The position numbers and the translations under genes were made by a program. Positions 1 through 64,000 of a stretch of DNA of 64,000 nt are shown here, one piece after another (the first letter of the stretch is position 1; each line of letters begins with the position of its first letter). The notes under the pieces were generated by a model. It saw only the letters and a list, made by a program, of their open reading frames with translations. It was not told the origin of the DNA and did not search any database. Source of the stretch: Sediminicoccus rosea (lineage in GTDB: Bacteria; Pseudomonadota; Alphaproteobacteria; Acetobacterales; Acetobacteraceae); contig NZ_CP137852.1 in NCBI RefSeq assembly GCF_033547095.1, positions 1,295,501 to 1,359,500 of the forward strand, given 5' to 3'.

Positions 1-57
1 ATCGACCCAATGACGCTGATGGCCACGATGACCGACCTGAAGGCCGCCCTGGGCTGA
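1..57 (+). CDS. 3' end of a gene cut by the window edge
   Basis: Frame 1 is open from the first base to a TGA at 55-57 and encodes 18 residues ending DLKAALG. The next gene ends three bases further on, on the other strand, so the two are convergent. The fragment is too short to identify. Because the neighbours belong to a phage-like operon it may be another gene of that element. Confidence 0.35.
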   Translation: MDPMTLMATMTDLKAALG

Positions 58-60
58 GGC

Positions 61-615
61 TTACGCGGCACGCTCCCGCGGTAGCAGGCCATAATGGGCG
101 GCCAGGACGCCGAGCGCGGTGAGCAGGATGCCCTGCGCCTGGACGTGATGGACCGGACGGCCCGACCACCCCTGCCGCATCGCCCATTCCCGCAGGGAAC
201 ACTCGAGGCCAAGCACGTGCCACAGGCAGCTTCCGCCGGCGCTGTCCGCGCCGCCGAACAGGTCCAGGGCCGCGGCCAACCGGCGGCGCGCAGCAGCCTG
301 GCGTTCGCTCAGTAGGTCGCCGCCACCGCCCTGGATGCGGAGCAACTGCGTGGTGCGCATGCCGTCCAGCGCCGCGAGGCGGAAGGTCACCCGGAACATC
401 GCCCCGGCCTCGTGCATCTGCGGCGTGATGCTGCCATTGGCGAGCATCAGCCCGAGCGTGTCGACGGCACGACGATTCGCGACGGGTGAGCCCGTGTCCG
501 GATCCGTGTCGCGGACCGGCTCTGAGAAGCCGCCGTGTTGCAGGCGCCACTTCGACGGCTTCGTCAGATCGTCGTGCTTCGGCTTCGCCACCTTGGTCTT
601 GCGCTTACCGGCCAT
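61..615 (-). CDS. DUF6456-like phage-associated protein
   Basis: The protein has 184 residues. I chose the ATG at 615 because GGAGAACC lies just upstream and the N-terminus (MAGKRKTKVAKPKHDD) is a plausible basic tail; a longer open frame exists without support. The body has the pattern I associate with DUF6456: NRRAVDTLG, then a helical stretch with FRVTFRLAALDG, and a C-terminal block around CLWHVLGLECSLREWA ending in LGVLAAHYGL. Members occur in alphaproteobacterial phages and gene-transfer-agent-like loci and are thought to bind DNA; no catalytic motif is seen. It is the last gene of the minus-strand operon and overlaps the gene before it by 11 bases. The family call comes from remembered pattern only. 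Confidence 0.55.
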   Translation of the reverse strand: MAGKRKTKVAKPKHDDLTKPSKWRLQHGGFSEPVRDTDPDTGSPVANRRAVDTLGLMLANGSITPQMHEAGAMFRVTFRLAALDGMRTTQLLRIQGGGGDLLSERQAAARRRLAAALDLFGGADSAGGSCLWHVLGLECSLREWAMRQGWSGRPVHHVQAQGILLTALGVLAAHYGLLPRERAA

Positions 616-835
616 GATGGTTCTCCGCGTTGCGACGCCCCCAGCGCCGGTTGGCCTCGTTGGTGATGGCCTGGCGCAGCCAGTCGTCGGTGATGTCGGC
701 GACGGGCAGAGCGGCGACGCCATGCCGATGCCAGGCAGCCGCACGCATGGCGTTGACCTCGGTGTCGTTCGTCGGGCTGCGCGTGCCCCGGTCGAGGCAG
801 GAGCGGGGCGGCAGCGGTGCGCCGTGCATGCTCAT
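605..835 (-). CDS. small hypothetical protein (76 aa)
   Basis: The ATG at 835 overlaps the stop of the RuvC-like gene as ATGA (832-835), and the 3' end overlaps the next start. An internal ATG at 748 with GAGGTC upstream would give 47 residues. The sequence reads coherently (CLDRGTRSPTNDTEVNAMR, then ITDDWLRQAITNEANRRWG) and has no membrane segment or known motif. The gene packing argues that it is translated. Its function is unknown; position suggests a small accessory protein of the phage-like operon. Confidence 0.5.
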   Translation of the reverse strand: MSMHGAPLPPRSCLDRGTRSPTNDTEVNAMRAAAWHRHGVAALPVADITDDWLRQAITNEANRRWGRRNAENHHGR

Positions 836-1380
836 GCGCGGCCTCCGCTGGGTTCAGTCGCCCAGAGCAGCAGGGCGATGGCATCGGCCTCGTTGTCGTC
901 GGCCGGTGCAAAGCCGCGAGCCTCGATGGCGGCGACCATCTTCGCCTTGTCGGCATTACCCTTGCCGGTGGCGTAGCGCTTGATCGTGCCGACCGGGACG
1001 CCCTCATAGGGGATGTCGCGCTCCTCGCACCAGGCGGTCAGGGTGCCGAGGAAACCGCCATAGATGTGCGCCGCGTCCGTCCCGGCATGGGCGCGCACTT
1101 CCTCGAACACGATACGCGCCACACCGCCGGACAGGGCGGCGACCTCGGCTAGCCATCCGCGGAAGCGCAGGAAGCGCATCCCGCCGCCCTCGAAGCGGGT
1201 CGGCTTGAAGGTCATGGTGCCGGAGGTGATGCCGCCGTCACGTGACCGCAGGGCCCAGCCAGTGGTGGTGCCGAGATCCAAGGCGAGCACGGTGTGGTGC
1301 GCCAGGCTGATCGCGGGCAGGAGGGCGATGGGCGGGCTGCTTGCATGGGCGGCGGGCATGGTGAGAGTCGTGGGTGCCAT
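832..1380 (-). CDS. RuvC-like Holliday-junction nuclease, phage type
   Basis: The protein has 182 residues starting at the ATG at 1380, preceded by GGAGACC. It shows the RNase H-fold signature of RuvC-type resolvases: LALDLGTTTGWAL with the first acidic residue at D35, VFEEV with E93/E94, and a C-terminal acidic motif DDNEADAIAL (D162, D166). These residues bind the two catalytic metal ions in the family. Phage-type members resolve branched DNA after replication or recombination, which fits neighbours encoding a primase-helicase, a Cas4-like nuclease and a Sak4-like ATPase. Housekeeping ruvC normally sits with ruvA and ruvB, so this copy belongs to the element. Confidence 0.8.
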   Translation of the reverse strand: MAPTTLTMPAAHASSPPIALLPAISLAHHTVLALDLGTTTGWALRSRDGGITSGTMTFKPTRFEGGGMRFLRFRGWLAEVAALSGGVARIVFEEVRAHAGTDAAHIYGGFLGTLTAWCEERDIPYEGVPVGTIKRYATGKGNADKAKMVAAIEARGFAPADDNEADAIALLLWATEPSGGRA

Positions 1381-1523
1381 GGTGGTCTCCGGAATGGGAT
1401 CGTCCTGGTGAGGGCGGCGACGGTGCGGTTCTTGGCGGAGCTCGCCGTCGCTGCCCGGCTTGGGGTGGATGGCCCTGGGAGGGGGGTGGCCCGCGCGCCG
1501 AACCCGGTCGCCCGAGGTGTGGT

Positions 1524-1568
1524 GTGCGCGCGCCGTTGAGGCGCGCACGCACACCCCCCGTAGGGGGG
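1524..1568. other. Two adjacent hairpins (terminator or operator)
   Basis: A perfect 8-bp stem GTGCGCGC/GCGCGCAC (1524-1531 with 1541-1548) is followed at once by a 6-bp stem CCCCCC/GGGGGG with loop GTA (1554-1559 with 1563-1568). They lie in the 420-base gap between the primase-helicase stop and the RuvC-like start, next to the repeat array. Neither strand has a clear T-run, so termination is uncertain. No gene is supported in 1381-1800. Confidence 0.4.
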
Positions 1569-1578
1569 AGGCGAAAAA

Positions 1579-1772
1579 CCGAATCTGCCAATCTGCTCCA
1601 AGTCGCTGATTTCAAATCAGAAAAAGCAGATTCGGAGCAGTTTCGGACAGATTCGTTACGCGAAACTGCTTTCGGCCAGAAGCCGTTGATCTGATTGACG
1701 AAAAGCAGTTTCGCAGTTTTGGTAGGGGAGCAGATTCGGACCGAAACTGCGCAGTTTCGGGAGCAGTTTCGG
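1579..1772. repeat. Iteron-like array of GCAGWTTCGG (11 copies)
   Basis: Eleven copies of a 10-base element, exact or with one or two mismatches, lie within 194 bases. Direct copies begin at 1626, 1637, 1647, 1705, 1713, 1730, 1751 and 1763; inverted copies are at 1579-1588, 1661-1669 and 1741-1750. The copies at 1741 and 1751 form a perfect 20-bp palindrome. The array lies beside the primase-helicase gene, as iterons of plasmid and phage origins lie beside their initiator genes, so an origin or initiator-binding site is the leading idea. A multi-site operator is the alternative. Confidence 0.75.
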
Positions 1773-1800
1773 TCAGTGCGGAGGCGCATCGAGAGGGCCA

Positions 1801-4152
1801 TTAGACGGGCTCCTCGGGGTCGTGCAGCACCCACACCTCGGGGTTCTCGACCTCGAGCAGCGCCTCGCTCCGGGGGCACTGGAAGTGGCTCGGGAGCACC
1901 CGCACGGTGGCCGGGATGATCTCGCCGGTCTCCGGATCGATGGCCTCCTCGCCGGTGCCGAGGAGCATGTCCTGGACAACGAGATAGCCGTTCTTCGACT
2001 TAGTGTATGGCTGCCCGAGGTCGCGCGCTTCGCGCCGGTACTTGATGTAGCCCTTCATGGCCAGGACACCGATCCGCTCGCGGATGTTGTCCTTGCCGCC
2101 GAGCCCGCGCTTGTTCTCGAATTTCGACGCGAAGGCGTTGGCGGTGCAGAGCCGGCCTTCCTCCGCCTCCTCGGCGATGAGGCGCAGGATTACGTCGTGG
2201 CGGCGCGTGCGCTCGGCATCGAGCTTGCGGCCGATGTCTTTCCTGACCAGGCGCTCGCCCGTCCGGTCGAGCTCGACCCAGGCGCCACCGCGTTTGTCGA
2301 CTAACATCGGCTCGAGGCCCGGGCCATTGCGGAGTTCGACATGCAGCTCGCGTTCAGTCTGTTCCTCGTCGGGGCGGAACAGGATGGCGCCCGAGGTGTA
2401 GTAGCCGCGCAGCGCGCTCGCGCCGGAGAGGGACAGGAAGGGATCGTCCTTCACCTGCTGCTTGCTGAGCTTCTTCGTGTGGTGGGCGAGGATGATGCCC
2501 GCCTCGGGGGCGACCTGGTCGCGCAGCGCCTCGACCCGGCTCTGCAGGAAGAACATCATCGCCGCGTTGTCGTTCTCCCCTTCGCCCGCGGGCCCGCCAT
2601 CGAAGAGGTTGCGGATGGGGTCGATGCAGATGATGTCCGGCGGCGCGTCGGGGAATGCGGCGCGGATGGCAGTCGCGACGAGCGGCACGCCCTGGTCGTC
2701 GAGCAGCATGCGCAGCTTCGGGGTGACGACGAGGGTGTCGCGCGCGCGGGCCACAACGGCGGGGTCGAGCCGGAGTTGCTGCAGGCGCTCACGCAGGTAG
2801 TGGTACTGGATCTCAGCCTGCAGATAGAACACCCGCAGCGGGCGCGGTGCCGTGAAGCGCAGGAATGGGGCGCCGGCGGCGGCGTGCACCAGCAGGCTGA
2901 TCAGGAAGTCGGATTTGCCGACCTTTGGCGCGCCGCCGAGGACTAGCATTCCGCCCGGGGTCAGCAGGCGAGGCCCGATCAGGTCGTCGGGCATCGGGGA
3001 GGTGTCGTCGAGCAGCACGCCGAGGGTGTGCGCCGGGATGGTGCTGGGCGGCGGGGCCGTAGCACGGAGCAGGGGCGGCCCGTTCCGATCGACATGCAGT
3101 GCCCAGATGCTGTCCGCCTCGACTTTGAGGCGGTCCAGCGGCCACGCCGGGCGGAGGCAGGCGGCGTTGTATTGGCAGATCGCCTCCCAGCCCTCGTCGC
3201 CGGTGATGCGGCCCTCGTGGACCATGCGGACAAAGTGGCCGATGGCGGCGCTGGCGCCCTGGAATCGGGTCCAGGCGTCCTGAGCGCCTTCCCGCACCGG
3301 GGTGGTCAGGACGTCATCGAGGCCGGGGCGGTTGGCGCCAGGGGCAGCGGTGGGTGCCTCCAGACCCGGTATGGTGGGCATGGCCGCGACCGCCGCGGCA
3401 AAGTCGGGGAGCTCCACCTCGACCCTGGGGTGGTGCTCCCGGATCGTGACGCGCCGCTGCACGCCATGCTTCTGGTGGACAGTGCCGGGCACCCGGATCG
3501 GCTGGTGCGCGGAGCGGAAATGAAGATCGCCACCAACCTTCTCCGCGATCTCCCCCCGCAGCGCGCATACCCGCGCTAGGTCCTCACCCTCGGCCGGCTC
3601 GGTGAGCCGCCACCAGGCGTGCAGCTTGGCGGCACCCTCGGCGGTGCGGCCGCCGCTTTCGACCAGGAGGGTGGGCGCACCGAGATGGTGGACGAGATGC
3701 GCCAGCTTGGCGGCGATGTCGCCGGCGTCGAGGTCGACCGCCACGGTCTGCATCTGCAGCACATGCTCGGCGCGGGCCTGGCCCTGCTCGGCGACGGTGC
3801 CGGGGATGACATAGACGGCGCTGCCTTCGCGCGCTGCCCAGGTGGCATAGGCGCTGAGGGATGCTGCGGCGTGCCGGTCGGCCGGGACCCAGATGTTGTG
3901 CGGCTTGGTGTCGAGTCCCTGGCCCTGGTCGACAAAGCCGCGGACGGGGATCAGCCCGTCGCAATAGCCAAACACCACGTCGAGGAAGGCGGCGATCTGC
4001 TCGATGTCCGGCGCGAGGTAGCCGCAAGCAGGCAGCGTCGACTCCCCATCGCTGGGAAGTCGATCGACGGCGATCTGCCCACCGCTGGGAATCTCGCCCG
4101 CGCTATCGTCCGGCAGCGGCACGGCATCGTTGAAGTCGCCCCATGCGGTCAT
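1801..4152 (-). CDS. Primase-helicase replication protein (RepA-like AAA ATPase)
   Basis: The protein has 783 residues. The start at 4152 overlaps the upstream stop as ATGA; a longer frame runs inside the neighbour and was discarded. The N-terminal third resembles an archaeo-eukaryotic (RepB-type) primase: VDLDAGD at about 139-145 could supply the metal-binding acids, and a histidine-containing block HFRSAHQPIRVPGT lies at about 211-224. A RecA-like helicase domain follows, with Walker A GGAPKVGKSD (406-415) and Walker B DIICID (506-511). Such fusions start and drive replication of plasmids and phages. It lies next to the GCAGWTTCGG array, a likely origin. The helicase half is clear; the primase half is inferred from pattern. 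Confidence 0.75.
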   Translation of the reverse strand: MTAWGDFNDAVPLPDDSAGEIPSGGQIAVDRLPSDGESTLPACGYLAPDIEQIAAFLDVVFGYCDGLIPVRGFVDQGQGLDTKPHNIWVPADRHAAASLSAYATWAAREGSAVYVIPGTVAEQGQARAEHVLQMQTVAVDLDAGDIAAKLAHLVHHLGAPTLLVESGGRTAEGAAKLHAWWRLTEPAEGEDLARVCALRGEIAEKVGGDLHFRSAHQPIRVPGTVHQKHGVQRRVTIREHHPRVEVELPDFAAAVAAMPTIPGLEAPTAAPGANRPGLDDVLTTPVREGAQDAWTRFQGASAAIGHFVRMVHEGRITGDEGWEAICQYNAACLRPAWPLDRLKVEADSIWALHVDRNGPPLLRATAPPPSTIPAHTLGVLLDDTSPMPDDLIGPRLLTPGGMLVLGGAPKVGKSDFLISLLVHAAAGAPFLRFTAPRPLRVFYLQAEIQYHYLRERLQQLRLDPAVVARARDTLVVTPKLRMLLDDQGVPLVATAIRAAFPDAPPDIICIDPIRNLFDGGPAGEGENDNAAMMFFLQSRVEALRDQVAPEAGIILAHHTKKLSKQQVKDDPFLSLSGASALRGYYTSGAILFRPDEEQTERELHVELRNGPGLEPMLVDKRGGAWVELDRTGERLVRKDIGRKLDAERTRRHDVILRLIAEEAEEGRLCTANAFASKFENKRGLGGKDNIRERIGVLAMKGYIKYRREARDLGQPYTKSKNGYLVVQDMLLGTGEEAIDPETGEIIPATVRVLPSHFQCPRSEALLEVENPEVWVLHDPEEPV

Positions 4153-4916
4153 GCAGGCTGCGCCCAGCAGCGCTTGGCCCAGGGGCAGAAGCGGCACTCG
4201 AAATGGTCGGCCTGGGCGGCAACGCGGGGGAGTAGTTCGCCAGCATCCGTCGCGGCCAGGATGCGCACGGCCCGATCCGACATGCGCTGCGCCAGCTCGG
4301 CGTTGAACGGCACCAGCTCGTGGTGCAGCTCCGCGGTGTCCTTGTTGATGGCGGTGAAGAGCGCCGGGTTGTCCGCCACGCCAGGAACGCTGGCGTCCAT
4401 GTAGGCCTGGTAGACCGCGATCTGCGCCGCGTAGATCGGCTTGGCTGCCGCGACGCCCTTGCTCGACGTCTCGCGCCAGGCCTTGGCGTTCATGGTCTTG
4501 CATTCCCACAGCGCCGGGAACGCCATGCCAGGGATGGTCGGGCCGCCGGCGAAGACGCCGTCCACATGGCCGCGGATGCGACCGCCGGCGACCGAGAAGC
4601 CGAACTGCTCGCCATGCTCGCCACCACCGCGGCGGGTGTAGAGATCGAAGCGGGCACCCCGGAGCCAGGCGACGGCCACGTCCTCCAGCGCGTGGCCGAT
4701 CCCAAAGATGCGCAGCAGGCGCCCGTCGAAGTCGGCGCCCTCATCCTTCGGCGCTTGTACGAACTCGAACTGCAGCGCCCGTTCGCAGGCATGGCCGAGG
4801 CGCGACCCACCCAGGTAGCTGCGGGGCGGCGCTGCCTGATTGGAGGCGACCAGCGCCGCGTCGATGGCGGCATTCACATGCGTTGAGGTCTGGCTGCGGC
4901 TGTTGAAGTCGAGCAT
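4149..4916 (-). CDS. Cas4/RecB-like PD-(D/E)XK nuclease with Fe-S cysteines
   Basis: The protein has 255 residues. The nuclease core is visible as GHVDG (D119) followed by WECK (E138, K140), the catalytic D...ExK arrangement of the PD-(D/E)XK superfamily. Four cysteines, C44 near the N-terminus and C241, C244 and C250 at the C-terminus, match the layout that holds a 4Fe-4S cluster in Cas4 and AddB-type nucleases. Phage Cas4-like enzymes resect DNA ends for recombination, which fits the Sak4-like ATPase and RuvC-like nuclease in the same operon. No cas1 or cas2 gene and no CRISPR array is near, so a CRISPR role is unlikely. Both neighbours are coupled by ATGA overlaps. Confidence 0.75.
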   Translation of the reverse strand: MLDFNSRSQTSTHVNAAIDAALVASNQAAPPRSYLGGSRLGHACERALQFEFVQAPKDEGADFDGRLLRIFGIGHALEDVAVAWLRGARFDLYTRRGGGEHGEQFGFSVAGGRIRGHVDGVFAGGPTIPGMAFPALWECKTMNAKAWRETSSKGVAAAKPIYAAQIAVYQAYMDASVPGVADNPALFTAINKDTAELHHELVPFNAELAQRMSDRAVRILAATDAGELLPRVAAQADHFECRFCPWAKRCWAQPA

Positions 4917-5287
4917 CAGAAGGGCACCTCCGCCGCCGCGTCATGCCGGGCGATCGCCTGCATCGCCTCCTGGAAGCCGCCGACGGCGACCTCGATCAGG
5001 GTGAGCACCTGCGCCTCGCTCAGCTCCTGGAAGCGGGTGCCCCAGCCGATCTCGGCCATCGTCTCCGCGACACGGCGCATGGCGGCGCGCATCGCGGCCT
5101 TCTCCTGCTCGGTGAGGTCAACCATGGCGGACGACCTCCCCGCCAAGCGCGACCAGAAGCTCTGGCAGGCGATGCAGCAGAAGCAGACCGAGGGCCGCGG
5201 CCTCTTCCGCGGCGCCGGGTCGAACCAGCCAAAGCCACGCGCCGGGCGGGAGCAGACGGCGCAGGGCGGTTCCGGGGAGCGGGCCAT
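4916..5287 (-). CDS. DUF6511-like small zinc-finger protein
   Basis: The protein has 123 residues. The N-terminus holds two Cys pairs, CAVC near residue 9 and a CCIAC block near 37-41, around the conserved GFGWFDP, which suggests a small zinc-binding domain. The C-terminal half is helical (EQEKAAMRAAMRRVAETMAEIGWG, split here at about residue 60-83) and ends in a conserved-looking VLTLIEVAVGGFQEAM. This combination matches DUF6511, seen in alphaproteobacterial prophages; the name is from memory. It lies three bases after the helicase gene and overlaps the nuclease start as ATGA. Its function is unknown. Confidence 0.6.
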   Translation of the reverse strand: MARSPEPPCAVCSRPARGFGWFDPAPRKRPRPSVCFCCIACQSFWSRLAGRSSAMVDLTEQEKAAMRAAMRRVAETMAEIGWGTRFQELSEAQVLTLIEVAVGGFQEAMQAIARHDAAAEVPF

Positions 5288-5290
5288 CGA

Positions 5291-6967
5291 TCATGCGGCC
5301 TGCCCCAGCGCCGCGGGCTGGGCGCTGCGCACGAGATGCTGGATGGCCTGGCGGTTGAACTTGAAGGTCAGCAGCGCCGAGGCCTGGTACCGGGTCATGC
5401 CGAGATCGGCCCGTGCCGCCGGGGGCAGATGGATCAGCTGGCGTTCGGTCGGCGGCTCCCGCAGCCAGCGCCGGCTCTTGTGGGCGCTCTCGTCCGTCTC
5501 GTAGGCGTTCAGCCAGTCGTCCGCCGCGGCCAGCGCCACCAGCCGCTCCCCGATAGACAACAGCCGCGGCCGCTCCTCCTTCGCCGCGCCGACCGCGTGC
5601 CAGGCGCCGTTCAGGAAGAAGATGCCCGCCCAGCCGTTGAACCCATTGGCCAGCAGCGCGGCATCGTCACCGAACAGGTCGCACCACTGGAAGGCGGAGC
5701 GGCGGAGCAGATCGATCTCCGTCATGATGAAGTCGGTGAGCGGCGCCGTCTCGCGCCCGCTGGGCTCGAAGGCGTGGCCGCAGATCGGGCACTCCATCAC
5801 CGCGATCGGCACCTCGGCATCGCAGGAGGGGCAGGTCTTGGTGGGTGGCTCGCCCTCGCCGGGCTGGCTGTCGAGATCGACGTCCTGCTCAAGGCAGCCG
5901 TGGATCTGCGAGGATGTGCCGAAGTCAAGGACGATGCAGTCGCGCTTGACGATGCCGGGATGCTCGCTGGGATCCACGGTGCGCAGCCCGCGGCCCACCA
6001 TCTGGATCATCGTGCACTTGAACGAGCTCGGCCGCAGCAGCACGACGCAGGAGGTGGGCGGGTGGTCCCAGCCCTCGGTCAGCACCGCGACATTGACGAC
6101 GATGCGCGCCTCGCCCCTGGCATAAGCGGCCAGGACGGAGCGTCGTTCGCCCTCCGGCATGTCGCCGGTCACCATGACGGTGGGGACGCCGGCCGCATTG
6201 AAGGCGGCAGCGACGTGCTCGGCGTGGCCGATGGTGGAGCAAAAGGCCACGGTCTGGCGGCCGCCAGCCTTCTCCTGCCAGTGCTTCACGACCGCGTCGG
6301 TGACCGGCACCGTGTCCATCACGCGGGCGACCTCGCCCATGTCGAAATCGTCGCCGCTGCGCCGGACGGCGCGGAGCTCATCCTCGACGCCGACATCGAT
6401 GATGAAGGTGCGCGGTGGCACCAGGTGGCCGGAGGCGATCAGCTCGCCGAGCCGGATCTGGTCGGCGACGTTCGAGAAGACCTGGCGCAGCCCAATCTTG
6501 TCGCCGCGGTTCGGTGTGGCCGTGACGCCATAGATGCGGCAGGCCGGGTTGCGATCCAAGGCGCGGTCGATGATCCGGCGATAGCTGTCGGCGACAGCGT
6601 GGTGCGCCTCGTCGATCACCAGCAGGTCCAGCGCCGGCATCGCCTCGAGGTTCGCCTGGCGGGTCAGGGTCGGCACCATGGCGAAGGTAACCTGGCCGCC
6701 CCAAGACTTCTGACCGGCGTCAACCACCGAGGTGGTGACGCCCGGGTTCAAGCGGCGGAACTTCGCCAGGTTTTGCGCCGTCAGCTCATCCCGATGCGCG
6801 AGGACCGCAGCCTTCGCGGCGCCGCTGCCGATATGCTCACCCACCGCCGCCGACAGCATGATCGTCTTGCCGGCGCCGGTCGGGGCGACGCCGAGGGTGT
6901 TGCCGTGCTCGCCGAGCGCACGGAGGCTGCGCTCGACGAAGAGCTTCTGGCGGGGGCGGAGCATCAT
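5291..6967 (-). CDS. SF2 DEAD/DEAH helicase with C-terminal zinc ribbon
   Basis: The protein has 558 residues. Superfamily 2 motifs are present in order: Walker A APTGAGKT (28-35), DEAH box VIDEAHHA (117-124), motif III TATPNRGD (149-156) and motif VI QMVGRGLR (322-329). A zinc ribbon with C379, C382, C393 and C396 follows, then about 160 residues of unknown fold. It resembles the COG1061 (SSL2-like) helicases common in phages and mobile elements, which unwind or remodel DNA using ATP. It lies in the replication operon between the putative ssDNA-binding protein and the DUF6511-like gene. No nuclease domain is fused, so a type I restriction subunit is unlikely. Confidence 0.85.
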   Translation of the reverse strand: MMLRPRQKLFVERSLRALGEHGNTLGVAPTGAGKTIMLSAAVGEHIGSGAAKAAVLAHRDELTAQNLAKFRRLNPGVTTSVVDAGQKSWGGQVTFAMVPTLTRQANLEAMPALDLLVIDEAHHAVADSYRRIIDRALDRNPACRIYGVTATPNRGDKIGLRQVFSNVADQIRLGELIASGHLVPPRTFIIDVGVEDELRAVRRSGDDFDMGEVARVMDTVPVTDAVVKHWQEKAGGRQTVAFCSTIGHAEHVAAAFNAAGVPTVMVTGDMPEGERRSVLAAYARGEARIVVNVAVLTEGWDHPPTSCVVLLRPSSFKCTMIQMVGRGLRTVDPSEHPGIVKRDCIVLDFGTSSQIHGCLEQDVDLDSQPGEGEPPTKTCPSCDAEVPIAVMECPICGHAFEPSGRETAPLTDFIMTEIDLLRRSAFQWCDLFGDDAALLANGFNGWAGIFFLNGAWHAVGAAKEERPRLLSIGERLVALAAADDWLNAYETDESAHKSRRWLREPPTERQLIHLPPAARADLGMTRYQASALLTFKFNRQAIQHLVRSAQPAALGQAA

Positions 6968-6984
6968 GCTGGTGCAGCCCTCCC

Positions 6985-7629
6985 TCAGCGCGCCCAGGCG
7001 GGGCGATTGTCGGCACCAGCCGCCGGCGAGTTGCGCGGCACGGCGGCAGGGAAGGCGCCCTGCGTCGGGGCCGCGGGCGGCGGGGCATAGGTCTGGGCCG
7101 GCGGCGTATAGGCGGGCCCGGGGGCCGCCGCGTGCGGCCCCATGGCGGCGGCGTAGGCCCGGTGCTCAGGCGTCACCGCCATGCGGATTTCGTTCTTCGC
7201 CTCGCCATTGGCGTCGGTGCCGGTGTCGATCTTGGCGAGGAACTCCAGGCCCTCGAGGTCCGCGAAGCCGCCGATCCGCCGCGCGGCCTGGGCCTGCGGC
7301 GAGGCATCCTTGTCGGAGATGCCCCGGGCCGAGTTCAGCATGCCGCGCACGAAGCTGCGGCCCATATTTCCCCAGTCCGGACCCTTCGGGCTGTAGAGGC
7401 CGATCAGCGTGAAGATCTTCCGCTTCGCGTAGGGCCCCTCCAGCACGGTGAACTCACCATTGAGGTAGACGGCGCCGGTGCTGCCGCGGGTGGCGTAGCC
7501 ACCCGTCCAGCCCTGGCTCGGATCGTCGAAGCCGCCGGGGCGGATGGTGAGGCGCACCTTGGCGATGGTGCCCTTGGGGATCAGGTTCGGGTTCTGCGAG
7601 GCGTCGTTGTAGTCGTTCCAGGAAGCCAT
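6985..7629 (-). CDS. Putative phage ssDNA-binding protein (DUF669-like)
   Basis: The protein has 214 residues. A compact N-terminal domain (about 1-150) contains GTIAKVRLTIRPGG, YLNGEFTVLEGPYA and IGLYSPKGPDWGNMGRS, followed by a disordered Pro/Ala-rich tail from about 165 to 214 ending in RPAWAR. A beta-rich core plus a low-complexity tail is the layout of phage single-strand-binding proteins, and position beside a Sak4-like ATPase supports this, since Sak4 recombinases pair with an SSB. The DUF669 comparison is from memory. The tail lacks the acidic tip of bacterial SSB. Functional confidence is moderate; the gene itself is clear. Confidence 0.6.
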   Translation of the reverse strand: MASWNDYNDASQNPNLIPKGTIAKVRLTIRPGGFDDPSQGWTGGYATRGSTGAVYLNGEFTVLEGPYAKRKIFTLIGLYSPKGPDWGNMGRSFVRGMLNSARGISDKDASPQAQAARRIGGFADLEGLEFLAKIDTGTDANGEAKNEIRMAVTPEHRAYAAAMGPHAAAPGPAYTPPAQTYAPPPAAPTQGAFPAAVPRNSPAAGADNRPAWAR

Positions 7630-7645
7630 GCGGGATCTCCTCGGA

Positions 7646-8548
7646 TCAGGTGTTCGGGGTGTCGGATGGGGCGGCCAGCGCGAGCGGCGGCGGAGGCAGT
7701 GCGAGACGTTCGGCGACGGGGCGCGCAGGGCCTCGGATCTTCTCGAACAGCCGGCCGAGATGCGGCTCTTCGACCAGGTCGAGCCGACCGCTGCGGTCCT
7801 TCGCGGGATAGCCCCAGGGGTTCAGCGTCTGGCAGATCAACGAGCGGCGGAGCGCGCCGGCCTCGTCTTTGATCGCCGCCAGCGTGAGCACCTCATCGAC
7901 GATGCCGGGCAGCTCGAGGCCGGTCTTGCTGCCGTCGATCTGCGGCACGAAGACCTTGCGGTTGAAGTCGTCGAGCTTCTCGTCGAGGATCCCGACGAAG
8001 ATGATGTTCTTGCCGCGCGTGTGCTGCAGATGGGTCAGCCAGGCGATCATCTCGCGCCCGTGCAGACCGTAGGCGCCGCGGATGTCCGGCTTGCCGGTCT
8101 TCTCCGCGAAGGCCTCGGGCTGGCCGCGGCACCACTGGAAGCAGAGGCGGCCCGCGACGGTGATGCTGTCGATGAACACCGTCTCGTAGCGGGTGAGCAG
8201 GGCGGGATCGCCGAACTGCTCGCAGACGGCGGCGTAGTGCGCCGGGGAATAGGGCTGGTCGTCGCGCAGCGCCGGGTTCGGGCCGCCTATGAAGGCGGCG
8301 AAGTCGCGGCATTCCTGCCAGGTGCGCGGGCGGATCGTGTCGCCACCCCAGCCCTCGACCGCGAGATCACCGGCCTCGAGGTCCATGAAGAGCGTGGTGC
8401 TGGCGAGCAGGGTCCAGAGCAGGCTGGTCTTGCCTTGGCCGCTCCCCCCAAAGATGCAGGCTTTGACACCGCGAGGCTCAGCCTGGCGCTCGTCGGCAGT
8501 GATAATCCGGAAGCCGCGCCCCGGCGCCTGCGCGAAAGGGGCGCTCAT
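7646..8548 (-). CDS. Sak4-like RecA-fold ATPase
   Basis: The protein has 300 residues. Walker A GGSGQGKTS lies at 34-42, a second acidic strand TLFMDLEAGD at about 52-61, and Walker B YETVFIDS at 121-128. Size and layout match the phage nucleotide-binding AAA_24/Sak4 family, a minimal RecA-like core that assists single-strand annealing together with an SSB. The gene for a probable SSB follows immediately, and Cas4-like and RuvC-like nucleases are in the same operon, so together they could form a complete recombination pathway. The stop of the preceding gene overlaps the start as ATGA. A packaging or plasmid ATPase role cannot be excluded. Confidence 0.7.
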   Translation of the reverse strand: MSAPFAQAPGRGFRIITADERQAEPRGVKACIFGGSGQGKTSLLWTLLASTTLFMDLEAGDLAVEGWGGDTIRPRTWQECRDFAAFIGGPNPALRDDQPYSPAHYAAVCEQFGDPALLTRYETVFIDSITVAGRLCFQWCRGQPEAFAEKTGKPDIRGAYGLHGREMIAWLTHLQHTRGKNIIFVGILDEKLDDFNRKVFVPQIDGSKTGLELPGIVDEVLTLAAIKDEAGALRRSLICQTLNPWGYPAKDRSGRLDLVEEPHLGRLFEKIRGPARPVAERLALPPPPLALAAPSDTPNT

Positions 8549-8913
8549 TCCGCGCTGTCCACGATGCGGGCGGCGGCGGCCGTCGCATTGACCGTGCCGA
8601 CGGCGCCGGCGCGGCGCGCCAGGTCGTGGATCTGCCGCAGCGCGTCGGCCTTGCGATGCAGCGCGACCGACTGGCGAAACAGCGCCTCGGCGGCGAAGGC
8701 CACGTCGTCCACTGTCGCCTGCGCGATCGGCTTGGTCATGACCGGGCTGCCGCCCGTGCCGGTCGGCACCTCGATGCTGTCGGGCAGCATCTTCAGCCAG
8801 AGCTTCTCACGCAGATGGTCAAGCGGGGTCCGCGGCGTCATGCCGTTCTCCTGGTTGCGGGCGATGGAGAGGGTGCCGGGCGCGGCACCCGCATCAGGGG
8901 TGGGTGCCGTCAC
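8545..8913 (-). CDS. hypothetical protein (122 aa) of the phage-like operon
   Basis: The protein has 122 residues with a Pro/Ala-rich start and a C-terminal helical region (DDVAFAAEALFRQSVALHR, about 69-87). An internal ATG with better sequence character begins at MTPRTPLDH (residue 25), so the true start may lie there. ATGA overlaps join it to both neighbours, which supports translation. I do not recognise a family. No signal peptide, membrane segment or catalytic motif is seen. Given its position before the Sak4-like gene, a small accessory replication factor is possible. Confidence 0.55.
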   Translation of the reverse strand: MTAPTPDAGAAPGTLSIARNQENGMTPRTPLDHLREKLWLKMLPDSIEVPTGTGGSPVMTKPIAQATVDDVAFAAEALFRQSVALHRKADALRQIHDLARRAGAVGTVNATAAAARIVDSAE

Positions 8914-9266
8914 GCCGCGATGCTCGTCGGCTTGGCCGCCGCTAGGACGGAGGCCAGCGTGCCAGCACGGCTTCGGGCGCGCGGCCGGGCGATAGCGAGG
9001 TAGGTGAAGTCGCTTTCGCCCATGCGGCGCTGGACGAGATGCACCAGCCCGTCCTCGGCCAGCTGCAGGGCGCGTTCGGCGATGCGCAGAAGAGCGCGAC
9101 GCTCGGCGTCCGGCACCGTCGAGGTGAGCGGCGAGGCGTCGACCGCCAGGAAGCCGCGGTGATAGACGATGCGATCACCAGGCACGGCGGAGCCGAACCA
9201 GGCGCAGAACATCGTCTCGGTGAGCGGCGGCTCCGCAGAGCGGAAGCCAGTGATCGTGCTGTCCAT
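8910..9266 (-). CDS. hypothetical protein (118 aa) of the phage-like operon
   Basis: The protein has 118 residues. A core GDRIVYHRGFLAVD (about 30-43) precedes a long helix with AERRALLRIAERALQLAEDG and then LVHLVQRRMGESDFTYLAIAR. I recall similar small proteins beside recombinase modules in alphaproteobacterial prophages, annotated only as hypothetical. The gene ends in an ATGA overlap with the next gene and starts 33 bases after the sigma-like gene. No catalytic residues are evident; a protein-protein or DNA-binding adaptor is possible. Confidence 0.6.
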   Translation of the reverse strand: MDSTITGFRSAEPPLTETMFCAWFGSAVPGDRIVYHRGFLAVDASPLTSTVPDAERRALLRIAERALQLAEDGLVHLVQRRMGESDFTYLAIARPRARSRAGTLASVLAAAKPTSIAA

Positions 9267-9299
9267 GTTGAGTATTACCCAGCCTCTCGCAAATCCGTC

Positions 9300-9872
9300 T
9301 CACGCTGCTGCCGGGATGCCGGCGACGAGCAGGCGGAGCCGCAGCTCGCGCAGGTGGCGGTAGAGGGTGGCGCGCGACGTTGGGCTGGCCTTGGCCAGCT
9401 CGTGCGGGGAGCGCTCTGTCAGTTCGGCGCAGAGGGGGAGGGTCTCCGCCGGCAGCGTGCCCAACGCCCGATCGAGGTCGATGCGGCGCTCCACCGCCGC
9501 GAAGGCCTCGGTCGGCTGGCCCAGCCAGGCGGCATAGCCGTCCGCCTCGGCGATGCTGTCACCGATGGTCAGGCCCTCGCCGCCGGGCTGCGGGTCGTCG
9601 AGCGAGATCGGGGCCATGGTGGCGCGGCCGCGCAGGATGCGCTCGGTGAGGCGGATGGCGCGGTGGTCAATGCAGGCGGCGGCGAAGGCGCCGAGGTCGC
9701 CGCGGGCCGGATCGAAGCCCTTCAATCGGGCGAAGAGGTCCGTCAGCAGGTCCTGGCGGAGGTCCTCCTGCTCATGGCGCGGAATGCGGCAGGTGCGGAT
9801 GATGCGCAGGGCGACGCGGTCGGCGCTGCGCTGCAGGGCATGGATTTCGGCGCGGGTGGGGGTGAAGGGCAT
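9300..9872 (-). CDS. Sigma-70-like (ECF-type) regulator of the phage-like operon
   Basis: The protein has 190 residues. Region 2 of ECF sigma factors is recognisable in HEQEDLRQDLLTDLFARL followed by GAFAAACIDHRAIRL (about 33-75). The C-terminal third has a helix-turn-helix pattern (SPHELAKASPTSRATLYRHLRE, split at about 155-176) that fits region 4. The middle is atypical, and the protein may not act as a true sigma factor. It is the first gene of the minus-strand operon, so it may drive its own transcription unit. The 123 bases upstream hold three 10-base-spaced repeats that could be its target. Confidence 0.6.
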   Translation of the reverse strand: MPFTPTRAEIHALQRSADRVALRIIRTCRIPRHEQEDLRQDLLTDLFARLKGFDPARGDLGAFAAACIDHRAIRLTERILRGRATMAPISLDDPQPGGEGLTIGDSIAEADGYAAWLGQPTEAFAAVERRIDLDRALGTLPAETLPLCAELTERSPHELAKASPTSRATLYRHLRELRLRLLVAGIPAAA

Positions 9873-9941
9873 CGGCTGGTCCTGTCCATCGGGTGGCGAT
9901 GGGGACAGCCTCGTGGACGACGCGCGTCCTGGCCTTTCGGC

Positions 9942-9972
9942 AGTCTATCGGTTCCTATCGGTAGTCTATCGG
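9942..9972. promoter_or_regulatory. Three phased repeats (TCTATCGG type) before the phage-like operon
   Basis: The elements AGTCTATCGGT, TCCTATCGGT and AGTCTATCGG follow each other at 10-11-base spacing, one helical turn. They lie between the stop of the winged-helix gene (9996) and the start of the sigma-like gene (9872). Phased direct repeats here suggest an operator or activator site for the minus-strand operon. No convincing housekeeping -35/-10 pair is visible. Confidence 0.5.
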
Positions 9973-9995
9973 GCGCCCAGTGGACCGCCCGCCGG

Positions 9996-10958
9996 TCAGG
10001 CGAGAAAGATCTTTCCCGGCTCGATCGCGAGCCTGTATCCGCCCTTCCGGTCGTTCTGTATGAGCTTCTGTGCCGCCGCACGTTCCAGACCGGCGGCGGA
10101 GCCGAGCGCGTTCCGCAGGCGGCTAACCGAGCCCGTGACCTGCTCCCCTTGGGGAAGCGCGTCATGGACCTTGCCTTCTGCAAGGGCTGTGAGGAGATCT
10201 TCCCCAGGTACGAAGCCGCCGTCTGTTCCGGCTTCACGCGCCAACTCTAACAACACACGGAAGTCCCGCGGCTCCAACTTCAGCATTTTCCGGTGATATC
10301 GGGCCGTGAAGCCATGCTCAGAAATCTCGAGCGCATCCGGCGGCAGTTCGGCGGACATCCCAACAGGGGCCAGCACCAAAGCCAAAGGCAAGGTGGCCTC
10401 ATCGTCCAGCAGTTCTGATGCGGCGGCGATGGTCACGCCTTCCAGGGTGATCCGGCGCGTGACGTCCAAGCCGAGATGACGCGCTGTCGGGGTCAGAATC
10501 ACAGGTGACGCCGAGCCGGCCCGGCCCTTCAGCGAAATGGCGAGTTCGATGGCGTTGGCGTCTGTCAGGAGGCGAACGAAGTAGAAGACGCGCCGATGGG
10601 GATCATCCGCGAACTGCCCGAGATGGATGACCTTGTCGCTGAGCTTCTCGAGAGGCGGTCCGGCCAGCTGCGAGGATCGCCGGATCTGCAGCCCGACGGC
10701 CCGGAAGTTGACGTCGAGCCAACGGCTGCCATCGTGCGCGCCGCTTTCGATGACAGCATCCCCGTGCTCGCTGACGGTGACGAAGCTCAGATCGAGATCG
10801 TCCGGCGCCCGGCGAAACCGAAGCAGCTGCAGGCGACGATACTCTGCAACGGCGTCGCCGAACGGCTCGACATCCGCGGCGCTGATGGCGCGTATGGGAT
10901 GCTGATCAAGCTGCTGCAGCAGCAAGCAGCAGAGGCGGGGGGGCTTGGCTGAATCCAT
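9996..10958 (-). CDS. Unknown protein with C-terminal OmpR-like winged helix
   Basis: The protein has 320 residues from the ATG at 10958, overlapping the preceding gene by 53 bases. The last hundred residues read like an OmpR/PhoB effector domain: LEPRDFRVLLELAREAG, then VTGSVSRLRNALG as the recognition helix region, then NDRKGGYRLAI as the beta-hairpin wing. There is no receiver domain; the first 220 residues are a beta-rich region I cannot assign (AIELAISLKG, ITLEGVTIAAASELLDD). A DNA-binding regulator with a novel sensory domain is the natural reading. It is paired with another unknown gene and faces the recombinase module. Confidence 0.6.
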   Translation of the reverse strand: MDSAKPPRLCCLLLQQLDQHPIRAISAADVEPFGDAVAEYRRLQLLRFRRAPDDLDLSFVTVSEHGDAVIESGAHDGSRWLDVNFRAVGLQIRRSSQLAGPPLEKLSDKVIHLGQFADDPHRRVFYFVRLLTDANAIELAISLKGRAGSASPVILTPTARHLGLDVTRRITLEGVTIAAASELLDDEATLPLALVLAPVGMSAELPPDALEISEHGFTARYHRKMLKLEPRDFRVLLELAREAGTDGGFVPGEDLLTALAEGKVHDALPQGEQVTGSVSRLRNALGSAAGLERAAAQKLIQNDRKGGYRLAIEPGKIFLA

Positions 10959-12150
10959 TCTGGCGCAGGTGCTCGAAAATTCGGGCCTCGAACATGTGGT
11001 CACGGAAGCTGGCCACATTATGAGGACGGATGGTCACCAATACGTCTCGTCGCTGACCGTCTACATCAAAGCGCAGCAGCAGCTTCACATGGCTGATCCG
11101 AAGGGTGGCGAGATCGATGCCGGGCATCATCTCGTAGAGCCGCGAGAGGGCGTTTTCGTTGTCCCACATGGTGAGGTGCCAGGGCGAGCCGCCACGGCCG
11201 CTCCGCTCGGGGTCCGCCTCATCGATCTCGATCTCCTTGACGAACACCTCCTTCAGGTCGTCGTCCCAGTCATTCCTGAACTCCCAGGCCGCACCCTTCT
11301 GCTGGATGGGGCGCAAGGTGAACAGCCGTTGGCTGGATGGGTTCTTGAAGAAATCGGGTTCGCCGAGCAGGTGCTGCGCAAACAGGTTTGCGAGCTCGCG
11401 GCGCTCGACTGCGGTGCGGGCGCTCACCTTTATATGGCCGGTGGCCGGTTCATAGCAGATCGTGTCCAGCGTCATCTCGCGGATGGTGCGGACCTTCTGT
11501 TCCCCATTCTCCTCAACGGTGGTGGTTACCGCGCTCATGCCATGCTCGACGATGACTTTCACCAGGCCGGCCTCAGGATACCAGTAAGGGTCGCAGATTC
11601 GTCCCTGGTAGCGACGGGCGAAGAATGTCGAGCAGGCTGCGCGGAACGCTTCCTGAGCGTCAGGGTCGTCGTGACGCGAGGGAACGCCGCGGCGGGCTCC
11701 GACAAGCCGAAGCGGCGAGGGCGCAAAAAACGCATGCCGATGCACGGCCTTGTCGAAAATCTGCCGGTGATGGAGGTAGGCGATCAACGCCAAGTGCCGG
11801 GGCGTCAAATTACGCCCGTCGTCGGGCGCGTCCACGTCTGCCTCGGGCACGAGCTGGACGCCGAACCGTGCTGCGGTTTCTTCCAGCGCCGCCTGGCCGT
11901 TGGGGTTGGCGAGGATCAGGATGCAGTGGAGGGCGTCCAAAAGAGCGTCCGGGAACTTACTGCCGTTGTTCTTGAAGAGATCGAAAAGTGCGCCCCGGCA
12001 CTTCGCATCGTCGGCCGGCAGGGTGTCCCACGCGAGATCGATGGCGGCTGCGTGTGGCGTCAAGAGTTCCCGCAGCAAGTCGAGGTCCACGGTGCGCATG
12101 AATGCGCGATTCACAAAGTTCCCGACATTCTTCGCCAACCTGGACTCCAC
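10906..12150 (-). CDS. Large unknown protein paired with the winged-helix gene
   Basis: The protein has 414 residues from a GTG at 12150; an ATG at 12099 is an alternative, and neither has a strong ribosome-binding site. The N-terminal part is helical (LLRELLTPHAAAIDLAWDTL; LLDALHCILILANPNGQAAL). The C-terminal half is mixed alpha/beta, with HIKVSARTAVERRELANLFAQ at about 250-270 and LRISHVKLLLRFDVDG at about 360-375. I recognise no family, nuclease or ATPase motif, transmembrane helix or zinc site. Overlap with the winged-helix gene suggests joint expression and possibly a sensor-regulator or toxin-control pair. Its position between mobile-element modules points to an accessory function, possibly defence. 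Confidence 0.55.
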   Translation of the reverse strand: MESRLAKNVGNFVNRAFMRTVDLDLLRELLTPHAAAIDLAWDTLPADDAKCRGALFDLFKNNGSKFPDALLDALHCILILANPNGQAALEETAARFGVQLVPEADVDAPDDGRNLTPRHLALIAYLHHRQIFDKAVHRHAFFAPSPLRLVGARRGVPSRHDDPDAQEAFRAACSTFFARRYQGRICDPYWYPEAGLVKVIVEHGMSAVTTTVEENGEQKVRTIREMTLDTICYEPATGHIKVSARTAVERRELANLFAQHLLGEPDFFKNPSSQRLFTLRPIQQKGAAWEFRNDWDDDLKEVFVKEIEIDEADPERSGRGGSPWHLTMWDNENALSRLYEMMPGIDLATLRISHVKLLLRFDVDGQRRDVLVTIRPHNVASFRDHMFEARIFEHLRQNGFSQAPPPLLLAAAAA

Positions 12151-12243
12151 GCAACGTGTTCGTAATGTGTTCTATCAACCCAGGCGTGCGTCTGTCGAAT
12201 CGAATCTACGCCCCGTGAGACGGATTCCCGCGTGCCTGGGTAA
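12151..12243. promoter_or_regulatory. Divergent promoter region
   Basis: This 93-base gap separates the minus-strand unknown pair from the plus-strand recombinase operon, so promoters in both directions are expected. It holds a 7-bp inverted repeat, CCCAGGC (12179-12185) and GCCTGGG (12234-12240), and two GTGTTC repeats just before it. No consensus -35/-10 pair is clear. Confidence 0.4.
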
Positions 12244-12465
12244 ATGCTGGGGGTGGCAAGTGAACCCCTCCGCCCTGCGGCCAATCCCCACCTCCCGCCG
12301 CACCTCCGCGAGGTCTGCAGCATCCTGGCCGCCGGCCTCGTGCGGCTGCGGAGCCGCGCTGCCGAGGAAGCTGCGCGCGAGGCTGCTGAGCTGGGAGAGC
12401 GCGGCCTACACTTCCCGTCCCCTCAGCGCCTGGATGCGAACCGGACCAACCGGAGACCCGCATGA
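12244..12465 (+). CDS. Small conserved protein of the recombinase module
   Basis: The protein has 73 residues with the core LREVCSILAAGLVRLRSRAA followed by a His/Pro/Arg-rich tail. I recall near-identical small proteins directly before DUF2924 and recombinase genes in many alphaproteobacterial genomes. The stop overlaps the DUF2924 start as ATGA (12462-12465), which supports coupled translation. It is one amphipathic helix with a basic face. Its role is unknown; a recombination directionality factor is an attractive but unproven idea for a small basic protein in this position. Confidence 0.65.
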   Translation: MLGVASEPLRPAANPHLPPHLREVCSILAAGLVRLRSRAAEEAAREAAELGERGLHFPSPQRLDANRTNRRPA

Positions 12466-12968
12466 CACGCGCCACCAAATCCAAACCCGGCACCCCGCCG
12501 GCGCCGACCATCCCCGCCATTCCGCCGGCCGACGTGCTGGTCCGGCTGGCTGCGTTGAAGACAACCACCACGCCGGACCTGAAGCAGCAGTGGCGGGAAC
12601 TCTTCGCGGCGGAGCCGCCTCCCTACAACCGGCGCTTCCTGGAAAGCCGCCTGGCCTACCGGATCCAGGAGCTGGCCTATGGCGGCCTGAAGCCACAGAC
12701 CATCCAGCGCCTCGAGGCCCTGGGCGAACAACTCGATGGCGGCAACCCCGTCCTCCGCCGTATCCGCGGCGACGACAAGCCGATCACCGGCACGCGCCTG
12801 ATCCGCGAGTACCAGGGCGTCGAGCACAGCGTGACCGTGCTCCACGACGGCTATGAGTATCAGGGGCGCCCCTACCAGTCGCTTTCGTCCATCGCGCGGG
12901 CGATCACCGGCACGCGCTGGAATGGCTGGCTGTTCTTTGGCCTAAAAAACCGGAGGGGCACGGCATGA
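12462..12968 (+). CDS. DUF2924 domain protein
   Basis: The protein has 168 residues. The DUF2924 pattern is visible: DLKQQWRELFAAEPPPYNRRFLESRLAYRIQELAYGG (split here, about 42-78), followed by LIREYQGVEHSVTVLHDGYEYQGRPYQSLSSIARAITG. The second half resembles the DUF2924 beta domain that ends in SIARAITGTRWNGWLFFGL. Members almost always precede a large serine recombinase, as here with an ATGA overlap at 12965-12968. The function is unknown but is probably tied to recombinase action or control. Confidence 0.85.
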   Translation: MTRATKSKPGTPPAPTIPAIPPADVLVRLAALKTTTTPDLKQQWRELFAAEPPPYNRRFLESRLAYRIQELAYGGLKPQTIQRLEALGEQLDGGNPVLRRIRGDDKPITGTRLIREYQGVEHSVTVLHDGYEYQGRPYQSLSSIARAITGTRWNGWLFFGLKNRRGTA

Positions 12969-14317
12969 AGCGCAAGCCAGCCGCCGACGCTGCGATGCCG
13001 GCCACGGTAAGGAAGATCCGCGCCGCCGTTTACACGCGCAAGTCGAGCGAGGAAGGGCTCGACATGGAGTTCAACTCGCTCGATGCGCAGCGCGAGGCCT
13101 GCGAAGCCTATATCACCAGCCAGCGGTCGGAAGGCTGGGTGCTGGTACCGGACCGCTACGACGATGGCGGCGTGTCTGGAGGCACGCTGGAGCGGCCTTC
13201 ACTGCGCCGCCTGCTGGCCGACATCGAGCGCGGGCTGATCGACGTGGTGGTGGTCTACAAGATCGACCGGCTGTCGCGCGCGCTGATGGACTTCGCCAAG
13301 CTGGTGGAGGTGTTCGACGCGAACAGCGTGACCTTTGTGTCAGTGACGCAGAGCTTCAACACGACGACCAGCATGGGGCGGCTCACGCTGAACATCCTGC
13401 TGAGCTTTGCCCAGTTCGAACGGGAGGTCATCGGCGAGCGCATCCGCGACAAGGTGGCGGCGTCACGGGCGCGAGGAATCTGGATGGGGGGCTTCGTGCC
13501 ACTCGGCTACGACGCCAAGGACCGCAAGCTGCTGGTGAACGAGGCGGAGGCGGGACTGGTGCGCCGAATCTTCGAAGGCTTCGTCGAGACGGAATCCGGC
13601 ACGAAGCTGGTTCAGGCGCTGCGTGCCGAGGGCGCCGCCACGAAGCGCGGCCGCGCCTTCACCAAGAGCGACGTGTATCGCGTGTTGAACAACCGGACCT
13701 ATCTCGGCGAGGCGATGCACAAGGGGAAGTCGCATCCCGGCGAGCATGCCGCCATCGTGCCGCAGGCGATGTGGGACGCGGCGCACGCCCTGCTCTCGAT
13801 CAGCCCGAAGACACGCGCCAACCGCACCCGCTGCCAGACGCCTTCGCTGCTGCGCGGGCTGATCTTCGGCAGCGACGGGCGGGCCATGTCGCCCACCCAC
13901 GCGCGGGGGCGCCGCGGCCAGCAATACCGCTACTATGTCAGCCAGTCGGTGCTGAAGGGCGGCGCCGCGGACGGCCCGGCCATCGCGCGCATTTCCGCCG
14001 CGGAGATCGAGGGCGCGGTCATCGCGCAGGTCCGGGGGCTGCTGCGCCAGCCGGAGGTGGTATTGGGCGCCTGGCGCGCGGCACGGGCCGCGGCGCCGGA
14101 TATGACGGAAGACGAGGCTCGGCTGGCGCTGGAGCGATTCGACCCGCTGTGGGATGAACTCTTCCCCGCAGAGCAGGCGCGCGTCATTCGGCTCCTGGTC
14201 GACCGCGTGGACATCGGGGCGGGCGGCGCCGACGTGCGGCTCAAGCTGGAGGGGCTGGCGAGCCTGGCGCGGGACCTGGCGGCAACGCCGGTCGAAACCG
14301 CGAGGGTTGCAGCATGA
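12965..14317 (+). CDS. Large serine recombinase (resolvase family)
   Basis: The protein has 450 residues. The N-terminal resolvase domain has AVYTRKSSEEG, with the catalytic serine at S27 or S28, then DDGGVSGGTLERPSL, VVVYKIDRLSRAL and SFAQFEREVIGERIRDK. The recombinase domain follows from about 165 with GFVPLGYDAKDRKLLVN and VLNNRTYLGEAMHKG. Such enzymes integrate and excise phages and islands through short att sites by serine-linked double-strand breaks. At 450 residues it is shorter than most phage integrases, and a zinc ribbon like that of phiC31 integrase is not obvious. It is the only recombinase gene in the window and is coupled to both neighbours. Confidence 0.92.
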   Translation: MKRKPAADAAMPATVRKIRAAVYTRKSSEEGLDMEFNSLDAQREACEAYITSQRSEGWVLVPDRYDDGGVSGGTLERPSLRRLLADIERGLIDVVVVYKIDRLSRALMDFAKLVEVFDANSVTFVSVTQSFNTTTSMGRLTLNILLSFAQFEREVIGERIRDKVAASRARGIWMGGFVPLGYDAKDRKLLVNEAEAGLVRRIFEGFVETESGTKLVQALRAEGAATKRGRAFTKSDVYRVLNNRTYLGEAMHKGKSHPGEHAAIVPQAMWDAAHALLSISPKTRANRTRCQTPSLLRGLIFGSDGRAMSPTHARGRRGQQYRYYVSQSVLKGGAADGPAIARISAAEIEGAVIAQVRGLLRQPEVVLGAWRAARAAAPDMTEDEARLALERFDPLWDELFPAEQARVIRLLVDRVDIGAGGADVRLKLEGLASLARDLAATPVETARVAA

Positions 14318-14703
14318 CCGGCGCCGCGCAGATGCTGACCGTCCGGGTGCCGCTGGCGGGACGGAAGCCGCGGGGCGGGCGGAAGCTGATGATCGCGCCT
14401 GTCAGCACCACGAACCGGGGGTCCTCGACTGCGGACATCACGTTGGTGAAGGCGCTGGCCCGGGCGTTCCGGTGGCGGCGGATGATGGAGGCGGGCCGCT
14501 ACGGCACGATCAACGAGCTGGCGGCGGCGGAGAAGATCAACTCGTCCTATGTCTCGCGCCTCCTACGCCTAACGCTGCTGGCGCCTCACGTTGTCGAGGC
14601 GATCCTGGATGGGGGACAGCCCGAAGGGATGACGCTGCCCGGGCTGATGGAGCCGTTTCCGGTGGAGTGGGAGCAACAGATTAGCATCGGCGCTTGGGAC
14701 TAG
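14314..14703 (+). CDS. HTH protein downstream of recombinase
   Basis: The protein has 129 residues. The central part reads as a helix-turn-helix: TLVKALARAFRWRRMMEAG, then INELAAAEKINSSYVSRLLR as the recognition region (about 86-105 in spirit of ParB-type HTH), then LAPHVVEAILDGGQP. I recall this protein as a regular partner directly after such recombinases. ATGA overlap (14314-14317) couples it to the recombinase gene. A DNA-binding role, perhaps control of recombinase expression or direction, is likely. Confidence 0.7.
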   Translation: MTGAAQMLTVRVPLAGRKPRGGRKLMIAPVSTTNRGSSTADITLVKALARAFRWRRMMEAGRYGTINELAAAEKINSSYVSRLLRLTLLAPHVVEAILDGGQPEGMTLPGLMEPFPVEWEQQISIGAWD

Positions 14704-14870
14704 GGCGCGTCGGCACGGTAGCTCTGGCATTTCTGTGCTGCAATAAGTAGCATGGCTTTGCATGGTGCGTGATTCAAGCGCGACGGATGGCGGTCCAGTC
14801 TCGCTTTAGAAATCGCCCGCCGTCTACAAAAGGGCAATGCCGTCCGAATCGCCGTAGGGGCTAAAAAAGA
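14704..14870 (+). promoter_or_regulatory. Probable promoter region of the defence operon
   Basis: This 167-base gap is less GC-rich than its surroundings and is the only substantial gap before eight coupled genes, so their promoter should lie here. A direct repeat CATGG-N5-CATGG (14751-14765) and an A-rich stretch just before the start codon are visible. No consensus promoter is clear. Confidence 0.35.
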
Positions 14871-17675
14871 ATGCTGGGACTAAGCCTTCGGCTCGAATTT
14901 CGAGGGAAAATACTTCAGGGGACCCAGATTGACCTGACAAACCCCAAGAAGACCGGCGCTACCCAGCTTCCGGCGCCAGATTTTCTAGAGATCACCTACC
15001 CCACCACCGACCTAATCGGCATGCTGCGTGCTGCCGCGCCGGGCCAAAGCCATCCTATAGCGCTCATGGGCGAGCGCGGCCTTGGCAAGTCGCACCTGCT
15101 GGGTGCGCTCTATCACGCGCTGAAAGACGGAACGGCGGCCTCAGCATGGCTGTCGCATTGGGCTCACGTGTTGGGCGATGCGTCTCTGGCCAGCTTGCCG
15201 CTTAGGTCGGGGCTGGAGGTCGTTACAGCAAGCCTGCACCAGCAGCGCTTTCCTTTCCTTTGGGATGTGCTCTTCGATCAACATCCGGACGGCAAAACAT
15301 ACCGCGGCGCGTGGGAACATGGCGGCGGCCCCAAGACGCAGGTCCCGTCGATGGACCTGCTGCTCAAGATGTTCGAACAGCGCCCAACGGCATTGATCCT
15401 CGACGAGTTCCAGACCTGGTTCGATGGTCTTGTTGATGCGCCGAACAAGCCTCACAAGACCTGGGCATTCAACTTCATCCAAATCCTCTCGGAGATCAGC
15501 GCGCAGAGGCCTGACATCTTCCTGCTTGTCATTTCCATTCGGAACGGCGATTCGGATGCGTTCAAACAGGTCCAGCGCATCAACCCGGTTCTGCTCAACT
15601 TCAGTGGCGCCTACGCGAAGCGCGATCGGCGCCGGTTGCTGCTGCACCGGCTCTTCGAGAACCGCTTGCAGGTGGCTGACACTGACATCAATGCGCTCAC
15701 CGCCACACACATAGCCGAGTACCTCCGGCTCGCCGAAATCCCATCTTCACACCATGCCGCAGCGCGCCAGGACTTCATCGAGGCATGGCCATTTGCGCCG
15801 CACCTGCTGCAGCTGCTCGACGACCAGATCCTCGTCGCCACGTCCGCGCAGTACAATCGCGATCTCGTCAAAATCCTGGCGGGCCTGTTCAAAAGCCGCG
15901 GGAGCGTGATTCCCGTGCTGACCGCGGCTGACTTCCAGATCGACAATGAGGAAAGCGGCATCGGTCCACTCCTGGACTCGGTGAACAACCCGCAGCATCG
16001 CGCCCTTCGAGACAAGGCGCGCCGCAACCTCGAGGCCGTGACGGAAGCGGTAGATAATCCCGCCAAAGACGTCCCCCATTTGGATGACGTCATCGCATCG
16101 CTGTGGTTGCGTTCCATCGCTGCAGAAAAGACGGTGGGCGCCACGCGGACGCAGCTTCAGATCGATTGCACGCGCGACGTCGTCCTCGATGCCAACGCCT
16201 TCCCAGCCGAGCTCGACACCATTCTCGACAACAGCTTCAACCTTCATGAGGTTGGCGATCGGCTTGTCTTCCGTGAGGAGGAGAACGCCGAGGCGAAGCT
16301 GAAGGCAGCGGCACGCAACCCGAAGCTCTTCGCCGGTGGGGAGGACGAGGCCCATCTCGCGAAGGAGCTCCGCTACGTCATTTACGGCGATCCTGGCGTC
16401 CCCTTGCCATTCCGCGTTATCGCTCTGCCCAAGACCTGGCTCGCAGACCCCTGGACCGCGCTTGCCGACGAGGACAAGCCTGGGATGTGGGACAACCGCA
16501 TCCCTATCCTCGTGCTGCCGGAGACGCCGGATCGCCTCAGTGAGCGGCTGGCTCAATGGCTGAAGGATCATCTCCAGCAGCGCCGGAACGCCGTGCGCTT
16601 CCTCTTGCCGCGCGCCGATGCACCACCGTTGTTTACTGACCCGACACTGCTCTTCCACGCACGTGCCGTGGTCAAAGCGACGGAATGGCAAGGCCAGGGC
16701 CCCGAGTACGGCAAGCTGCGGACCAAGTACCAGAAGCTGCTGCGGGACGCGCTGAAGGACCGCTACGACCGCTTCGCCATCCTCGCGGCCTGGGACAATC
16801 AGACGCCCGCGAAGTCTCGCTTCACCGAGGAAAAACTGAAGGTCCGCGGTAGCGAAATTCCGAAGGCGATGGACGAAGTCATCGCCACTGACCTGTTCGA
16901 GCCGGAAGCCTTCGCCGATTACGCTATCGAGGCTGCCAAAGGGGCGGCCTCGGTCAAGAAGGTGCTCGACGAGCTTAAGGAGCCGCGCCCAGCGCCGGCC
17001 GATACGATCCCTTGGCTCGGTGACGCGCTGATGAAGGAGAAGCTCATCTCCGTCTGCGCGCAGGGCAAGATCACGATCAACGTGCAGGATCGGGAGCGCC
17101 TGGAGCGTCGGCCCGGCGAAGAGATCAAAGACGCCTACACGCGCCTGCGCGGCAAACTGCCGGACGGCAAGCAGTTGGAGGAGGTCATCCTCGGCCTGCC
17201 GGGCGCAGGCGCTGCCACCCATGGCGCGGCACCGCAGCCCGGCACGGGCAATGGCGCCACGCCCGGTGCAACGCCGCCGCCTGGGGCAGGGCCTGGCGGC
17301 GCCGGTACTGCCCCGCCACCAGGCGGCAACCCTGGCGGAACGACGTCACCGCCGCCCGGTGGCGGCACCCCGCAGCCCGGCTTCGGCGAAGGCCCCCCTG
17401 GCAACCTCTTCGGTAACGGCGGCGCCGGGATCTTCGGTGGCAGCGGCACCGCACCGCCAAAGCCCCGGATACGGCTGGAGGCCCCCAAACCCACATCGGG
17501 CCTCAACCTCGCTGGCCAGCTTGAGATGTGGTCGATCACACCCGCCACGCCGGTCCAGTCCGTGACTATCACGCTCGAGGCCGCGACCGGGGCTCAGCTC
17601 AAGAAGCTGCTGGAGAAACTGCCGGACGGGATGATCTATGGCCTCGCGCTGGATCGCGAGGACGGCCCAGCATGA
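14871..17675 (+). CDS. DUF499 ATPase, BrxC/PglY-like
   Basis: The protein has 934 residues. Walker A GERGLGKS lies at 67-74 and Walker B TALILDEFQTW at 173-183, followed by a sensor-like LLVISIRNGD. The early Walker A, the large helical body and the DEFQTW motif match the DUF499 family, to which the large ATPases of BREX (BrxC) and Pgl (PglY) systems are related. A Gly/Pro-rich linker (about 782-863) leads to a small C-terminal domain (about 864-934) with TLEAATGAQLKKLLEKLPDG. It is the first gene of the defence operon and overlaps the PglZ start as ATGA. In BREX the ATPase is needed for phage blocking; the exact role here is inferred. Confidence 0.8.
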   Translation: MLGLSLRLEFRGKILQGTQIDLTNPKKTGATQLPAPDFLEITYPTTDLIGMLRAAAPGQSHPIALMGERGLGKSHLLGALYHALKDGTAASAWLSHWAHVLGDASLASLPLRSGLEVVTASLHQQRFPFLWDVLFDQHPDGKTYRGAWEHGGGPKTQVPSMDLLLKMFEQRPTALILDEFQTWFDGLVDAPNKPHKTWAFNFIQILSEISAQRPDIFLLVISIRNGDSDAFKQVQRINPVLLNFSGAYAKRDRRRLLLHRLFENRLQVADTDINALTATHIAEYLRLAEIPSSHHAAARQDFIEAWPFAPHLLQLLDDQILVATSAQYNRDLVKILAGLFKSRGSVIPVLTAADFQIDNEESGIGPLLDSVNNPQHRALRDKARRNLEAVTEAVDNPAKDVPHLDDVIASLWLRSIAAEKTVGATRTQLQIDCTRDVVLDANAFPAELDTILDNSFNLHEVGDRLVFREEENAEAKLKAAARNPKLFAGGEDEAHLAKELRYVIYGDPGVPLPFRVIALPKTWLADPWTALADEDKPGMWDNRIPILVLPETPDRLSERLAQWLKDHLQQRRNAVRFLLPRADAPPLFTDPTLLFHARAVVKATEWQGQGPEYGKLRTKYQKLLRDALKDRYDRFAILAAWDNQTPAKSRFTEEKLKVRGSEIPKAMDEVIATDLFEPEAFADYAIEAAKGAASVKKVLDELKEPRPAPADTIPWLGDALMKEKLISVCAQGKITINVQDRERLERRPGEEIKDAYTRLRGKLPDGKQLEEVILGLPGAGAATHGAAPQPGTGNGATPGATPPPGAGPGGAGTAPPPGGNPGGTTSPPPGGGTPQPGFGEGPPGNLFGNGGAGIFGGSGTAPPKPRIRLEAPKPTSGLNLAGQLEMWSITPATPVQSVTITLEAATGAQLKKLLEKLPDGMIYGLALDREDGPA

Positions 17676-18673
17676 CGCTGCCCCTTCCGCTGTTGCGCCA
17701 GCTCCAGGAAGCGACACCGGCGGAAGCCTGGGCTGCGATCACGGAGCATGCACTTCATGTCTGCGACACGGCCGGCCAGGGCAAGCCGTTCGATGCGGCC
17801 GCGCGGCTGCGCGACGAGGGCTTGCGCGCGCTCGACGCCTGGATGGCCGGTGCCGGTTGGGATCTCTGGGCGGAGTTCGGCGCCGCCATGCCGCGCACGG
17901 CTGATCGCCTGATCGAATGGTGGGGTGCAATTCCACCAGGTGCCGGTGCCGCGGTGCTGATCCTGGACGGGCTATCACTGCGCGAGCTTCCGCTGCTGCG
18001 TGAGGGCGCGGCAGCTCATGGCTTCGCTGTCGCCAGCGTAGAGGCGACGGGCGCTGAACTGCCGGGGGACACCAATGCCTTCGCCCAGGCCTTGGGGGTG
18101 AGCAGCCGCGGCACGCTCGCCAACAACCACCCGCCTGGCGGTTTTCGTCTCGGTGGAGCCACCACCGAGGTGGCCGACCTGCCCTGGGCGGATTGCGCCG
18201 CGCTGGTGAAAGCGGAGCCGCGGTGGCTGTTCTGGCACGCATGGCCCGACACCCGGTTCCACAGCGGCAGCAGCTTCCAGGCCCTCGCCAAGAACGCCGA
18301 TGAGACCTTCGCCGACGCAGCCTTCTGGGCCTTCCTGCGCCGCCTCGCCACGGGACGGCGGCTGCTGGTCACCTCCGACCACGGCTACGCCCATATCGGC
18401 AGCTTTCAGGACACCCACGACGACCAGAAGACGTGGCTCCGTGGCGTCTTCGGCGGGGGGCGTACGGCCGCGGATGGCGAGACGGGCGCGTGGTCCCCAC
18501 CGCTTGCCCTGGCGGTGGATGGCCGGCAGTCACGGGTACGCCTGCCCCTCGGCCGGCGGAAGTGGCCGGTGCCGGGCGGCAACGCCAGCCTTAGCCATGG
18601 TGGTCTGACGCTGCTCGAAGCCTTGTCGCCCTTCATTGAACTCAGACTTCAGGATTCTTCGAATGCCACGTGA
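17672..18673 (+). CDS. Minimal PglZ-type phosphatase-fold protein
   Basis: The protein has 333 residues. Alkaline-phosphatase-superfamily metal motifs are visible: AAVLILDGLSLRE with D99, and VTSDHGYAHIG with D236 and H237. This pair defines the PglZ domain shared by BREX and Pgl systems. BREX PglZ proteins usually exceed 600 residues, so this is close to the bare catalytic domain. The residue after LDGL is S, where many PglZ proteins have R, so the nucleophile assignment is open. It is coupled by ATGA to the DUF499 gene and overlaps the methyltransferase start by 11 bases. In the family PglZ is essential for defence, but its substrate is not established. Confidence 0.75.
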   Translation: MTLPLPLLRQLQEATPAEAWAAITEHALHVCDTAGQGKPFDAAARLRDEGLRALDAWMAGAGWDLWAEFGAAMPRTADRLIEWWGAIPPGAGAAVLILDGLSLRELPLLREGAAAHGFAVASVEATGAELPGDTNAFAQALGVSSRGTLANNHPPGGFRLGGATTEVADLPWADCAALVKAEPRWLFWHAWPDTRFHSGSSFQALAKNADETFADAAFWAFLRRLATGRRLLVTSDHGYAHIGSFQDTHDDQKTWLRGVFGGGRTAADGETGAWSPPLALAVDGRQSRVRLPLGRRKWPVPGGNASLSHGGLTLLEALSPFIELRLQDSSNAT

Positions 18674-21600
18674 AGGCGCCACTGTTTCGCCCAAAGACAA
18701 ACTCGCCCAGGAGATTGCGAAGGCTGTCGGTGCCGGCCGCCCCATGGCGGTGGAGACCGTAGACTTCTCCGATCCCAATCGACCGAAGACCTGCATCGAG
18801 GTGGATTTCCCGATCCTGGCGATCAATCAGATCGCCCAGATTGAAGGGAATGCCGGCAAGCCGATCTACCAGATGTCGAAGTGGTGGGCGCGCCGACGGT
18901 CCTCGGTGTTCCGCGCCATGCTGCTGGCCAGCGCGATGAAGGCGCCGGACGACCCGGCCCAGGCCGCGAAGGCAGTGTGGGAGGCCTACTACGCCAACCA
19001 CCAGAAGAAGGGTGCGCTGAAGCACCTGAAGGTGGCGGACATCTTCATGGGCGGTGGCACCACGCTGGTGGAGGGATCGCGCCTTGGCATGCAGATGTCT
19101 GGCGTGGATCTCAACCCTGTAGCCTGGTTCGTCGTGAAGCAGGAATTCGCGAAGCCTGACCTCGACGCGGTGAAGCGGTTGCTGGCCGATGTCGAGGCCG
19201 AGGTGAAGCCGCAGATCATGCCCTTCTATGCCTGCGAAGGTCCGGGCGGGGAGAAGGGAGTCTGGACGCGACTGGCCGATGGCAAGGTCATGGGTGACGA
19301 CTTTGATCCGCTGAGGCTGACGCCGGATGAGCGGAAAGGCTTCTCCTACGCCGGGCCGGAGGCGATTTACACCTTCTGGGCGAAACATGGGCCTTGTCAG
19401 GTGACTGGCTGCGGTCACCGCACGCCGATCATGTCCAGCAACATCATGGCGGTGAAGACGCTGACGGTGAAGCGCTGGCCACACGTGTGTGTTGCTTGCA
19501 GCCAGGCTTTCGACATTGAAAACGAGCCGGCGCGCATGGCGCCTGATGCACCACTGGCGCTCGCGCCTGGCGAATGCGCTTTCGCGGTTCCGGACCGGGC
19601 TGGACGGGTGAAATGTCCGCATTGCGGCAATGCTGAGCAGATCAAACTGAACGGCAAGGGAGAGAACAAGAAAGTCGAGCTCGCGCTCATCGTCGATCCG
19701 AACTGGATAACGGGTGCGCCTCAGTTCGATGCGGCTGGTCAAGCTTACGGAGGTTCAGCGCAAGATGACGCGGCCAGCACACGGCGCTGGGATGCCGTGC
19801 GCGCAGAAAATTCTGGACTAATTGAATTGCGCGGTATGTCCGTCTTTGAGCGGACAGATAAGAAAACTGGAATCAAGAAGACTGTAAAAGATTGGCCCGA
19901 AGTATTTATTCATCCGCTTACGGGCGAAGAAATTCGTGTTGGCGACGCTGGCGGTACTGTGCCGAAGAAATCTGCCTACACGTGTGCCGCTTGCGGCACG
20001 GTGCAAGACGTTTTAGCGACGGTGAAAGCATCTAAAAAGACCGGACCGCTGGGAGGATATGCTATTCAGGGATACTCGCCCGCGCTAGCGAGGAACGGTG
20101 CCGCCTACAACGGAAGGTTTTTCCTTCCCTTCGATGTTGCGGCGCAGCAGCGCTACGATGCCGCTGTAGCTGAATGGGCGTCCCGTCGAGACGGTGACCT
20201 CGCCGAATGGTGGCCTCGTTCGGAGCTGCCCTACGGCTTCATGACGCACCATCTCCAAGGCGGTGTACCAAATCATGGCTTCACGCACTGGTGGACCATG
20301 TTTAGTCCGAGACAGCTGCTGGTCCATACTCAATTGCTTAAAGCTATAATGACTGTTGGAAAATATGATAGTGAAACTCGCGAGTACGTTTTGGGCGCAT
20401 TCCAGCAGTACCTTCGCAATCAATGCCTATTCTCATTTTGGCATGTGGCGCGCGATCACTATGCTCCAGCCCTTTCCAATAATAATTATCATCCAAAATC
20501 GACTGTTATCGAAGTTGGCGTATTTTCGCCAGTCGGGTACGGAGTTTGGCGATCTGCTTGGGAGCCATTGATCGAGGGACGCGCATGGGCGGACGCGCCA
20601 TGGGAACCAGTCGTTGCCGAATATCTGAAGCGCCAGAAACCCGAGCTTGCAGCGGCGATCAGCGGCAAAAGCTTCCGCGTTGAGCCCGGCGATGCGTTAG
20701 GTTCTGCGAAAATCGAGGCGCGATCTGCAACCGACTTATCAGATCGACATGACTCGTCTGTCGATATCGTTGTTACCGACCCTCCTTTCGGCGGACTTTT
20801 ACATTATTCAGAGCTGGCAGATTTTTTTCACGTGTGGCTACGGCTTGCTCTAAAGAATCAGTATCCACGAGAATTTCAGCCAGAGTATACGCCGAAGACG
20901 TTGGAAGCGGTCGCGAACCGCGCGCGTCAGCCTGAAGAAGGCGAAGCAGATGCTTTTTACCAGCGGCTGCTCACGCAGGCCTGGCGCGAGGCGCATCGCG
21001 TTCTGAAGCCCGGTGGCACCCTCGCATTTACCTTCCACCATAGCGAGGACGATCCCTGGGTCGCCGTACTCGAATCACTCTTCGATGCCGGCTTCTATCT
21101 GGAAGCCACCTATCCCATCCGCTCTGATGAGACGAAGGGCGAGGGCGAATTCGGTAGCAAGACGATCGAGTACGACATCATCCATGTCTGTCGGAAGCGC
21201 ATAGAAGCGCCCACGCCGGTGTCTTGGGCGCGCATGCGCCGCGAGGTGCTTCAGGATGTGAAGCAGCTGCAGAACCTCCTGGAGGGGCATGCGCAGGAGG
21301 GGCTTCCGGCGGCCGACCTCGCGGTCATCAAGCGAGGCAAGGCGCTGGAGTATTTCTCCCGCCACTATGGCCAGGTGTTCAAGAACGAGGGCGAAGCGAT
21401 CAGCGTCAAGGAAGCGATCCTTGGCATCAATCAGATCATCGATGAGGGCGGCAACACAGCCGATATCCCGCCCGTCGATGCAGAGCCCTATACGCGCCAA
21501 TTCCTCCGCATCTTTAACGACAGTGCCGAGCAGAAGCGCGATCAGATGCAGAAATTCCTCCGCGGCACAGGCAGCACGCCTGATGAATTCGAGACACGCG

Positions 21601-21950
21601 GATGGTGCACCGAGAAAGCCAAGGTCTACCATATGACGCCACCGCTTGAGATCGCGCAGTCGTGGCATAAGCGCCAGAAGCGAAAGCTCGATAGCGATTA
21701 CGATCAGGCGATGGTCCTCATCGGTGCTTGCCACACCGGCAGCGGCCTCGACGCGAACGACACGCTGCGCAACCTGAACTTCAAGCCGCACCCGGCGCTC
21801 CGCCCGCTGCTGGAATGGTTCGAGCGTCGCGGTCACAGCCAGACCGTTCGTGACGCCGCGAAGCTGGCGAAGATGCGCTTCGAGGCTTGGCAGAACGCCC
21901 AGCCCAAGAAGCCGGCCAATGCGCAGATGTCGCTGTTCGGGGAGAGCTAG
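18663..21950 (+). CDS. DUF1156 DNA methyltransferase (PglX-like)
   Basis: The protein has 1,095 residues from the ATG at 18663. The DUF1156 signature KPIYQMSKWWARRRSSVFR lies at 66-84. An AdoMet-binding motif I follows (ADIFMGGGTTLVEGSRLG, 125-142), and the catalytic motif IV VTDPPFGG lies at 704-711, a DPPY-type variant with Phe typical of adenine methyltransferases of this group. Cys pairs near residues 244-280, 317-320 and 439-442 suggest zinc ribbons. DUF1156 enzymes are the modification subunits of type 3 BREX and related systems. The central part (about 380-765) has clearly lower GC than both ends and includes motif IV, so specificity and catalysis may have been exchanged by recombination. 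Confidence 0.85.
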   Translation: MPREGATVSPKDKLAQEIAKAVGAGRPMAVETVDFSDPNRPKTCIEVDFPILAINQIAQIEGNAGKPIYQMSKWWARRRSSVFRAMLLASAMKAPDDPAQAAKAVWEAYYANHQKKGALKHLKVADIFMGGGTTLVEGSRLGMQMSGVDLNPVAWFVVKQEFAKPDLDAVKRLLADVEAEVKPQIMPFYACEGPGGEKGVWTRLADGKVMGDDFDPLRLTPDERKGFSYAGPEAIYTFWAKHGPCQVTGCGHRTPIMSSNIMAVKTLTVKRWPHVCVACSQAFDIENEPARMAPDAPLALAPGECAFAVPDRAGRVKCPHCGNAEQIKLNGKGENKKVELALIVDPNWITGAPQFDAAGQAYGGSAQDDAASTRRWDAVRAENSGLIELRGMSVFERTDKKTGIKKTVKDWPEVFIHPLTGEEIRVGDAGGTVPKKSAYTCAACGTVQDVLATVKASKKTGPLGGYAIQGYSPALARNGAAYNGRFFLPFDVAAQQRYDAAVAEWASRRDGDLAEWWPRSELPYGFMTHHLQGGVPNHGFTHWWTMFSPRQLLVHTQLLKAIMTVGKYDSETREYVLGAFQQYLRNQCLFSFWHVARDHYAPALSNNNYHPKSTVIEVGVFSPVGYGVWRSAWEPLIEGRAWADAPWEPVVAEYLKRQKPELAAAISGKSFRVEPGDALGSAKIEARSATDLSDRHDSSVDIVVTDPPFGGLLHYSELADFFHVWLRLALKNQYPREFQPEYTPKTLEAVANRARQPEEGEADAFYQRLLTQAWREAHRVLKPGGTLAFTFHHSEDDPWVAVLESLFDAGFYLEATYPIRSDETKGEGEFGSKTIEYDIIHVCRKRIEAPTPVSWARMRREVLQDVKQLQNLLEGHAQEGLPAADLAVIKRGKALEYFSRHYGQVFKNEGEAISVKEAILGINQIIDEGGNTADIPPVDAEPYTRQFLRIFNDSAEQKRDQMQKFLRGTGSTPDEFETRGWCTEKAKVYHMTPPLEIAQSWHKRQKRKLDSDYDQAMVLIGACHTGSGLDANDTLRNLNFKPHPALRPLLEWFERRGHSQTVRDAAKLAKMRFEAWQNAQPKKPANAQMSLFGES
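19790..20960. other. Low-GC mosaic block inside the methyltransferase gene
   Basis: Within this stretch AT-rich codons are frequent (runs such as AATAATAATTATCATCC near 20478), while both flanks of the same gene use GC-ending codons almost throughout. The frame stays open, so this is not decay. The edges are gradual and were placed by eye. A segmental exchange with a lower-GC homologue would explain it. Confidence 0.65.
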
Positions 21951-21953
21951 GCG

Positions 21954-22457
21954 GTGCCGGTCGTCGAGCCCTGGGCACGCAGCGGCCTGACTTTGCTCTG
22001 GGGCGCCGAGGCCCTGCGCGATCTCGCCGAGCCGAGTCAGATTCTGCCGCTGCGAGCGCTCTTCGGCTGGCGCGGTGAATGGCCCGCGGACCTTCCGGCC
22101 AATGAGGGGCGGACGCTCGTCGCCACCGGGTTGGAAGCGACCCTGGATTGCCTGGTGCAGGATGATGCCGAGGCGTGGCTCGCCTTCGACCTGCGCGACC
22201 TCGTTCTCGGATTTCAGCAGGCCTATGAAGGGCAGCGTGCCCTCGTGCTGTGGCTGCCCAGCGGCCAGCAGCGCGTGGCGTGTGACCCGGCGACCGACGC
22301 CTGGCTTTGGACGACAACAGAGAACACCAAGCTGCCCCTCGGCCGACTGCTGTTCTCTGGCGCTGCCTCTGATGCGCGCGCCATCTCTCCGCCCGGTTGG
22401 CGCGGTGCGAAAGAAGGCCCCGGATTGATCGGCCTACATCAGGCGCGGCTCTCCTGA
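21954..22457 (+). CDS. Unknown 167-aa protein of the defence operon
   Basis: The protein has 167 residues from a GTG three bases after the methyltransferase stop; the stop overlaps the helicase start as TGATG. It contains GLTLLWGAEALRDLAEP, DCLVQDDAEAWLAFDLRDLVLGFQQAYEG and LVLWLPSGQQR, a mixed alpha/beta pattern rich in Trp and Asp. Single-gene neighbours of this size in BREX-type loci (BrxA, BrxB, BrxF) are accessory factors, but I cannot match it to any of them. Its tight placement between the methyltransferase and helicase suggests an adaptor or specificity protein. Confidence 0.6.
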   Translation: MPVVEPWARSGLTLLWGAEALRDLAEPSQILPLRALFGWRGEWPADLPANEGRTLVATGLEATLDCLVQDDAEAWLAFDLRDLVLGFQQAYEGQRALVLWLPSGQQRVACDPATDAWLWTTTENTKLPLGRLLFSGAASDARAISPPGWRGAKEGPGLIGLHQARLS

Positions 22458-25261
22458 TGGGCGAAACGCTGGAGATGACGCCTGGCGTGCGGGTGTCGCA
22501 TGCGGAGCTGGGCGAAGGGGTGGTGCTGGAGGCGTCGCGGGACGGCTACGTCCGCGCCTTCTTCGGCGCCGGCGAGCGCCGCGTGCCGCTTGCCGCATTG
22601 CGTCCTGCGCTCTCGCGGGCCGATCGAATCCTGGCCAATGTCGCCGGCACACCGGAGCGATTGCGCACCATCCGCCTGACCTTGCAGGCGCATATGCTGC
22701 CCCTGATGGAAGGCGCGGCCGCGCTGACCTCGGCGCGGATTGACCTGCTGCCTCACCAGGTCGTGCTGACCCATCGCGTGGCCACTGCCAGCCCGCGCCG
22801 CTTCCTGATCGCCGATGAGGTTGGCCTGGGTAAGACCGTCGAGACGGCGCTGATTCTGCGCGAGTTGGCGAGCCGTGGGGAGCTCGAGCGCGCCCTGATG
22901 GTGGTTCCCGCCGGCCTGGTGAACAACTGGCACCGCGAGCTGAATGAGGTGTTCGGTCTCGACTTCGAGGTCTTCGGTAGCGAAGGCGATGTGACCGACC
23001 GCAAGACCAATGCGTTCGCCAAGCACCACCGCCTGATCGCCAGCATCGACACGCTGAAGCGGCCCGCGCGCGTGAAGCGCCTGCTGGAGGCGCCGCGCTG
23101 GGACCTCGTGGTCTTCGATGAAGCGCATCACCTGACGGCGGTCCAGGAAGGGAAGCGTGTCCGCCGCACGGAAAACTACAAGCTGGCGGAGGCGCTGAAG
23201 GACCACGCACGAGACCTGCTGCTGCTCTCTGCCACGCCGCATCAGGGGCACCATTTCCCCTTCTGGATGCTCATTCAACTGTTGAACCCGACCCTGTTCC
23301 GCAGCGTGGACGAGATGGTGACGCAGCGGCACCGGCTTTCTACCGTGGTGTTCCGGCGGACCAAGGCTGATGCATGCCGACCGGATGGCTCGCCGCTCTT
23401 TGCTAGGCGCTGGGTGCACACCGAATCCTTCGTGATGTCCGACGCGGAGCGAAAATTCTACGAGGCCTTGCAGCGCTTCCTTCAGGACGGCTTTGACCTG
23501 GCCAAGCGCCAGGGCGGCAAGGGCCGGGCGCTCGGCTTCCTGATGGCGATCTTCCAGAAGATCGCGGCGTCGAGCTTCGCTGCTGTGCGCCGCACCCTGC
23601 GTCGCCGGATGCTCGCGCTGACAATCCATGAAGCGGTGCTGCGCGACCGCGCCCTGGATATCGATGGCCGCGACTCCCTGTACGGCGAGGCGCGGGCACT
23701 GATTCACGAGGAATACGGGCTGCCGCAGGATCCCGTTGGCCGCGGGCAGGTGGACCAGGTACTGGCCGACCTGAAGCTCCGGCTGGTGCGCCGCCTGGAC
23801 AATGAGGAGGAGGCGCTCGCGGAGGCCTCCGATCCCTACGGGAACGAGGCTGCCGCTCAGTCGGCGGAAGACCTCGCTAGCCTCGCTGTGTCGGTCCACC
23901 TGCCGGAGGAGCGCCTGCGCATCGCTGAGATGCTGGCGACCTTCCCAGCGGCGCGCGAGACCAAGATTGCGAAGCTGTTGGCCGGCCTCGGCGTGCTGTG
24001 GCGACAAAATCCGCAGGAGAAGGTGGTTATCTTCGCCACCTACCTCGGCACCGTCGAGCAGATCGCGCGCGACATCGAGGCAGAGTATCCGGGCCAAGGT
24101 GTCGCCGTGCTCCGCGGCGGCGACCACGGCGCGAAGCTGGCGGCAGAGCGCCGGTTTCGGCAGAAGGACGGCCCGCGGGTTCTGGTCTGCACCGCGGCGG
24201 GCCGGGAGGGCATCAACCTCCAGTTCGCCCGCGTGCTGTTCAACTTCGATCTGCCCTGGAATCCGATGGATGTGGAGCAGCGCATTGGGCGCATCCACCG
24301 CTACGGCCAGCGCGACACAGCGCAGGTCTACAATCTCATCCTGTCGGACACGATCGAGGGACGCATCTTCCTGATGCTCGATCAGAAGCTGACAGAGATT
24401 GCGCGCGCGCTCGGCAAGGTGGACGAGGCCGGCAATGTCGCTGAGGATTTGCGGGCGCAGGTGCTGGGCCAGCTGTCGGAGCGGCTGAACTACGACAGGC
24501 TGTACCAGGCGGCGCTTTCGGATCCGGAGTTGCGGCGGACCAAGGTCGAACTCGACGCAGCGCTGGCGAATGCCAGCGAGGCGAGGGAGGTTGTGTTCGA
24601 GCTTTTCCAGGACCTCGATGGCTTTAGCTTGGAGGATTACCGGCCGTTTTCTGACCTTGCCGGCAGTGTGGGCCGTATCCACGACTTCCTGGCTGCCGCT
24701 CTGGCCGAGCAGGGTTGGACACTAAGGAAGGCGGCGGATGGACTGTTCGAGGTCACCGACCAAGCGGCCACGACGGTGGCGCGTTTCACGGACGACCGCG
24801 AACGTGCCATGGCGACGGATGGCCTGGGCCTCCTCGGGTTGGACCATCCCCTTGTCGCCAGTCAGCTGACGAAGTGGCGGAGCACGCCGCCCGAACGCTT
24901 GGGCTCCAGCGTGCGCCAAGCTGGCGGCGACGCGGCCGTGCTGTGCTGGTGGTTGTTCGAAGCGTCAACAGCGCAGGGAGACCGGAAGTCGCAGGTGCTC
25001 GCCCTTGCGATGGGGCTCAGCGGTGGGCGGTCGGCACCCCTGGAGCGGTTGCCTGAGCGGATGCTGGATCGGCCGCCAGCGGATGGCTTTCTCGACCTTG
25101 CTGAGCGTCGGCGCTTCCTGGCGGAGTTCGCAGAGCCAGCATTGCAACGCGAGGTTCAGCATCGTGGCCTGCTTGCAGCGGGGGGCTCATTTTCGGCGGA
25201 GCTCCTGGGCTGGCTGGAGGTAGGTGCTGACGACCTGCTAGGCGAAAATCAGGCCGGATGA
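22457..25261 (+). CDS. SNF2-family helicase of the defence operon (DrmD/HepA-like)
   Basis: The protein has 934 residues. A short N-terminal beta domain (about 7-52) includes VRVSHAELGEGVVLEAS and resembles the nucleic-acid-binding starts of RapA-type proteins. SNF2 motifs follow: ADEVGLGKT (119-127), FDEAHH (220-225), LLLSATPHQG near 256, and QRIGRIHRYGQ near 613. The C-terminal 250 residues are unassigned. SNF2 translocases serve in DISARM (DrmD) and some BREX variants, where they move along DNA to survey or block phage genomes. Type 3 BREX instead uses an Lhr-like helicase, so this helicase type sets the operon apart. Overlaps couple it to both neighbours. Confidence 0.87.
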   Translation: MGETLEMTPGVRVSHAELGEGVVLEASRDGYVRAFFGAGERRVPLAALRPALSRADRILANVAGTPERLRTIRLTLQAHMLPLMEGAAALTSARIDLLPHQVVLTHRVATASPRRFLIADEVGLGKTVETALILRELASRGELERALMVVPAGLVNNWHRELNEVFGLDFEVFGSEGDVTDRKTNAFAKHHRLIASIDTLKRPARVKRLLEAPRWDLVVFDEAHHLTAVQEGKRVRRTENYKLAEALKDHARDLLLLSATPHQGHHFPFWMLIQLLNPTLFRSVDEMVTQRHRLSTVVFRRTKADACRPDGSPLFARRWVHTESFVMSDAERKFYEALQRFLQDGFDLAKRQGGKGRALGFLMAIFQKIAASSFAAVRRTLRRRMLALTIHEAVLRDRALDIDGRDSLYGEARALIHEEYGLPQDPVGRGQVDQVLADLKLRLVRRLDNEEEALAEASDPYGNEAAAQSAEDLASLAVSVHLPEERLRIAEMLATFPAARETKIAKLLAGLGVLWRQNPQEKVVIFATYLGTVEQIARDIEAEYPGQGVAVLRGGDHGAKLAAERRFRQKDGPRVLVCTAAGREGINLQFARVLFNFDLPWNPMDVEQRIGRIHRYGQRDTAQVYNLILSDTIEGRIFLMLDQKLTEIARALGKVDEAGNVAEDLRAQVLGQLSERLNYDRLYQAALSDPELRRTKVELDAALANASEAREVVFELFQDLDGFSLEDYRPFSDLAGSVGRIHDFLAAALAEQGWTLRKAADGLFEVTDQAATTVARFTDDRERAMATDGLGLLGLDHPLVASQLTKWRSTPPERLGSSVRQAGGDAAVLCWWLFEASTAQGDRKSQVLALAMGLSGGRSAPLERLPERMLDRPPADGFLDLAERRRFLAEFAEPALQREVQHRGLLAAGGSFSAELLGWLEVGADDLLGENQAG

Positions 25262-25461
25262 CGACGCTGTCGATTATGCCCAGCGAGGCGGCGTGGTGCG
25301 CCCGAGCTGTCCGCTACTACGACGGTGACCGGGCAGGAATCTTGACAGTCTTGCCTGAGTTTTCGCTGGTGCCCTTCAATGCGGGGGCGGACGAGCCGGC
25401 TAGCTTCGCGCATCGGCTGATCCCAGCAATTGATCGCCTGCGGCAAAGGGACAACCAATGA
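25258..25461 (+). CDS. 67-aa unknown protein of the defence operon
   Basis: The protein has 67 residues, with ATGA overlaps at both ends (25258-25261 and 25458-25461). It contains VRYYDGDRAGILTVLPEFSLVPF and ASFAHRLIPAIDRLRQR. Such coupling on both sides is strong evidence that it is translated. I know no family. It carries no signal peptide or metal site. It may be a small subunit bridging the helicase and the HD protein, or an inhibitor of the HD enzyme. Confidence 0.6.
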   Translation: MTTLSIMPSEAAWCARAVRYYDGDRAGILTVLPEFSLVPFNAGADEPASFAHRLIPAIDRLRQRDNQ

Positions 25462-26828
25462 GCAAGCGTCTGCGGGACCCCATCCACGGGCTGATTGTGT
25501 TTGATATCGAGAACCAGGAGGTGGATCGGCTCGCCTGGCGGCTGATCGACACGCCCGAATTCCAGCGCCTGCGTCGTATCCGCCAGCTAGGCGTTTCGGA
25601 ATTCACCTTCCCTGGCGCCGTGCACACGCGCTTCGCGCATTCGATTGGCGTGTTCCACGTCGCCCGCACGCTGGTCGGCGTTATCCGGCGTGAGATGACC
25701 CGGAACGGCGAGATGCCCGATGAGAGGAAATGTGACGTCGCGCTTATCGCGGCCCTTCTGCATGATCTTGGTCACGGTCCCTTCAGCCACACCTTCGAGG
25801 GCGTTCAGGAAGCGCGCGGCGTCAAAAAGCGGCACGAGCAGTGGACGGCCGAGATCATCCGCAACGAGACCGGGGGCATCCGGCCCTTACTCGAAGCATT
25901 CAGTCCGGGCTTCACCGAGAAGATCGCCCTCCTTCTGGAGAAGGAGGACCCGGAGGACATCTACCACGCGGTGGTCTCCAGCTCCTTCGACGCAGACCGG
26001 CTGGATTATCTTCGCCGCGACAAGCTGATGACGGGCACCGGTGCGGGCGGCATCGACTTCGATTGGCTGATCGAGAACATCCGCGTCGCCCCCATCGTAC
26101 TCGATGTGCCGGATGCGGAGGATGAGGCGTCGCCCCGAAAGGTGCCGACCTTTTGCCTCGACCGAAAGGCGCAGCCGGCGGCGGAGCAGTTCCTGCTCGC
26201 CCGCTACACGCTCCACGAGCAGGTCTATTTCCACAAGACCACGCGCTGCGTTGAAAAGATGATCGGTCGGCTGTTCCGCGGCATCGCGGGCGCGGCCGTC
26301 GCGGGAGAGGAGGCCGCGCGCCGCACTGGCTTGCCGCCCCGGCATCCGCTGCTGCGTTTTTTCGGTGAGGGGGGCGAGACGGTCGAGAACTATCTCGCAC
26401 TCGACGACATGCTGGTGCTCGGTGCCCTGGAAGTCATGACCCAGGCCGAGGACCTCGACATCAGCGGCATGGCGCGGAGGCTGCGTGGGCGGAGCCTTTA
26501 CAAGACGCTCGACACAGCCGAGTTCGGCGCCGACAAGGGCGCACAGGCTATGCGGAAACGGCGAATCGAGTTGCAGTTCAAGGATCAGATAAGCCAGGGA
26601 ACAGTGATTCTTGATGATAAGGCGGCCATCGGCATCTATTCGGAGATCGGTGGGGATGAGGAGCGGATGCACAAGCGGCTGCACATCCTTGATGGCAATT
26701 CGCCCAAGGAAATCAGCACGCTTTCGCTACTCATCAAGACACTAGAGACCAAGAAGCCATTTATCCGTTTCTATTTTTCTGAGACAGCGGATCGCGACAA
26801 AGCACGAGGTACGAAGGGGAGAACATGA
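25458..26828 (+). CDS. HD-domain phosphohydrolase, COG1078 (SAMHD1/YwfO-like)
   Basis: The protein has 456 residues. The family start RLRDPIHGLI is followed by FQRLRRIRQLG, HTRFAHSIGV with H61, and the HD pair LLHDLGHGPFSH (H102, D103); a further acidic residue lies in SSFDADRLDYL near 178. These form the metal centre of the HD superfamily. COG1078 includes B. subtilis YwfO, and the related SAMHD1 and dGTPases hydrolyse dNTPs. In a defence operon, depletion or sensing of nucleotides is a reasonable idea. The following gene is YwgA-like; ywfO and ywgA are also neighbours in B. subtilis, so the pair is probably functional and was recruited as a unit. Confidence 0.82.
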   Translation: MSKRLRDPIHGLIVFDIENQEVDRLAWRLIDTPEFQRLRRIRQLGVSEFTFPGAVHTRFAHSIGVFHVARTLVGVIRREMTRNGEMPDERKCDVALIAALLHDLGHGPFSHTFEGVQEARGVKKRHEQWTAEIIRNETGGIRPLLEAFSPGFTEKIALLLEKEDPEDIYHAVVSSSFDADRLDYLRRDKLMTGTGAGGIDFDWLIENIRVAPIVLDVPDAEDEASPRKVPTFCLDRKAQPAAEQFLLARYTLHEQVYFHKTTRCVEKMIGRLFRGIAGAAVAGEEAARRTGLPPRHPLLRFFGEGGETVENYLALDDMLVLGALEVMTQAEDLDISGMARRLRGRSLYKTLDTAEFGADKGAQAMRKRRIELQFKDQISQGTVILDDKAAIGIYSEIGGDEERMHKRLHILDGNSPKEISTLSLLIKTLETKKPFIRFYFSETADRDKARGTKGRT

Positions 26829-27346
26829 TGCAGGAGCGAGAGAAAGCGGTGGCTGACATCGTAGCAGCCACAGGTGGTCGGCTCGTCAGCCGCGTGCGCT
26901 TGCAGAAGCTCGCCTATCTGCTGGATCAGCTCGGAGCGCGGAGTGGCTTCAATTATGTCTACCACCATTACGGTCCGTATTCGCGGGACCTCGATGCCGC
27001 GATTTTCGACGCGGAGGCCGATAAACTCGTCGAAGAGCGCATCGAGCACCGGCAGAGTGACGGCGCGCGCTACAGCATCTTCGTCGCACTCAGCACCGCC
27101 GATTCTCCTGGGTTCTCGTACCTAAGTGATCCCATGCTGCGAGAACGTGCGCGCGAAATGGCTGCGAGGCCGGTCACTGTCCTGGAACTCGCCGCTACGG
27201 CGCATTGGCTGGCGCATGCGGAGAAGGTCGATGACTGGCGCGCGGAGATAGTCCGGCGGAAGGGAACGAAAACGGGTGCTGGGCGGCTTGAGGAGGCGCT
27301 GAAGCTGCTCACGGACCTCGGTTTGCCTCCTGCCGCAGCGGCGTGA
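26825..27346 (+). CDS. YwgA-like protein (COG3432)
   Basis: The protein has 173 residues from the ATG at 26825 (ATGA overlap); a second ATG follows directly. The motif RLVSRVRLQKLAYLLDQLG (19-37) followed by VYHHYGPYSRDL (45-56) matches the YwgA and SocA/DUF4065-like fold, in which a conserved RLQKL-helix and YGPYS loop occur. SocA-type relatives act as antitoxins or proteolytic adaptors, so a regulator of the HD enzyme is plausible. It is the last gene of the operon. The link to the HD gene mirrors the ywfO-ywgA neighbourhood of Bacillus. Confidence 0.7.
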   Translation: MMQEREKAVADIVAATGGRLVSRVRLQKLAYLLDQLGARSGFNYVYHHYGPYSRDLDAAIFDAEADKLVEERIEHRQSDGARYSIFVALSTADSPGFSYLSDPMLRERAREMAARPVTVLELAATAHWLAHAEKVDDWRAEIVRRKGTKTGAGRLEEALKLLTDLGLPPAAAA

Positions 27347-27788
<442 letters not shown>

Positions 27789-28306
27789 ATATGCCCGACG
27801 GCGGGCTCCCGCCGGTTGGGCGGACGTGGCCGCGCCTAATTGCCCGGATGGACGCGGGGACGCAAGGGCCCGGGAGGCCGGCTAGCCAGAATCCCTCCGC
27901 CCCAACCCGCAGGGGCGGCCGTGTCCGTGTGTTCCGCCCCGCTCTCGGGTCAGGTTTCATGCCGGTTGGCCCGACGGCAGGCACCAGCCTTGGCGTCCGG
28001 TCCTCGCCTGGCCCGCGCCGCCATGCCCGGGGGGGGCGCCCTGCCGGCGGCGGAGCCTGGAAGCGCGCGGGCAGGGCCCCGGCGGCGAGGCCGCTCCCCC
28101 GGGTGTTTGAACACGCGATCTCCCCCCGCTCCAATTCGCCGCTTTCCGCGCAATCAGCCCCGCGCCGGCAAGGCATGGGCCGCCCCCGCGTGCCGGCCCA
28201 TGCATGCCAGCCTCGTGCAATGCGTCGCTGCATTCCGTGCAAATCAGGTGCAACCTCCGCGGGGCAGCGGCGTTCCATGCCTCGCCAAGCCCCAGGGACC
28301 GCACGC
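27789..28306. other. Gene-free stretch upstream of the transglutaminase gene
   Basis: Long open frames occur on both strands, but they have the Arg/Pro/Ala-rich composition of GC-rich non-coding DNA, and none has a ribosome-binding site or recognisable protein. Promoters for the transglutaminase gene and for the minus-strand tRNA-Ser should lie here. I see nothing else. Confidence 0.4.
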
Positions 28307-29230
28307 ATGCCCCGCCTCCAGATCACCCACCGGACCGAATACGCCTATCAGCGGCCGGTCGGCCTGCTGCGGCACCGGCTTCTTGTCCGCCCGCAGGACA
28401 GCCACGACCTGCGGCTGCATGCGGCCACGCTGACCGTGGACCCGCCCCCCAGCGCCACCGTCTGGGCGCATGACGTCTTCGGCAATTCCATCTGCCTGCT
28501 GGACTGGCCCGAGGATCTGCAGACCGAACACCTCACCATCGTCTCGGAGCTGGAGCTCACGCACTACCCCTCGGGCCTCGGCGTGCCCGCCACCACCCTC
28601 GATCCGGCGGCGGAGACCTTCCCCTTCGCCTACCCCGTGGCCGAAATTCCCGATGTGAGCCGCCTGGCCGAGCGGCAATACCCGGACCCTGCCGGACGGG
28701 TCGATCGCTGGGCACGGCGCTTCGTGACGCGCGAGGGCGATTCGCCTCCCCGCACGCTCGAGGTTCTCTCCGCGATGACCCGGGCGGTGAAGGCCGAGTT
28801 CGCCTACCAGGCGCGCGAGGCGGAGGGCACGCAGCTTCCGGCCGAGACCCTCCAGCGGCAGAGCGGCACCTGCCGCGACTTCGCGCTGCTGATGATGGAG
28901 GCGGCCCGCAGCCTCGGCTTGGCCGCGCGCTTCGTCACCGGCTACCTGTACGATGCCGATGCCATGCCGGACCCCGCGGGCCAGCACGGCGCCGGCGCCA
29001 CCCATGCCTGGTGCGCCATCTACCTGCCCGGCGCTGGATGGGTGGAATACGATCCGACCAACGGCCTTCTGGCCGGCGCCAATCTTGTGCGCGTCGGCGT
29101 CTCCCGCACGCCGGAGCAGGCCCTGCCGGTGAGCGGCGGCTTCCTCGGCGATGCGGAGGATCCGCTCGGCCTGCGGGTGGATGTGGAGGTCATGCTGCTG
29201 CCCCGGCGGGGCCTGGCCGAGGCTGCCTGA
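28307..29230 (+). CDS. Transglutaminase-like cysteine protease family protein
   Basis: The protein has 307 residues from the ATG at 28307; another in-frame ATG lies 30 bases upstream. The N-terminal bacterial transglutaminase domain begins RLQITHRTEYAYQRPVGLLRHRLLVRP (split, 3-29). The catalytic triad is visible in QSGTCRDFA (Cys), GATHAWCAIY (His) and YDPTNG (Asp). No signal peptide is seen, so it is probably cytoplasmic. Relatives often sit with alpha-E and circularly permuted ATP-grasp genes, which are absent here. The substrate is unknown; peptide cleavage or cross-linking is possible. Confidence 0.88.
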   Translation: MPRLQITHRTEYAYQRPVGLLRHRLLVRPQDSHDLRLHAATLTVDPPPSATVWAHDVFGNSICLLDWPEDLQTEHLTIVSELELTHYPSGLGVPATTLDPAAETFPFAYPVAEIPDVSRLAERQYPDPAGRVDRWARRFVTREGDSPPRTLEVLSAMTRAVKAEFAYQAREAEGTQLPAETLQRQSGTCRDFALLMMEAARSLGLAARFVTGYLYDADAMPDPAGQHGAGATHAWCAIYLPGAGWVEYDPTNGLLAGANLVRVGVSRTPEQALPVSGGFLGDAEDPLGLRVDVEVMLLPRRGLAEAA

Positions 29231-29263
29231 GGCCGGAGGCGAAAGGGAAGGGGAGGGCCCGCC

Positions 29264-32113
29264 GTGCAGTGGCTGCGACGCAAGGCAAGCGCTCTCCCGC
29301 TCGCGGTCTGGGCGGTGATCGGGCTCGTCCTCGCGCTCGTGCCCGCCGCCTTCGTGCAGGTGCTGCTGGAGCGCGAGGCGCGGATCGAGCGCACCCAGCA
29401 ATTGGCCGAGCAGGCGATGCGCTTCGTCCGCCTCGTCGGCCAGCAGCAGACCAGCATGCTGGAGGGCGCAAGCCAGCTGCTCAGCAGCATGGCGGCGCAT
29501 GACGCGATCCGCGCGCTGCGCCCCGACCCGGCATGCGATGCCTTCCTGGCCCGCATCGTCGCCGCCAACCCGCGCTACCTGACGGCCACCCTGCTCGACC
29601 GGCAAGGCCAGCCGGTCTGCGTGGCGCATGAGACGGCGCGTCAGGTCAATCTGGGGGACCGCCAGCATTTCCAGGAGGTGCTGCGCAGCGGCCGCTTCCA
29701 GGTCGGCAGCTATTCCATCGGCCGTGCCACCGGCCAGCGCAGCTTCCACCTGGCAGCGCCGCTGCGCGACGATGCGGGGCAGGTCATCGGCGTCCTGGCC
29801 CTTGCCCTTTCGGTGGACTGGCTGATCCGGGAGCTGCAGGAGATCCCCTTGCCGCCGGGCAGCGCCTCCACCATCGCCGGTCCGGACGGTGTCGTCCTCG
29901 CGCGCTCGCTCGACCCCGAGCGCTTCGTGGGCCATCCCATGTCGCCGGTCGGGATGGAGGTGCTGCGGGCGCCAGCGCCCGGCATCATCGACGCGCCCGC
30001 GCTGGACGGCGTGCGCCGCATCGCCGCCTATCTGCCCGTGGCGGTCGAGCCCGCCGGCCTCTTCGTGAGCGTCGGCCTCGAGACGACCGCGCTGCTGCGC
30101 GATGCGGTCTATGCCGACCGGCGCGCCGCGCTGATGATCATCGGCTCCCTCCTGCTCACCTTCGTGCTGGCCATCCTCGTCTTCCACGGCGCGGTGGAGC
30201 GGCCCGTGCGCCGCCTGCTGGCCGTGGTCCGCAACTGGGAGGCGGAGGACTGGTCGGCCCGCGTCGGTCCCATCGCGGGCGGGCGGGAGTTCAGCAAGCT
30301 CGCCGAGGCCTTCGACAGCATGGCCGAGAGCGTCGCCTCGCGCGAGGCGGCGCGGCTGCGGGCGCAGACGCGCATGCAGGCGGTGGTCGCGGTCGCGCCG
30401 CAGATCGTGCTGACGGCCGACCAGCATGGCCAGGTGGACTGGACGAACCGCTACTGGGAGGAGCTGACCGGCCTGAGCCTCGCCGACAGCAGGGGCGATG
30501 GCTGGCTCGCGGCCGTCCATCCCGAGGACCGCGAAGGCGCGGCCGCGGCCTGGCGCGAGGCGCTGGACCGCGCCGCCCGTGGCGAGCAGGAGCAGTTCTC
30601 GCGCGAGATGCGGATCTGCCAGGCGGCCGCCGAGCAATGGCGCTGGTTCCTCTTCACCGGCGCGCCGATCCGCACCGCCGCCGGCCGCCCCGCCGCCTGG
30701 ACCGCCGTCGGCCTCGACTACCACGAGCGGCGCGAAGCCGAGGCGGACCGCGCCGAAACCGCCGCCCGCCTGCGCGCCACCTATGAGAGCGCGCCGGTCG
30801 GCCTCTGCCTGCTCGACCGTGAGCTGCGCTTCGTCGCCATCAACGAGATGCTGGCCGAGACGAACGGCCATTCGCCCGCCGCGCATGTGGGCCAGCCACT
30901 GGAGGAGATCGCGCCCGAGGTGGCCCCCGTCATCGCCCCCTACATGCGGCAGGTGCTGGAGACGGGCGAGCCGGTGGAATCCGTCGAGATGAGCGGCATG
31001 CTGCATGGGGAGCCGCGGTCCTGGCTCTGCAGCTACTTCCCCGTGCGGGACGAGCGGGGCCATGTCACGGGCGTGAGCAGCGCCGTCGTGGACATCACCA
31101 CCCGCAAGCGGATCGAGGCCTCCGAGCGCATGCTCTCGCGCGAGGTGGATCATCGCGCGCAGAACGTGCTGAGCGTCGTGCGCGGCCTGGTGCGCCTTTC
31201 GGCGGCCGAGGCGGATGACGACGTACCGGCGCTGATCGAGGTGCTGGAGGGACGGATCGCCGCGCTCAGCCGGGTGCACAACGTGCTGGCGCAGGAGCGC
31301 TGGGTCAGCGTGGCGCTTTCCGAGATCCTGCAGCAGGAGCTGGCGGCGGTGCGGGGGCAGGTGGCGATGGAGGGGCCGGCGCTGCGCATCGCGGCCGATG
31401 CGGCACAGCCCTTCGGCCTCGTCGTGCACGAGCTGGCGACCAACTCGATGAAGTACGGCGCACTCTCCAGCGCGGCGGGCTGCCTCAGCCTGCAGTGGCG
31501 CTTGCAGGGCCAGGAGGTGGTGCTGGACTGGATCGAGCAGGGCGGCCCCGAGATCCTGGAGCCGCCCCAGCGGATCGGCCTCGGCTCCCTGCTGATCGAC
31601 GCCAATGCCGGCGCGCAGCTCGCCGGCCGGATCGAGCGGCGCTGGCGGCGCGAGGGCCTGCATTGCGTGCTGACCATGGGCGCCACGGCCTTCGCAGGCG
31701 AACTGCGGCCGGACATGTCCGCGCAGACCGGCGTGCTCGCTGGCCGCCGTGTGCTGGTCGCCGATGACCAGCCGGGCCGCGCCGCCGCCTTCGGCGCCGC
31801 GCTGCGCGAGGCGGGCTGCGAGGTGCTGGGCCCCGCGCCCTCGATCGAGGAGGCGCTGGCCGCGCTGGAACTGGCGGGCGCGGTGGATGCCGCGGTGCTG
31901 CCCGCCACGCTGCGCGGCGTCTCCGTCCAGCTCCTGCGGCAGGCGCTTGACCGGCGGGCGGTGGCGACGCTGCTGCTCACCGCCGAGGGCGGCCTGCTCG
32001 ACGACGATGAGGGCGCACCCGGGCTGCCCGAGGGCGGCAGCTCGGCCGAGCTGCGCGCGGCGCTTGCCGCCGTGCTGGGTGCGCGGGGCAGCGCGGAGCC
32101 TGCCGTGGCGTGA
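29264..32113 (+). CDS. Membrane HWE histidine kinase with PAS domains and degenerate receiver
   Basis: The protein has 949 residues from a GTG. A transmembrane helix near 12-32 and another near 287-306 enclose a periplasmic dCache-like sensor. A HAMP region and two PAS domains follow (about 365-490 and 500-610). The kinase is of the HWE/HisKA_2 type: SREVDHRAQNVLSVV with H630, and N box HELATNSMKYGAL. The C-terminal receiver begins RVLVADDQ (829-836), but the phosphoacceptor position in AVLPATL is P880 instead of Asp, so it should not accept phosphate. HWE kinases commonly feed the PhyR general stress pathway, and phyR lies 8 kb away. The signal sensed is unknown. Confidence 0.85.
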   Translation: MQWLRRKASALPLAVWAVIGLVLALVPAAFVQVLLEREARIERTQQLAEQAMRFVRLVGQQQTSMLEGASQLLSSMAAHDAIRALRPDPACDAFLARIVAANPRYLTATLLDRQGQPVCVAHETARQVNLGDRQHFQEVLRSGRFQVGSYSIGRATGQRSFHLAAPLRDDAGQVIGVLALALSVDWLIRELQEIPLPPGSASTIAGPDGVVLARSLDPERFVGHPMSPVGMEVLRAPAPGIIDAPALDGVRRIAAYLPVAVEPAGLFVSVGLETTALLRDAVYADRRAALMIIGSLLLTFVLAILVFHGAVERPVRRLLAVVRNWEAEDWSARVGPIAGGREFSKLAEAFDSMAESVASREAARLRAQTRMQAVVAVAPQIVLTADQHGQVDWTNRYWEELTGLSLADSRGDGWLAAVHPEDREGAAAAWREALDRAARGEQEQFSREMRICQAAAEQWRWFLFTGAPIRTAAGRPAAWTAVGLDYHERREAEADRAETAARLRATYESAPVGLCLLDRELRFVAINEMLAETNGHSPAAHVGQPLEEIAPEVAPVIAPYMRQVLETGEPVESVEMSGMLHGEPRSWLCSYFPVRDERGHVTGVSSAVVDITTRKRIEASERMLSREVDHRAQNVLSVVRGLVRLSAAEADDDVPALIEVLEGRIAALSRVHNVLAQERWVSVALSEILQQELAAVRGQVAMEGPALRIAADAAQPFGLVVHELATNSMKYGALSSAAGCLSLQWRLQGQEVVLDWIEQGGPEILEPPQRIGLGSLLIDANAGAQLAGRIERRWRREGLHCVLTMGATAFAGELRPDMSAQTGVLAGRRVLVADDQPGRAAAFGAALREAGCEVLGPAPSIEEALAALELAGAVDAAVLPATLRGVSVQLLRQALDRRAVATLLLTAEGGLLDDDEGAPGLPEGGSSAELRAALAAVLGARGSAEPAVA

Positions 32114-32131
32114 GACCGGCGGCGGGGCGGG

Positions 32132-33832
32132 TCACGCGGCATCGCCGCGGCTGTCCGCGGCTTCCTCGATCCAGCGGTCCACCTGCTCGACGAGCGCGGG
32201 CAGCCCGATCGCCCAGGGCAGCGCGACGCCCTCATGCGCCAGGGCCTGCTCGGCCCCGTCATTCGCCGCGAAAGCCAGCACATGGCCGGTCAGCCGCCGC
32301 GCCCCGCGCAGCGCGCGCAGCAGGCGCGGCCGGGGCGGGCGTGCCGCGGCGACCAGCACCGTGACCACGGGCGAGGGGGCCTTCTCCAGCTGCTGCGTGG
32401 CGGCGTGCCCGGCCTCCAGCAGGGCCGCGACCACCAGCGCCGTGGCCGCGCGGTCCAGCGCGCCGGCCACCGGCTGCACCAGGATGTCGGCCTCGCCATC
32501 CGGCTCGTCGGCATAGGGCTCCAGCACGCGCACCAGGGTGCGCGAGGCGCGGATGGCGAGCGCCGTGCCGAAGGACTCGTTGGGTCTCTCGCTGCCGATC
32601 TGCGCGATGGCCGGCAGTGCCAGCTGGTCCAGCGCCAGCTGCACGCCCTGCCGCCCGATGGCGGCGCCGAGCAGCACCCCCGCGCCGCGCGCATCCTCCG
32701 CCAGCACGCGCTGGTAGAAGCGGGCGGGCAGGGGCAGGGGCTCGGCATCGCCCAGCAGCACGTCGAGGAAGCCGAAGGCCGGCACATGGCGGCCGATGAT
32801 GACGAGGCAGGCCGTCATCGCCGGGGCCAGGATCAGCCCGACCGGTCCCCAGAGCACCGCCCAGAAGGCGGAGGAGATGAGCAGCGCCAGGGGGGTCACC
32901 CCCGTGCTCGCGCCGTAGAGCCAGGGCTCCAGCACGTAGGTGATGGTCAGGTCCACCAGCGCGAAGAGCGCGAGGACGAGCAGCACGGTGGACCAGCCCT
33001 CGGTCGTCGCGAAGGCGAGCAGCAGCGGGAACAGCACGGAGAGCGGCGCGCCGAGGAAGGGGATGAAGCGCAGCGCGAAGCCGAGCACGCCCCAGAGCGG
33101 CGCATTGGGAATGCCCAGCCCCCAGAGGCCGAGCCCCATGCAGAGCCCGAACAGGCCGTTCACCGCGAGCTGCATCAGCAGGAACCGGCCGATGCGCGCC
33201 GTCGCTTCCGTCATGGCGCCCGTGGTCCGGTGCAGCTCGTGCACGCCGGCGAGGCGCAGCGCGCGGTCCCGCACATCCTCACGCCGGACGAGGATGAAGG
33301 CCATCAGCAGCAGCGTGATGGCGAGCATCGCGACCGGCGCGACGATGACGATGCCAAGTTCGGCGAGGGTGCGCAGGGCGCTCTGCCCATTGCCGACGAT
33401 GGCGACCGTCATGGCGGCGGGCGTGGCCTCTTGCGGGTCCAGCGCGGTGCCGAGGCGGCGCAGCAGCCGCATGACGCCCTCGACCGGGCCTGAGCCCTGG
33501 CCCAGGCTTTCGAGCTTGCCGCGCAGCACGTTCTCGTAGTCCGGCAGCTCGGCGGCCAGGGCGAGGGCCTGGGTGAGCACGACATAGGCGATGCCCCCGA
33601 AGAGGCCCAGCACCAGCAGCAGCACGAGCAGCACGGCGATGACGCGCGGCAGGCCGCGGTCTTCCAGCCATTGGGCGGCGGGCAGGGCGGCGATGGTGAG
33701 CAGCAGGGCCAGCGCCAGCGGGGCCAGGACCTCATGCCCGACATAGAGGGCGAGAAGGACGCCGGCGACCAGGAGGAAGCGGCCGCTTCGCCCCTCCGTC
33801 GCGCCAGGCTCGGGGGGACGGAACGGCGCCAT
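32132..33832 (-). CDS. AI-2E family transporter (YdiK/PerM family) with C-terminal extension
   Basis: The protein has 566 residues; the ATG at 33832 follows AGGAGA. About eight hydrophobic helices occupy the first 360 residues, with family features FIPFLGAPLSVLFPLLLAF and EPWLYGASTGVTPLALLIS. The family exports AI-2 or other small solutes; some members act as sodium/proton antiporters. Typical members have about 350 residues, and here a soluble 200-residue C-terminal part of unknown role is added (from about LLGDAEPLPLPARFYQRV). A GCAAC-N16-CGTT promoter motif lies about 28 bases before the start, suggesting stress control by the EcfG sigma factor. Confidence 0.85.
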   Translation of the reverse strand: MAPFRPPEPGATEGRSGRFLLVAGVLLALYVGHEVLAPLALALLLTIAALPAAQWLEDRGLPRVIAVLLVLLLVLGLFGGIAYVVLTQALALAAELPDYENVLRGKLESLGQGSGPVEGVMRLLRRLGTALDPQEATPAAMTVAIVGNGQSALRTLAELGIVIVAPVAMLAITLLLMAFILVRREDVRDRALRLAGVHELHRTTGAMTEATARIGRFLLMQLAVNGLFGLCMGLGLWGLGIPNAPLWGVLGFALRFIPFLGAPLSVLFPLLLAFATTEGWSTVLLVLALFALVDLTITYVLEPWLYGASTGVTPLALLISSAFWAVLWGPVGLILAPAMTACLVIIGRHVPAFGFLDVLLGDAEPLPLPARFYQRVLAEDARGAGVLLGAAIGRQGVQLALDQLALPAIAQIGSERPNESFGTALAIRASRTLVRVLEPYADEPDGEADILVQPVAGALDRAATALVVAALLEAGHAATQQLEKAPSPVVTVLVAAARPPRPRLLRALRGARRLTGHVLAFAANDGAEQALAHEGVALPWAIGLPALVEQVDRWIEEAADSRGDAA

Positions 33833-33857
33833 CGAAGTCTCCTTGCTGAACCCGCCT

Positions 33858-33884
33858 GCAACGCGCCGCGCGATGTGGCGTTGC
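33858..33884. promoter_or_regulatory. Overlapping bidirectional EcfG-type promoter motif
   Basis: GCAAC-N16-CGTT is found on the plus strand (33858-33882) and, because the ends form an inverted repeat, also on the minus strand (33884-33860). It differs from the published EcfG consensus GGAAC-N16/17-CGTT by one base. On the minus strand it lies suitably before the AI-2E gene; on the plus strand it could serve the DUF883-like gene through a long leader. Confidence 0.6.
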
Positions 33885-34046
33885 GGAAGGAGAGGGAGCC
33901 GGTGCCGATGGATCAGCCGACGCCCGCCGCCCATCGCGGCGCTCAAGGCCGGCCCGGCGGATGGAACGCACCGACCCCGCGCATGAGAAGGCCGCCGGGC
34001 AGCCCTGCCGCCTGGCGCGATCGCAACCCGAGACAGGAGCCGCCCC

Positions 34047-34310
34047 ATGATGTCCGAACAGCCGCCGCCGCGTGACCCGATGATGCGCGAGCGCCCCCTG
34101 CAGGCGCAGGTGGAGGCGATGATGGATCGCCAGGTGACGCCCGCGCTGGGCGAGGTGGTGGGCCAGACGGAAATGGCCGTGCAGGAGGCCGCGGAGGAGC
34201 TGCGCCACCGCCTCGAAAGCCTGAGCGGGACGGTGCGCGCGCATCCCATCACCGCGCTCCTGCTCGCGGCGCTGGCGGGATTTATCGTCGCGCGGCTGCG
34301 GGAGCGCTGA
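34047..34310 (+). CDS. DUF883/ElaB-like small membrane-anchored protein
   Basis: The protein has 87 residues; CAGGAG lies seven bases before the ATG. A charged, helical first part (QAQVEAMMDRQVTPALGEVV, then AVQEAAEELRHRLESLS) is followed by a C-terminal membrane anchor VRAHPITALLLAALAGFIVARL. This is the layout of the DUF883/YqjD/ElaB group, inner-membrane proteins induced in stationary phase that can bind ribosomes. Its place among CsbD and PRC-barrel genes and the EcfG-type promoter motif upstream fit a stress role. The family match is by layout, so moderate. Confidence 0.65.
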   Translation: MMSEQPPPRDPMMRERPLQAQVEAMMDRQVTPALGEVVGQTEMAVQEAAEELRHRLESLSGTVRAHPITALLLAALAGFIVARLRER

Positions 34311-34316
34311 GTGGGC

Positions 34317-34341
34317 GCAACGCGGCGCGCCACGGGGTGTT
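34317..34341 (+). promoter_or_regulatory. EcfG-type promoter motif (one mismatch)
   Basis: GCAAC-N16-TGTT lies 61 bases before the TTG start of the PRC-barrel gene. It matches the local motif GCAAC-N16-CGTT except for T in place of C. Spacing to the gene fits a promoter. Confidence 0.4.
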
Positions 34342-34402
34342 CACTCCTGGTGCGCCACCCGCGCCCCTCGGCGCCGCACCGGAACCCAGAGGAGAGATTC
34401 AG

Positions 34403-34963
34403 TTGCAACACCCCCAGACGGCACCCGCCTTGCTCCGCATGACGCTGGCCGCGGCCTTGCTGATGGCGCCCGGCCTTGCCTTGTCCCAGGCGCCGCCCGC
34501 GCCCGGCCAGTCGCCTTCCGGGATGCAGCCCAGCCCGACGCGGCCCATGAATCCCGCGACGGATCCGACCGCGCCCACGCGGATCGCGCCTGCCCCCGCC
34601 ATGCCGGCCGTCACGCTGAATCCGCCGGTCACCGGCGCCCTGGCCAATGCCCCGCCCGGCGCCATGACCGGCTCCGTCATGGCGGCGCGGCCGCGGATGA
34701 GCCAGATCATCAGCAGCCGAATCTACAATGACCGCGATCAGAATGTGGGAGAGGTGGATGACGTGCTGCTGACGGCGAACGGCCCCATGGCCATCGTCCA
34801 GGTGGGCGGCTTCCTCGGCATCGGCGGGCGCCTCGTGCAGATGCCGCTGAGCGAGCTGCGCTGGAATGCCGAGCGCGAGCGCCTGATGCTGCCCGGCGCC
34901 ACGAAGGAGATGCTGGAGGCGCGGCCCGCCTTCGAATACGACGCGGCGCATCGTCGCCGCTGA
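34403..34963 (+). CDS. Exported PRC-barrel domain protein
   Basis: The protein has 186 residues. I chose the TTG at 34403 because GAGGAGA lies seven bases upstream; an ATG at 34439 would shorten the signal region. A signal peptide (LLRMTLAAALLMAPGLALS, then QAPP) leads to a Pro-rich linker (about 30-95). The C-terminal PRC-barrel contains SRIYNDRDQNVGEVDDVLL and IVQVGGFLGIGGRLVQMPL. Periplasmic PRC-barrel proteins of this kind are common stress-regulon members in Acetobacteraceae and Methylobacteria; the molecular role is unknown. Confidence 0.78.
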   Translation: MQHPQTAPALLRMTLAAALLMAPGLALSQAPPAPGQSPSGMQPSPTRPMNPATDPTAPTRIAPAPAMPAVTLNPPVTGALANAPPGAMTGSVMAARPRMSQIISSRIYNDRDQNVGEVDDVLLTANGPMAIVQVGGFLGIGGRLVQMPLSELRWNAERERLMLPGATKEMLEARPAFEYDAAHRRR

Positions 34964-34986
34964 GTCGCGGCACGGACCACGATCGA

Positions 34987-35014
34987 GGGCCCGCGGCCAA
35001 CCGGCCGCGGGCCC
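34987..35014. terminator. Strong 12-bp hairpin between convergent genes
   Basis: A perfect stem, GGGCCCGCGGCC with GGCCGCGGGCCC and loop AACC, lies between the PRC-barrel stop (34963) and the stop of the 25-residue gene (35022) on the other strand. It probably serves as a two-way terminator, though neither side has a T-run. Confidence 0.6.
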
Positions 35015-35021
35015 TGCCGCG

Positions 35022-35099
35022 TTAAAGCACGCCGAACAGCCACAGCGCGATGATCACCGGGATGGGAATGCCGATGAGCCAGAGCAGTGCGCCACGCAT
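35022..35099 (-). CDS. 25-residue hydrophobic membrane peptide
   Basis: The frame encodes 25 residues (MRGALLWLIGIPIPV and then IIALWLFGVL): one transmembrane helix with a central GIPIP kink. The ATG follows GGAGAGATTTC, a good ribosome-binding site. I recall near-identical tiny proteins (MRGLLLWLIGIPIPI type) in many Alpha- and Betaproteobacteria, usually missed by gene callers. A GCAAC-N16-CGTT promoter motif sits 31 bases upstream on the same strand, so it is probably a stress-induced membrane peptide. Its function is unknown. Confidence 0.7.
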   Translation of the reverse strand: MRGALLWLIGIPIPVIIALWLFGVL

Positions 35100-35129
35100 G
35101 AAATCTCTCCTTGGTTGAACAGCAGCGGG

Positions 35130-35154
35130 AACGCGACGTGCCGCCCGCGGTTGC
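35130..35154 (-). promoter_or_regulatory. EcfG-type promoter for the 25-residue peptide gene
   Basis: On the minus strand the sequence reads GCAAC-N16-CGTTCC, with the -10 part 31 bases before the start codon at 35099. It is paired with a divergent copy five bases away on the plus strand. Confidence 0.6.
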
Positions 35155-35158
35155 GGCG

Positions 35159-35183
35159 GCAACCCGGCGGGCAGGCCGGCGTT
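35159..35183 (+). promoter_or_regulatory. EcfG-type promoter for the repeat lipoprotein gene
   Basis: GCAAC-N16-CGTTC on the plus strand ends 40 bases before the ATG at 35223. With the minus-strand copy at 35130-35154 it forms a divergent promoter pair. Confidence 0.6.
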
Positions 35184-35222
35184 CATTCCTGCATCCCAAA
35201 GAACCCATCGAAGGACGCTCTC

Positions 35223-35552
35223 ATGACCCTGCTGCGAAACCTGACCCCCTCGGCACTCCTGCTCGGCACGGTCGCCTGCACCGATTCCGGCGGCGGCAAC
35301 CCGCCCGGCACAGCTGGCACGCGCGCGCTTGACCGCGCTGCCGGCACCAACACCTCCGGCGCCTATCCCGCGCAGTCGGATGGCATGCCCGGCAATCCGC
35401 CGGGCGTCGCGAGTTCGCGCGCGCTCGATCGCGCGGCGGGCACCAACACCTCCGGCGCCTATCCCGCGCAATCGGACGGCATGCCCGGCAATCCGCCCGG
35501 CACCGGCGCCAGCCGCGCGCTGAATCGCGCCACCACGCCCGCCACGCGCTGA
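35223..35552 (+). CDS. Small lipoprotein with tandem repeats
   Basis: The protein has 109 residues. A lipobox LLLGTVAC puts the lipidated cysteine at 19. From residue 25 the protein consists of a 32-residue unit repeated 2.6 times, GNPPG-x-RALDRAAGTNTSGAYPAQSDGMP, with no predicted hydrophobic core. It is therefore a disordered, surface- or periplasm-tethered polypeptide. AAGG lies upstream of the ATG. The gene precedes the lipid kinase by four bases. I know no family. Confidence 0.65.
   Translation: MTLLRNLTPSALLLGTVACTDSGGGNPPGTAGTRALDRAAGTNTSGAYPAQSDGMPGNPPGVASSRALDRAAGTNTSGAYPAQSDGMPGNPPGTGASRALNRATTPATR
35295..35549 (+). repeat. 96-bp coding tandem repeat
   Basis: Units at 35295-35390 and 35391-35486 are nearly identical at DNA level, and a partial diverged unit follows at 35487-35549. 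The unit length keeps the frame, so copy number can change without a frameshift. Confidence 0.85.
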
Positions 35553-35556
35553 GGAC

Positions 35557-36408
35557 ATGCAGGCCGCGCTGATCGTGAACCCCGGGGCCGGCACCATGTC
35601 CGGCCTCGCCACGCCCAGGGCCGCGCTGTCGGAGGCCCTGCGCGGCGCGGGCTTCCGCCTCGGCGATCTCGCCGAGGATGCGCCCTTGGAGGCGCAATGG
35701 CAGGAGGTGGACGCCTGCGATGCCGAGGTCGTCTTCGTCGCCGGCGGGGACGGCACGCTGCGCAGCGCCGCCGCCCGCCTCCTGGAACGGCGGCGCGCCA
35801 TGGCGCCCTTGCCGGGCGGCACCATGAACCGCGTCTGCACGCGGCTCGGCCTGCCCGGCGATCCGCTCGCCGCCGCGGCCGCCTATCGCCCGGATGCCTT
35901 CACGACGCTGGATGTGGCGAGCGCCAATGGCGAGGTCTTTCTCTACCAGAGCATCGTGGGCCAGCCCTCGCGCCTCATGCGCTTCCGCGAGATGCAGCGC
36001 GGCGCGGGCCTCGCGGGCTGGGCACCGGTGGTGCGCGCAGCCCTGCGCGGCCTGCTGCGCCCGCCGGGCCAGGGCCTCGCGCTGCGCACCGGGACGCGCG
36101 GGCGCGTGCGTGGCCATGCGGCGGTGGTGACGCTGCCCGTGCCGGGCGATCCGCCGCTCCTCCAGCTCGATCTCGCACGCCCGGCCGGGCCGGTGGCTCG
36201 GCTGCGGCAGGCCATCCGCTGGCTGCGCGGCGGGTTGAGCCGCGATGCCGAGGTCCGCAGCTTCACCGGCCGGCGCCTCGTCGTCCACGGGCCGACGCCC
36301 TGGCTGCGTCTCAGCCTGGATGGCGAGATGATGCTGGTGCCTGGCCCGGTCCGCTTCCGCCTGCACCCCGGCGCGCTGCGCCTGCTGGCGGCGCGGCGTG
36401 CCCCGTGA
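35557..36408 (+). CDS. Diacylglycerol kinase family lipid kinase
   Basis: The protein has 283 residues. The DAGK catalytic domain has ALIVNPGAGT at the start, the nucleotide-binding VFVAGGDGTLR (GGDGT motif) near 61-71 and PLPGGTMNRV near 85-94. Such enzymes (YegS/DgkB/LCB5-like) phosphorylate diacylglycerol or other lipids with ATP. The C-terminal domain is shorter than in YegS but ends with the usual beta strand LSLDGEMM. It follows the repeat lipoprotein by four bases and overlaps the phosphoesterase start (TGATG), so all three may be one operon. Confidence 0.87.
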   Translation: MQAALIVNPGAGTMSGLATPRAALSEALRGAGFRLGDLAEDAPLEAQWQEVDACDAEVVFVAGGDGTLRSAAARLLERRRAMAPLPGGTMNRVCTRLGLPGDPLAAAAAYRPDAFTTLDVASANGEVFLYQSIVGQPSRLMRFREMQRGAGLAGWAPVVRAALRGLLRPPGQGLALRTGTRGRVRGHAAVVTLPVPGDPPLLQLDLARPAGPVARLRQAIRWLRGGLSRDAEVRSFTGRRLVVHGPTPWLRLSLDGEMMLVPGPVRFRLHPGALRLLAARRAP

Positions 36409-37172
36409 TGGCGCGCATCGCCCACCTCGCGGACCTGCATTTCGGCGAAGGCAGCGAGGCCGCGGCCGAGGCCCTGGCCGCCGACATCCGAACCCAGGCG
36501 CCGGATGCGGTGGTGGTCAGCGGGGACCTCACGCGTCGCGCCCGGCCCGCCGAGTTCAGCGCAGCCCTCGCCTTCCTCGAGGCGCTCGAGGCGCCGTTGC
36601 TGATCGTGCCCGGCAATCACGACATTCCGCGCGGCGATGTGCTGGCGCGCTTCCTGGACCCGCGCCGCCGCTGGCGTGCCGCGCGTCCGGGCGCGCTGCG
36701 CGACGTGCTGTCGCTGCCGGGCCTGCGCCTCATCGGCCTGGACAGCGTGAGCCGCGCGCAATGGCATCTCGACTGGGCGGCCGGCGCCATCTCCGCGCCA
36801 CGCCGGGCGGGGCTCGATGCGGCGCTCGCGCGGCCTGGCGAGGCGATGACGATCGTCACCTGCCATCACCCGCTGCGCCACCCGGCATGGGCCGCGCACC
36901 GGCGCGCGCCGCGCCATGCGGAGCCGACCATCGCCCTGCTGCGTGAGCATGGGGTGGCGGCGCTGCTCTGTGGTCACCTGCATCGCGCGGCGGTCACGGT
37001 GCTGGGCGCGGGCGGGCCCCTGCAGGTGGTGGCGCCCAGCGCGCTCTCGCCGCGCGGCCTGGGTTGTCCCAATGGCTGGAACCTGATCATCGCCGAGGCC
37101 GGGCGCTGCCGCGTCATCCTGCGCGAGCGTGGCGGCGACGGATGGACCGCGCAGCCGCTCGACCCCGCGTGA
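36408..37172 (+). CDS. Metallophosphoesterase (calcineurin-like)
   Basis: The protein has 254 residues. All five metal motifs are present: ADLHFG (D9, H11), SGDLTRR, PGNHDIPRGD, TCHHPL and CGHLHRA. These define the calcineurin-like phosphoesterase fold, with two metal ions. Relatives include CpdA-like cAMP phosphodiesterases and pyrophosphatases for UDP-linked lipids. Coupling to the lipid kinase gene by TGATG suggests a lipid phosphate or lipid-linked substrate, but this is inference. No signal peptide is present. Confidence 0.87.
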   Translation: MARIAHLADLHFGEGSEAAAEALAADIRTQAPDAVVVSGDLTRRARPAEFSAALAFLEALEAPLLIVPGNHDIPRGDVLARFLDPRRRWRAARPGALRDVLSLPGLRLIGLDSVSRAQWHLDWAAGAISAPRRAGLDAALARPGEAMTIVTCHHPLRHPAWAAHRRAPRHAEPTIALLREHGVAALLCGHLHRAAVTVLGAGGPLQVVAPSALSPRGLGCPNGWNLIIAEAGRCRVILRERGGDGWTAQPLDPA

Positions 37173-37178
37173 GGGTGC

Positions 37179-38981
37179 TCACCGTCGTGCCCGGGGCTGG
37201 GTCCATTGGCGGCGCGCGCCCTCGCGCCGCGGGCGGGAGAGACGTGCGCCGCCCTCCGCGCGCACCAGCGTGAGCGTGCGGGTGTGGAAGGCGGCAAGGC
37301 CTGGGCGGTGGCCAATGGAGACCAGCGCCGCCTCGGGCAGGGCGTCGAGCGCGAGCTGCATCATCGCGTCCTGATTCGCCTCGTCGAGGGCGGCGGTCGA
37401 CTCGTCCATGAAGATCCAGCGCGGCCGGTGCAGCAGAAGCCGCGCGAAGGCCAGGCGCTGCTGCTCGCCCAGGCTCAGCACGCGGTCCCAGCGTTCCTCC
37501 TCGGGCAGGCGGTCGGCCAGTCGCTCCAGCCCCACCTGCGCCAGCGCCGCGCGCTGCGCCTCCACGGGAAAACCGTCCTCCGCCGCCGGATAGCAGAGCG
37601 CGGCCGCAAGGGTGCCAAGCGGCAGGTAGGGGCGCTGCGGCATGAACATCATGGTCTCGCGCGGCGGGATCTCGATCTCGCCGGCGCCCCAGGGCCAGAG
37701 GCCGCCGATGGCGCGGAACAGGGTGGATTTGCCGGTGCCCGACTCCCCCTGGATCAGCACGCGCTCGCCCGCGTGGATCTCGGCCGAGGCATCGGCGATG
37801 ACCGTGGTGCCATTCGCGAAGGCGACCTCGAGGTTGCGGAAGACCAGTGAATCCTCCTGCCCCACCGTGATGGTGATGGTGGGCTGCGCGGGGTCCTCCA
37901 CCAGCGCGTCCAGTTCCTCGATCAGGTCGCGGAACACGACGATGCGCGAGACGGCGCTGCGCCATTCCGCGATGCGGCCGAAATTGTCCACGAACCAGTT
38001 GAGCGCGCCCTGCACCTGGCCGAAGGCGGCGCCGATCTGCATCAGCCCGCCCAGTGTGATGGCGCCCGAGAAATAGGCGGGCGAGGCGACGATGGTGGGG
38101 AAGATCATGGCGAGCGTGCCATAGGCGCTGGTCAGCCACATCAGGTTGCGCTGGCTGCGCATCAGCCCGCGCACCGCCTGGGCCACGCCGCCGAAGAGGC
38201 GCGTCAGGCCGCGCTGCTCGTCCGCCTCGCCACGGATCAGCGCAATGCCCTCGCCGCTTTCGCGCGCGCGGTTGAGGCCGAAGCGGAAATCGGCCTCGGC
38301 CGTGGTGCGCGCCACGTTCAGCGGCACCAGCGGCCGGCCCACGATCCAGGTCAGGAAGGTGCCGAGCAGCGCATAGGTCAGCGCGGCCCAGACCATGTAG
38401 CCCGGGATGTCGAACTCCCGCCCCGCGAGCGTGAGATGCAGCGCGCCCGAGAGCGTCCAGAGAATGCCGATGAAGGCCGCCAGCATCAGCAGGGAGTTCA
38501 TCAGCCCCGTGGCGAAATCCACCGCGAGGTCGGTGGCCACGCGCACATCCTCGGCGATGCGCTGGTCCGGGTTGTCGGCGCCGGTCTGTGCCATCTCGAG
38601 CTGGTAATGCCGCCCCTCGCGCAGCCAGGCCTGCAGCAGGTGCCCTGTCAGCCATTCACGCCAGCGCAGCTGGATCAGCTGCTTCATGTAGAGCTGGTAC
38701 ACGGCGACGCTCATGGACAGCGCCGCGAGGCCCAGGAAGAACAGGATCTGCGCGCGGAAGGCGCCGCCGTCGCGGTTTTCCAGCGCGTTGAAGAAGTCGC
38801 GGTTCCAGATGTTGAACCGGATCTGGATCGCCACCTGCGCGAGGGTGAGCAGCACGAGCCCGGCGAGCAGCCAGCGCGCCTGGCCCCGGTTGGGGGCGGT
38901 GAGCCAGAGGCGGAAGGTGCCGATGAAGGCCACCACCGGCGAACCGGCGGCGGGGGTGTGCGGGGCGGCCGGTTCGCTCAT
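37179..38981 (-). CDS. SbmA/YddA-like ABC transporter, fused permease-ATPase
   Basis: The protein has 600 residues. The N-terminal half is an ABC_membrane_2 permease with about six helices and the family motif FNIWNRDFFNALENRDGG (about 57-74). The ATPase half has Walker A GESGTGKS, signature LSLGEQQR and Walker B WIFMDESTAALDE. The family (YddA, human ABCD-like) exports peptides or fatty-acyl compounds; it is related to SbmA/BacA importers but carries its own ATPase. The gene follows a small secreted-protein gene with ATGA overlap (38978-38981). The substrate is unknown. Confidence 0.9.
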   Translation of the reverse strand: MSEPAAPHTPAAGSPVVAFIGTFRLWLTAPNRGQARWLLAGLVLLTLAQVAIQIRFNIWNRDFFNALENRDGGAFRAQILFFLGLAALSMSVAVYQLYMKQLIQLRWREWLTGHLLQAWLREGRHYQLEMAQTGADNPDQRIAEDVRVATDLAVDFATGLMNSLLMLAAFIGILWTLSGALHLTLAGREFDIPGYMVWAALTYALLGTFLTWIVGRPLVPLNVARTTAEADFRFGLNRARESGEGIALIRGEADEQRGLTRLFGGVAQAVRGLMRSQRNLMWLTSAYGTLAMIFPTIVASPAYFSGAITLGGLMQIGAAFGQVQGALNWFVDNFGRIAEWRSAVSRIVVFRDLIEELDALVEDPAQPTITITVGQEDSLVFRNLEVAFANGTTVIADASAEIHAGERVLIQGESGTGKSTLFRAIGGLWPWGAGEIEIPPRETMMFMPQRPYLPLGTLAAALCYPAAEDGFPVEAQRAALAQVGLERLADRLPEEERWDRVLSLGEQQRLAFARLLLHRPRWIFMDESTAALDEANQDAMMQLALDALPEAALVSIGHRPGLAAFHTRTLTLVRAEGGARLSRPRREGARRQWTQPRARR

Positions 38982-39610
38982 CCTTGCGGGACAGGCCGCA
39001 GGCTGTCCATCGCGCGGCCGATCGCAACCGCATCGAGCGCGACGAGGCCGCCGCGCCGCGTGCCGAGCCCCTCGGCCGCCAGCGGTTCGCCGGGCTTCAG
39101 CAGATCCCCCAGGCTGCGATGCGCGGCGACGGAGAGGCGGATGGCGCCGCCCTCGGCCAGCACCACGCCCATCCCCTCACCGCGCGGGGTGAAGAGCGGG
39201 CAGAGGATCCGCCCGGCCAGCTGCAGCGGCTCGCGCCCCGGTTCATGCGCGACGAACCAGGCGGGGCGCTCGACGAAGCCCAGCGGCTCGGAATCCGACC
39301 GGCCCCAGGCCAGCATGAGCACGACGGCGGCGTTGCGCGCGCGGATACCCCAGACGCTGATCGGCGCGCCCGGCTCGATCGCCGCCATCAGCCCCTCCGC
39401 CTCCGAGGGGGCGAAGACGAATTGCGTCCCCTCGCGCAGCAGGCCGCGGTCCACGACGCCCGCGGGCGTCGCGATCCAGCGCTCCAGCCGGCCGGTGTAG
39501 GAGGGCAGTTGCGTCGGGTCGAACCAGAGCGAGGCGCCGCGCTGGGCGGTGGCATGGTCCGCCAGCAGCAGGGCTGGGGCCAGCCATAGGGCATCGCGGC
39601 GGCGCGGCAT
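38978..39610 (-). CDS. Exported hypothetical protein (210 aa)
   Basis: The protein has 210 residues from the ATG at 39610; longer upstream frame is poor. The N-terminus MPRRRDALWLAPALLLADHATAQ looks like a signal peptide with an AxAQ cleavage site. The mature part contains SLWFDPTQLPSYTGRLERW and LQLAGRILCPLFTPRGEGM, with no known domain. Its stop overlaps the ABC transporter start, so it may be a periplasmic partner of that exporter. I recognise no family. Confidence 0.65.
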   Translation of the reverse strand: MPRRRDALWLAPALLLADHATAQRGASLWFDPTQLPSYTGRLERWIATPAGVVDRGLLREGTQFVFAPSEAEGLMAAIEPGAPISVWGIRARNAAVVLMLAWGRSDSEPLGFVERPAWFVAHEPGREPLQLAGRILCPLFTPRGEGMGVVLAEGGAIRLSVAAHRSLGDLLKPGEPLAAEGLGTRRGGLVALDAVAIGRAMDSLRPVPQG

Positions 39611-39615
39611 GCGCG

Positions 39616-39780
39616 TCACAGCTCGTGCCCGGCGCCGGTCACCAGCGCCAGGGCGAAGAGGGTCAGGAAGACGAAGAACATGAGGCGCGCCGTTCCGTCG
39701 CTCGGGCTGGCCACGCCGCCGAAGCCCAAGGCACCGGCGATCAACGCGACAAGCAGGAAAATCATGGCCCAGGCCAACAT
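39616..39780 (-). CDS. DUF1328 (YtjA-like) small membrane protein
   Basis: The protein has 54 residues: MLAWAMIFLLVALIAGALGF, then a short polar loop, then LMFFVFLTLFALALVTG. Two transmembrane helices joined by a GGVASPSDGTAR loop are typical of DUF1328/YtjA. The family is widespread in Proteobacteria, often next to CsbD-like and other stress genes, as here. The molecular function is unknown. It precedes the exported hypothetical gene by five bases. Confidence 0.85.
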   Translation of the reverse strand: MLAWAMIFLLVALIAGALGFGGVASPSDGTARLMFFVFLTLFALALVTGAGHEL

Positions 39781-39901
39781 GACCGGTCCTTTCAGGCGTC
39801 ACCCTTGGCTGGCGCCGGCAGGGCGGAGGGGAGAGGCTGCGGGGCCGTCCCTGCCGCCAAGGCGGCCGGGCCAGCCCCGCGCGATCCAGTTGGCTCCGCG
39901 G

Positions 39902-40108
39902 TCACATCGAGCGCTGGCGGGCCTCCCAGGCCTTCACCTGCGTCTCGGCCTCTTCCTTGGCGATCCCGTATTTCTCCTGGATCTGGCCGACCAGCTGGTC
40001 ACGCCGGCCCTCGATCGCGGTCATGTCGTCATCGGTCAGCTTGCCCCATTGCTCCTTCACGGAGCCGGTGACCTGCTTCCAGTTGCCCTTGATCGTGTCC
40101 CAGTTCAT
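39902..40108 (-). CDS. CsbD family stress protein
   Basis: The protein has 68 residues. It matches CsbD from the first residue: MNWDTIKGNWKQVTGSVKEQ, then WGKLTDDDMTAIEGRRDQLVG and a helical tail with KEEAETQVKAWE. CsbD proteins are small, hydrophilic and among the most strongly induced general stress proteins in Bacillus and Alphaproteobacteria; their mechanism is unknown. A GCAAC-N16-CGTTTC promoter motif lies 45 bases upstream, and phyR is the next gene, so control by the EcfG sigma factor is very likely. Confidence 0.93.
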   Translation of the reverse strand: MNWDTIKGNWKQVTGSVKEQWGKLTDDDMTAIEGRRDQLVGQIQEKYGIAKEEAETQVKAWEARQRSM

Positions 40109-40152
40109 CTGCGTTCCCTTTCATGGCCGCGCCATTGCGGCACCGCCCGGGA

Positions 40153-40177
40153 AACGCGGCGTGGGACAGGCGGTTGC
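40153..40177 (-). promoter_or_regulatory. EcfG-type promoter for csbD
   Basis: The minus strand reads GCAAC-N16-CGTTTC, ending 45 bases before the csbD start at 40108. The extra TC after CGTT is often seen at EcfG -10 elements. This is one of the best matches in the window. Confidence 0.65.
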
Positions 40178-40184
40178 AGCCGTG

Positions 40185-40898
40185 TCAGGGCAGGGGCACG
40201 ACGCCTGCGCTGATCGCCTGGTAGGTCAGAACTGCCAGCATGAAGCGGTCGAAGGGCTTGCGCATGACGAAGGCGGGCTCGACCCCCTCGGCGGTCAGCA
40301 GGTCTTCCGGATAGGCGGTGACGAAGATCACCGGCACGTCCACGCGCGCGAGGATCTGCTGCACGGCGCGGATGCCGTTGCCGCCGCGGCCGAGGTTGAT
40401 GTCGGCCAGGATCAGGCGCGCATCGCCCTCCGCCGCCATGCGGACCGCATCCGCCTCAGTCGCCGCGATGCCGATGACGGTGTGGCCGCAATCCTGCACC
40501 AGCATGCGGAGGTCCATCGCGATGATGGGCTCGTCCTCGATGATCAGGACGCGGGTGACGACGGCGGAGCGGATGGCCTCGCGCGCCGCGGCGATCCGTG
40601 CCTCCACCTCCGCCAGCTCCAGGCCGGTCACGCGCGCCGCCTCGTCGGTGGAGAGCTCCTCGATCGTCGTGAGCAGCAGGAGGTGCCGCGCGAGCGACGG
40701 CATGCCCGGCCCCGCGGAGAGGTCCGCGGTGAGGGCCGTGATGGCGGTAAAGAGGCCGATCCGGGCCGGCAGGCCGTCCGGCACGTGTCCCGCGGCGCGG
40801 CCCACGAGGTCGTCGCCCGCGGCTTGCGACCCCATCAGGGCCCGTGCATAGCGCCGCGCGTAGGGCAGGGCGGTGATCAGCTCAGACGTCTTCGGCAA
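40185..40898 (-). CDS. phyR: PhyR general stress response regulator
   Basis: The protein has 237 residues. An N-terminal sigma-like domain (about 1-110; degenerate region 2 YARRYARALMG and region 4 TIEELSTDEAARVTGL) is followed by a receiver starting VLIIEDEP (117-124), with phosphoacceptor D166 in LILADINLG and the conserved lysine in FVMRKPFD. In Alphaproteobacteria phosphorylated PhyR binds the anti-sigma factor NepR through the sigma-like part and frees EcfG. Divergent ecfG-nepR lies directly upstream, completing the switch. HWE kinases such as the one at 29-32 kb are typical phosphodonors. Confidence 0.93.
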   Translation of the reverse strand: MPKTSELITALPYARRYARALMGSQAAGDDLVGRAAGHVPDGLPARIGLFTAITALTADLSAGPGMPSLARHLLLLTTIEELSTDEAARVTGLELAEVEARIAAAREAIRSAVVTRVLIIEDEPIIAMDLRMLVQDCGHTVIGIAATEADAVRMAAEGDARLILADINLGRGGNGIRAVQQILARVDVPVIFVTAYPEDLLTAEGVEPAFVMRKPFDRFMLAVLTYQAISAGVVPLP

Positions 40899-41001
40899 GT
40901 TCGGATTTTCCCGTGCGATGAGAGGCGGAAGCCGCAGGCGTTCTGCCGCGGGCGTCGGACAGTCTTCGACCCCATGTCGTCATGCCGATTCCACCAGACA
41001 G

Positions 41002-41026
41002 GCAACCGGGCGCGCAACGCAAGGTT
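41002..41026. promoter_or_regulatory. Near-palindromic EcfG-type motif between phyR and ecfG
   Basis: GCAAC-N16-GGTT reads the same way on both strands (to 41028), each with one mismatch to GCAAC-N16-CGTT. It lies in the divergent gap between phyR and ecfG, where autoregulation by EcfG is usual in Alphaproteobacteria. Confidence 0.45.
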
Positions 41027-41128
41027 GCATGACGTGGCGGAAAATCGCCAAACATGAATAAATTGTCATGCATCGCAAGGGCGGCTGGCGGGTTCTCTCC
41101 CCGTCACATGGTGAAAGGGCCTTATTCG

Positions 41129-41782
41129 ATGAGCCGTGAAACACCAGATTGGAACCGGGGCGATGTCACCCTGGGGGAGAAAGCCACCATCGATTTCCAT
41201 GACCTGATGATGGCGGCCCTTCCCTCCCTGCGCCAGCAGGCCCTGGCGCTGACGCGCAACCGCGCCGATGCCGATGACCTGGTGCAGACCGCCGTCGCCA
41301 ATGCCCTGGCCGCGAAGGCCTCCTTCGAGCCGGGGACGAATTTCCGCGCCTGGATGGGCAGCATCCTGCGCAATCGCTTCCTTTCCGATTGCCGCCGCCG
41401 CCGGCCCACCGCCTCGATCGAGGATGCGCCGCCGGCCTCGCTCGCGCGCAGCGGCGGGCAGGAGGAAAGCCTGGCGATGAAGGAGCTGCAGCATCACCTC
41501 GCGCGGCTTCCGGCCGACCAGCGCCTGCTGCTGATGATGATCTCGGTGCAGGGCGTCTCCTACGAGGAGGCCTCGGCGCAGATGGGCATCCCCGTCGGCA
41601 CGCTGAAGGCGCGCGTCTCCCGCACGCGGGCGCAGCTGCGGAGCTGGATCCTGGGGGAAGGGCCCGTGCGGCCTCCGGCCCGTGAGGGGCGGCTGAGGAT
41701 GCCGCTTGACGGATCGGTTTCCCGCGATGCAAGCCCGCTCTCGAGGCCTGGGGGCGCACCCCAGGGGATCCGGCTCACCTAG
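41129..41782 (+). CDS. ecfG: EcfG-type ECF sigma factor
   Basis: The protein has 217 residues from the ATG at 41129; earlier in-frame starts exist at 41054 and 41108. Region 2 reads LALTRNRADADDLVQTAVANALA and FRAWMGSILRNRFLSDCRRR, and region 4 reads LPADQRLLLMMISVQGVSYEEASAQMG with a recognition helix PVGTLKARVSRTRAQLR. A 35-residue Pro/Arg-rich tail follows. Position between divergent phyR and downstream nepR identifies it as the general stress sigma factor. Its targets probably include the GCAAC-N16-CGTT sites in this window. Confidence 0.9.
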   Translation: MSRETPDWNRGDVTLGEKATIDFHDLMMAALPSLRQQALALTRNRADADDLVQTAVANALAAKASFEPGTNFRAWMGSILRNRFLSDCRRRRPTASIEDAPPASLARSGGQEESLAMKELQHHLARLPADQRLLLMMISVQGVSYEEASAQMGIPVGTLKARVSRTRAQLRSWILGEGPVRPPAREGRLRMPLDGSVSRDASPLSRPGGAPQGIRLT

Positions 41783-41790
41783 GAGGTGGC

Positions 41791-42003
41791 TTGCCCAAGG
41801 ACCACGACAATTCCGCCAAGGAGAAGCGGGTGATGTCTGCGGCACGGCAGAAGAAGCGGCGCACGCGCGATGCGGCGCCCGACGCCGCCTTCGATCTGTG
41901 GCTGGACCGCGGGCTCAACTCGATGTTCGGCAAGGTGGCGGAAGAGCCCATCCCGCCCGAGCTGATTGCGCTCATCGAGAAGAGCCGCAAGGGCGGCGCC
42001 TGA
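41791..42003 (+). CDS. nepR: NepR anti-sigma factor
   Basis: The protein has 70 residues from a TTG at 41791 with AGGAGGTGG directly upstream. A disordered basic N-terminus (about 1-30) leads to the NepR core FDLWLDRGLNSMFGKVAEEP and IPPELIALIEKSR. The two helices of this core bind EcfG in unstressed cells and PhyR-P on stress. It follows ecfG by eight bases. The weak start codon fits the low anti-sigma level needed relative to the sigma factor, though that is speculation. Confidence 0.92.
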   Translation: MPKDHDNSAKEKRVMSAARQKKRRTRDAAPDAAFDLWLDRGLNSMFGKVAEEPIPPELIALIEKSRKGGA

Positions 42004-42193
42004 CCCCAGGCCTTCGGGCGCTCGCGTTTTGCAACCTGCAGGGGGGTATCTTGCAATTTGCAACGCGTTTTCCCCTCCAGGCCTCTGGCACGGGCCAGAC
42101 TGTCCTGGGCGTCTTGTGTGAAATCAATCGGTTAAGATATTGGCCTGTAGCTTGCTCCTTGGGGATCAGACCACCCCACCCAAGGAGCACCTC

Positions 42194-42322
42194 ATGTCCC
42201 AGATGACCGAAGCCGCCCGCGGTGACATCGCCCTGACCGTCCTGCGCCTCGTGGTGCTCGGCACCGCCAGCACCCTGGTCGGCGTCCTCGGCCACATCGC
42301 CTGGCGCGCCATCTCGCAGTAA
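42194..42322 (+). CDS. 42-aa small membrane protein
   Basis: The protein has 42 residues from an ATG preceded by AAGGAGCACCTC. One transmembrane helix is predicted in ALTVLRLVVLGTASTLVGVLG, flanked by a short acidic N-terminus and IAWRAISQ. The AT-rich stretch around 42121-42150 upstream could be its promoter. Position after nepR suggests a stress-associated peptide, but no EcfG-type motif is seen before it. I recognise no family. Confidence 0.55.
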   Translation: MSQMTEAARGDIALTVLRLVVLGTASTLVGVLGHIAWRAISQ

Positions 42323-42394
42323 CCCCCCGAACGAGGCCCTCACGCCAGGCCCCCCCACCCGGAGACTCCTCACCCGGGCCCCCTCCCTGGCGGA

Positions 42395-44743
42395 TCAGCG
42401 ACCCAGCAATCCCCTGAGCAGGTTGTTGATCGAGGGCTGCGACTGACCGGGCGGAACGGGTGCCCCCTGCGGCACCGGACCTTCCCGGCCCCCCCGCGCG
42501 ATGCGCAGCGCCCCCGCGCAATCCGGCATGGCCGCCCCCCCGGCCCCCCCACCGGACCCTCCACTGGGCGCACCGAGCAGACTGCCCACCGCCCCCTCGG
42601 TCAGGGCAGCGAGCTCCAGGCGCGGCGCCGCCAACGTTCCCCCGAGCGGGATCGGCGCCCGCACCCTTACCCCGGCCAGCCGCAAATCCCCCTGCATGCG
42701 GATGGCCAGCGTCTCGTCGCGCAGACTCATCCCCCCCTCGCCGGCGAGACGCCCCGCGGCCCCATCCAGATGGAAGGCGCTGAAGCGCACAAGGCCGCGG
42801 TCTGCCTCCCCCCGCAGGGCCAGGCAGTTCACCGGAACGCCACCCGCGAAGCCCGGGATCTGTGCCATCACCTGCGCCGGCCCGCCGCTCAGGCGCCCCT
42901 CGACCACCGCCAGCCCGAAATGCCCCGTCGCGCTCGCTGCCACGGCCCGCCAGGTCGCGCCTTCGCCGCGCAGGTTCAGGTCGAGATCGGTGCGGCCGGT
43001 CAGCGGCCCCGAGAGCCCGAAGGCCCCGAGCAGCGCCGTGGGGTCGAGCCCCTGGCCGCCGCCGCGGATCTGCACGGCCGGCGCGGCGCCCGTGGCATCG
43101 GCCGCCAGCGCGACCGCGAGGCGCCCACCGGGGAGCGTGGCCGCGAAGGGCTCCAGCCGCGCGCGCGCGCCGGCGTTCACCAGCCGGCCTTCCACCTGGC
43201 GCAGCGTCAGCTCGCGCTCGATCACCTCGCCCAGGGTGAAGCTCACATCCGCATCGAACAGGCGCAGCGCCGCAAGATCGAGCGGCGTGTCGGGGATGAC
43301 GCGGCCCGCGGCGGCCGGCGCGGGCGTCGGTGGCACGGCGGCGGGTGGTGCCGCCACCGCTTGAGGCGGCGGCGGCAGGCGCAGCGCGTTCAGATCCATC
43401 CGGGTCGACGTGACCCGCCCGCTGACGGTGGGGCGTGGCGCCCAGCGCCATTCCAGCGCCCCCGCCAGATCCCCGGCCGAGGAGGCCAGCGCGAATTCAC
43501 CGAGCCGCACGCCCTCGCCGAACATCGGCCCCAGCGCCGTGAAGGCGGCACTGAGGCTGGCGTCGCGCAGCGGCGGCAGGGGACGCCCGGCCAGGGCCGA
43601 GAGTCGCGCCAATTCGGGCGCCGTGGCGGTGAGGCGGAGCGCGCCGGGCCATTCGCCAGCCAGGCTGGCCGTGGCGCCGCCAGCCGAGAGCCACAGCGCC
43701 AGCGGCGCCGGCGTGCCGGCGGCCAGGGCCATCGGCCGGGTTTCCGCGGTGAGCCTCACCGCTTCGCCCCGCAGCTGCCCATTCGCCTCCAGGGTGAGGG
43801 GCGCCTCCTGGCCCGTCTGGATGAAGCGCGCGTTGGTCAGCGTGAAGCCGCCGACCTCGCCGCCCGTCGCCTCCCCATCCAGGCCCGCCAGGCGCGCCAC
43901 GCCGCCCGTCACTTCGGCCGCCGCGCGCAGCGTGATGCCGGTCAGCGCCGGCAGGGGGCGCCTCGCCAGCGGGGCCAGCGCATCGAGGCGGGGAATGTCC
44001 GCACGAAGCGCGGTACGCCAGTCGCCCTGCGTCTGCTGCCCCTCCGCGGTCAGCCGCAGGAAAGGGAGCGCGGCGGTCAGTTGGAAGGGCCAGGGCGCCG
44101 GGCCGTTCCACGCGGCCGGCGCGCCGAGCCGTCCCTCGATCCGCGCCTCGGTGCCGCGCGTGGCGAGCCTGGCGGTGAGGTCCAGCTGCGATGCAGGCCC
44201 GCTGCCGGTCAGGCGCAGCTCGGGCAGGTGCAGCGTCTCGCCGCCCGCCGTCACCCGCCAGTCGCGCAGGGTGACGGCGCGCAGGTCCAGCTCCATCGGT
44301 CGGCCCGGCGGGTCCTGGGGGGCCGCCTGGGAGGCGGGCGCAGGCGGCGCCGCCTCGGGTGCCGCGGGCCGGGCGAAGCGCCAATTCTCGCGCTCCAGCA
44401 GCAGCCGCCCGCCTTCGAGGCGCAGATGCGCCAGCTCGATCCGGCCCGAGAGCAGCGGCAGCAGGGCGAGGCTGAGCTCAGCCTCGGCGATGCGCAGCAT
44501 CTCGGGCGCGCTGCCGCCCGGCACATTGGCCAGGACCAGCCCCTCGGCGGCGAGGGTGGGGGAGAGGGCGGGCGTCAGGTGCAGCCGGCCCTCGATGCGG
44601 AACTCGCGCCCCGTGGCGCGCTGCACCGCCTCGACCACGCGGGGGCGAAAGGCGTCGGCATCGAAGAAGAGAAGGAACCCCGCCACCACCAGCAGCGGCA
44701 GCAGGAGGAGGATGCCAAGCCCGACGGCGAGCGCGCGTTTCAT
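42395..44743 (-). CDS. AsmA family envelope protein
   Basis: The protein has 782 residues from the ATG at 44743. A single N-terminal membrane anchor (LAVGLGILLLLPLLVVAGFLL) leads to DADAFRPRVVEAVQRATGREF, the typical AsmA start, and a long beta-rich periplasmic body. The C-terminal AsmA_2 part contains GRTDLDLNLRGEG, GHFGLAVVEGRLSGGPAQVM and GTLAAPRLELAA. AsmA-like proteins form bridge-like grooves that move phospholipids between the membranes. The gene is coupled to the pseudouridine synthase by ATGA (44740-44743). Confidence 0.88.
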   Translation of the reverse strand: MKRALAVGLGILLLLPLLVVAGFLLFFDADAFRPRVVEAVQRATGREFRIEGRLHLTPALSPTLAAEGLVLANVPGGSAPEMLRIAEAELSLALLPLLSGRIELAHLRLEGGRLLLERENWRFARPAAPEAAPPAPASQAAPQDPPGRPMELDLRAVTLRDWRVTAGGETLHLPELRLTGSGPASQLDLTARLATRGTEARIEGRLGAPAAWNGPAPWPFQLTAALPFLRLTAEGQQTQGDWRTALRADIPRLDALAPLARRPLPALTGITLRAAAEVTGGVARLAGLDGEATGGEVGGFTLTNARFIQTGQEAPLTLEANGQLRGEAVRLTAETRPMALAAGTPAPLALWLSAGGATASLAGEWPGALRLTATAPELARLSALAGRPLPPLRDASLSAAFTALGPMFGEGVRLGEFALASSAGDLAGALEWRWAPRPTVSGRVTSTRMDLNALRLPPPPQAVAAPPAAVPPTPAPAAAGRVIPDTPLDLAALRLFDADVSFTLGEVIERELTLRQVEGRLVNAGARARLEPFAATLPGGRLAVALAADATGAAPAVQIRGGGQGLDPTALLGAFGLSGPLTGRTDLDLNLRGEGATWRAVAASATGHFGLAVVEGRLSGGPAQVMAQIPGFAGGVPVNCLALRGEADRGLVRFSAFHLDGAAGRLAGEGGMSLRDETLAIRMQGDLRLAGVRVRAPIPLGGTLAAPRLELAALTEGAVGSLLGAPSGGSGGGAGGAAMPDCAGALRIARGGREGPVPQGAPVPPGQSQPSINNLLRGLLGR

Positions 44744-45726
44744 CGGTTGCGGCGGGGTGGGCGGGCGGCCGGGTTGTCGAAGCCGAAGAAGCGCATGGTT
44801 TCCTCGAAATGCGGTGGCGGGGCGGCCATGACCTCCAGCCACCCGCCCTCGGGATGTGGCAGCCGGAGCGCGCGGGCATGCAGGTGCAAACTGCCGGAGA
44901 GCCCCTCCAGATGCGCGGCCTGGCCGCCATATTTGCCGTCGCCCAGGATGGGGGTCTTCAGCGCCTCGGCGCAGTGGACGCGCAACTGGTGCGTGCGGCC
45001 GGTCTGCGGGCGCAGCTCCAGGAAGGCGGCGCGGTGCTTGGCCGCCTCCAGCACCTGGTAGTCGGTGACGGCGCGCATGCCGGCCTCGCCCTTCTCGGCC
45101 GGCGCGGTGCGCTCGCCGCCGCGGCCCGCCGCCTGCGCGCCCACGAGCCGCGCGAGCGGCATGGTGATGCGGCCGAGCGCGATCTGCGGCTCACCCACCA
45201 CCACGGCCCAATAGGTCTTCTCCATGTCGCGCCCGCGGAAGGCCTTGGCGAGATGCGCGGCGGCTGAGACGGTGCGCGCCACGACCAGCACGCCCGAGGT
45301 GTCACGGTCCAGGCGGTGAACGAGGCGGGGCTTCTCGCCGTCTTCGGCGAAGGCCTCCAGCATGCCATCCACATGCTTCTTGATCCCCGGGCCGCCCTGC
45401 ACGGCGAGGCCGGGCGGCTTGTTCAGCACGATCAGGCTGTCATCGCGGTAGAGCACCATGGCGTGCATCTCCGCCACCGCCGCCTCCGAGAGGGGGCGCG
45501 GCTCGGCCTTGGGGGCGGGCGCCGTCGGCATGGGCGGCACGCGCAGCTCCTGGCCGGCCAGCAGGCGCGTATTCGCCTCGGCCCGCTTGCCGTCCACGCG
45601 GATCTGCCCGGTGCGGAGCATCTTCTGCAGCGCCCCCTGGGTGAGGGCCGGGAAGCGGCGCTTCAGCCAGCGGTCGAGGCGGGTGTCGTCTTCCGCCGGG
45701 GGGACTTTGAGCGTGGTGATGGACAT
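44740..45726 (-). CDS. RluA-family pseudouridine synthase (RluC-like)
   Basis: The protein has 328 residues. An N-terminal S4 RNA-binding domain (RLDRWLKRRFPALTQGALQK, 16-35; VDGKRAEANTRLLAGQ) precedes the synthase domain, whose catalytic aspartate lies in VHRLDRDTSGVLVVA. RLHQLRVH-like TGRTHQLRVHCAEAL and DGKYG follow. The S4 plus RluA layout fits RluC/RluD, which modify 23S rRNA. Which uridines it targets cannot be told from sequence. Confidence 0.92.
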   Translation of the reverse strand: MSITTLKVPPAEDDTRLDRWLKRRFPALTQGALQKMLRTGQIRVDGKRAEANTRLLAGQELRVPPMPTAPAPKAEPRPLSEAAVAEMHAMVLYRDDSLIVLNKPPGLAVQGGPGIKKHVDGMLEAFAEDGEKPRLVHRLDRDTSGVLVVARTVSAAAHLAKAFRGRDMEKTYWAVVVGEPQIALGRITMPLARLVGAQAAGRGGERTAPAEKGEAGMRAVTDYQVLEAAKHRAAFLELRPQTGRTHQLRVHCAEALKTPILGDGKYGGQAAHLEGLSGSLHLHARALRLPHPEGGWLEVMAAPPPHFEETMRFFGFDNPAARPPRRNR

Positions 45727-45784
45727 GCGCGCCCTCTAGCAGATTTCGGGCGGCAAGGCGTGTCCGGCGCGGAGGGCTGCCGCG

Positions 45785-45825
45785 CATGGAACGCGGCTTG
45801 CATCGGCGGCGGGACCGGTTCCATG
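45785..45825. promoter_or_regulatory. Inverted repeat upstream of OmpA lipoprotein gene
   Basis: CATGGAAC (45785-45792) and GTTCCATG (45818-45825) form a perfect 8-bp inverted repeat with a 25-base spacer, 38 bases before the ATG. It may be a regulator-binding site. A GGAAC is present, but no CGTT follows at the EcfG spacing. Confidence 0.4.
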
Positions 45826-45862
45826 CTCCCAACAAACATGGAAGGCAAAAAGGAGAAGCACC

Positions 45863-46402
45863 ATGCAACGCCGTTTTCTCGTCACCGCCCTGCCCGCCGT
45901 CCTGGCCGCCCCGCTGCTCGCGGGCTGCGTCTCGGAGCAGCGCTACAACCAGCTGCAGGCCGCCTACGACCAGCTCCAGGCGCGCTACAACGCCGATGAG
46001 GCGACCATCCAGCTGCTGGAAGGCCGGCTGAAGGTGACCATGAGCGACCGCATCCTCTTCTCCTCGGGCGGCTATCACATCGATCGCCGCGCCCAGGAGG
46101 CGCTGGGCAAGATGATCCCGACGCTGCAGGGGCTGCAGAACACGCGCATCATCGTCGAGGGCTACACCGACACGACGCCGGTCGGGCCTGAGCTGCGCCG
46201 CCAGGGCATCAGCACCAATCTCGACCTCTCCTCGCGCCGCGCCGACACGGTGGCGGACAGCCTGATCCGCCAGGGCGCGCCGCGGAACCTCGTCTCGGCC
46301 GATGGTCGTGGCGAAGCGAACCCGATCGCCAGCAACGACACGCCGGCCGGGCGCGCGCAGAACCGCCGCATCGAGATCACGCTGGTCGGCCCCGGGACCT
46401 GA
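45863..46402 (+). CDS. OmpA-family lipoprotein
   Basis: The protein has 179 residues; AGGAG precedes the ATG. The signal peptide ends with a lipobox LLAGC (Cys at about 21). A short coiled coil (YNQLQAAYDQLQARYNADEA) leads to the OmpA C-terminal domain with ILFSSGGYHID, VEGYTDTTPVG, LSSRRADTVADSLI and NRRIEI. Such Pal-like lipoproteins bind peptidoglycan and anchor the outer membrane. It is single-gene, with a hairpin behind it. Confidence 0.9.
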   Translation: MQRRFLVTALPAVLAAPLLAGCVSEQRYNQLQAAYDQLQARYNADEATIQLLEGRLKVTMSDRILFSSGGYHIDRRAQEALGKMIPTLQGLQNTRIIVEGYTDTTPVGPELRRQGISTNLDLSSRRADTVADSLIRQGAPRNLVSADGRGEANPIASNDTPAGRAQNRRIEITLVGPGT

Positions 46403-46420
46403 TCCGGACGCAACGCGCGG

Positions 46421-46446
46421 CGGCCGCCTCCGGAAGGGGGCGGCCG
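46421..46446 (+). terminator. Hairpin after OmpA lipoprotein gene
   Basis: CGGCCGCC (46421-46428) pairs with GGCGGCCG (46439-46446) across a 10-base loop, 19 bases after the stop. No T-run follows, so it may be a weak or Rho-assisted terminator. Confidence 0.5.
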
Positions 46447-46497
46447 TTCGCATGTCCGGACTCCGGCTTGGTGTGAGATGTCTGGATCGTGGGGGAA

Positions 46498-46572
<75 letters not shown>

Positions 46573-46679
46573 GCCCTTGGTGGCGCGGTCCATAGCGCCA
46601 GCCGCGCCGCCTGTCCATCGCCCCTGTCCCGTCTTCGCAGCCGGCATGCGTCACCCTATGTCAGGGCCAACCCTGACGG

Positions 46680-47609
46680 ATGCAGCACCCCATGGCCCTC
46701 GAGCCCGATCTCCTTCTCGACCGGCGCCGCCTGAAACGGCAGCTCGGCTTCTGGCGCGCCGCTCTCATCCTCGGCGCCGTGCTCGGCGGCGCGGCGCTGA
46801 TGGCCGACGGCCTGCCGGAGAACCCCGCACTCGGCGGCGAGCACATCGCCCGCCTGCCCATCTCCGGCACGATCACCGACAATCGCGAGATGGTGCGCCT
46901 GATCGAGCGCGCCGGCCGGGATTCCCAGGTGCGCGCGCTGCTCGTCTCGATCGACAGCCCGGGCGGCACGGTGGCCGGCGGCGAGGCCTTCCACGCCGCG
47001 ATCCGCGGCGTGCGCGCGGCCGGCAAGCCGGTCGTTGCCGTCATGGGCGGCACCGCCGCCTCGGCCGGCTACATGGTCGCCCTTCCCGCCGAGCGCATCT
47101 TCGCCCGCGAAGCGACGGTGACCGGCTCCATCGGCGTCATCCTGCAATCCTTCGAGGTGTCGGAACTGATGGAACGCCTCGGCCTGCGCACCGAGGCGCT
47201 GACCTCGGGCCCGCTGAAGGACCAGCCAAGCCCCTTCCGCCCGCTGACCGAACAGGGTCGCGCCTCGCTCAACGCCGTCGTGCAGGACATGCAGAGCCAG
47301 TTCGTCGCCATGGTGGTGGCTGGCCGCAACATGCCGGAGGAGCGCGTGCGCGAGATCGCCGATGGCCGCGTCATGACCGGCCGCCAGGCCGTGGCGGCGG
47401 GCCTGGTGGACGCGATCGGCGGCGAGGCCGAGGCGCGGCGCTGGCTCAGCGAGACGCATGGCCTGCCGGCCGACCTCCGCCTGCGCGACCTCGACCCGCG
47501 CGGGACGGCGGAACGGGTGCTCTCCATGGCCTCGACGCGGCTCTGGGAAGGGGGCGTGGCGGTGCTGCGCGCGCAGGGATGGTGGCCCGGGCATGTTCTT
47601 CCCCGGTGA
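46680..47609 (+). CDS. sppA: Signal peptide peptidase SppA (S49 family)
   Basis: The protein has 309 residues from 46680; an ATG four codons later is an alternative. A transmembrane helix ([18 protein letters not shown]) anchors it. The S49 core has VSIDSPGG, the nucleophile S128 in GGTAASAGY and the general base K180 in SGPLKD. This single-domain form, about 300 residues, degrades leftover signal peptides in the inner membrane. ihfB follows 72 bases later. Confidence 0.93.
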
Positions 47610-47680
47610 GACGGCACTCAACCCTTGCCAAAGCCTCCAACTCGGCCTGCTATACGAGACGCCCAAGACCTGAGGGATCC

Positions 47681-47983
47681 ATGACCAAGAGCGAACTGAT
47701 CGCGCATCTCGCCATGCAGCACCCTCATCTGCGCCTGCCGGACGTGGAGGCCGTGGTCAGCACGATCTTCGAGGAGGTGAGCTCCGCCCTCGCGCGCGGG
47801 GACCGGGTGGAGTTGCGCGGCTTCGGCGCCTTCACCACGCGGCGGCGCGACCCGCGCCAGGGCCGCAACCCCCGCACGGGCGAGGCGGTGGCGGTGGCCG
47901 GCAAGGGCATGCCGCATTTCCGGCCCGGCAAGGAATTGCGCGCGCGCGTGAATGGCGGGCAGGACCCCGGCGAGGCGGGGTGA
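47681..47983 (+). CDS. ihfB: Integration host factor subunit beta
   Basis: The protein has 100 residues. It matches the HU/IHF fold: [11 protein letters not shown] at the start, [23 protein letters not shown], and the DNA-intercalating arm with GRNPRTGE followed by [15 protein letters not shown]-beta bends DNA at specific sites together with IHF-alpha. The conserved order sppA-ihfB-lapA-pyrF supports the assignment. It is also a common host factor for site-specific integration. Confidence 0.92.
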
Positions 47984-48267
47984 TCACCTATCTGCTGCCG
48001 GCGCTGCTTGCCGCGGCGCTGGCCTTTTTCGCCCTGGCCAATCCGCACCCCGTCGCCGTCACCATCTGGCCTGAGGGCTGGGTCCTGGAGATCCCGCTCT
48101 GGCAGGCCATCCTGGCACCCTGCCTCGTCACCTTCCTGGCGGGCGCCGTCACCGTCTGGCTGGCCCATCTGCCGGCGCGGCGCAGCGCGGCGCAGCTTCG
48201 CCAGGCGGCCGCCCTGCTTGACGCGGAACTCGCCAGCCGCGATCCCAGGCCCGCCAAGCCGCGCTGA
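47980..48267 (+). CDS. lapA: LapA-domain (DUF1049) membrane protein
   Basis: The protein has 95 residues from a GTG overlapping the ihfB stop (GTGA, 47980-47983). Two transmembrane helices ([17 protein letters not shown] and [22 protein letters not shown]) with the family's [11 protein letters not shown] between them are followed by a coiled-coil-prone tail. LapA proteins help control lipopolysaccharide assembly in enterics; here only position and layout support the call. It lies between ihfB and pyrF, the common alphaproteobacterial place. Confidence 0.75.
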
Positions 48268-48282
48268 GGATGTTTTCGAGTC

Positions 48283-48996
48283 ATGCTGCACCGCCCGACT
48301 GGCCCCAAGGGCCGGCTGATCGTCGCCCTGGACACGCCCCGCCTGGACCAGGCGGAGGCGCTGGCCGGACAGGTGGCGCCCTCGGCCGGGCTGGTGAAGC
48401 TGGGGCTGGAGCTGTTCTGCGCTGCCGGCCCGCCCGCACTGGCGCGCCTCGCCGCCCATGCGCCGGTGTTCCTCGACCTCAAGCTGCATGACATCCCGAA
48501 CACGGTGGCCGGCGCGGTTGGCTCGCTGGCCCCGCTCGGCGCCTCGATGCTCACCCTGCATGCGGGCGGTGGGCCGGCCATGATCACGGCCGCGCGCAAG
48601 GCGGCCGAGGCCGCCGGGCCCGCGCGCCCCATCCTGCTGGCCGTGACCGTTCTGACCAGCATGGATGCCGAGCAGCTGGGCGCCGTCGGCGTCGCCGGCG
48701 GCCCGGCCCAGCAGGTGCTGCGCCTCGCGCGCATGGCGATGGCAGCGGGCGCCGATGGCCTGGTCTGCTCGCCGCGCGAGGTCTCGCTCATCCGCGACGC
48801 GCTCGGTGAGGCGCCGATGCTGGTGGTGCCCGGCATCCGTCCCGTCGGCAGCGCGGCGGGTGACCAGGCGCGCATCGCGACACCCGAGGATGCGGTGGCG
48901 GCCGGGGCCGACTGGATCGTCGTCGGCCGGCCCATCACCGAGGCCGCCAGCCCCGCCGCCGCCGCCGCCGCCATCACGGCGAGCCTCGGCCGGTGA
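48283..48996 (+). CDS. pyrF: Orotidine-5'-phosphate decarboxylase
   Basis: The protein has 237 residues. The active-site motif FLDLKLHDIPNTV, with its catalytic Lys and Asp, lies near 64-76, and VALDTPRLDQA is at the start. PVGSAAGDQARIATPEDAV near the C-terminus holds the phosphate loop. It makes UMP from OMP in the last step of pyrimidine synthesis. The stop overlaps the trpF GTG. Confidence 0.95.
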   Translation: MLHRPTGPKGRLIVALDTPRLDQAEALAGQVAPSAGLVKLGLELFCAAGPPALARLAAHAPVFLDLKLHDIPNTVAGAVGSLAPLGASMLTLHAGGGPAMITAARKAAEAAGPARPILLAVTVLTSMDAEQLGAVGVAGGPAQQVLRLARMAMAAGADGLVCSPREVSLIRDALGEAPMLVVPGIRPVGSAAGDQARIATPEDAVAAGADWIVVGRPITEAASPAAAAAAITASLGR

Positions 48997-49634
48997 GCAT
49001 CGCGGTCAAGATCTGCGGCGTGAACAGCCCCGAGGCGCTGGCCTGGGCGGCCGAGGCGGGCGCGGATTTCGTGGGCTTCGTCTTCTTCCCGCCCTCGCCC
49101 CGCGCGGTGACGCCGGAGCAGGCGGGCGCCATTTCGGCCAGCCTCGCGGGCGGCCCGCGCCGCGTCGGCCTCTTCGTGGACCCGGGCGACGCACTGGTGG
49201 AAGCCGCGCTCGCCGCCGCGCCGCTCGACGTGATCCAGCTGCATGGCGAAGAGACGCCCGCCCGCGTGGGCGAGATCCGCGCCCGCTTCGGCGTGCCCGT
49301 GATGAAGGCGCTCGGCATCGCGACCGAGGCCGATCTCGCGCAGGTCGCGGAATATGCGCCCGTCGCGGATCGCCTGCTGCTGGACGCCAAGCCGCCGCCC
49401 GATGCGGTGCTGCCCGGCGGCAATGCCGCGCCCTTCGAATGGCGGCTGGCGCGCCTCGCCGCGATCCCGAAGCCCTGGCTGCTGGCCGGTGGCCTCACCC
49501 CCGCCAATGTGGCCGAGGCCATCGCGGCCAGCGGCGCGCCGGGGGTGGATGTCTCCTCCGGGGTCGAGCGCGCGCGCGGCGTGAAGGACAGGGGCCTGAT
49601 CCGTGCCTTCATCCAGGCGGCCCGCGGCGGCTGA
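48993..49634 (+). CDS. trpF: Phosphoribosylanthranilate isomerase
   Basis: The protein has 213 residues from a GTG (GTGA overlap with pyrF). The TIM-barrel motifs are KICGVNSPEAL (catalytic Cys in the KICG motif), GFVFFPPSPRAV, VIQLHGEE and LLLDAKPP, with LAGGLTPANV and GVDVSSGVE at the phosphate site. It performs the third step of tryptophan synthesis. trpB and trpA follow, so trpFBA is intact here; trpEGDC must lie elsewhere. Confidence 0.95.
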   Translation: MSIAVKICGVNSPEALAWAAEAGADFVGFVFFPPSPRAVTPEQAGAISASLAGGPRRVGLFVDPGDALVEAALAAAPLDVIQLHGEETPARVGEIRARFGVPVMKALGIATEADLAQVAEYAPVADRLLLDAKPPPDAVLPGGNAAPFEWRLARLAAIPKPWLLAGGLTPANVAEAIAASGAPGVDVSSGVERARGVKDRGLIRAFIQAARGG

Positions 49635-49703
49635 GCAGGGGTTGGGAAAAGCCGAGGGCTTCTATATGACAACCTGTCACCGTCAGCCCCCGGGAATGTC
49701 CAG

Positions 49704-50948
49704 TTGAACCAGCTCCTCAAGCCCAACACCTTCAAGAGCGGCCCGGACTCCGCCGGCCGCTTCGGCGGCTTTGGCGGCCGCTACGTCGCCGAGACGCTGA
49801 TGCCCCTGATCCTCGAGGTCGAGGCGGCCTATGCCAAGGCCAAGGCGGACCCGAGCTTCGATGCCGAGTGGCGCCGCCTGCTGAAGGACTATGTGGGCCG
49901 CCCGAGCCCACTCTGGTACGCTGAGCGCGTGACCGAGCATTGCCGCGCCCAGGCCGAGCCGGGGAAGGGCGCGAAGGTCTATTTCAAGCGCGATGAGTTG
50001 AACCACACGGGCGCGCACAAGATCAACGCGGTGCTCGGCCAGATCCTGCTGGCGAAGCGCATGGGCAAGAAGCGCATCATCGCCGAGACGGGCGCCGGCC
50101 AGCATGGTGTCGCGACGGCGACCGCCTGCGCGCTGTTCAACCTGCCCTGCACCGTCTTCATGGGTGCGACCGATGTCGAGCGGCAGCAGCCCAACGTCTT
50201 CCGCATGAAGCTGCTGGGGGCCGAGGTCGTTGCCGTCACCTCGGGTGCGGCGACGCTGAAGGACGCGATGAACGAGGCGCTGCGCCACTGGGTCGCAAAT
50301 GTCGAGGACACCTACTACTGCATTGGCACCGTGGCCGGCCCGCACCCCTATCCGATGATGGTGCGCGACTTCCAGTCGGTGATCGGCGAGGAGACCCGGG
50401 TGCAGATGCAGGAGGCCGAGGGCCGCCTGCCGGACCTGCTGGTGGCGGCGATCGGCGGAGGCTCCAACGCCATGGGCCTCTTCTATCCCTTCCTGGACGA
50501 CCCCAGTGTGCAGATGCACGGCGTGGAGGCCGGCGGCCACGGCATCGAGACGGTCACCGGCCATGCGGCGAGCCTGACGGGCGGCCGCCCCGGCGTGCTG
50601 CACGGCAACCGCACCTACCTGCTGCAGGATGAGTTCGGCCAGATCCTGGAAGGCCATTCGATCAGCGCGGGCCTCGACTATCCCGGCGTTGGTCCCGAGC
50701 ATTCCTGGCTGCATGAGCTGGGCCGCGTGCAATACGTGAACGCAACCGACAAGGAGGCGCTGGACGCCTTCCAGCTCTGCTCCAGACTCGAGGGCATCAT
50801 CCCCGCGCTGGAGCCCGCGCATGCGCTCGCCCATGTGCTGAAGGTGGCGCCGACGCTCCCGGCCGAGACGCTGATCGTAATGAACATGTGCGGCCGCGGC
50901 GACAAGGACATCTTCACCGTCGCCGGCCATCTCGGAGTCAAGTTGTGA
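49704..50948 (+). CDS. trpB: Tryptophan synthase beta chain
   Basis: The protein has 414 residues from a TTG at 49704; no in-frame ATG fits the family start ([20 protein letters not shown]). The PLP lysine lies in [12 protein letters not shown], and the phosphate-binding loop is GGGSNAMG. It joins indole and serine to make tryptophan in the alpha2-beta2 complex. The 69-base gap upstream holds an AT-rich stretch (TTCTATATGACAA) that may be a promoter. The stop overlaps the trpA GTG. Confidence 0.96.
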
Positions 50949-51760
50949 GCCGCATTGCTGCCAAGTTCGCCGCGCTGAAGGCCGAGGGCCGTGGCGCGCT
51001 CATCCCCTTCCTCGAGGCCTATGACCCGGATCCGGCGACCAGCATGGCCATCCTGCGCGGCATGCCGGGCGCGGGGGCCGACCTGATCGAGATCGGCGTC
51101 CCCTTCACCGACCCGATGGCCGATGGCCCGATCATCCAGCTGGCCGGCCAGCGCGGGCTGAAGGCCGGCGCCACGCTGGCCGGCACCCTCGCCATGGTGC
51201 GCGACTTCCGCGCCGAGGACGACGCGACGCCCGTGATCCTCATGGGCTATCTCAACCCCATCCTCTCCTATGGTGCGGATCGCTTCGTGACCGACGCGGC
51301 GGCAAGCGGCGTGGATGGCCTGATCGTCGTGGACATGCCGCCCGAGGAGGCCGAGGTGCTGGCCCCCGCCGCGCAGGCCGCGGGGATGGACATCATCCGC
51401 CTCGTCGCGCCCACCACGGATGACGCGCGGCTGCCGCTGGTGCTGAACGCCTCCTCCGGCTTCGTCTACTACGTCGCGATCACCGGCATCACGGGCACGC
51501 GCAGCGCGGACCCCGAGGCGCTGCGCGCCGCCATCCCGCGCATCCGCGCTCATACGGACCTGCCCATCGCCATCGGCTTCGGTGTGCGCACGCCGGAGCA
51601 GGCGGGCTTCGCGGCCAAGGTCGCCGATGGCGCGGTGGTGGCCAGCGCCCTGATCGACACGCTGGCCAAGTCGCTCGACGAGCAGGGCCGCGCCAGGCCG
51701 GACAGCGTCCGCAAGGTGCTGGACCAGGTGCGCGCGCTGGCCGCGGCGGTCCGGGGCTGA
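50945..51760 (+). CDS. trpA: Tryptophan synthase alpha chain
   Basis: The protein has 271 residues from a GTG at 50945 (GTGA overlap with trpB). Family motifs: [30 protein letters not shown] with the catalytic Glu, and the catalytic Asp region [15 protein letters not shown], then [11 protein letters not shown]. It cleaves indole-3-glycerol phosphate and channels indole to TrpB. A G/C hairpin follows the stop. Confidence 0.96.
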
Positions 51761-51770
51761 GCATGGCCCG

Positions 51771-51800
51771 GGCGGCCCCCCATCCGATCGGGGGGGCGCC
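51771..51800 (+). terminator. Hairpin between trpA and the TauE gene
   Basis: GGCGGCCCCCC pairs with GGGGGGGCGCC across ATCCGATC. It ends directly at the TTG start of the permease, so besides ending trp transcription it could hide the G-rich ribosome-binding region of the next gene. No T-run follows. Confidence 0.5.
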
Positions 51801-52592
51801 TTGGAACTGACCCTGCTGAGCCTGCTGGCCTTGTTGCTGGCGGGCGCCGGAGTCGGCCTCGCCGGGGGGCTGCTTGGCATTGGTGGCGGCGTCATCGCGG
51901 TGCCGGCGCTGCTGGAAATCCTGTCGCATCTGCCGGTGGCGCAAAGGCTGCCTCTGGCCATCGGCACGGCGCAGGCGGTGATCCTGCTCTCAGCCGTCAC
52001 GGCGGTCAGGGCCCACGCCCGGGCGGGCAGCGTGGATGCCGGTCTCCTGCGGGCCTGGCTGCCGGCGATGATCCTGGGCGGGCTGCTCGGGGTGGTCGTC
52101 GCACCCTTTGCGCCGCCGGCGATCTCCCTCCTGGTCTTCGCGGCGATCGCCGCGGCACTCGGCTCCACCTTGCTGTTCGAGTTGCGCCGTGGCGGGGGCC
52201 TGCCGACCCCGCCCGTGGGCTGGCTGCCGCCCGGCGTGATCGGGCTGGCCTCGGCCGCGCTCGGGGTGGGGGCGGGGACCCTGAGCGGGCCGGTACTGGG
52301 CGTCTTTGGCGTCGGGCTGCACAGGGCCGTGGGGGTGGGGGCGGTGTTCAACCTCGCCATCGCCGCGCCGGCCACGCTGGCCGCGCTCACGGGCGGCCCC
52401 TGGTCCCTCGCGGCGCTGGGGCAGGTCAGCCTGCCGGGCCTCGTGCTGCTGGCCGCGCCCGCCATGCTGGTGGCGCCCGCGGCGGCGCGGTTGAGCCGGC
52501 GCCTGCCGCAGCGCGCGCTCGCCTGGGTCTTTGGGCTTTGCCTTTACGCCATCGCGGCCCGCGTGGCGTGGCGGGCGCTGGCTGGCGGCTGA
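51801..52592 (+). CDS. TauE/SafE family sulfite/organosulfonate exporter
   Basis: The protein has 263 residues from a TTG; the hydrophobic start LTLLSLLALLLAG leaves no later sensible start. Eight hydrophobic helices and the two family repeats (AGGLLGIGGGVIAVPALLE near 24-42; and SAALGVGAGTLSGPVLGVF near 150) identify the TauE/SafE family, which exports sulfite, sulfoacetate or related anions. No sulfur genes lie nearby, so the substrate is open. Confidence 0.88.
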   Translation: MELTLLSLLALLLAGAGVGLAGGLLGIGGGVIAVPALLEILSHLPVAQRLPLAIGTAQAVILLSAVTAVRAHARAGSVDAGLLRAWLPAMILGGLLGVVVAPFAPPAISLLVFAAIAAALGSTLLFELRRGGGLPTPPVGWLPPGVIGLASAALGVGAGTLSGPVLGVFGVGLHRAVGVGAVFNLAIAAPATLAALTGGPWSLAALGQVSLPGLVLLAAPAMLVAPAAARLSRRLPQRALAWVFGLCLYAIAARVAWRALAGG

Positions 52593-52597
52593 GGGAG

Positions 52598-53491
52598 CTA
52601 CCCGGCCACGAACTCGCTGGCCTTGTAGCCCTGCGCGAACAACAGGCCCCGCAGATCGCCATGCTCGATACGGTGCCGCGCCGCCGCCGCCACGCTGGGC
52701 TTGGCGCGATAGGCCACGCCCAGGCCGGCGGCCTGGATCATCGCGAGATCATTCGCGCCATCGCCGATCGTGGCGGCCTCGCTCAGCGCCAGGCCATGCG
52801 CGGCGGCGAGGCGCTTCAGCGTGGCGAGCTTGGCATCGCGGTCCAGGATCGGCTGGCCCACCGCGCCGGTGAGCTTGCCGCCATCGAGCAAAAGCGTATT
52901 GGCGTGGTGCTCATGAAACCCCACCAGCTCCGCCACGCGGCCCGTGAAGAAGGTGAAGCCGCCCGAGACCAGGGCGGTGCGCGCACCATGGTGGCGCATG
53001 GTCGCCACCAGTTCGCGCGCGCCAGGCATGAGTTCGGTGGCCTTCCAGGTTTCCTCCAGCGCGGAGGCGTCGAGGCCCTTGAGCATGCCGACGCGCTCGG
53101 TCAGCGCCTGCCTGAAATCCAACTCGCCATTCATCGAGCGCGCGGTGATCTCGGCGATCTTCTCCTTGAGACCGGCGAAGGCGGCGATCTCGTCCAGCGT
53201 CTCGGTGGTGACGATCGTGCTGTCCATGTCGGCCAGCAGCAGCTTCTTGCGGCGCCCCGCGCGGGGCTGGGCGATGAGGTCAAGCGCGCCGTCGCCCAGC
53301 GCGCCGCGCACGGCGGCGATGGCCTGTTCGGCGGCGAGCGCGGTGAAGGGCAGGTCCGCCGCCTCGCCCTCGGCGAGCCATTCGGCGGCGTCGCAATCGG
53401 CGCCGAGCGCGGTCAGTGCCGCGCGGGCGGCGTTGAGATGGGCGGGCGCGAGCGCACCGGGCGGGGCGATCAGGGTCAGGACATGCGGCAT
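52598..53491 (-). CDS. serB: Phosphoserine phosphatase
   Basis: The protein has 297 residues. The HAD motif DMDST (88-92) carries the nucleophile, followed by the serine-specific ETLDEIAAFAGL and ITARSMNGELDF, then LVSGGFTFF and GDGANDLAMI. The first 80 residues form an ACT-like regulatory domain, as in E. coli SerB. It releases serine from phosphoserine. miaA starts 29 bases away on the other strand. Confidence 0.95.
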   Translation of the reverse strand: MPHVLTLIAPPGALAPAHLNAARAALTALGADCDAAEWLAEGEAADLPFTALAAEQAIAAVRGALGDGALDLIAQPRAGRRKKLLLADMDSTIVTTETLDEIAAFAGLKEKIAEITARSMNGELDFRQALTERVGMLKGLDASALEETWKATELMPGARELVATMRHHGARTALVSGGFTFFTGRVAELVGFHEHHANTLLLDGGKLTGAVGQPILDRDAKLATLKRLAAAHGLALSEAATIGDGANDLAMIQAAGLGVAYRAKPSVAAAARHRIEHGDLRGLLFAQGYKASEFVAG

Positions 53492-53520
53492 GGCGGCCGG
53501 ACCATGCCGGGGGCGCGCGC

Positions 53521-54462
53521 ATGACGCAACCGCGCGCGTTGATCATTGCGGGCCCCACGGCCTCCGGCAAATCCGCCCTGGCGCTGGAACTGGCCGAACG
53601 CTTCGGCGGCACCGTCATCAACGCCGACGCCATGCAATGCTATCGCGAGCTGCGCATCGTCACCGCCCGCCCGCCGCCGGAGGATGAGGCCCGCGCGCCG
53701 CACGCGCTCTACGGTGTGCTGCCCGCGGCCGAGACGGGCTCCGTCGCCTGGTGGCGCGAAGCGGCGCTGGCCGAGATGGCGAAGGCGCGCCTGCCCATCC
53801 TATGCGGCGGCACGGGGATGTATCTGCGCGCCCTCACCCAGGGACTTTCCATCCTGCCCGAGGTGCCCGCCGGAGCGCGGGAGGAAGCCCGCGCCCGGCT
53901 GGCGGACCTGGGTCCCGAGCGGCTGCACGCGACGCTCCATCCGGAGGATGCGGCGAAGCTGCGCCCTTCCGATAGCCAGCGCCTGGCCCGCGCGCTGGAG
54001 GTGTTTCTCGCCACCGGCCAGAGCCTCACCGCCTGGCAGCGCGAGGCGCCGCGGCTGCCGCCCGCGCCCTATGATTTCCGCGCCATCCTGCTCACGCCGC
54101 CGCGCGAGCAGCTGCACCCCGCCATCATCACGCGCTGGGGCCTGATGCGCGCGCAGGGGGCGCTGCGCGAGGTGGGGGCACTGGTGGAGCAGGGCCTCGA
54201 TGCCAGCCTGCCCGCCATGCGGGCGCATGGCGTGCCCGAGCTCGCCGCCGAATGGCGCGGCGAGATCAGTGCGGCCGAGGCCGACCGCCGCGCCATCGCC
54301 GGCACCTGGACCTATACGCGCCGGCAAGCGACGTGGTTTCGCCACCAGGAGCTGGTCGCCCCCACGGCGATGCATAGGATCAATGCGCGAATTGCGGGTC
54401 TGGCGCAATTTTCAGAAAGAATTTCGCCCGAAATCTTCGCATTTCTTCAATCGGACGGTTGA
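53521..54462 (+). CDS. miaA: tRNA dimethylallyltransferase
   Basis: The protein has 313 residues. The P-loop GPTASGKS (11-18), the substrate motif NADAMQCYRELRIVTARPP and ILCGGTGMYLRAL are family hallmarks; the usual NADSMQ here reads NADAMQ. The C-terminus has RRQATWFRHQ. The enzyme adds an isopentenyl group to A37 of tRNAs reading UNN codons. Its end is AT-richer than the rest. Confidence 0.95.
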   Translation: MTQPRALIIAGPTASGKSALALELAERFGGTVINADAMQCYRELRIVTARPPPEDEARAPHALYGVLPAAETGSVAWWREAALAEMAKARLPILCGGTGMYLRALTQGLSILPEVPAGAREEARARLADLGPERLHATLHPEDAAKLRPSDSQRLARALEVFLATGQSLTAWQREAPRLPPAPYDFRAILLTPPREQLHPAIITRWGLMRAQGALREVGALVEQGLDASLPAMRAHGVPELAAEWRGEISAAEADRRAIAGTWTYTRRQATWFRHQELVAPTAMHRINARIAGLAQFSERISPEIFAFLQSDG

Positions 54463-54513
54463 CGCCTCGCGGCATGGCCCCTAAGCCTCGCCTGCCAGAA
54501 CACGAGGTCCACC

Positions 54514-56313
54514 ATGTCCATCACCGCAGCTCCCGCCGCCGACACCGCTTTGCAGAGCGGCGCCGAGGTCGTCCTTCGCGCGCTGAAGGACCAGGGCGTG
54601 GATGTCATCTTCGGTTATCCGGGCGGCGCCGTCCTGCCGATCTATGACGCGCTGTTCCAGCAGAATTCCATCCGCCACATCCTGGTGCGCCATGAGCAGG
54701 CGGCGGTGCACGCGGCCGAGGGCTATGCGCGCTCCACCGGCAAGGTGGGCGTGGTGCTCGTCACCTCCGGCCCCGGCGCCACCAACGCCGTGACCGGCCT
54801 GGTGGACGCGCTGATGGACAGCATCCCGGTGGTCTGCCTCACCGGCCAGGTGCCGACGCACCTGATCGGCAATGACGCCTTCCAGGAGGCCGACACCACG
54901 GGCATCACCCGCCCCGCCACCAAGCACAACTACCTGGTGAAGCGCAGCGAGGACCTCGCCCGCGTCATGCATGACGCCTTCTACGTGGCGAAGTCGGGCC
55001 GCCCGGGCCCGGTGGTGGTGGACCTGCCCAAGGACATCCTGATCAAGCCCGCCCCCTATGTGGACGCGCCGGCGCCGAGCGCGCCGCATCGCAGCTACCG
55101 TCCGGTGACGGCACCCGATCCCGCGCGCATCCAGGAAGCGGTGCGGATGCTGAAGCAGAGCCAGCGCCCGGTGATCTATGCCGGCGGCGGCGTGATCAAT
55201 TCCGGCCCCGAGGCCTCGCGCCTGCTGCGCGAGTTCGTGCACCTGACGGGCATGCCCTGCACCAACACGCTGATGGGCCTCGGCGCCTTCCCGGCCACCG
55301 ATCCGCAGTTCATCGGCATGCTGGGGATGCACGGCACCTACGAGGCGAACCTCACGATGCATGGCTGCGACGTGATGTTCAACATCGGCGCCCGCTTCGA
55401 TGATCGCATCACCGGCCGCCTCGATGCCTTCAGCCCCGGCTCGAAGAAGATCCACGCCGACATCGACCCCTCCTCGATCAACAAGAACGTGAAGGTGGAG
55501 GTGCCGATCGTGGGCGATGCGGCGGCCGTGCTCGCCGCCATGATCGAATGCTGGAAGAGCGACCCGACGCCGGTCGCGAAGGAGGCGCAGCTCGGCTGGT
55601 GGCGCCAGATCGACGAATGGCGCAAGCGCGACTGCCTCGCCTATGTCCAGCAGGGGCCGATCATCAAGCCGCAGCACGCGGTGAAGCGCCTCTACGAGAT
55701 CACGAAGGAGCTGGGCCGCGAGACCTTCATCTCGACCGAAGTGGGCCAGCACCAGATGTGGGCCGCGCAGTATTTCGGTTTCGACAAGCCGAACCGCTGG
55801 ATGACCTCGGGCGGCCTCGGGACCATGGGCTACGGGCTGCCGGCCGCGATGGGCGTGCAGATCGCGCATCCCGATGCGCTCTGCATCGACATCGCGGGCG
55901 AGGCCTCGATCCTGATGAACATCCAGGAGATGGGCACGCTCGCGCAGTATCGCCTGCCGGTGAAGGTGTTCATCCTGAACAACGAGTACATGGGCATGGT
56001 GCGCCAGTGGCAGGAGCTGCTGCATGGCGGCCGCTACTCGGAATCCTACAGCGACGCGCTGCCCGATTTCGTGAAGCTGGCCGAGGCTTTCCACGCCCGC
56101 GGCCTGCGCGCCGAGACGAGCGACCAGCTGGATGACGTCATTCGGGAAATGATCGCCCATCCGGGCCCGGTCATCGCCGATATCTGCGTGGCGAAGGACG
56201 AAAACTGCTTCCCGATGATCCCCTCGGGCGCCGCGCACAACGACATGATCATGGGCCCAGGCCAGGAGGCCAATGCGGCGGCGGTCACCGACGCCGGAAA
56301 GGTGCTGGTCTGA
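54514..56313 (+). CDS. ilvB: Acetolactate synthase large subunit
   Basis: The protein has 599 residues; GAGGTCC lies before the ATG. TPP-enzyme motifs: the catalytic Glu in HEQAAVHAAEG near 56, GPGATNAVTGL, and the cofactor region DIAGEASILMNIQEM with ILNNEYMGMVRQWQ. GEAS replaces GDGS, as is usual for alphaproteobacterial forms. It condenses pyruvate (or pyruvate with 2-ketobutyrate) in branched-chain amino-acid synthesis. ilvN and ilvC follow. Confidence 0.96.
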   Translation: MSITAAPAADTALQSGAEVVLRALKDQGVDVIFGYPGGAVLPIYDALFQQNSIRHILVRHEQAAVHAAEGYARSTGKVGVVLVTSGPGATNAVTGLVDALMDSIPVVCLTGQVPTHLIGNDAFQEADTTGITRPATKHNYLVKRSEDLARVMHDAFYVAKSGRPGPVVVDLPKDILIKPAPYVDAPAPSAPHRSYRPVTAPDPARIQEAVRMLKQSQRPVIYAGGGVINSGPEASRLLREFVHLTGMPCTNTLMGLGAFPATDPQFIGMLGMHGTYEANLTMHGCDVMFNIGARFDDRITGRLDAFSPGSKKIHADIDPSSINKNVKVEVPIVGDAAAVLAAMIECWKSDPTPVAKEAQLGWWRQIDEWRKRDCLAYVQQGPIIKPQHAVKRLYEITKELGRETFISTEVGQHQMWAAQYFGFDKPNRWMTSGGLGTMGYGLPAAMGVQIAHPDALCIDIAGEASILMNIQEMGTLAQYRLPVKVFILNNEYMGMVRQWQELLHGGRYSESYSDALPDFVKLAEAFHARGLRAETSDQLDDVIREMIAHPGPVIADICVAKDENCFPMIPSGAAHNDMIMGPGQEANAAAVTDAGKVLV

Positions 56314-56320
56314 CGCCCTC

Positions 56321-56368
56321 AAACGCCGGGCGCGCGCTCCGCGCGCTTGGCTTCGCGCCACGGCGTTT
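56321..56368 (+). other. Cloverleaf-like palindromic structure between ilvB and ilvN
   Basis: An outer 8-bp stem AAACGCCG/CGGCGTTT (56321-56328 with 56361-56368) encloses two hairpins: GCGCGC-GCTCC-GCGCGC (56330-56346) and TGGC-TTCGC-GCCA (56348-56360). All three stems are perfect. It begins seven bases after the ilvB stop. It may be a processing or attenuation structure, or a REP-like mobile palindrome. Confidence 0.6.
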
Positions 56369-56456
56369 GCGCCGGGTGTGATCTCAGTCTGGGCGCGGCG
56401 GCTGCCTTGCAGCCGCATCCTCCGAGCGAGGCGCCCGCAAACATGTGGATGGTCTG

Positions 56457-56972
56457 ATGTCTGGAACGAATACGCGCACGGCCACGATCGCCGTGCTGGT
56501 GGAGAACGAGGCCGGCGTGCTGGCCCGTGTCATCGGCCTGTTTTCCGGCCGCGGCTACAACATCGACAGTCTGACCGTCGCCCCGGTCGAGGAAGAGGGG
56601 CGCCTCTCCCGCATCACCATCGTCACCTCGGGCACCGAGATGGTGATCGAGCAGATCAAGGCGCAGCTCGACCGCCTGGTCCCCGTGCACCGCGTGCATG
56701 ACCTGACCATGGAAGGCCCGCATCTGACGCGCGAGCTGGCGCTGATCAAGGTGGTGGGCCGCGGTGAGCATCGCGTCGAGGCGTTGCGCCTGGCCGATGC
56801 CTTCCGCGCCCGCGTGGTGGACGCGACGACGGAGAGCTTCGTCTTCGAGATGACCGGCAATGCCGAGAAGATCGACGCCTTCTGCGGGCTGATGCGCCCG
56901 CTCGGCCTCAAGGAAGTTTGCCGCACGGGGGCAGTTGCCATCGCGCGCGGTCCGCGCTCAATGGAGAGGTGA
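56457..56972 (+). CDS. ilvN: Acetolactate synthase small (regulatory) subunit
   Basis: The protein has 171 residues from the ATG at 56457. The N-terminal ACT domain reads TIAVLVENEAGVLARVIGLF and GRGYNIDSLTVAPVEE; a second domain ends with LRPLGLKEVCRTGAVAI-type sequence (MRPLGLKEVCRTGAVAIARG). It gives valine feedback control of IlvB. The next gene is an unrelated AT-rich frame, not ilvC as expected. Confidence 0.95.
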   Translation: MSGTNTRTATIAVLVENEAGVLARVIGLFSGRGYNIDSLTVAPVEEEGRLSRITIVTSGTEMVIEQIKAQLDRLVPVHRVHDLTMEGPHLTRELALIKVVGRGEHRVEALRLADAFRARVVDATTESFVFEMTGNAEKIDAFCGLMRPLGLKEVCRTGAVAIARGPRSMER

Positions 56973-56987
56973 GTGCAGGAGATCGCA

Positions 56988-57377
56988 GTGAGCAAGTCAG
57001 ACGAACTTCGCTTGTTTTTGGTGACGTTTGACGCAAATTCTGAATCGCGGGAACACTACAAGAAACTCCGTGCGTCCTCAAATGTTCGTATGCCGACTAC
57101 CCTCTATAATGGTGTAGACAAATATTTGTCTGATCATGGCGTATTTTTGAAGCCAATGCATCAGGTTCGCCTCATTTTGACGTACGAAAGAGCGCCAACT
57201 ATTAGGAGTGGAATTAAACGACTGATCGGTACGAGGCCTATTTTTGTGACCAGACTGTCAAAAGAATGGGCGGGCTGTCATCCAGATGAGGCTATTCGAC
57301 AGAAGTTCGGTCGTTGGCTGAGAGGTAATTATTTGCAGAGTGAGCTTTTGGAGCTTCGCTCGTTAGGGAAGGATTAA
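56988..57377 (+). CDS. AT-rich ORFan inserted between ilvN and ilvC
   Basis: The protein has 129 residues from the GTG at 56988, preceded six bases upstream by AGGAG; a GTG at 56973 is possible. It contains LRLFLVTFDANSESREHYK, YLSDHGVFLKPMHQVRLILTY and RPIFVTRLSKEWAGCHPDEA. Codons are strongly AT-biased, unlike every neighbour, which marks recent transfer. It ends three bases before ilvC and so does not break the operon. I recognise no family; there is no signal peptide or membrane segment. Confidence 0.7.
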   Translation: MSKSDELRLFLVTFDANSESREHYKKLRASSNVRMPTTLYNGVDKYLSDHGVFLKPMHQVRLILTYERAPTIRSGIKRLIGTRPIFVTRLSKEWAGCHPDEAIRQKFGRWLRGNYLQSELLELRSLGKD

Positions 57378-57380
57378 TAA

Positions 57381-58397
<1,017 letters not shown>

Positions 58398-58423
58398 GCC
58401 TGCGTCCAGCGCAGACGAAAAGG

Positions 58424-58453
58424 GGCCGGCGGAGCGATCCGCCGGCCTTTTTT
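58424..58453 (+). terminator. Rho-independent terminator of the ilv operon
   Basis: A perfect 10-bp stem GGCCGGCGGA/TCCGCCGGCC with loop GCGA is followed by six T residues (58448-58453). It is the most canonical terminator in the window. Confidence 0.95.
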
Positions 58454-58523
58454 CATGCGGGGCGGCGCCGGACGCGGCGGGGCGCCCGGGGCGAGGACGC
58501 GCCCCAGACCTTGATCCGGCGCC

Positions 58524-59990
58524 TCAGCTGGCAAGCGCCTCCGCGATCTGGCGCGTCTGCCCGATCGCGGTCGAGACCTGGCCCACGGCCGCCTCGATCT
58601 GGCCGATGCTGCCATTGGCCTCCTCGATCGCGGCCAGGGCGCTCCCCATGGAGGTGGCCATGCCCATGGAGACGGCCTTCTGCTCCTCCACCGCCGCGGC
58701 CGTGACGCTCACGCTCTCGGTGATCGTCGTCATCGAGGTGCGGATGCCCGAGACCGCGCCGGCCACACTCTGCGAGGTCTGCTGCAGGCCATCGATTTCG
58801 CTGCGGATCTGCTCCGTTGCGCGGGCGGCCTGCAGGGCCAGGTTCTTCACCTCGGAGGCGACGACGGCGAAGCCCTTGCCCGCCTCGCCCGCGCGAGCCG
58901 CCTCGATCGTGGCGTTGAGGGCGAGCAGGTTGATCTGGCTCGCGATATTGCCGATCAGGTCCACGATGCCGGTCATCGCCTGCGCGGCGGCGGCCAGTTC
59001 ATCGGCGCTCTTCGCGACCTGTACGGCCCGGTCCAGGCCAGAGGCCGCGGCCTCGCGCGTGCGGGCCATGGTCTGCGCGATCTCGCCGGTGGAACTGGCC
59101 AGCTCGCCGCTGCTGGCCTCCACATCCCGCACATTCGCCACGGTGGAGGCGGTGGCGCCCGAGGCGGCGGCGGCCGACTGCGTGGATTGTCCGACGGCGC
59201 CCTCGATCTCGGCGATCTGCTGGCGCAGCTTCTGCTGCATCTCCACCTTGCTCGAAGCGTCCACGGCGAATTTCACGACCTTCGTGACCTCGCCCTTCTC
59301 GTCCATGATCGGGTTGTAGGTCCCCTCGATCCAGACCACGCGGCCGCCCTTGGCGATGCGGCGGAAGCGGGCGACGCGAAATTCGCCCGCGCGCAGGCCG
59401 TCCCACATCGCTCGGTATTCCGCGCTGCCGGCATCCTCCGGCAGCAGGAACATGCGGTGATTCTGGCCGACCACCTCCGCCTCACCGTAGCCCATGGTCT
59501 CGAGGAAGATGGGGTTGGCCCGCAGGATCGTGCCATCGGTCGCGAATTCGATCACGGCCTGGCTGCGGTTGATCGCCGCAAGTTGGGCGGCGTAGTCGAG
59601 GTTCAGCAGGCGGTGGCGCGCATCCGCCCATTCGACGACGAAGCCGAGCTTGGCGCCCTTGTCCGTCAGCGGGGAAACGAGAAGGTCGAACTTGCGGCTG
59701 CCGACCGAGATGGTCGCGGCATGCGGCTTTTCCATCGCGGCCAGCATCCGGCGCTGATGCGTGGGCGTCTTGTGGAAGATGTCGATGTTGCTGCCGATCA
59801 GCTTGTCCAGGTCGAAGCGGGGCAATTCCCGCTTCAGCTCGGCCGCCGCCTCCCGCATCAGGGCCATGGCGGCCGCGTTCACATAGGTGATGTTGAGCCC
59901 GGGATCGGCCAGCATGACGCGGGCCCCCAGCGCCTCGAGCGCGACGATCTTCGGGGTGGCGTGCTCGGCGGCGGGATTTCTGAGAAACAT
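58524..59990 (-). CDS. Cytoplasmic PAS-containing methyl-accepting chemotaxis protein
   Basis: The protein has 488 residues and no membrane helix. Two PAS domains come first (about 15-120 and 130-255; the second has [20 protein letters not shown] and a PAC part [19 protein letters not shown]). The signalling domain carries the hairpin tip [20 protein letters not shown]. It resembles BdlA/Aer-2-type soluble receptors that sense redox, oxygen or energy state. No che genes are nearby, so it probably reports to a cluster elsewhere. Confidence 0.92.
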
Positions 59991-60102
59991 CGGGGGTCTC
60001 CGGCAGGGGGAGGCCGCGCGCCCGGGGGCCGCGACCCAACAAGGCCGATAACCAGAAGCCGTGAAGAAAGTTCTAACCGCCGGGGCCGGGATCGCCGGCG
60101 GG

Positions 60103-60510
60103 TTACCGCACGCGGACGAGAACCACCCCGGGCTCCGCGCCGCGCGACATGCCCGCGTTCACGATGCGGATGCGCCGGCCCGGGATGCCGCGCCCGGTCA
60201 GCGCGCGCCGCACCGCCATGGCGCGTGCCCGCGCGACGGAGAAATCCATTCCAGCGGCATGGGTGATGATGGTGGCGACGGAACGCGGCTCGGCGAGGAG
60301 GCGGGCGAGAATGGGGGCGAGGCTGGCCTGCCCGGCCTCGTCAAGGCTGGAACTGCCGGGCGCGAAGCGCACCGACGCCGCAACCCTGGATGCGGCGGCC
60401 GGCCGGACTTCACCCGGTGCAGGGGATCCCGGGCGCCGCTCCTGCGCCCAGGCCGCCAGGCTGAACAGGATCGTCACGCCCAGGGCGCCGGCGAGAATGG
60501 AACGAGACAT
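60103..60510 (-). CDS. Exported OmpA-like domain protein
   Basis: The protein has 135 residues. A signal peptide ([20 protein letters not shown]) is followed by a short linker and an OmpA-like fold: [19 protein letters not shown], then [24 protein letters not shown]. The peptidoglycan-binding Asp of the usual GHTD motif is replaced (ITHAAGMDF), so binding may be lost or changed. A second OmpA-like gene lies just upstream on the same strand, suggesting duplication. Confidence 0.7.
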
Positions 60511-60588
60511 GGGGGAACTCCCTCGGGCACCGGGTCCGCGCGGAACCCAACACCCGAAGGCGGGGGCGGTTTCCCGCCCCGTCCGGAA

Positions 60589-61059
60589 TTACCGCTGGCC
60601 GCGGTCCACGCGGACTTCGACGCGGCGGCTCTCCAGGCTCTCGAAGCCCGGCGTGGCGCCGCGGTAGAGGATGCGGATACGGTTCCGCGGCACGCCGTTC
60701 TCGACCAGGGTGTCAGCCACGACGCGGGCGCGCAGGCGCGAGAGGATCATGTTCGCCTCGGCCGAGCCGCGCGGATCGGCATAGCCGACCACCAGCACGG
60801 GGATGCGCGGATTGGCCTTGATGTAGGTGGCGACCTCGGCCAGGGCGACGCGGGCGGGCTCCTCAAGGAAGGCCGACCAGGCCTCGAAGAAGATCGGCAG
60901 GGCGCGGTTCGGGTCCACCTGCGTCGCGGTCGGAGCAGGGGCGGCGGCCGGGGCCGGGGCGGGCGGCGCGGCGGTCACCGCGGGGGCAGGGGTCTCGGCG
61001 CAGGCGGCCAGCGCCAAGAGGGCGGCGCCGAAGGCGGCTGGGGTGAGGCGGCGGGACAT
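60589..61059 (-). CDS. OmpA-family lipoprotein with Pro/Ala linker
   Basis: The protein has 156 residues from the ATG at 61059. A signal peptide with lipobox LLALAAC puts the lipid Cys near 20; a Pro/Ala-rich linker (about 22-48) follows. The OmpA domain has VLVVGYADPRGSAEANMILSRLRA and ENGVPRNRIRI, with the conserved Asp of the peptidoglycan site present. It likely anchors the outer membrane to the wall. It is separate from the OmpA-like gene downstream by 78 bases. Confidence 0.83.
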   Translation of the reverse strand: MSRRLTPAAFGAALLALAACAETPAPAVTAAPPAPAPAAAPAPTATQVDPNRALPIFFEAWSAFLEEPARVALAEVATYIKANPRIPVLVVGYADPRGSAEANMILSRLRARVVADTLVENGVPRNRIRILYRGATPGFESLESRRVEVRVDRGQR

Positions 61060-61172
61060 GGGCTCTTCTCCTGGATCGTCCGGCGAATCGGCGGCGTTCC
61101 CTTGTCTTTTGCTACAGCCCCGCGCCGCTGTCACCGCTTGACCGTGGCTTCGGGCCGTTGAAGCTGTGCGGC

Positions 61173-62132
61173 ATGAGCAAGACGCCCCCTCCGCACCCCG
61201 TCGCGCCCCATGTGATGGCGCCCGGCACGACCTATCCGCGCGACCTGCGCGGCTATGGCGCGACGCCGCCCGACCCGCGCTGGCCCAACGGCGCGAAGCT
61301 CGCCCTCTCCTTCGTGCTGAACTACGAGGAGGGCGGTGAGAACACCGTGCTGAACGGCGATGCGGGCTCCGAGCTGTATCTCCACGAGGTGCCCGGCGGC
61401 AGCCCGACGCTGGGCGAGCGCAACCGCACGGTGGAGACGCAATTCGACTACGGCGCGCGGGCCGGCGTCTGGCGCGTCATGCGCCTCTTCGCCGCCCACG
61501 GGCTGAAATTCACCGTCTATGGCGTGGGCCGGGCCCTGGAACTGAACCCCGACGTGACGCGCGCCTTCGCGGCGGCGGGCCATGAGGTGGCAAGCCATGG
61601 TTGGCGCTGGATCGACTACCATTCCATGCCCGAGGCCGAGGAGCGCGCCGAGATCGCCCGCTGCGTCGAGACCATCGAGCGGCTGACCGGCAAGCGGCCG
61701 GTCGGCTGGTACACGGGCCGCATCAGCCCCAACACCCGCCGCCTCGTCGCCGAGCATGGCGGTTTCCTCTACGATAGCGATTCCTACGATGACGACCTGC
61801 CGCACTACATCGAGGTGGCAGGCCGGCCGCAGCTCATCATCCCCTACACGCTCGACGCCAATGACATGAAATTCGCTGTGCCGCCCGGCTTCGGCGACCC
61901 GGACGGCTTCGAGCGCTACCTGCGCGACGCGGTCGAGATGCTGCGGGCGGAGGGCGCGGCAGGTGCGCCCAAGATGATGAGCGTGGGTCTGCACTGCCGC
62001 CTGGTCGGGCGGCCGGGGCGCGCGGCGTCGCTCGCGCGCTTCCTGGACCATGTGGTGGCCTGCGGTGATGTCTGGGTCGCGACGCGCGAGGAGATCGCGC
62101 GTCACTGGTGGGCGACCCACCCGCCGAAATGA
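61173..62132 (+). CDS. Polysaccharide deacetylase family, PuuE-type allantoinase-like
   Basis: The protein has 319 residues from the ATG at 61173; another start 15 bases earlier is possible. Family features: RDLRGYGATPPDPRWPNGAKLALSF (split, about 19-43), LNYEEGGENTV, AGHEVASHGWRWIDY with the metal-site histidine, and GWYTGR. This set matches the PuuE/HpaseI group (cofactor-independent allantoinase) of carbohydrate esterase-like enzymes. Purine-degradation genes are not seen nearby, so the real amide substrate is uncertain. Confidence 0.82.
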   Translation: MSKTPPPHPVAPHVMAPGTTYPRDLRGYGATPPDPRWPNGAKLALSFVLNYEEGGENTVLNGDAGSELYLHEVPGGSPTLGERNRTVETQFDYGARAGVWRVMRLFAAHGLKFTVYGVGRALELNPDVTRAFAAAGHEVASHGWRWIDYHSMPEAEERAEIARCVETIERLTGKRPVGWYTGRISPNTRRLVAEHGGFLYDSDSYDDDLPHYIEVAGRPQLIIPYTLDANDMKFAVPPGFGDPDGFERYLRDAVEMLRAEGAAGAPKMMSVGLHCRLVGRPGRAASLARFLDHVVACGDVWVATREEIARHWWATHPPK

Positions 62133-62168
62133 GCGGGAAGGGGGCGGCGCGCCGCCCCCGACCGGTTC

Positions 62169-62855
62169 CTAGTCTTCGTCGCTGAAGCGATGCGCGAGGC
62201 CCGCCAGCGCCGCCCCGATCATCGGCGCCACCCAGAAGAGCCAGAGCTGGTGCAGCGCCGTGCCGCCCAGCACCACCGCCGGGCCCGTGCTACGGGCCGG
62301 GTTCACCGAGGTGTTGGTGACCGGGATGCTGATCAGGTGGATCAGCGTGAGCCCCAGGCCGATGGCGATGGGCGCGAAACCCGCCGGTGCCCGCTTGGAG
62401 GTGGAGCCCAGGATGATCATCAGGAACATGAAGGTCATGACCAGCTCGGTCACGAAGCCGATGGCCATGCTGTATTTGCCGGGCGAGGCATCGCCGTAGC
62501 CATTGGCCGCGAGCCCCTTGCTGATGTCCCAGCCCGGCGCGCCGGAGGCGATGGCATAGAGGAGCATGGCGGCCAGGATGGCGCCCGCAACTTGCGCGAC
62601 CATGTAGGGAATCGCCTCATCGGCGTCGAAGCGGCCGGCGCAGACCAGGCCGAGCGTGACGGCCGGGTTCAGGTGGCAGCCCGAGACATGGCCGATGGCA
62701 TAGGCCATCGTCAGCACGGTCAGGCCGAAGGCGAGGGCAACGCCCAGAAGGCCGATCCCCACCTCGGGGAAGGCCGCGGCCAGCACGGCGCTGCCGCATC
62801 CGCCGAGCACCAGCCAGAACGTGCCCAGAAATTCGAAACCGAGTCTTTGCGGCAT
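62169..62855 (-). CDS. aqpZ: Aquaporin Z
   Basis: The protein has 228 residues; AGGAGG lies eight bases before the ATG. Six membrane helices and both NPA loops are present (HLNPAVTLG and [10 protein letters not shown]). The selectivity residues around the second loop and the short length fit the water-specific AqpZ type. It mediates rapid water flow across the inner membrane. Confidence 0.95.
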
Positions 62856-62950
62856 ACCATGCCTCCTCGTAGATTTTTTTCTTCCCAGCCGGGACCAAGC
62901 TACACGTCATTCACGCCCGGAGAGAAGAGGGCATGTAAAAGCCGATTCAG

Positions 62951-63931
62951 CTACTCGGTGATGCGCTCGATCCGGTTCACCCGCACCACCTCGCGCCAGC
63001 GCGCCACTTCGCTCTGCACATGCTGCGCGAAACGGTCCGGCGGGCCGCCTTCCGGGCGGGCGCCGAGGTCGCGCAGGCGGGCCTGCACCGCCTCGTCGGC
63101 GAGGGCCATGTTGAAGAGCTGGTTGAGCCGCGCGACCACGGGGGCCGGTGTGCCGCGCGGCGCCATGTAGCCGAACCAGGGCTCGATCACGGCATCCGAC
63201 ATCCCGGCCTCCTCCAGTGTCGGCACGTCGGGCAGGGCCGCGTCACGGGTGCGGCCGCTGACCACGAGCGCGCGCAGCTGCCCGCCGCGGATGGCGCCGA
63301 TCAGGGTGGGCGTGTTCTCGAAGAACATCTGCGTATCACCCGAAATCACCGCCTGCATGCCCGGCGCGCCGCCCCGGAAGGGCACATGCGTCATGGTCAG
63401 GCCCAGCCGCCCGTTGAGGAATTCGCCGAGCAGGTGGTTCGAGGCGCCGAAGCCCGAGGAGGAGAAGTTCACCCGGTTCCCCTCGCGCTTCGCCCAGGCG
63501 ACGAATTGTTGGAAGTCGCGCGCCGGATGGTCGGGGCGGACGACGAGCGCGTTCATCACGCTGGCACTCCAGAAGACCGGCACCAGGTCGCGCTCGATGT
63601 CGAAGGGCATGCGGGCGTAGATGGCGGCATTGATCGCGCAATTGCCGATGGTGCAGGCGCCGAGCGTATAGCCGTCGGGTGCCGACTGCGCGGCCGCTGC
63701 CATGCCGATATTGCCGTTGGCGCCCGAGCGGTTCTCCACCACCCAGCGATGCGGCAGATCGCGCGAGGCTCGCTCGGCCAGGATGCGGGCGATGAGGTCC
63801 GTCGCGCCCCCGGGCGGGAAGGGCACGATGATCCGGACCGGCCGTTCCGGGGTCCATTCCTGGGCCGACCCCTGGGCCATGGCGGGCAGGGTGAAGAGCA
63901 GGGCGCAGAAGGCCAGCAGGCTGCGGCGCAT
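62951..63931 (-). CDS. Bug-family tripartite tricarboxylate transporter binding protein
   Basis: The protein has 326 residues from the ATG at 63931. Signal peptide RSLLAFCALLFTLPAMAQ is followed by the TctC/Bug core: RPVRIIVPFPPGGATDLIAR, VVENRSGANGNIG, GYTLG, and VPFRGGAPGMQAVISGDTQM. It binds a carboxylate ligand in the periplasm. Membrane subunits TctA/TctB are absent here, as is common for the many orphan Bug proteins in Acetobacteraceae and Burkholderiales. Nothing is seen in the last 69 bases of the window. Confidence 0.93.
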   Translation of the reverse strand: MRRSLLAFCALLFTLPAMAQGSAQEWTPERPVRIIVPFPPGGATDLIARILAERASRDLPHRWVVENRSGANGNIGMAAAAQSAPDGYTLGACTIGNCAINAAIYARMPFDIERDLVPVFWSASVMNALVVRPDHPARDFQQFVAWAKREGNRVNFSSSGFGASNHLLGEFLNGRLGLTMTHVPFRGGAPGMQAVISGDTQMFFENTPTLIGAIRGGQLRALVVSGRTRDAALPDVPTLEEAGMSDAVIEPWFGYMAPRGTPAPVVARLNQLFNMALADEAVQARLRDLGARPEGGPPDRFAQHVQSEVARWREVVRVNRIERITE

Positions 63932-64000
63932 GGGTTTCCTCCGGTTTTGTTGCGACGGAGCTTGGCCGGGCCGGTGGCCGGCGTCCATGGGGCAAATGCC

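Follow-up and report, generated by a model that had tools for sequence, protein, structure and literature searches.

Organization of the operon

Does the run of eight closely packed genes at positions 14871-27346 of this Sediminicoccus rosea sequence (64,000 nucleotides of contig NZ_CP137852.1, hereafter the window) encode one new defence system, or a known system with something added? All eight open reading frames were confirmed, all on the + strand. Gene starts and junction figures given here are those of the likely starts. The DUF499/PglZ junction is a 4-base overlap, the PglZ/methyltransferase junction an 11-base overlap, the methyltransferase and the 167-aa gene are separated by a 3-base gap, the 167-aa gene overlaps the helicase gene by 1 base, and the three remaining junctions (helicase/67-aa, 67-aa/HD, HD/YwgA-like) are 4-base overlaps each. 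This bears out the uninterrupted chain of overlaps with one short gap described in an earlier note on this DNA, which regarded the eight genes as a BREX/Pgl-like operon unlike any described system.

The first five genes

The first gene (14871..17675, + strand, 934 aa) encodes a DUF499-type AAA+ ATPase, apparently the BrxC-like core ATPase of a Type-3 BREX-Related (BR) system. Its Pfam match to PF04465 (18.7 bits, E 4e-4) lies below the 23-bit cut-off, as does that to AAA_16 (E 1.2e-4), and no PADLOC model matched. The translation contains Walker-like GERGLGKS and LILDEF motifs and is 50-51% identical to plasmid proteins annotated as DUF499, from loci with the same core order. The second gene (17672..18673, + strand, ATG start, 333 aa) encodes a putative stand-alone PglZ-like phosphoesterase; a longer GTG frame (17528-18673) is a mere upstream extension of it and gave no match in Pfam, NCBIfam or PADLOC. 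Residues D99, S102, D236, H237 and H309 are invariant in all 93 aligned sequences, and profile-profile comparison with PF08665 proteins yielded a modest match (E 3.7e-4, probability 36%). Both assignments, made earlier from the sequence, are thus supported, with a DUF499 match below cut-off and a PglZ-like protein lacking a family match.

The remaining core genes encode a DUF1156 adenine-type DNA methyltransferase, a 167-aa protein and a helicase. The methyltransferase (18663..21950, + strand), HmaB/PglXI-like, exceeds the cut-offs of PF06634 (DUF1156, 29.4 bits) and PF01555 (N6_N4_Mtase, 35.6 bits) and matches PADLOC HmaB with E 6e-42 (among the best 25 of 32 matches). The 167-aa gene (21954..22457, + strand, GTG start) was found in 82 of 93 loci. 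Its product, modelled by AlphaFold2 with pLDDT 91.1, has mostly RecA/AAA folds among its weak Foldseek matches (best E 0.16), and no Walker A is seen in its sequence; it is a probable inactive STAND/RecA-like P-loop domain, equivalent to BrxB/BrxF. PDB profile searches with this protein and with the PglZ-like one returned nothing usable. Weak profile and fold scores underlie both the PglZ and the inactive-STAND readings, which counts against the explanation proposed below.

The fifth gene (22457..25261, + strand, ATG start) encodes a BrxH/HmaA-like SNF2/Swi2 helicase with PF00176 (SNF2) and PF00271 (Helicase_C). Pfam shows helicase domains only and hence no detectable nuclease domain, though a divergent nuclease could escape detection. 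Among the best 25 of 55 PADLOC matches, HmaA (E 5.3e-92) and BrxHI/BrxHII (7.4e-91) precede DrmD (2.9e-77), and DrmD is also the best NCBIfam model, below cut-off. The family matches therefore agree with the earlier assignment of the methyltransferase, of an SNF2 helicase and of the HD protein, and do not specifically place the helicase in the DISARM/HepA type proposed for it.

The arrangement of the first five genes recurs unchanged in 82 of 93 PglZ-anchored loci, including Aminobacter, Tenderia and Klebsiella plasmids, and ten of the eleven loci without the full order end at a contig end. Because this order recurs so often, chance is excluded for these five genes.

By sequence comparison, the five-gene core matches the Type-3 BR system of Rakesh & Krishnan (NAR, January 2026, PMC12839542), and is therefore already known. 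The window and the system of that paper have in common a DUF499 ATPase, a DUF1156-type adenine methyltransferase and a nuclease-free SNF2 helicase, and may also share a stand-alone PglZ and a small inactive-STAND gene. The features that mark Type-3 BR are present here as a DUF499-type AAA+ ATPase (with its weak PF04465 match), a DUF1156 methyltransferase and a BrxHII-like SNF2 helicase without nuclease fusion. The counterpart of the 167-aa gene is called inactive STAND (iSTAND) there; judged from the weak fold evidence, this gene is probably the BrxF reported as missing, while brxA is indeed absent from the PADLOC matches listed. The BREX/Pgl relationship of the operon is thereby confirmed, and the view that no described system has this gene set fails for the core. 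Type-3 BR was described by comparative genomics, and we found no experimental test in the parts of PMC12839542 available to us.

Other known systems resemble the core less closely. Type 3 BREX shares its logic of ATPase, methyltransferase, helicase and PglZ-like protein; neither brxA nor a canonical brxC, brxF or pglZ model is among the PADLOC matches listed for the eight proteins. For DISARM, the matches listed contain no drmB, drmC or rest of the system beside the helicase, and DrmD/DrmA-type similarity is confined to that helicase. The operon is accordingly neither canonical type 3 BREX nor DISARM, as had been noted before. Hma and the Type-1 and Type-2 BR systems have a homologous helicase (HmaA) and methyltransferase (HmaB), plus a DUF499 ATPase. 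However, their helicase comes with a C-terminal or HKD nuclease, and they lack PglZ; in the window the opposite holds, with a PglZ-like gene present and a helicase in which Pfam shows no nuclease domain, so that Hma and Type-1 BR were rejected.

A two-gene cassette behind the helicase

The window differs from published Type-3 BR by additional genes behind the helicase. The first of them, a 67-aa ORF at the junction of helicase and cargo (25258..25461, + strand), is of doubtful standing: it has no family in Pfam, NCBIfam or PADLOC, and among 201 loci the best match from another genome, in L097, is just 29 residues long (E 0.003), so that sequence comparison weakly supports it as a gene.

The HD gene (25458..26828, + strand, 456 aa) encodes a dNTP triphosphohydrolase-like protein with PF01966 (HD) and PF19276 (HD_assoc_2) above the Pfam cut-off. 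Residues H61, H102, D103, H106 and D178 are invariant in seven of seven sequences. Its best solved relatives are 2o6i/3irh/4lrl (E 1.7e-44), SAMHD1 entries being lower in the list; in such comparisons the protein is nearest to EF1143-type dNTPase structures.

The last gene (26825..27346, + strand, 173 aa) encodes the YwgA-like protein. It matches the NCBIfam DarG model NF048014 below cut-off (E 4.6e-8), its profile A5 finds 7yk3_B (E 5.9e-7), and profile-profile comparison with the DarG C-terminal domain gives E 4e-16 and a probability of 98.7%. The AlphaFold2 model (pLDDT 90.8) has 7yk3 as its best Foldseek match (E 6e-5, probability 1.0, TM 0.56/0.52). Judged from profiles and the predicted structure, the YwgA-like protein is homologous to the C-terminal part of DarG. 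That domain masks the active site of the DarT toxin (PMC11481870). An origin from Panacea (DUF4065) found no support in a weak test: profile comparison with five genomic matches gave a probability of 0.9% and E 0.064, at least one row (L194) being probably in a wrong frame. DarG-C against the same five, including the L194 row with its probably wrong reading frame, gave 18% and E 0.0013.

Two described systems come near this pair, and its membership in either was rejected. DarTG shares the toxin-masking domain, to which the YwgA-like protein is homologous; among the eight proteins there is no DarT or macrodomain match, and a single 173-aa domain stands beside the HD gene. Clover (CloA dGTPase and CloB nucleotidyltransferase; PMC12265719) is likewise a two-gene module of an HD dNTPase effector and a restraining partner. 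However, no CloB nucleotidyltransferase is present: a DarG-C/YwgA-like protein is encoded next to the HD gene. The HD protein itself resembles 2o6i/3irh more closely than the anti-phage dGTPase models. DarG homology suggests protein binding and leaves the sign of the effect free, so the YwgA-like protein might activate or scaffold the HD protein rather than inhibit it; we consider this unlikely, as the homologue that has been characterised covers the active site of an enzyme, and in Clover the product made by the partner holds the dNTPase back.

Distribution of the HD-YwgA pair

HD-YwgA was seen in none of the 82 other complete Type-3 BR loci; in 58 of them the sequence extends at least 1.4 kb beyond the helicase gene. 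L017 and L097, the two closest relatives, have different genes in this place. The main text of PMC12839542 does not mention HD domain, phosphohydrolase, dNTP, SAMHD1, YwgA, DarG, dGTPase or COG1078. The pair is thus an unusual addition, as had been claimed, and what recurs of the eight-gene order elsewhere is its five-gene part. A single obligate system of a new kind, made up of the eight genes together and with dNTP hydrolysis as a required step, is extremely improbable: unbroken overlaps or a 3-base gap over all eight ORFs would fit it, and both the failure to see the pair in the other full loci and the different genes in the closest relatives speak against it. Since HD-YwgA was not seen there and is found without BR systems in other places, a core of five genes with an HD-YwgA cassette attached is the better reading of the operon.

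Searches of 385, 398, 48 and 73 partly overlapping genomes revealed HD and YwgA-like genes adjacent in ten other genomes, and of 27 viral contigs with an HD gene, 10 show the same arrangement. Only the window and L139 link the pair to a BR operon; in L139 it is enclosed by DUF499/DUF7680 genes on one side and DUF1156 genes on the other, within an operon of Type-2-like BR make-up. In L158 it lies directly upstream of a type I RM system (HsdM/HsdM/HsdS/HsdR), so that two pairs adjoin methylation-based systems other than Type-3 BR. The other eight genomic pairs (L131/L161, L132, L133, L134, L157, L213, L214, L215) have no recognised defence neighbour. In four of these loci, nine neighbours checked in Pfam or PADLOC gave no defence match; for L157, L213, L214 and L215 the comparison covered the genes of the window and of L139. 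PADLOC gave no match for ten proteins near HD-YwgA pairs (L132, L134, L139, L158, L161, L166). Association with BR operons in two loci alone, the failure to see the pair in the 82 other complete Type-3 BR loci, the eight pairs without defence neighbour and a Priestia pair in ordinary surroundings count against the explanation proposed below.

YwgA-like matches also occur in G677, G560 and G700, and L135, L159 and L160 contain a YwgA-like ORF with no HD match. Single-sequence searches of the viral contigs detected no close YwgA relatives; profile A2 found one. We found no test of the pair for activity, for interaction or against phage.

Slots of other Type-3 BR loci hold IetA+IetS and PD-T7-3, both listed by PADLOC as systems in their own right, as well as SIR2+HerA, Schlafen-AlbA, an AAA_21 ATPase and GmrSD. 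From this we infer that HD-YwgA is cargo like the stand-alone defences in these slots. Alternatively, the pair might be an independent selfish or defensive toxin-antitoxin-like cassette that shares the operon's place without a working link to the core, a reading to which we give a little less than an even chance. The eight genomic pairs lacking a recognised defence neighbour (their neighbours partly checked), the pairs on viral-collection contigs and the separately listed systems in the slots agree with it; against it, the four-base overlaps suggest co-transcription with the core, via the doubtful 67-aa ORF, and L139 represents a second embedding in a DUF499 operon.

A further reading takes HD-YwgA for a housekeeping nucleotide-metabolism pair, like the HD and YwgA-like pair of Bacillaceae, that was passively recruited. 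A Priestia plasmid region has an HD gene with a YwgA-like gene after it in an ordinary gene neighbourhood, the L133 pair adjoins methylmalonyl-CoA mutase, and the neighbours of L213-L215 look ordinary, judged by eye only. The patchy distribution (the ten other pairs in all genomes searched) and the occurrence of pairs on contigs of the viral collection and next to a recombinase module argue against this reading, whose probability we regard as low.

Proposed integration site

Upstream of the operon lies a putative integration module (12462..14703, + strand), composed of a DUF2924 protein (12462-12968; PF11149, E 1e-50), a serine recombinase (12965-14317; Resolvase, Recombinase and Zn_ribbon domains in Pfam) and a 129-aa protein (14314-14703). 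The module, whole or partial, is also upstream of Type-3 BR in L017, L024, L073, L083, L098 and L101, and upstream of HD-YwgA in L158. Downstream of the operon is the right copy of a 289-bp direct repeat (27424..27712), which includes the 3' end of tRNA-Ser and is the proposed right end of a ~69-kb island; the left copy, 41.7 kb left of the window, is 91.0% identical. The tRNA-Ser(CGA) gene (27699..27788, - strand) is the proposed integration site, and tRNA-Ser is found downstream of Type-3 BR in four of seven chosen loci (L017, L098, L101, L073). The L017 island is flanked by a 14-bp repeat; no repeat of that size was seen around the window island. GC content does not reveal where the island ends on the left: the first 9 kb of the window, which would belong to it, have GC 0.70. 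The operon is probably carried by mobile DNA, a serine-recombinase island at tRNA-Ser.

Discussion

The observed gene content and order, the homologies, the slot position and the existence of HD-YwgA apart from BR systems are probably explained by a five-gene Type-3 BR anti-phage system, likely residing on the island described, with a separate HD-YwgA cassette in the slot behind its helicase. Following the published model, the methyltransferase would label the cell's own DNA, and invading DNA without this label would be recognised by the ATPase, the helicase and the 167-aa protein and damaged by PglZ. The HD protein may be a dNTP triphosphohydrolase of the EF1143/SAMHD1 type and act by starving the replication of phages. 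Bound by the YwgA-like protein, it may stay inactive until the cell is infected or restriction fails, much as DarT is masked by the homologous DarG domain. HD-YwgA would be a backup module that depletes dNTPs and is controlled by an inhibitor protein.

More tentatively, and with the chances rather against it, HD-YwgA could be an undescribed mobile toxin-antitoxin-like anti-phage module, in which a DarG-C-type protein restrains an EF1143/SAMHD1-family dNTPase and replaces the nucleotide signal of Clover. Type-3 BR (window), Type-2-like BR (L139) and type I RM (L158) would have taken it up separately, as a backup effector firing when the host system is inhibited.

The core provides another natural example of Type-3 BR. 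According to PMC12839542, such systems are without backup nucleases or retain them in a limited number of cases. What fills the slots (IetAS, PD-T7-3, GmrSD and others) adds to this view, and inspection of slot contents offers a simple route to new defence modules. If the cassette works as proposed, one operon joins DNA marking and restriction with dNTP starvation and, if this is true, the YwgA/DarG-C domain family would gain a shared role as enzyme inhibitor.

Results

The earlier note had described eight ORFs joined by overlaps or a single 3-base gap, and both their positions (14871-27346, all on the + strand) and their junctions were borne out in the window. Better starts can be given for the PglZ-like (17672), methyltransferase (18663) and helicase (22457) genes, all on the + strand. 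The 67-aa ORF appears to be a remnant left at the junction.

Five of these genes form a core that is already known as the Type-3 BREX-Related (Type-3 BR) system of PMC12839542. In the accessible part of that paper the system consists of a DUF499 ATPase, a DUF1156-type methyltransferase, a nuclease-free helicase, a stand-alone PglZ and an inactive STAND protein, and the accessible part of PMC13326643 repeats this description. The contention that no described system has this gene set thus fails for the five-gene core and, as far as these sources are accessible, stands for the HD-YwgA addition. Identity of two components is backed in part: in the PglZ-like protein the motif residues are invariant and the profile match is modest, and the 167-aa protein (the presumptive inactive STAND) gives a confident model with weak structural matches, mostly to RecA/AAA folds.

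Next, we examined the core in other genomes. From a PglZ-like profile search, the best 80 of 135 relatives in genome contigs and 7 in viral contigs were used; adding 3 loci from plasmids and 4 stretches of genomes gave 94 loci, or 93 after removal of a duplicate (L013 = L017), the window itself not counted. All five core genes were present in 82 of the 93, in identical order every time. Ten of the 11 incomplete loci end at a contig edge (L016, L032, L035, L052, L059, L062, L064, L066, L086, L092); in L039 the methyltransferase is only partial despite 10 kb of sequence after PglZ. Hosts presumably include several Pseudomonadota classes, Planctomycetes, Chlorobi, Chloroflexi and Acidobacteria, among others. 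Within the window's own taxonomic order, a PglZ relative occurs in 5 of 395 genomes, own genome counted.

The gene order sought elsewhere recurs for the core; HD-YwgA was seen in none of those 82 loci. HD and YwgA profiles found neither gene in the 93 loci, save one marginal HD match in L021 (E 8.6e-4, opposite strand, far upstream). A full check of the place behind the helicase is limited to the 58 of the 82 full loci where the sequence there reaches at least 1.4 kb; it is shorter in the other 24.

Other genes were found instead. By mechanical ORF calls, 23/82 full loci carry an extra ORF of >100 aa between core genes and in 37/82 the helicase is closely followed by ORFs on its own strand. 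Ten chosen slot proteins were compared with Pfam, five of them also with PADLOC. They include SIR2 and HerA (L004), IetA and IetS (L041), an AAA_21 ATPase (L036), Schlafen-AlbA (L044), GmrSD (L099) and, by PADLOC only, PD-T7-3 (L070); going by their PADLOC names, we take IetAS and PD-T7-3 to be stand-alone defences. Slot proteins of L043 (11002-11946) and L025 (11002-12279), matched in neither Pfam nor PADLOC, are candidate new defence genes. In the two closest relatives of the window, L097 (PglZ 92%) and L017 (PglZ 82%), the helicase is followed by genes other than HD-YwgA; L097 has a DUF5677-like gene there and then, on the other strand, one for GmrSD. Since other defences occupy these slots, the BR3 operon evidently accepts them, and in the window one slot is filled by HD-YwgA.

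The 456-aa HD protein (25458-26828) matches structures 2o6i/3irh/4lrl (E 1.7e-44), which we take to be the dNTPase EF1143 of Enterococcus; SAMHD1 entries stand lower in the list. Its conserved residues are presumably metal-binding. The 173-aa YwgA-like protein (26825-27346) matches a DarG model, as well as the DarTG complex 7yk3 both by profile and by fold (TM 0.56/0.52), and 7 of 10 YwgA-profile finds checked in NCBIfam were full DarG above cut-off. According to the accessible part of PMC11481870, crediting Deep 2023, the DarT active site is blocked by the DarG C-terminal domain.

HD-YwgA pairs also exist apart from the core. Searches of 385, 398, 48 and 73 genomes (sets overlapping in part) revealed, among matches with fetched surroundings, a compact YwgA gene immediately following HD in 10 genomes besides the own one (L131/L161, with HD truncated by the contig end, L132, L133, L134, L139, L157, L158, L213, L214 and L215). 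Two of these pairs adjoin methylation-based systems. In L139 (303-8659), a Type-2-like BR operon encloses HD-YwgA between its DUF7680 and DUF1156 genes, the methyltransferase being broken, split over three frames. In L158 (6086-17512), a DUF2924/serine recombinase/129-aa module like that of the window is followed by HD-YwgA, standing ahead of a type I RM operon (HsdM, HsdM, HsdS, HsdR). No recognised defence neighbour was found at the other eight genomic pairs, where Pfam/PADLOC covered nine neighbours in L132, L133, L134 and L161. In viral contigs, YwgA adjoins 10 of 27 HD relatives (L164, L165, L166, L168-L173, L186); L172 and L173, alike in score, have YwgA upstream of HD, and the L163 contig terminates just past HD.

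In the window, the DUF2924/serine recombinase/129-aa module (12462-14703, + strand) precedes the operon, and tRNA-Ser(CGA) (27699-27788, - strand) follows it. GC content of the operon and upstream module genes is 0.59-0.69, against 0.70 in the left 9 kb of the window and 0.71 right of 28 kb. A 289-bp direct repeat (91.0% identity) containing the tRNA-Ser 3' end has one copy at 27424-27712 and another on the same contig (C1:1253510-1253798), 41.7 kb before the window begins, which probably makes the operon the right-hand end of a roughly 69-kb island. Relatives G241 and G234 likewise have two copies of this repeat near tRNA-Ser(CGA). Elsewhere in the window (1801-8548, minus strand) lie AAA_25, ResIII helicase and AAA_24 genes, with a weak PD-(D/E)XK match below cut-off.

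Discussion

Beyond the observed anatomy, homology, recurrence and slot position of operon and cassette, a mechanism can be proposed. The core may act according to the published Type-3 BR model, HD would be an effector depleting dNTPs, and the YwgA-like protein would serve as its inhibitor. In function, Clover comes closest: its dGTPase, in the accessible part of PMC12265719, is held back by a nucleotide that its partner makes.

Our literature search, with subscription papers and supplements mostly outside its reach, found no paper on HD-YwgA as a defence module. As far as the accessible sources go, the novelty lies not in the core but in what is added to it: HD-YwgA is a new addition to Type-3 BR, and its mechanism is testable.
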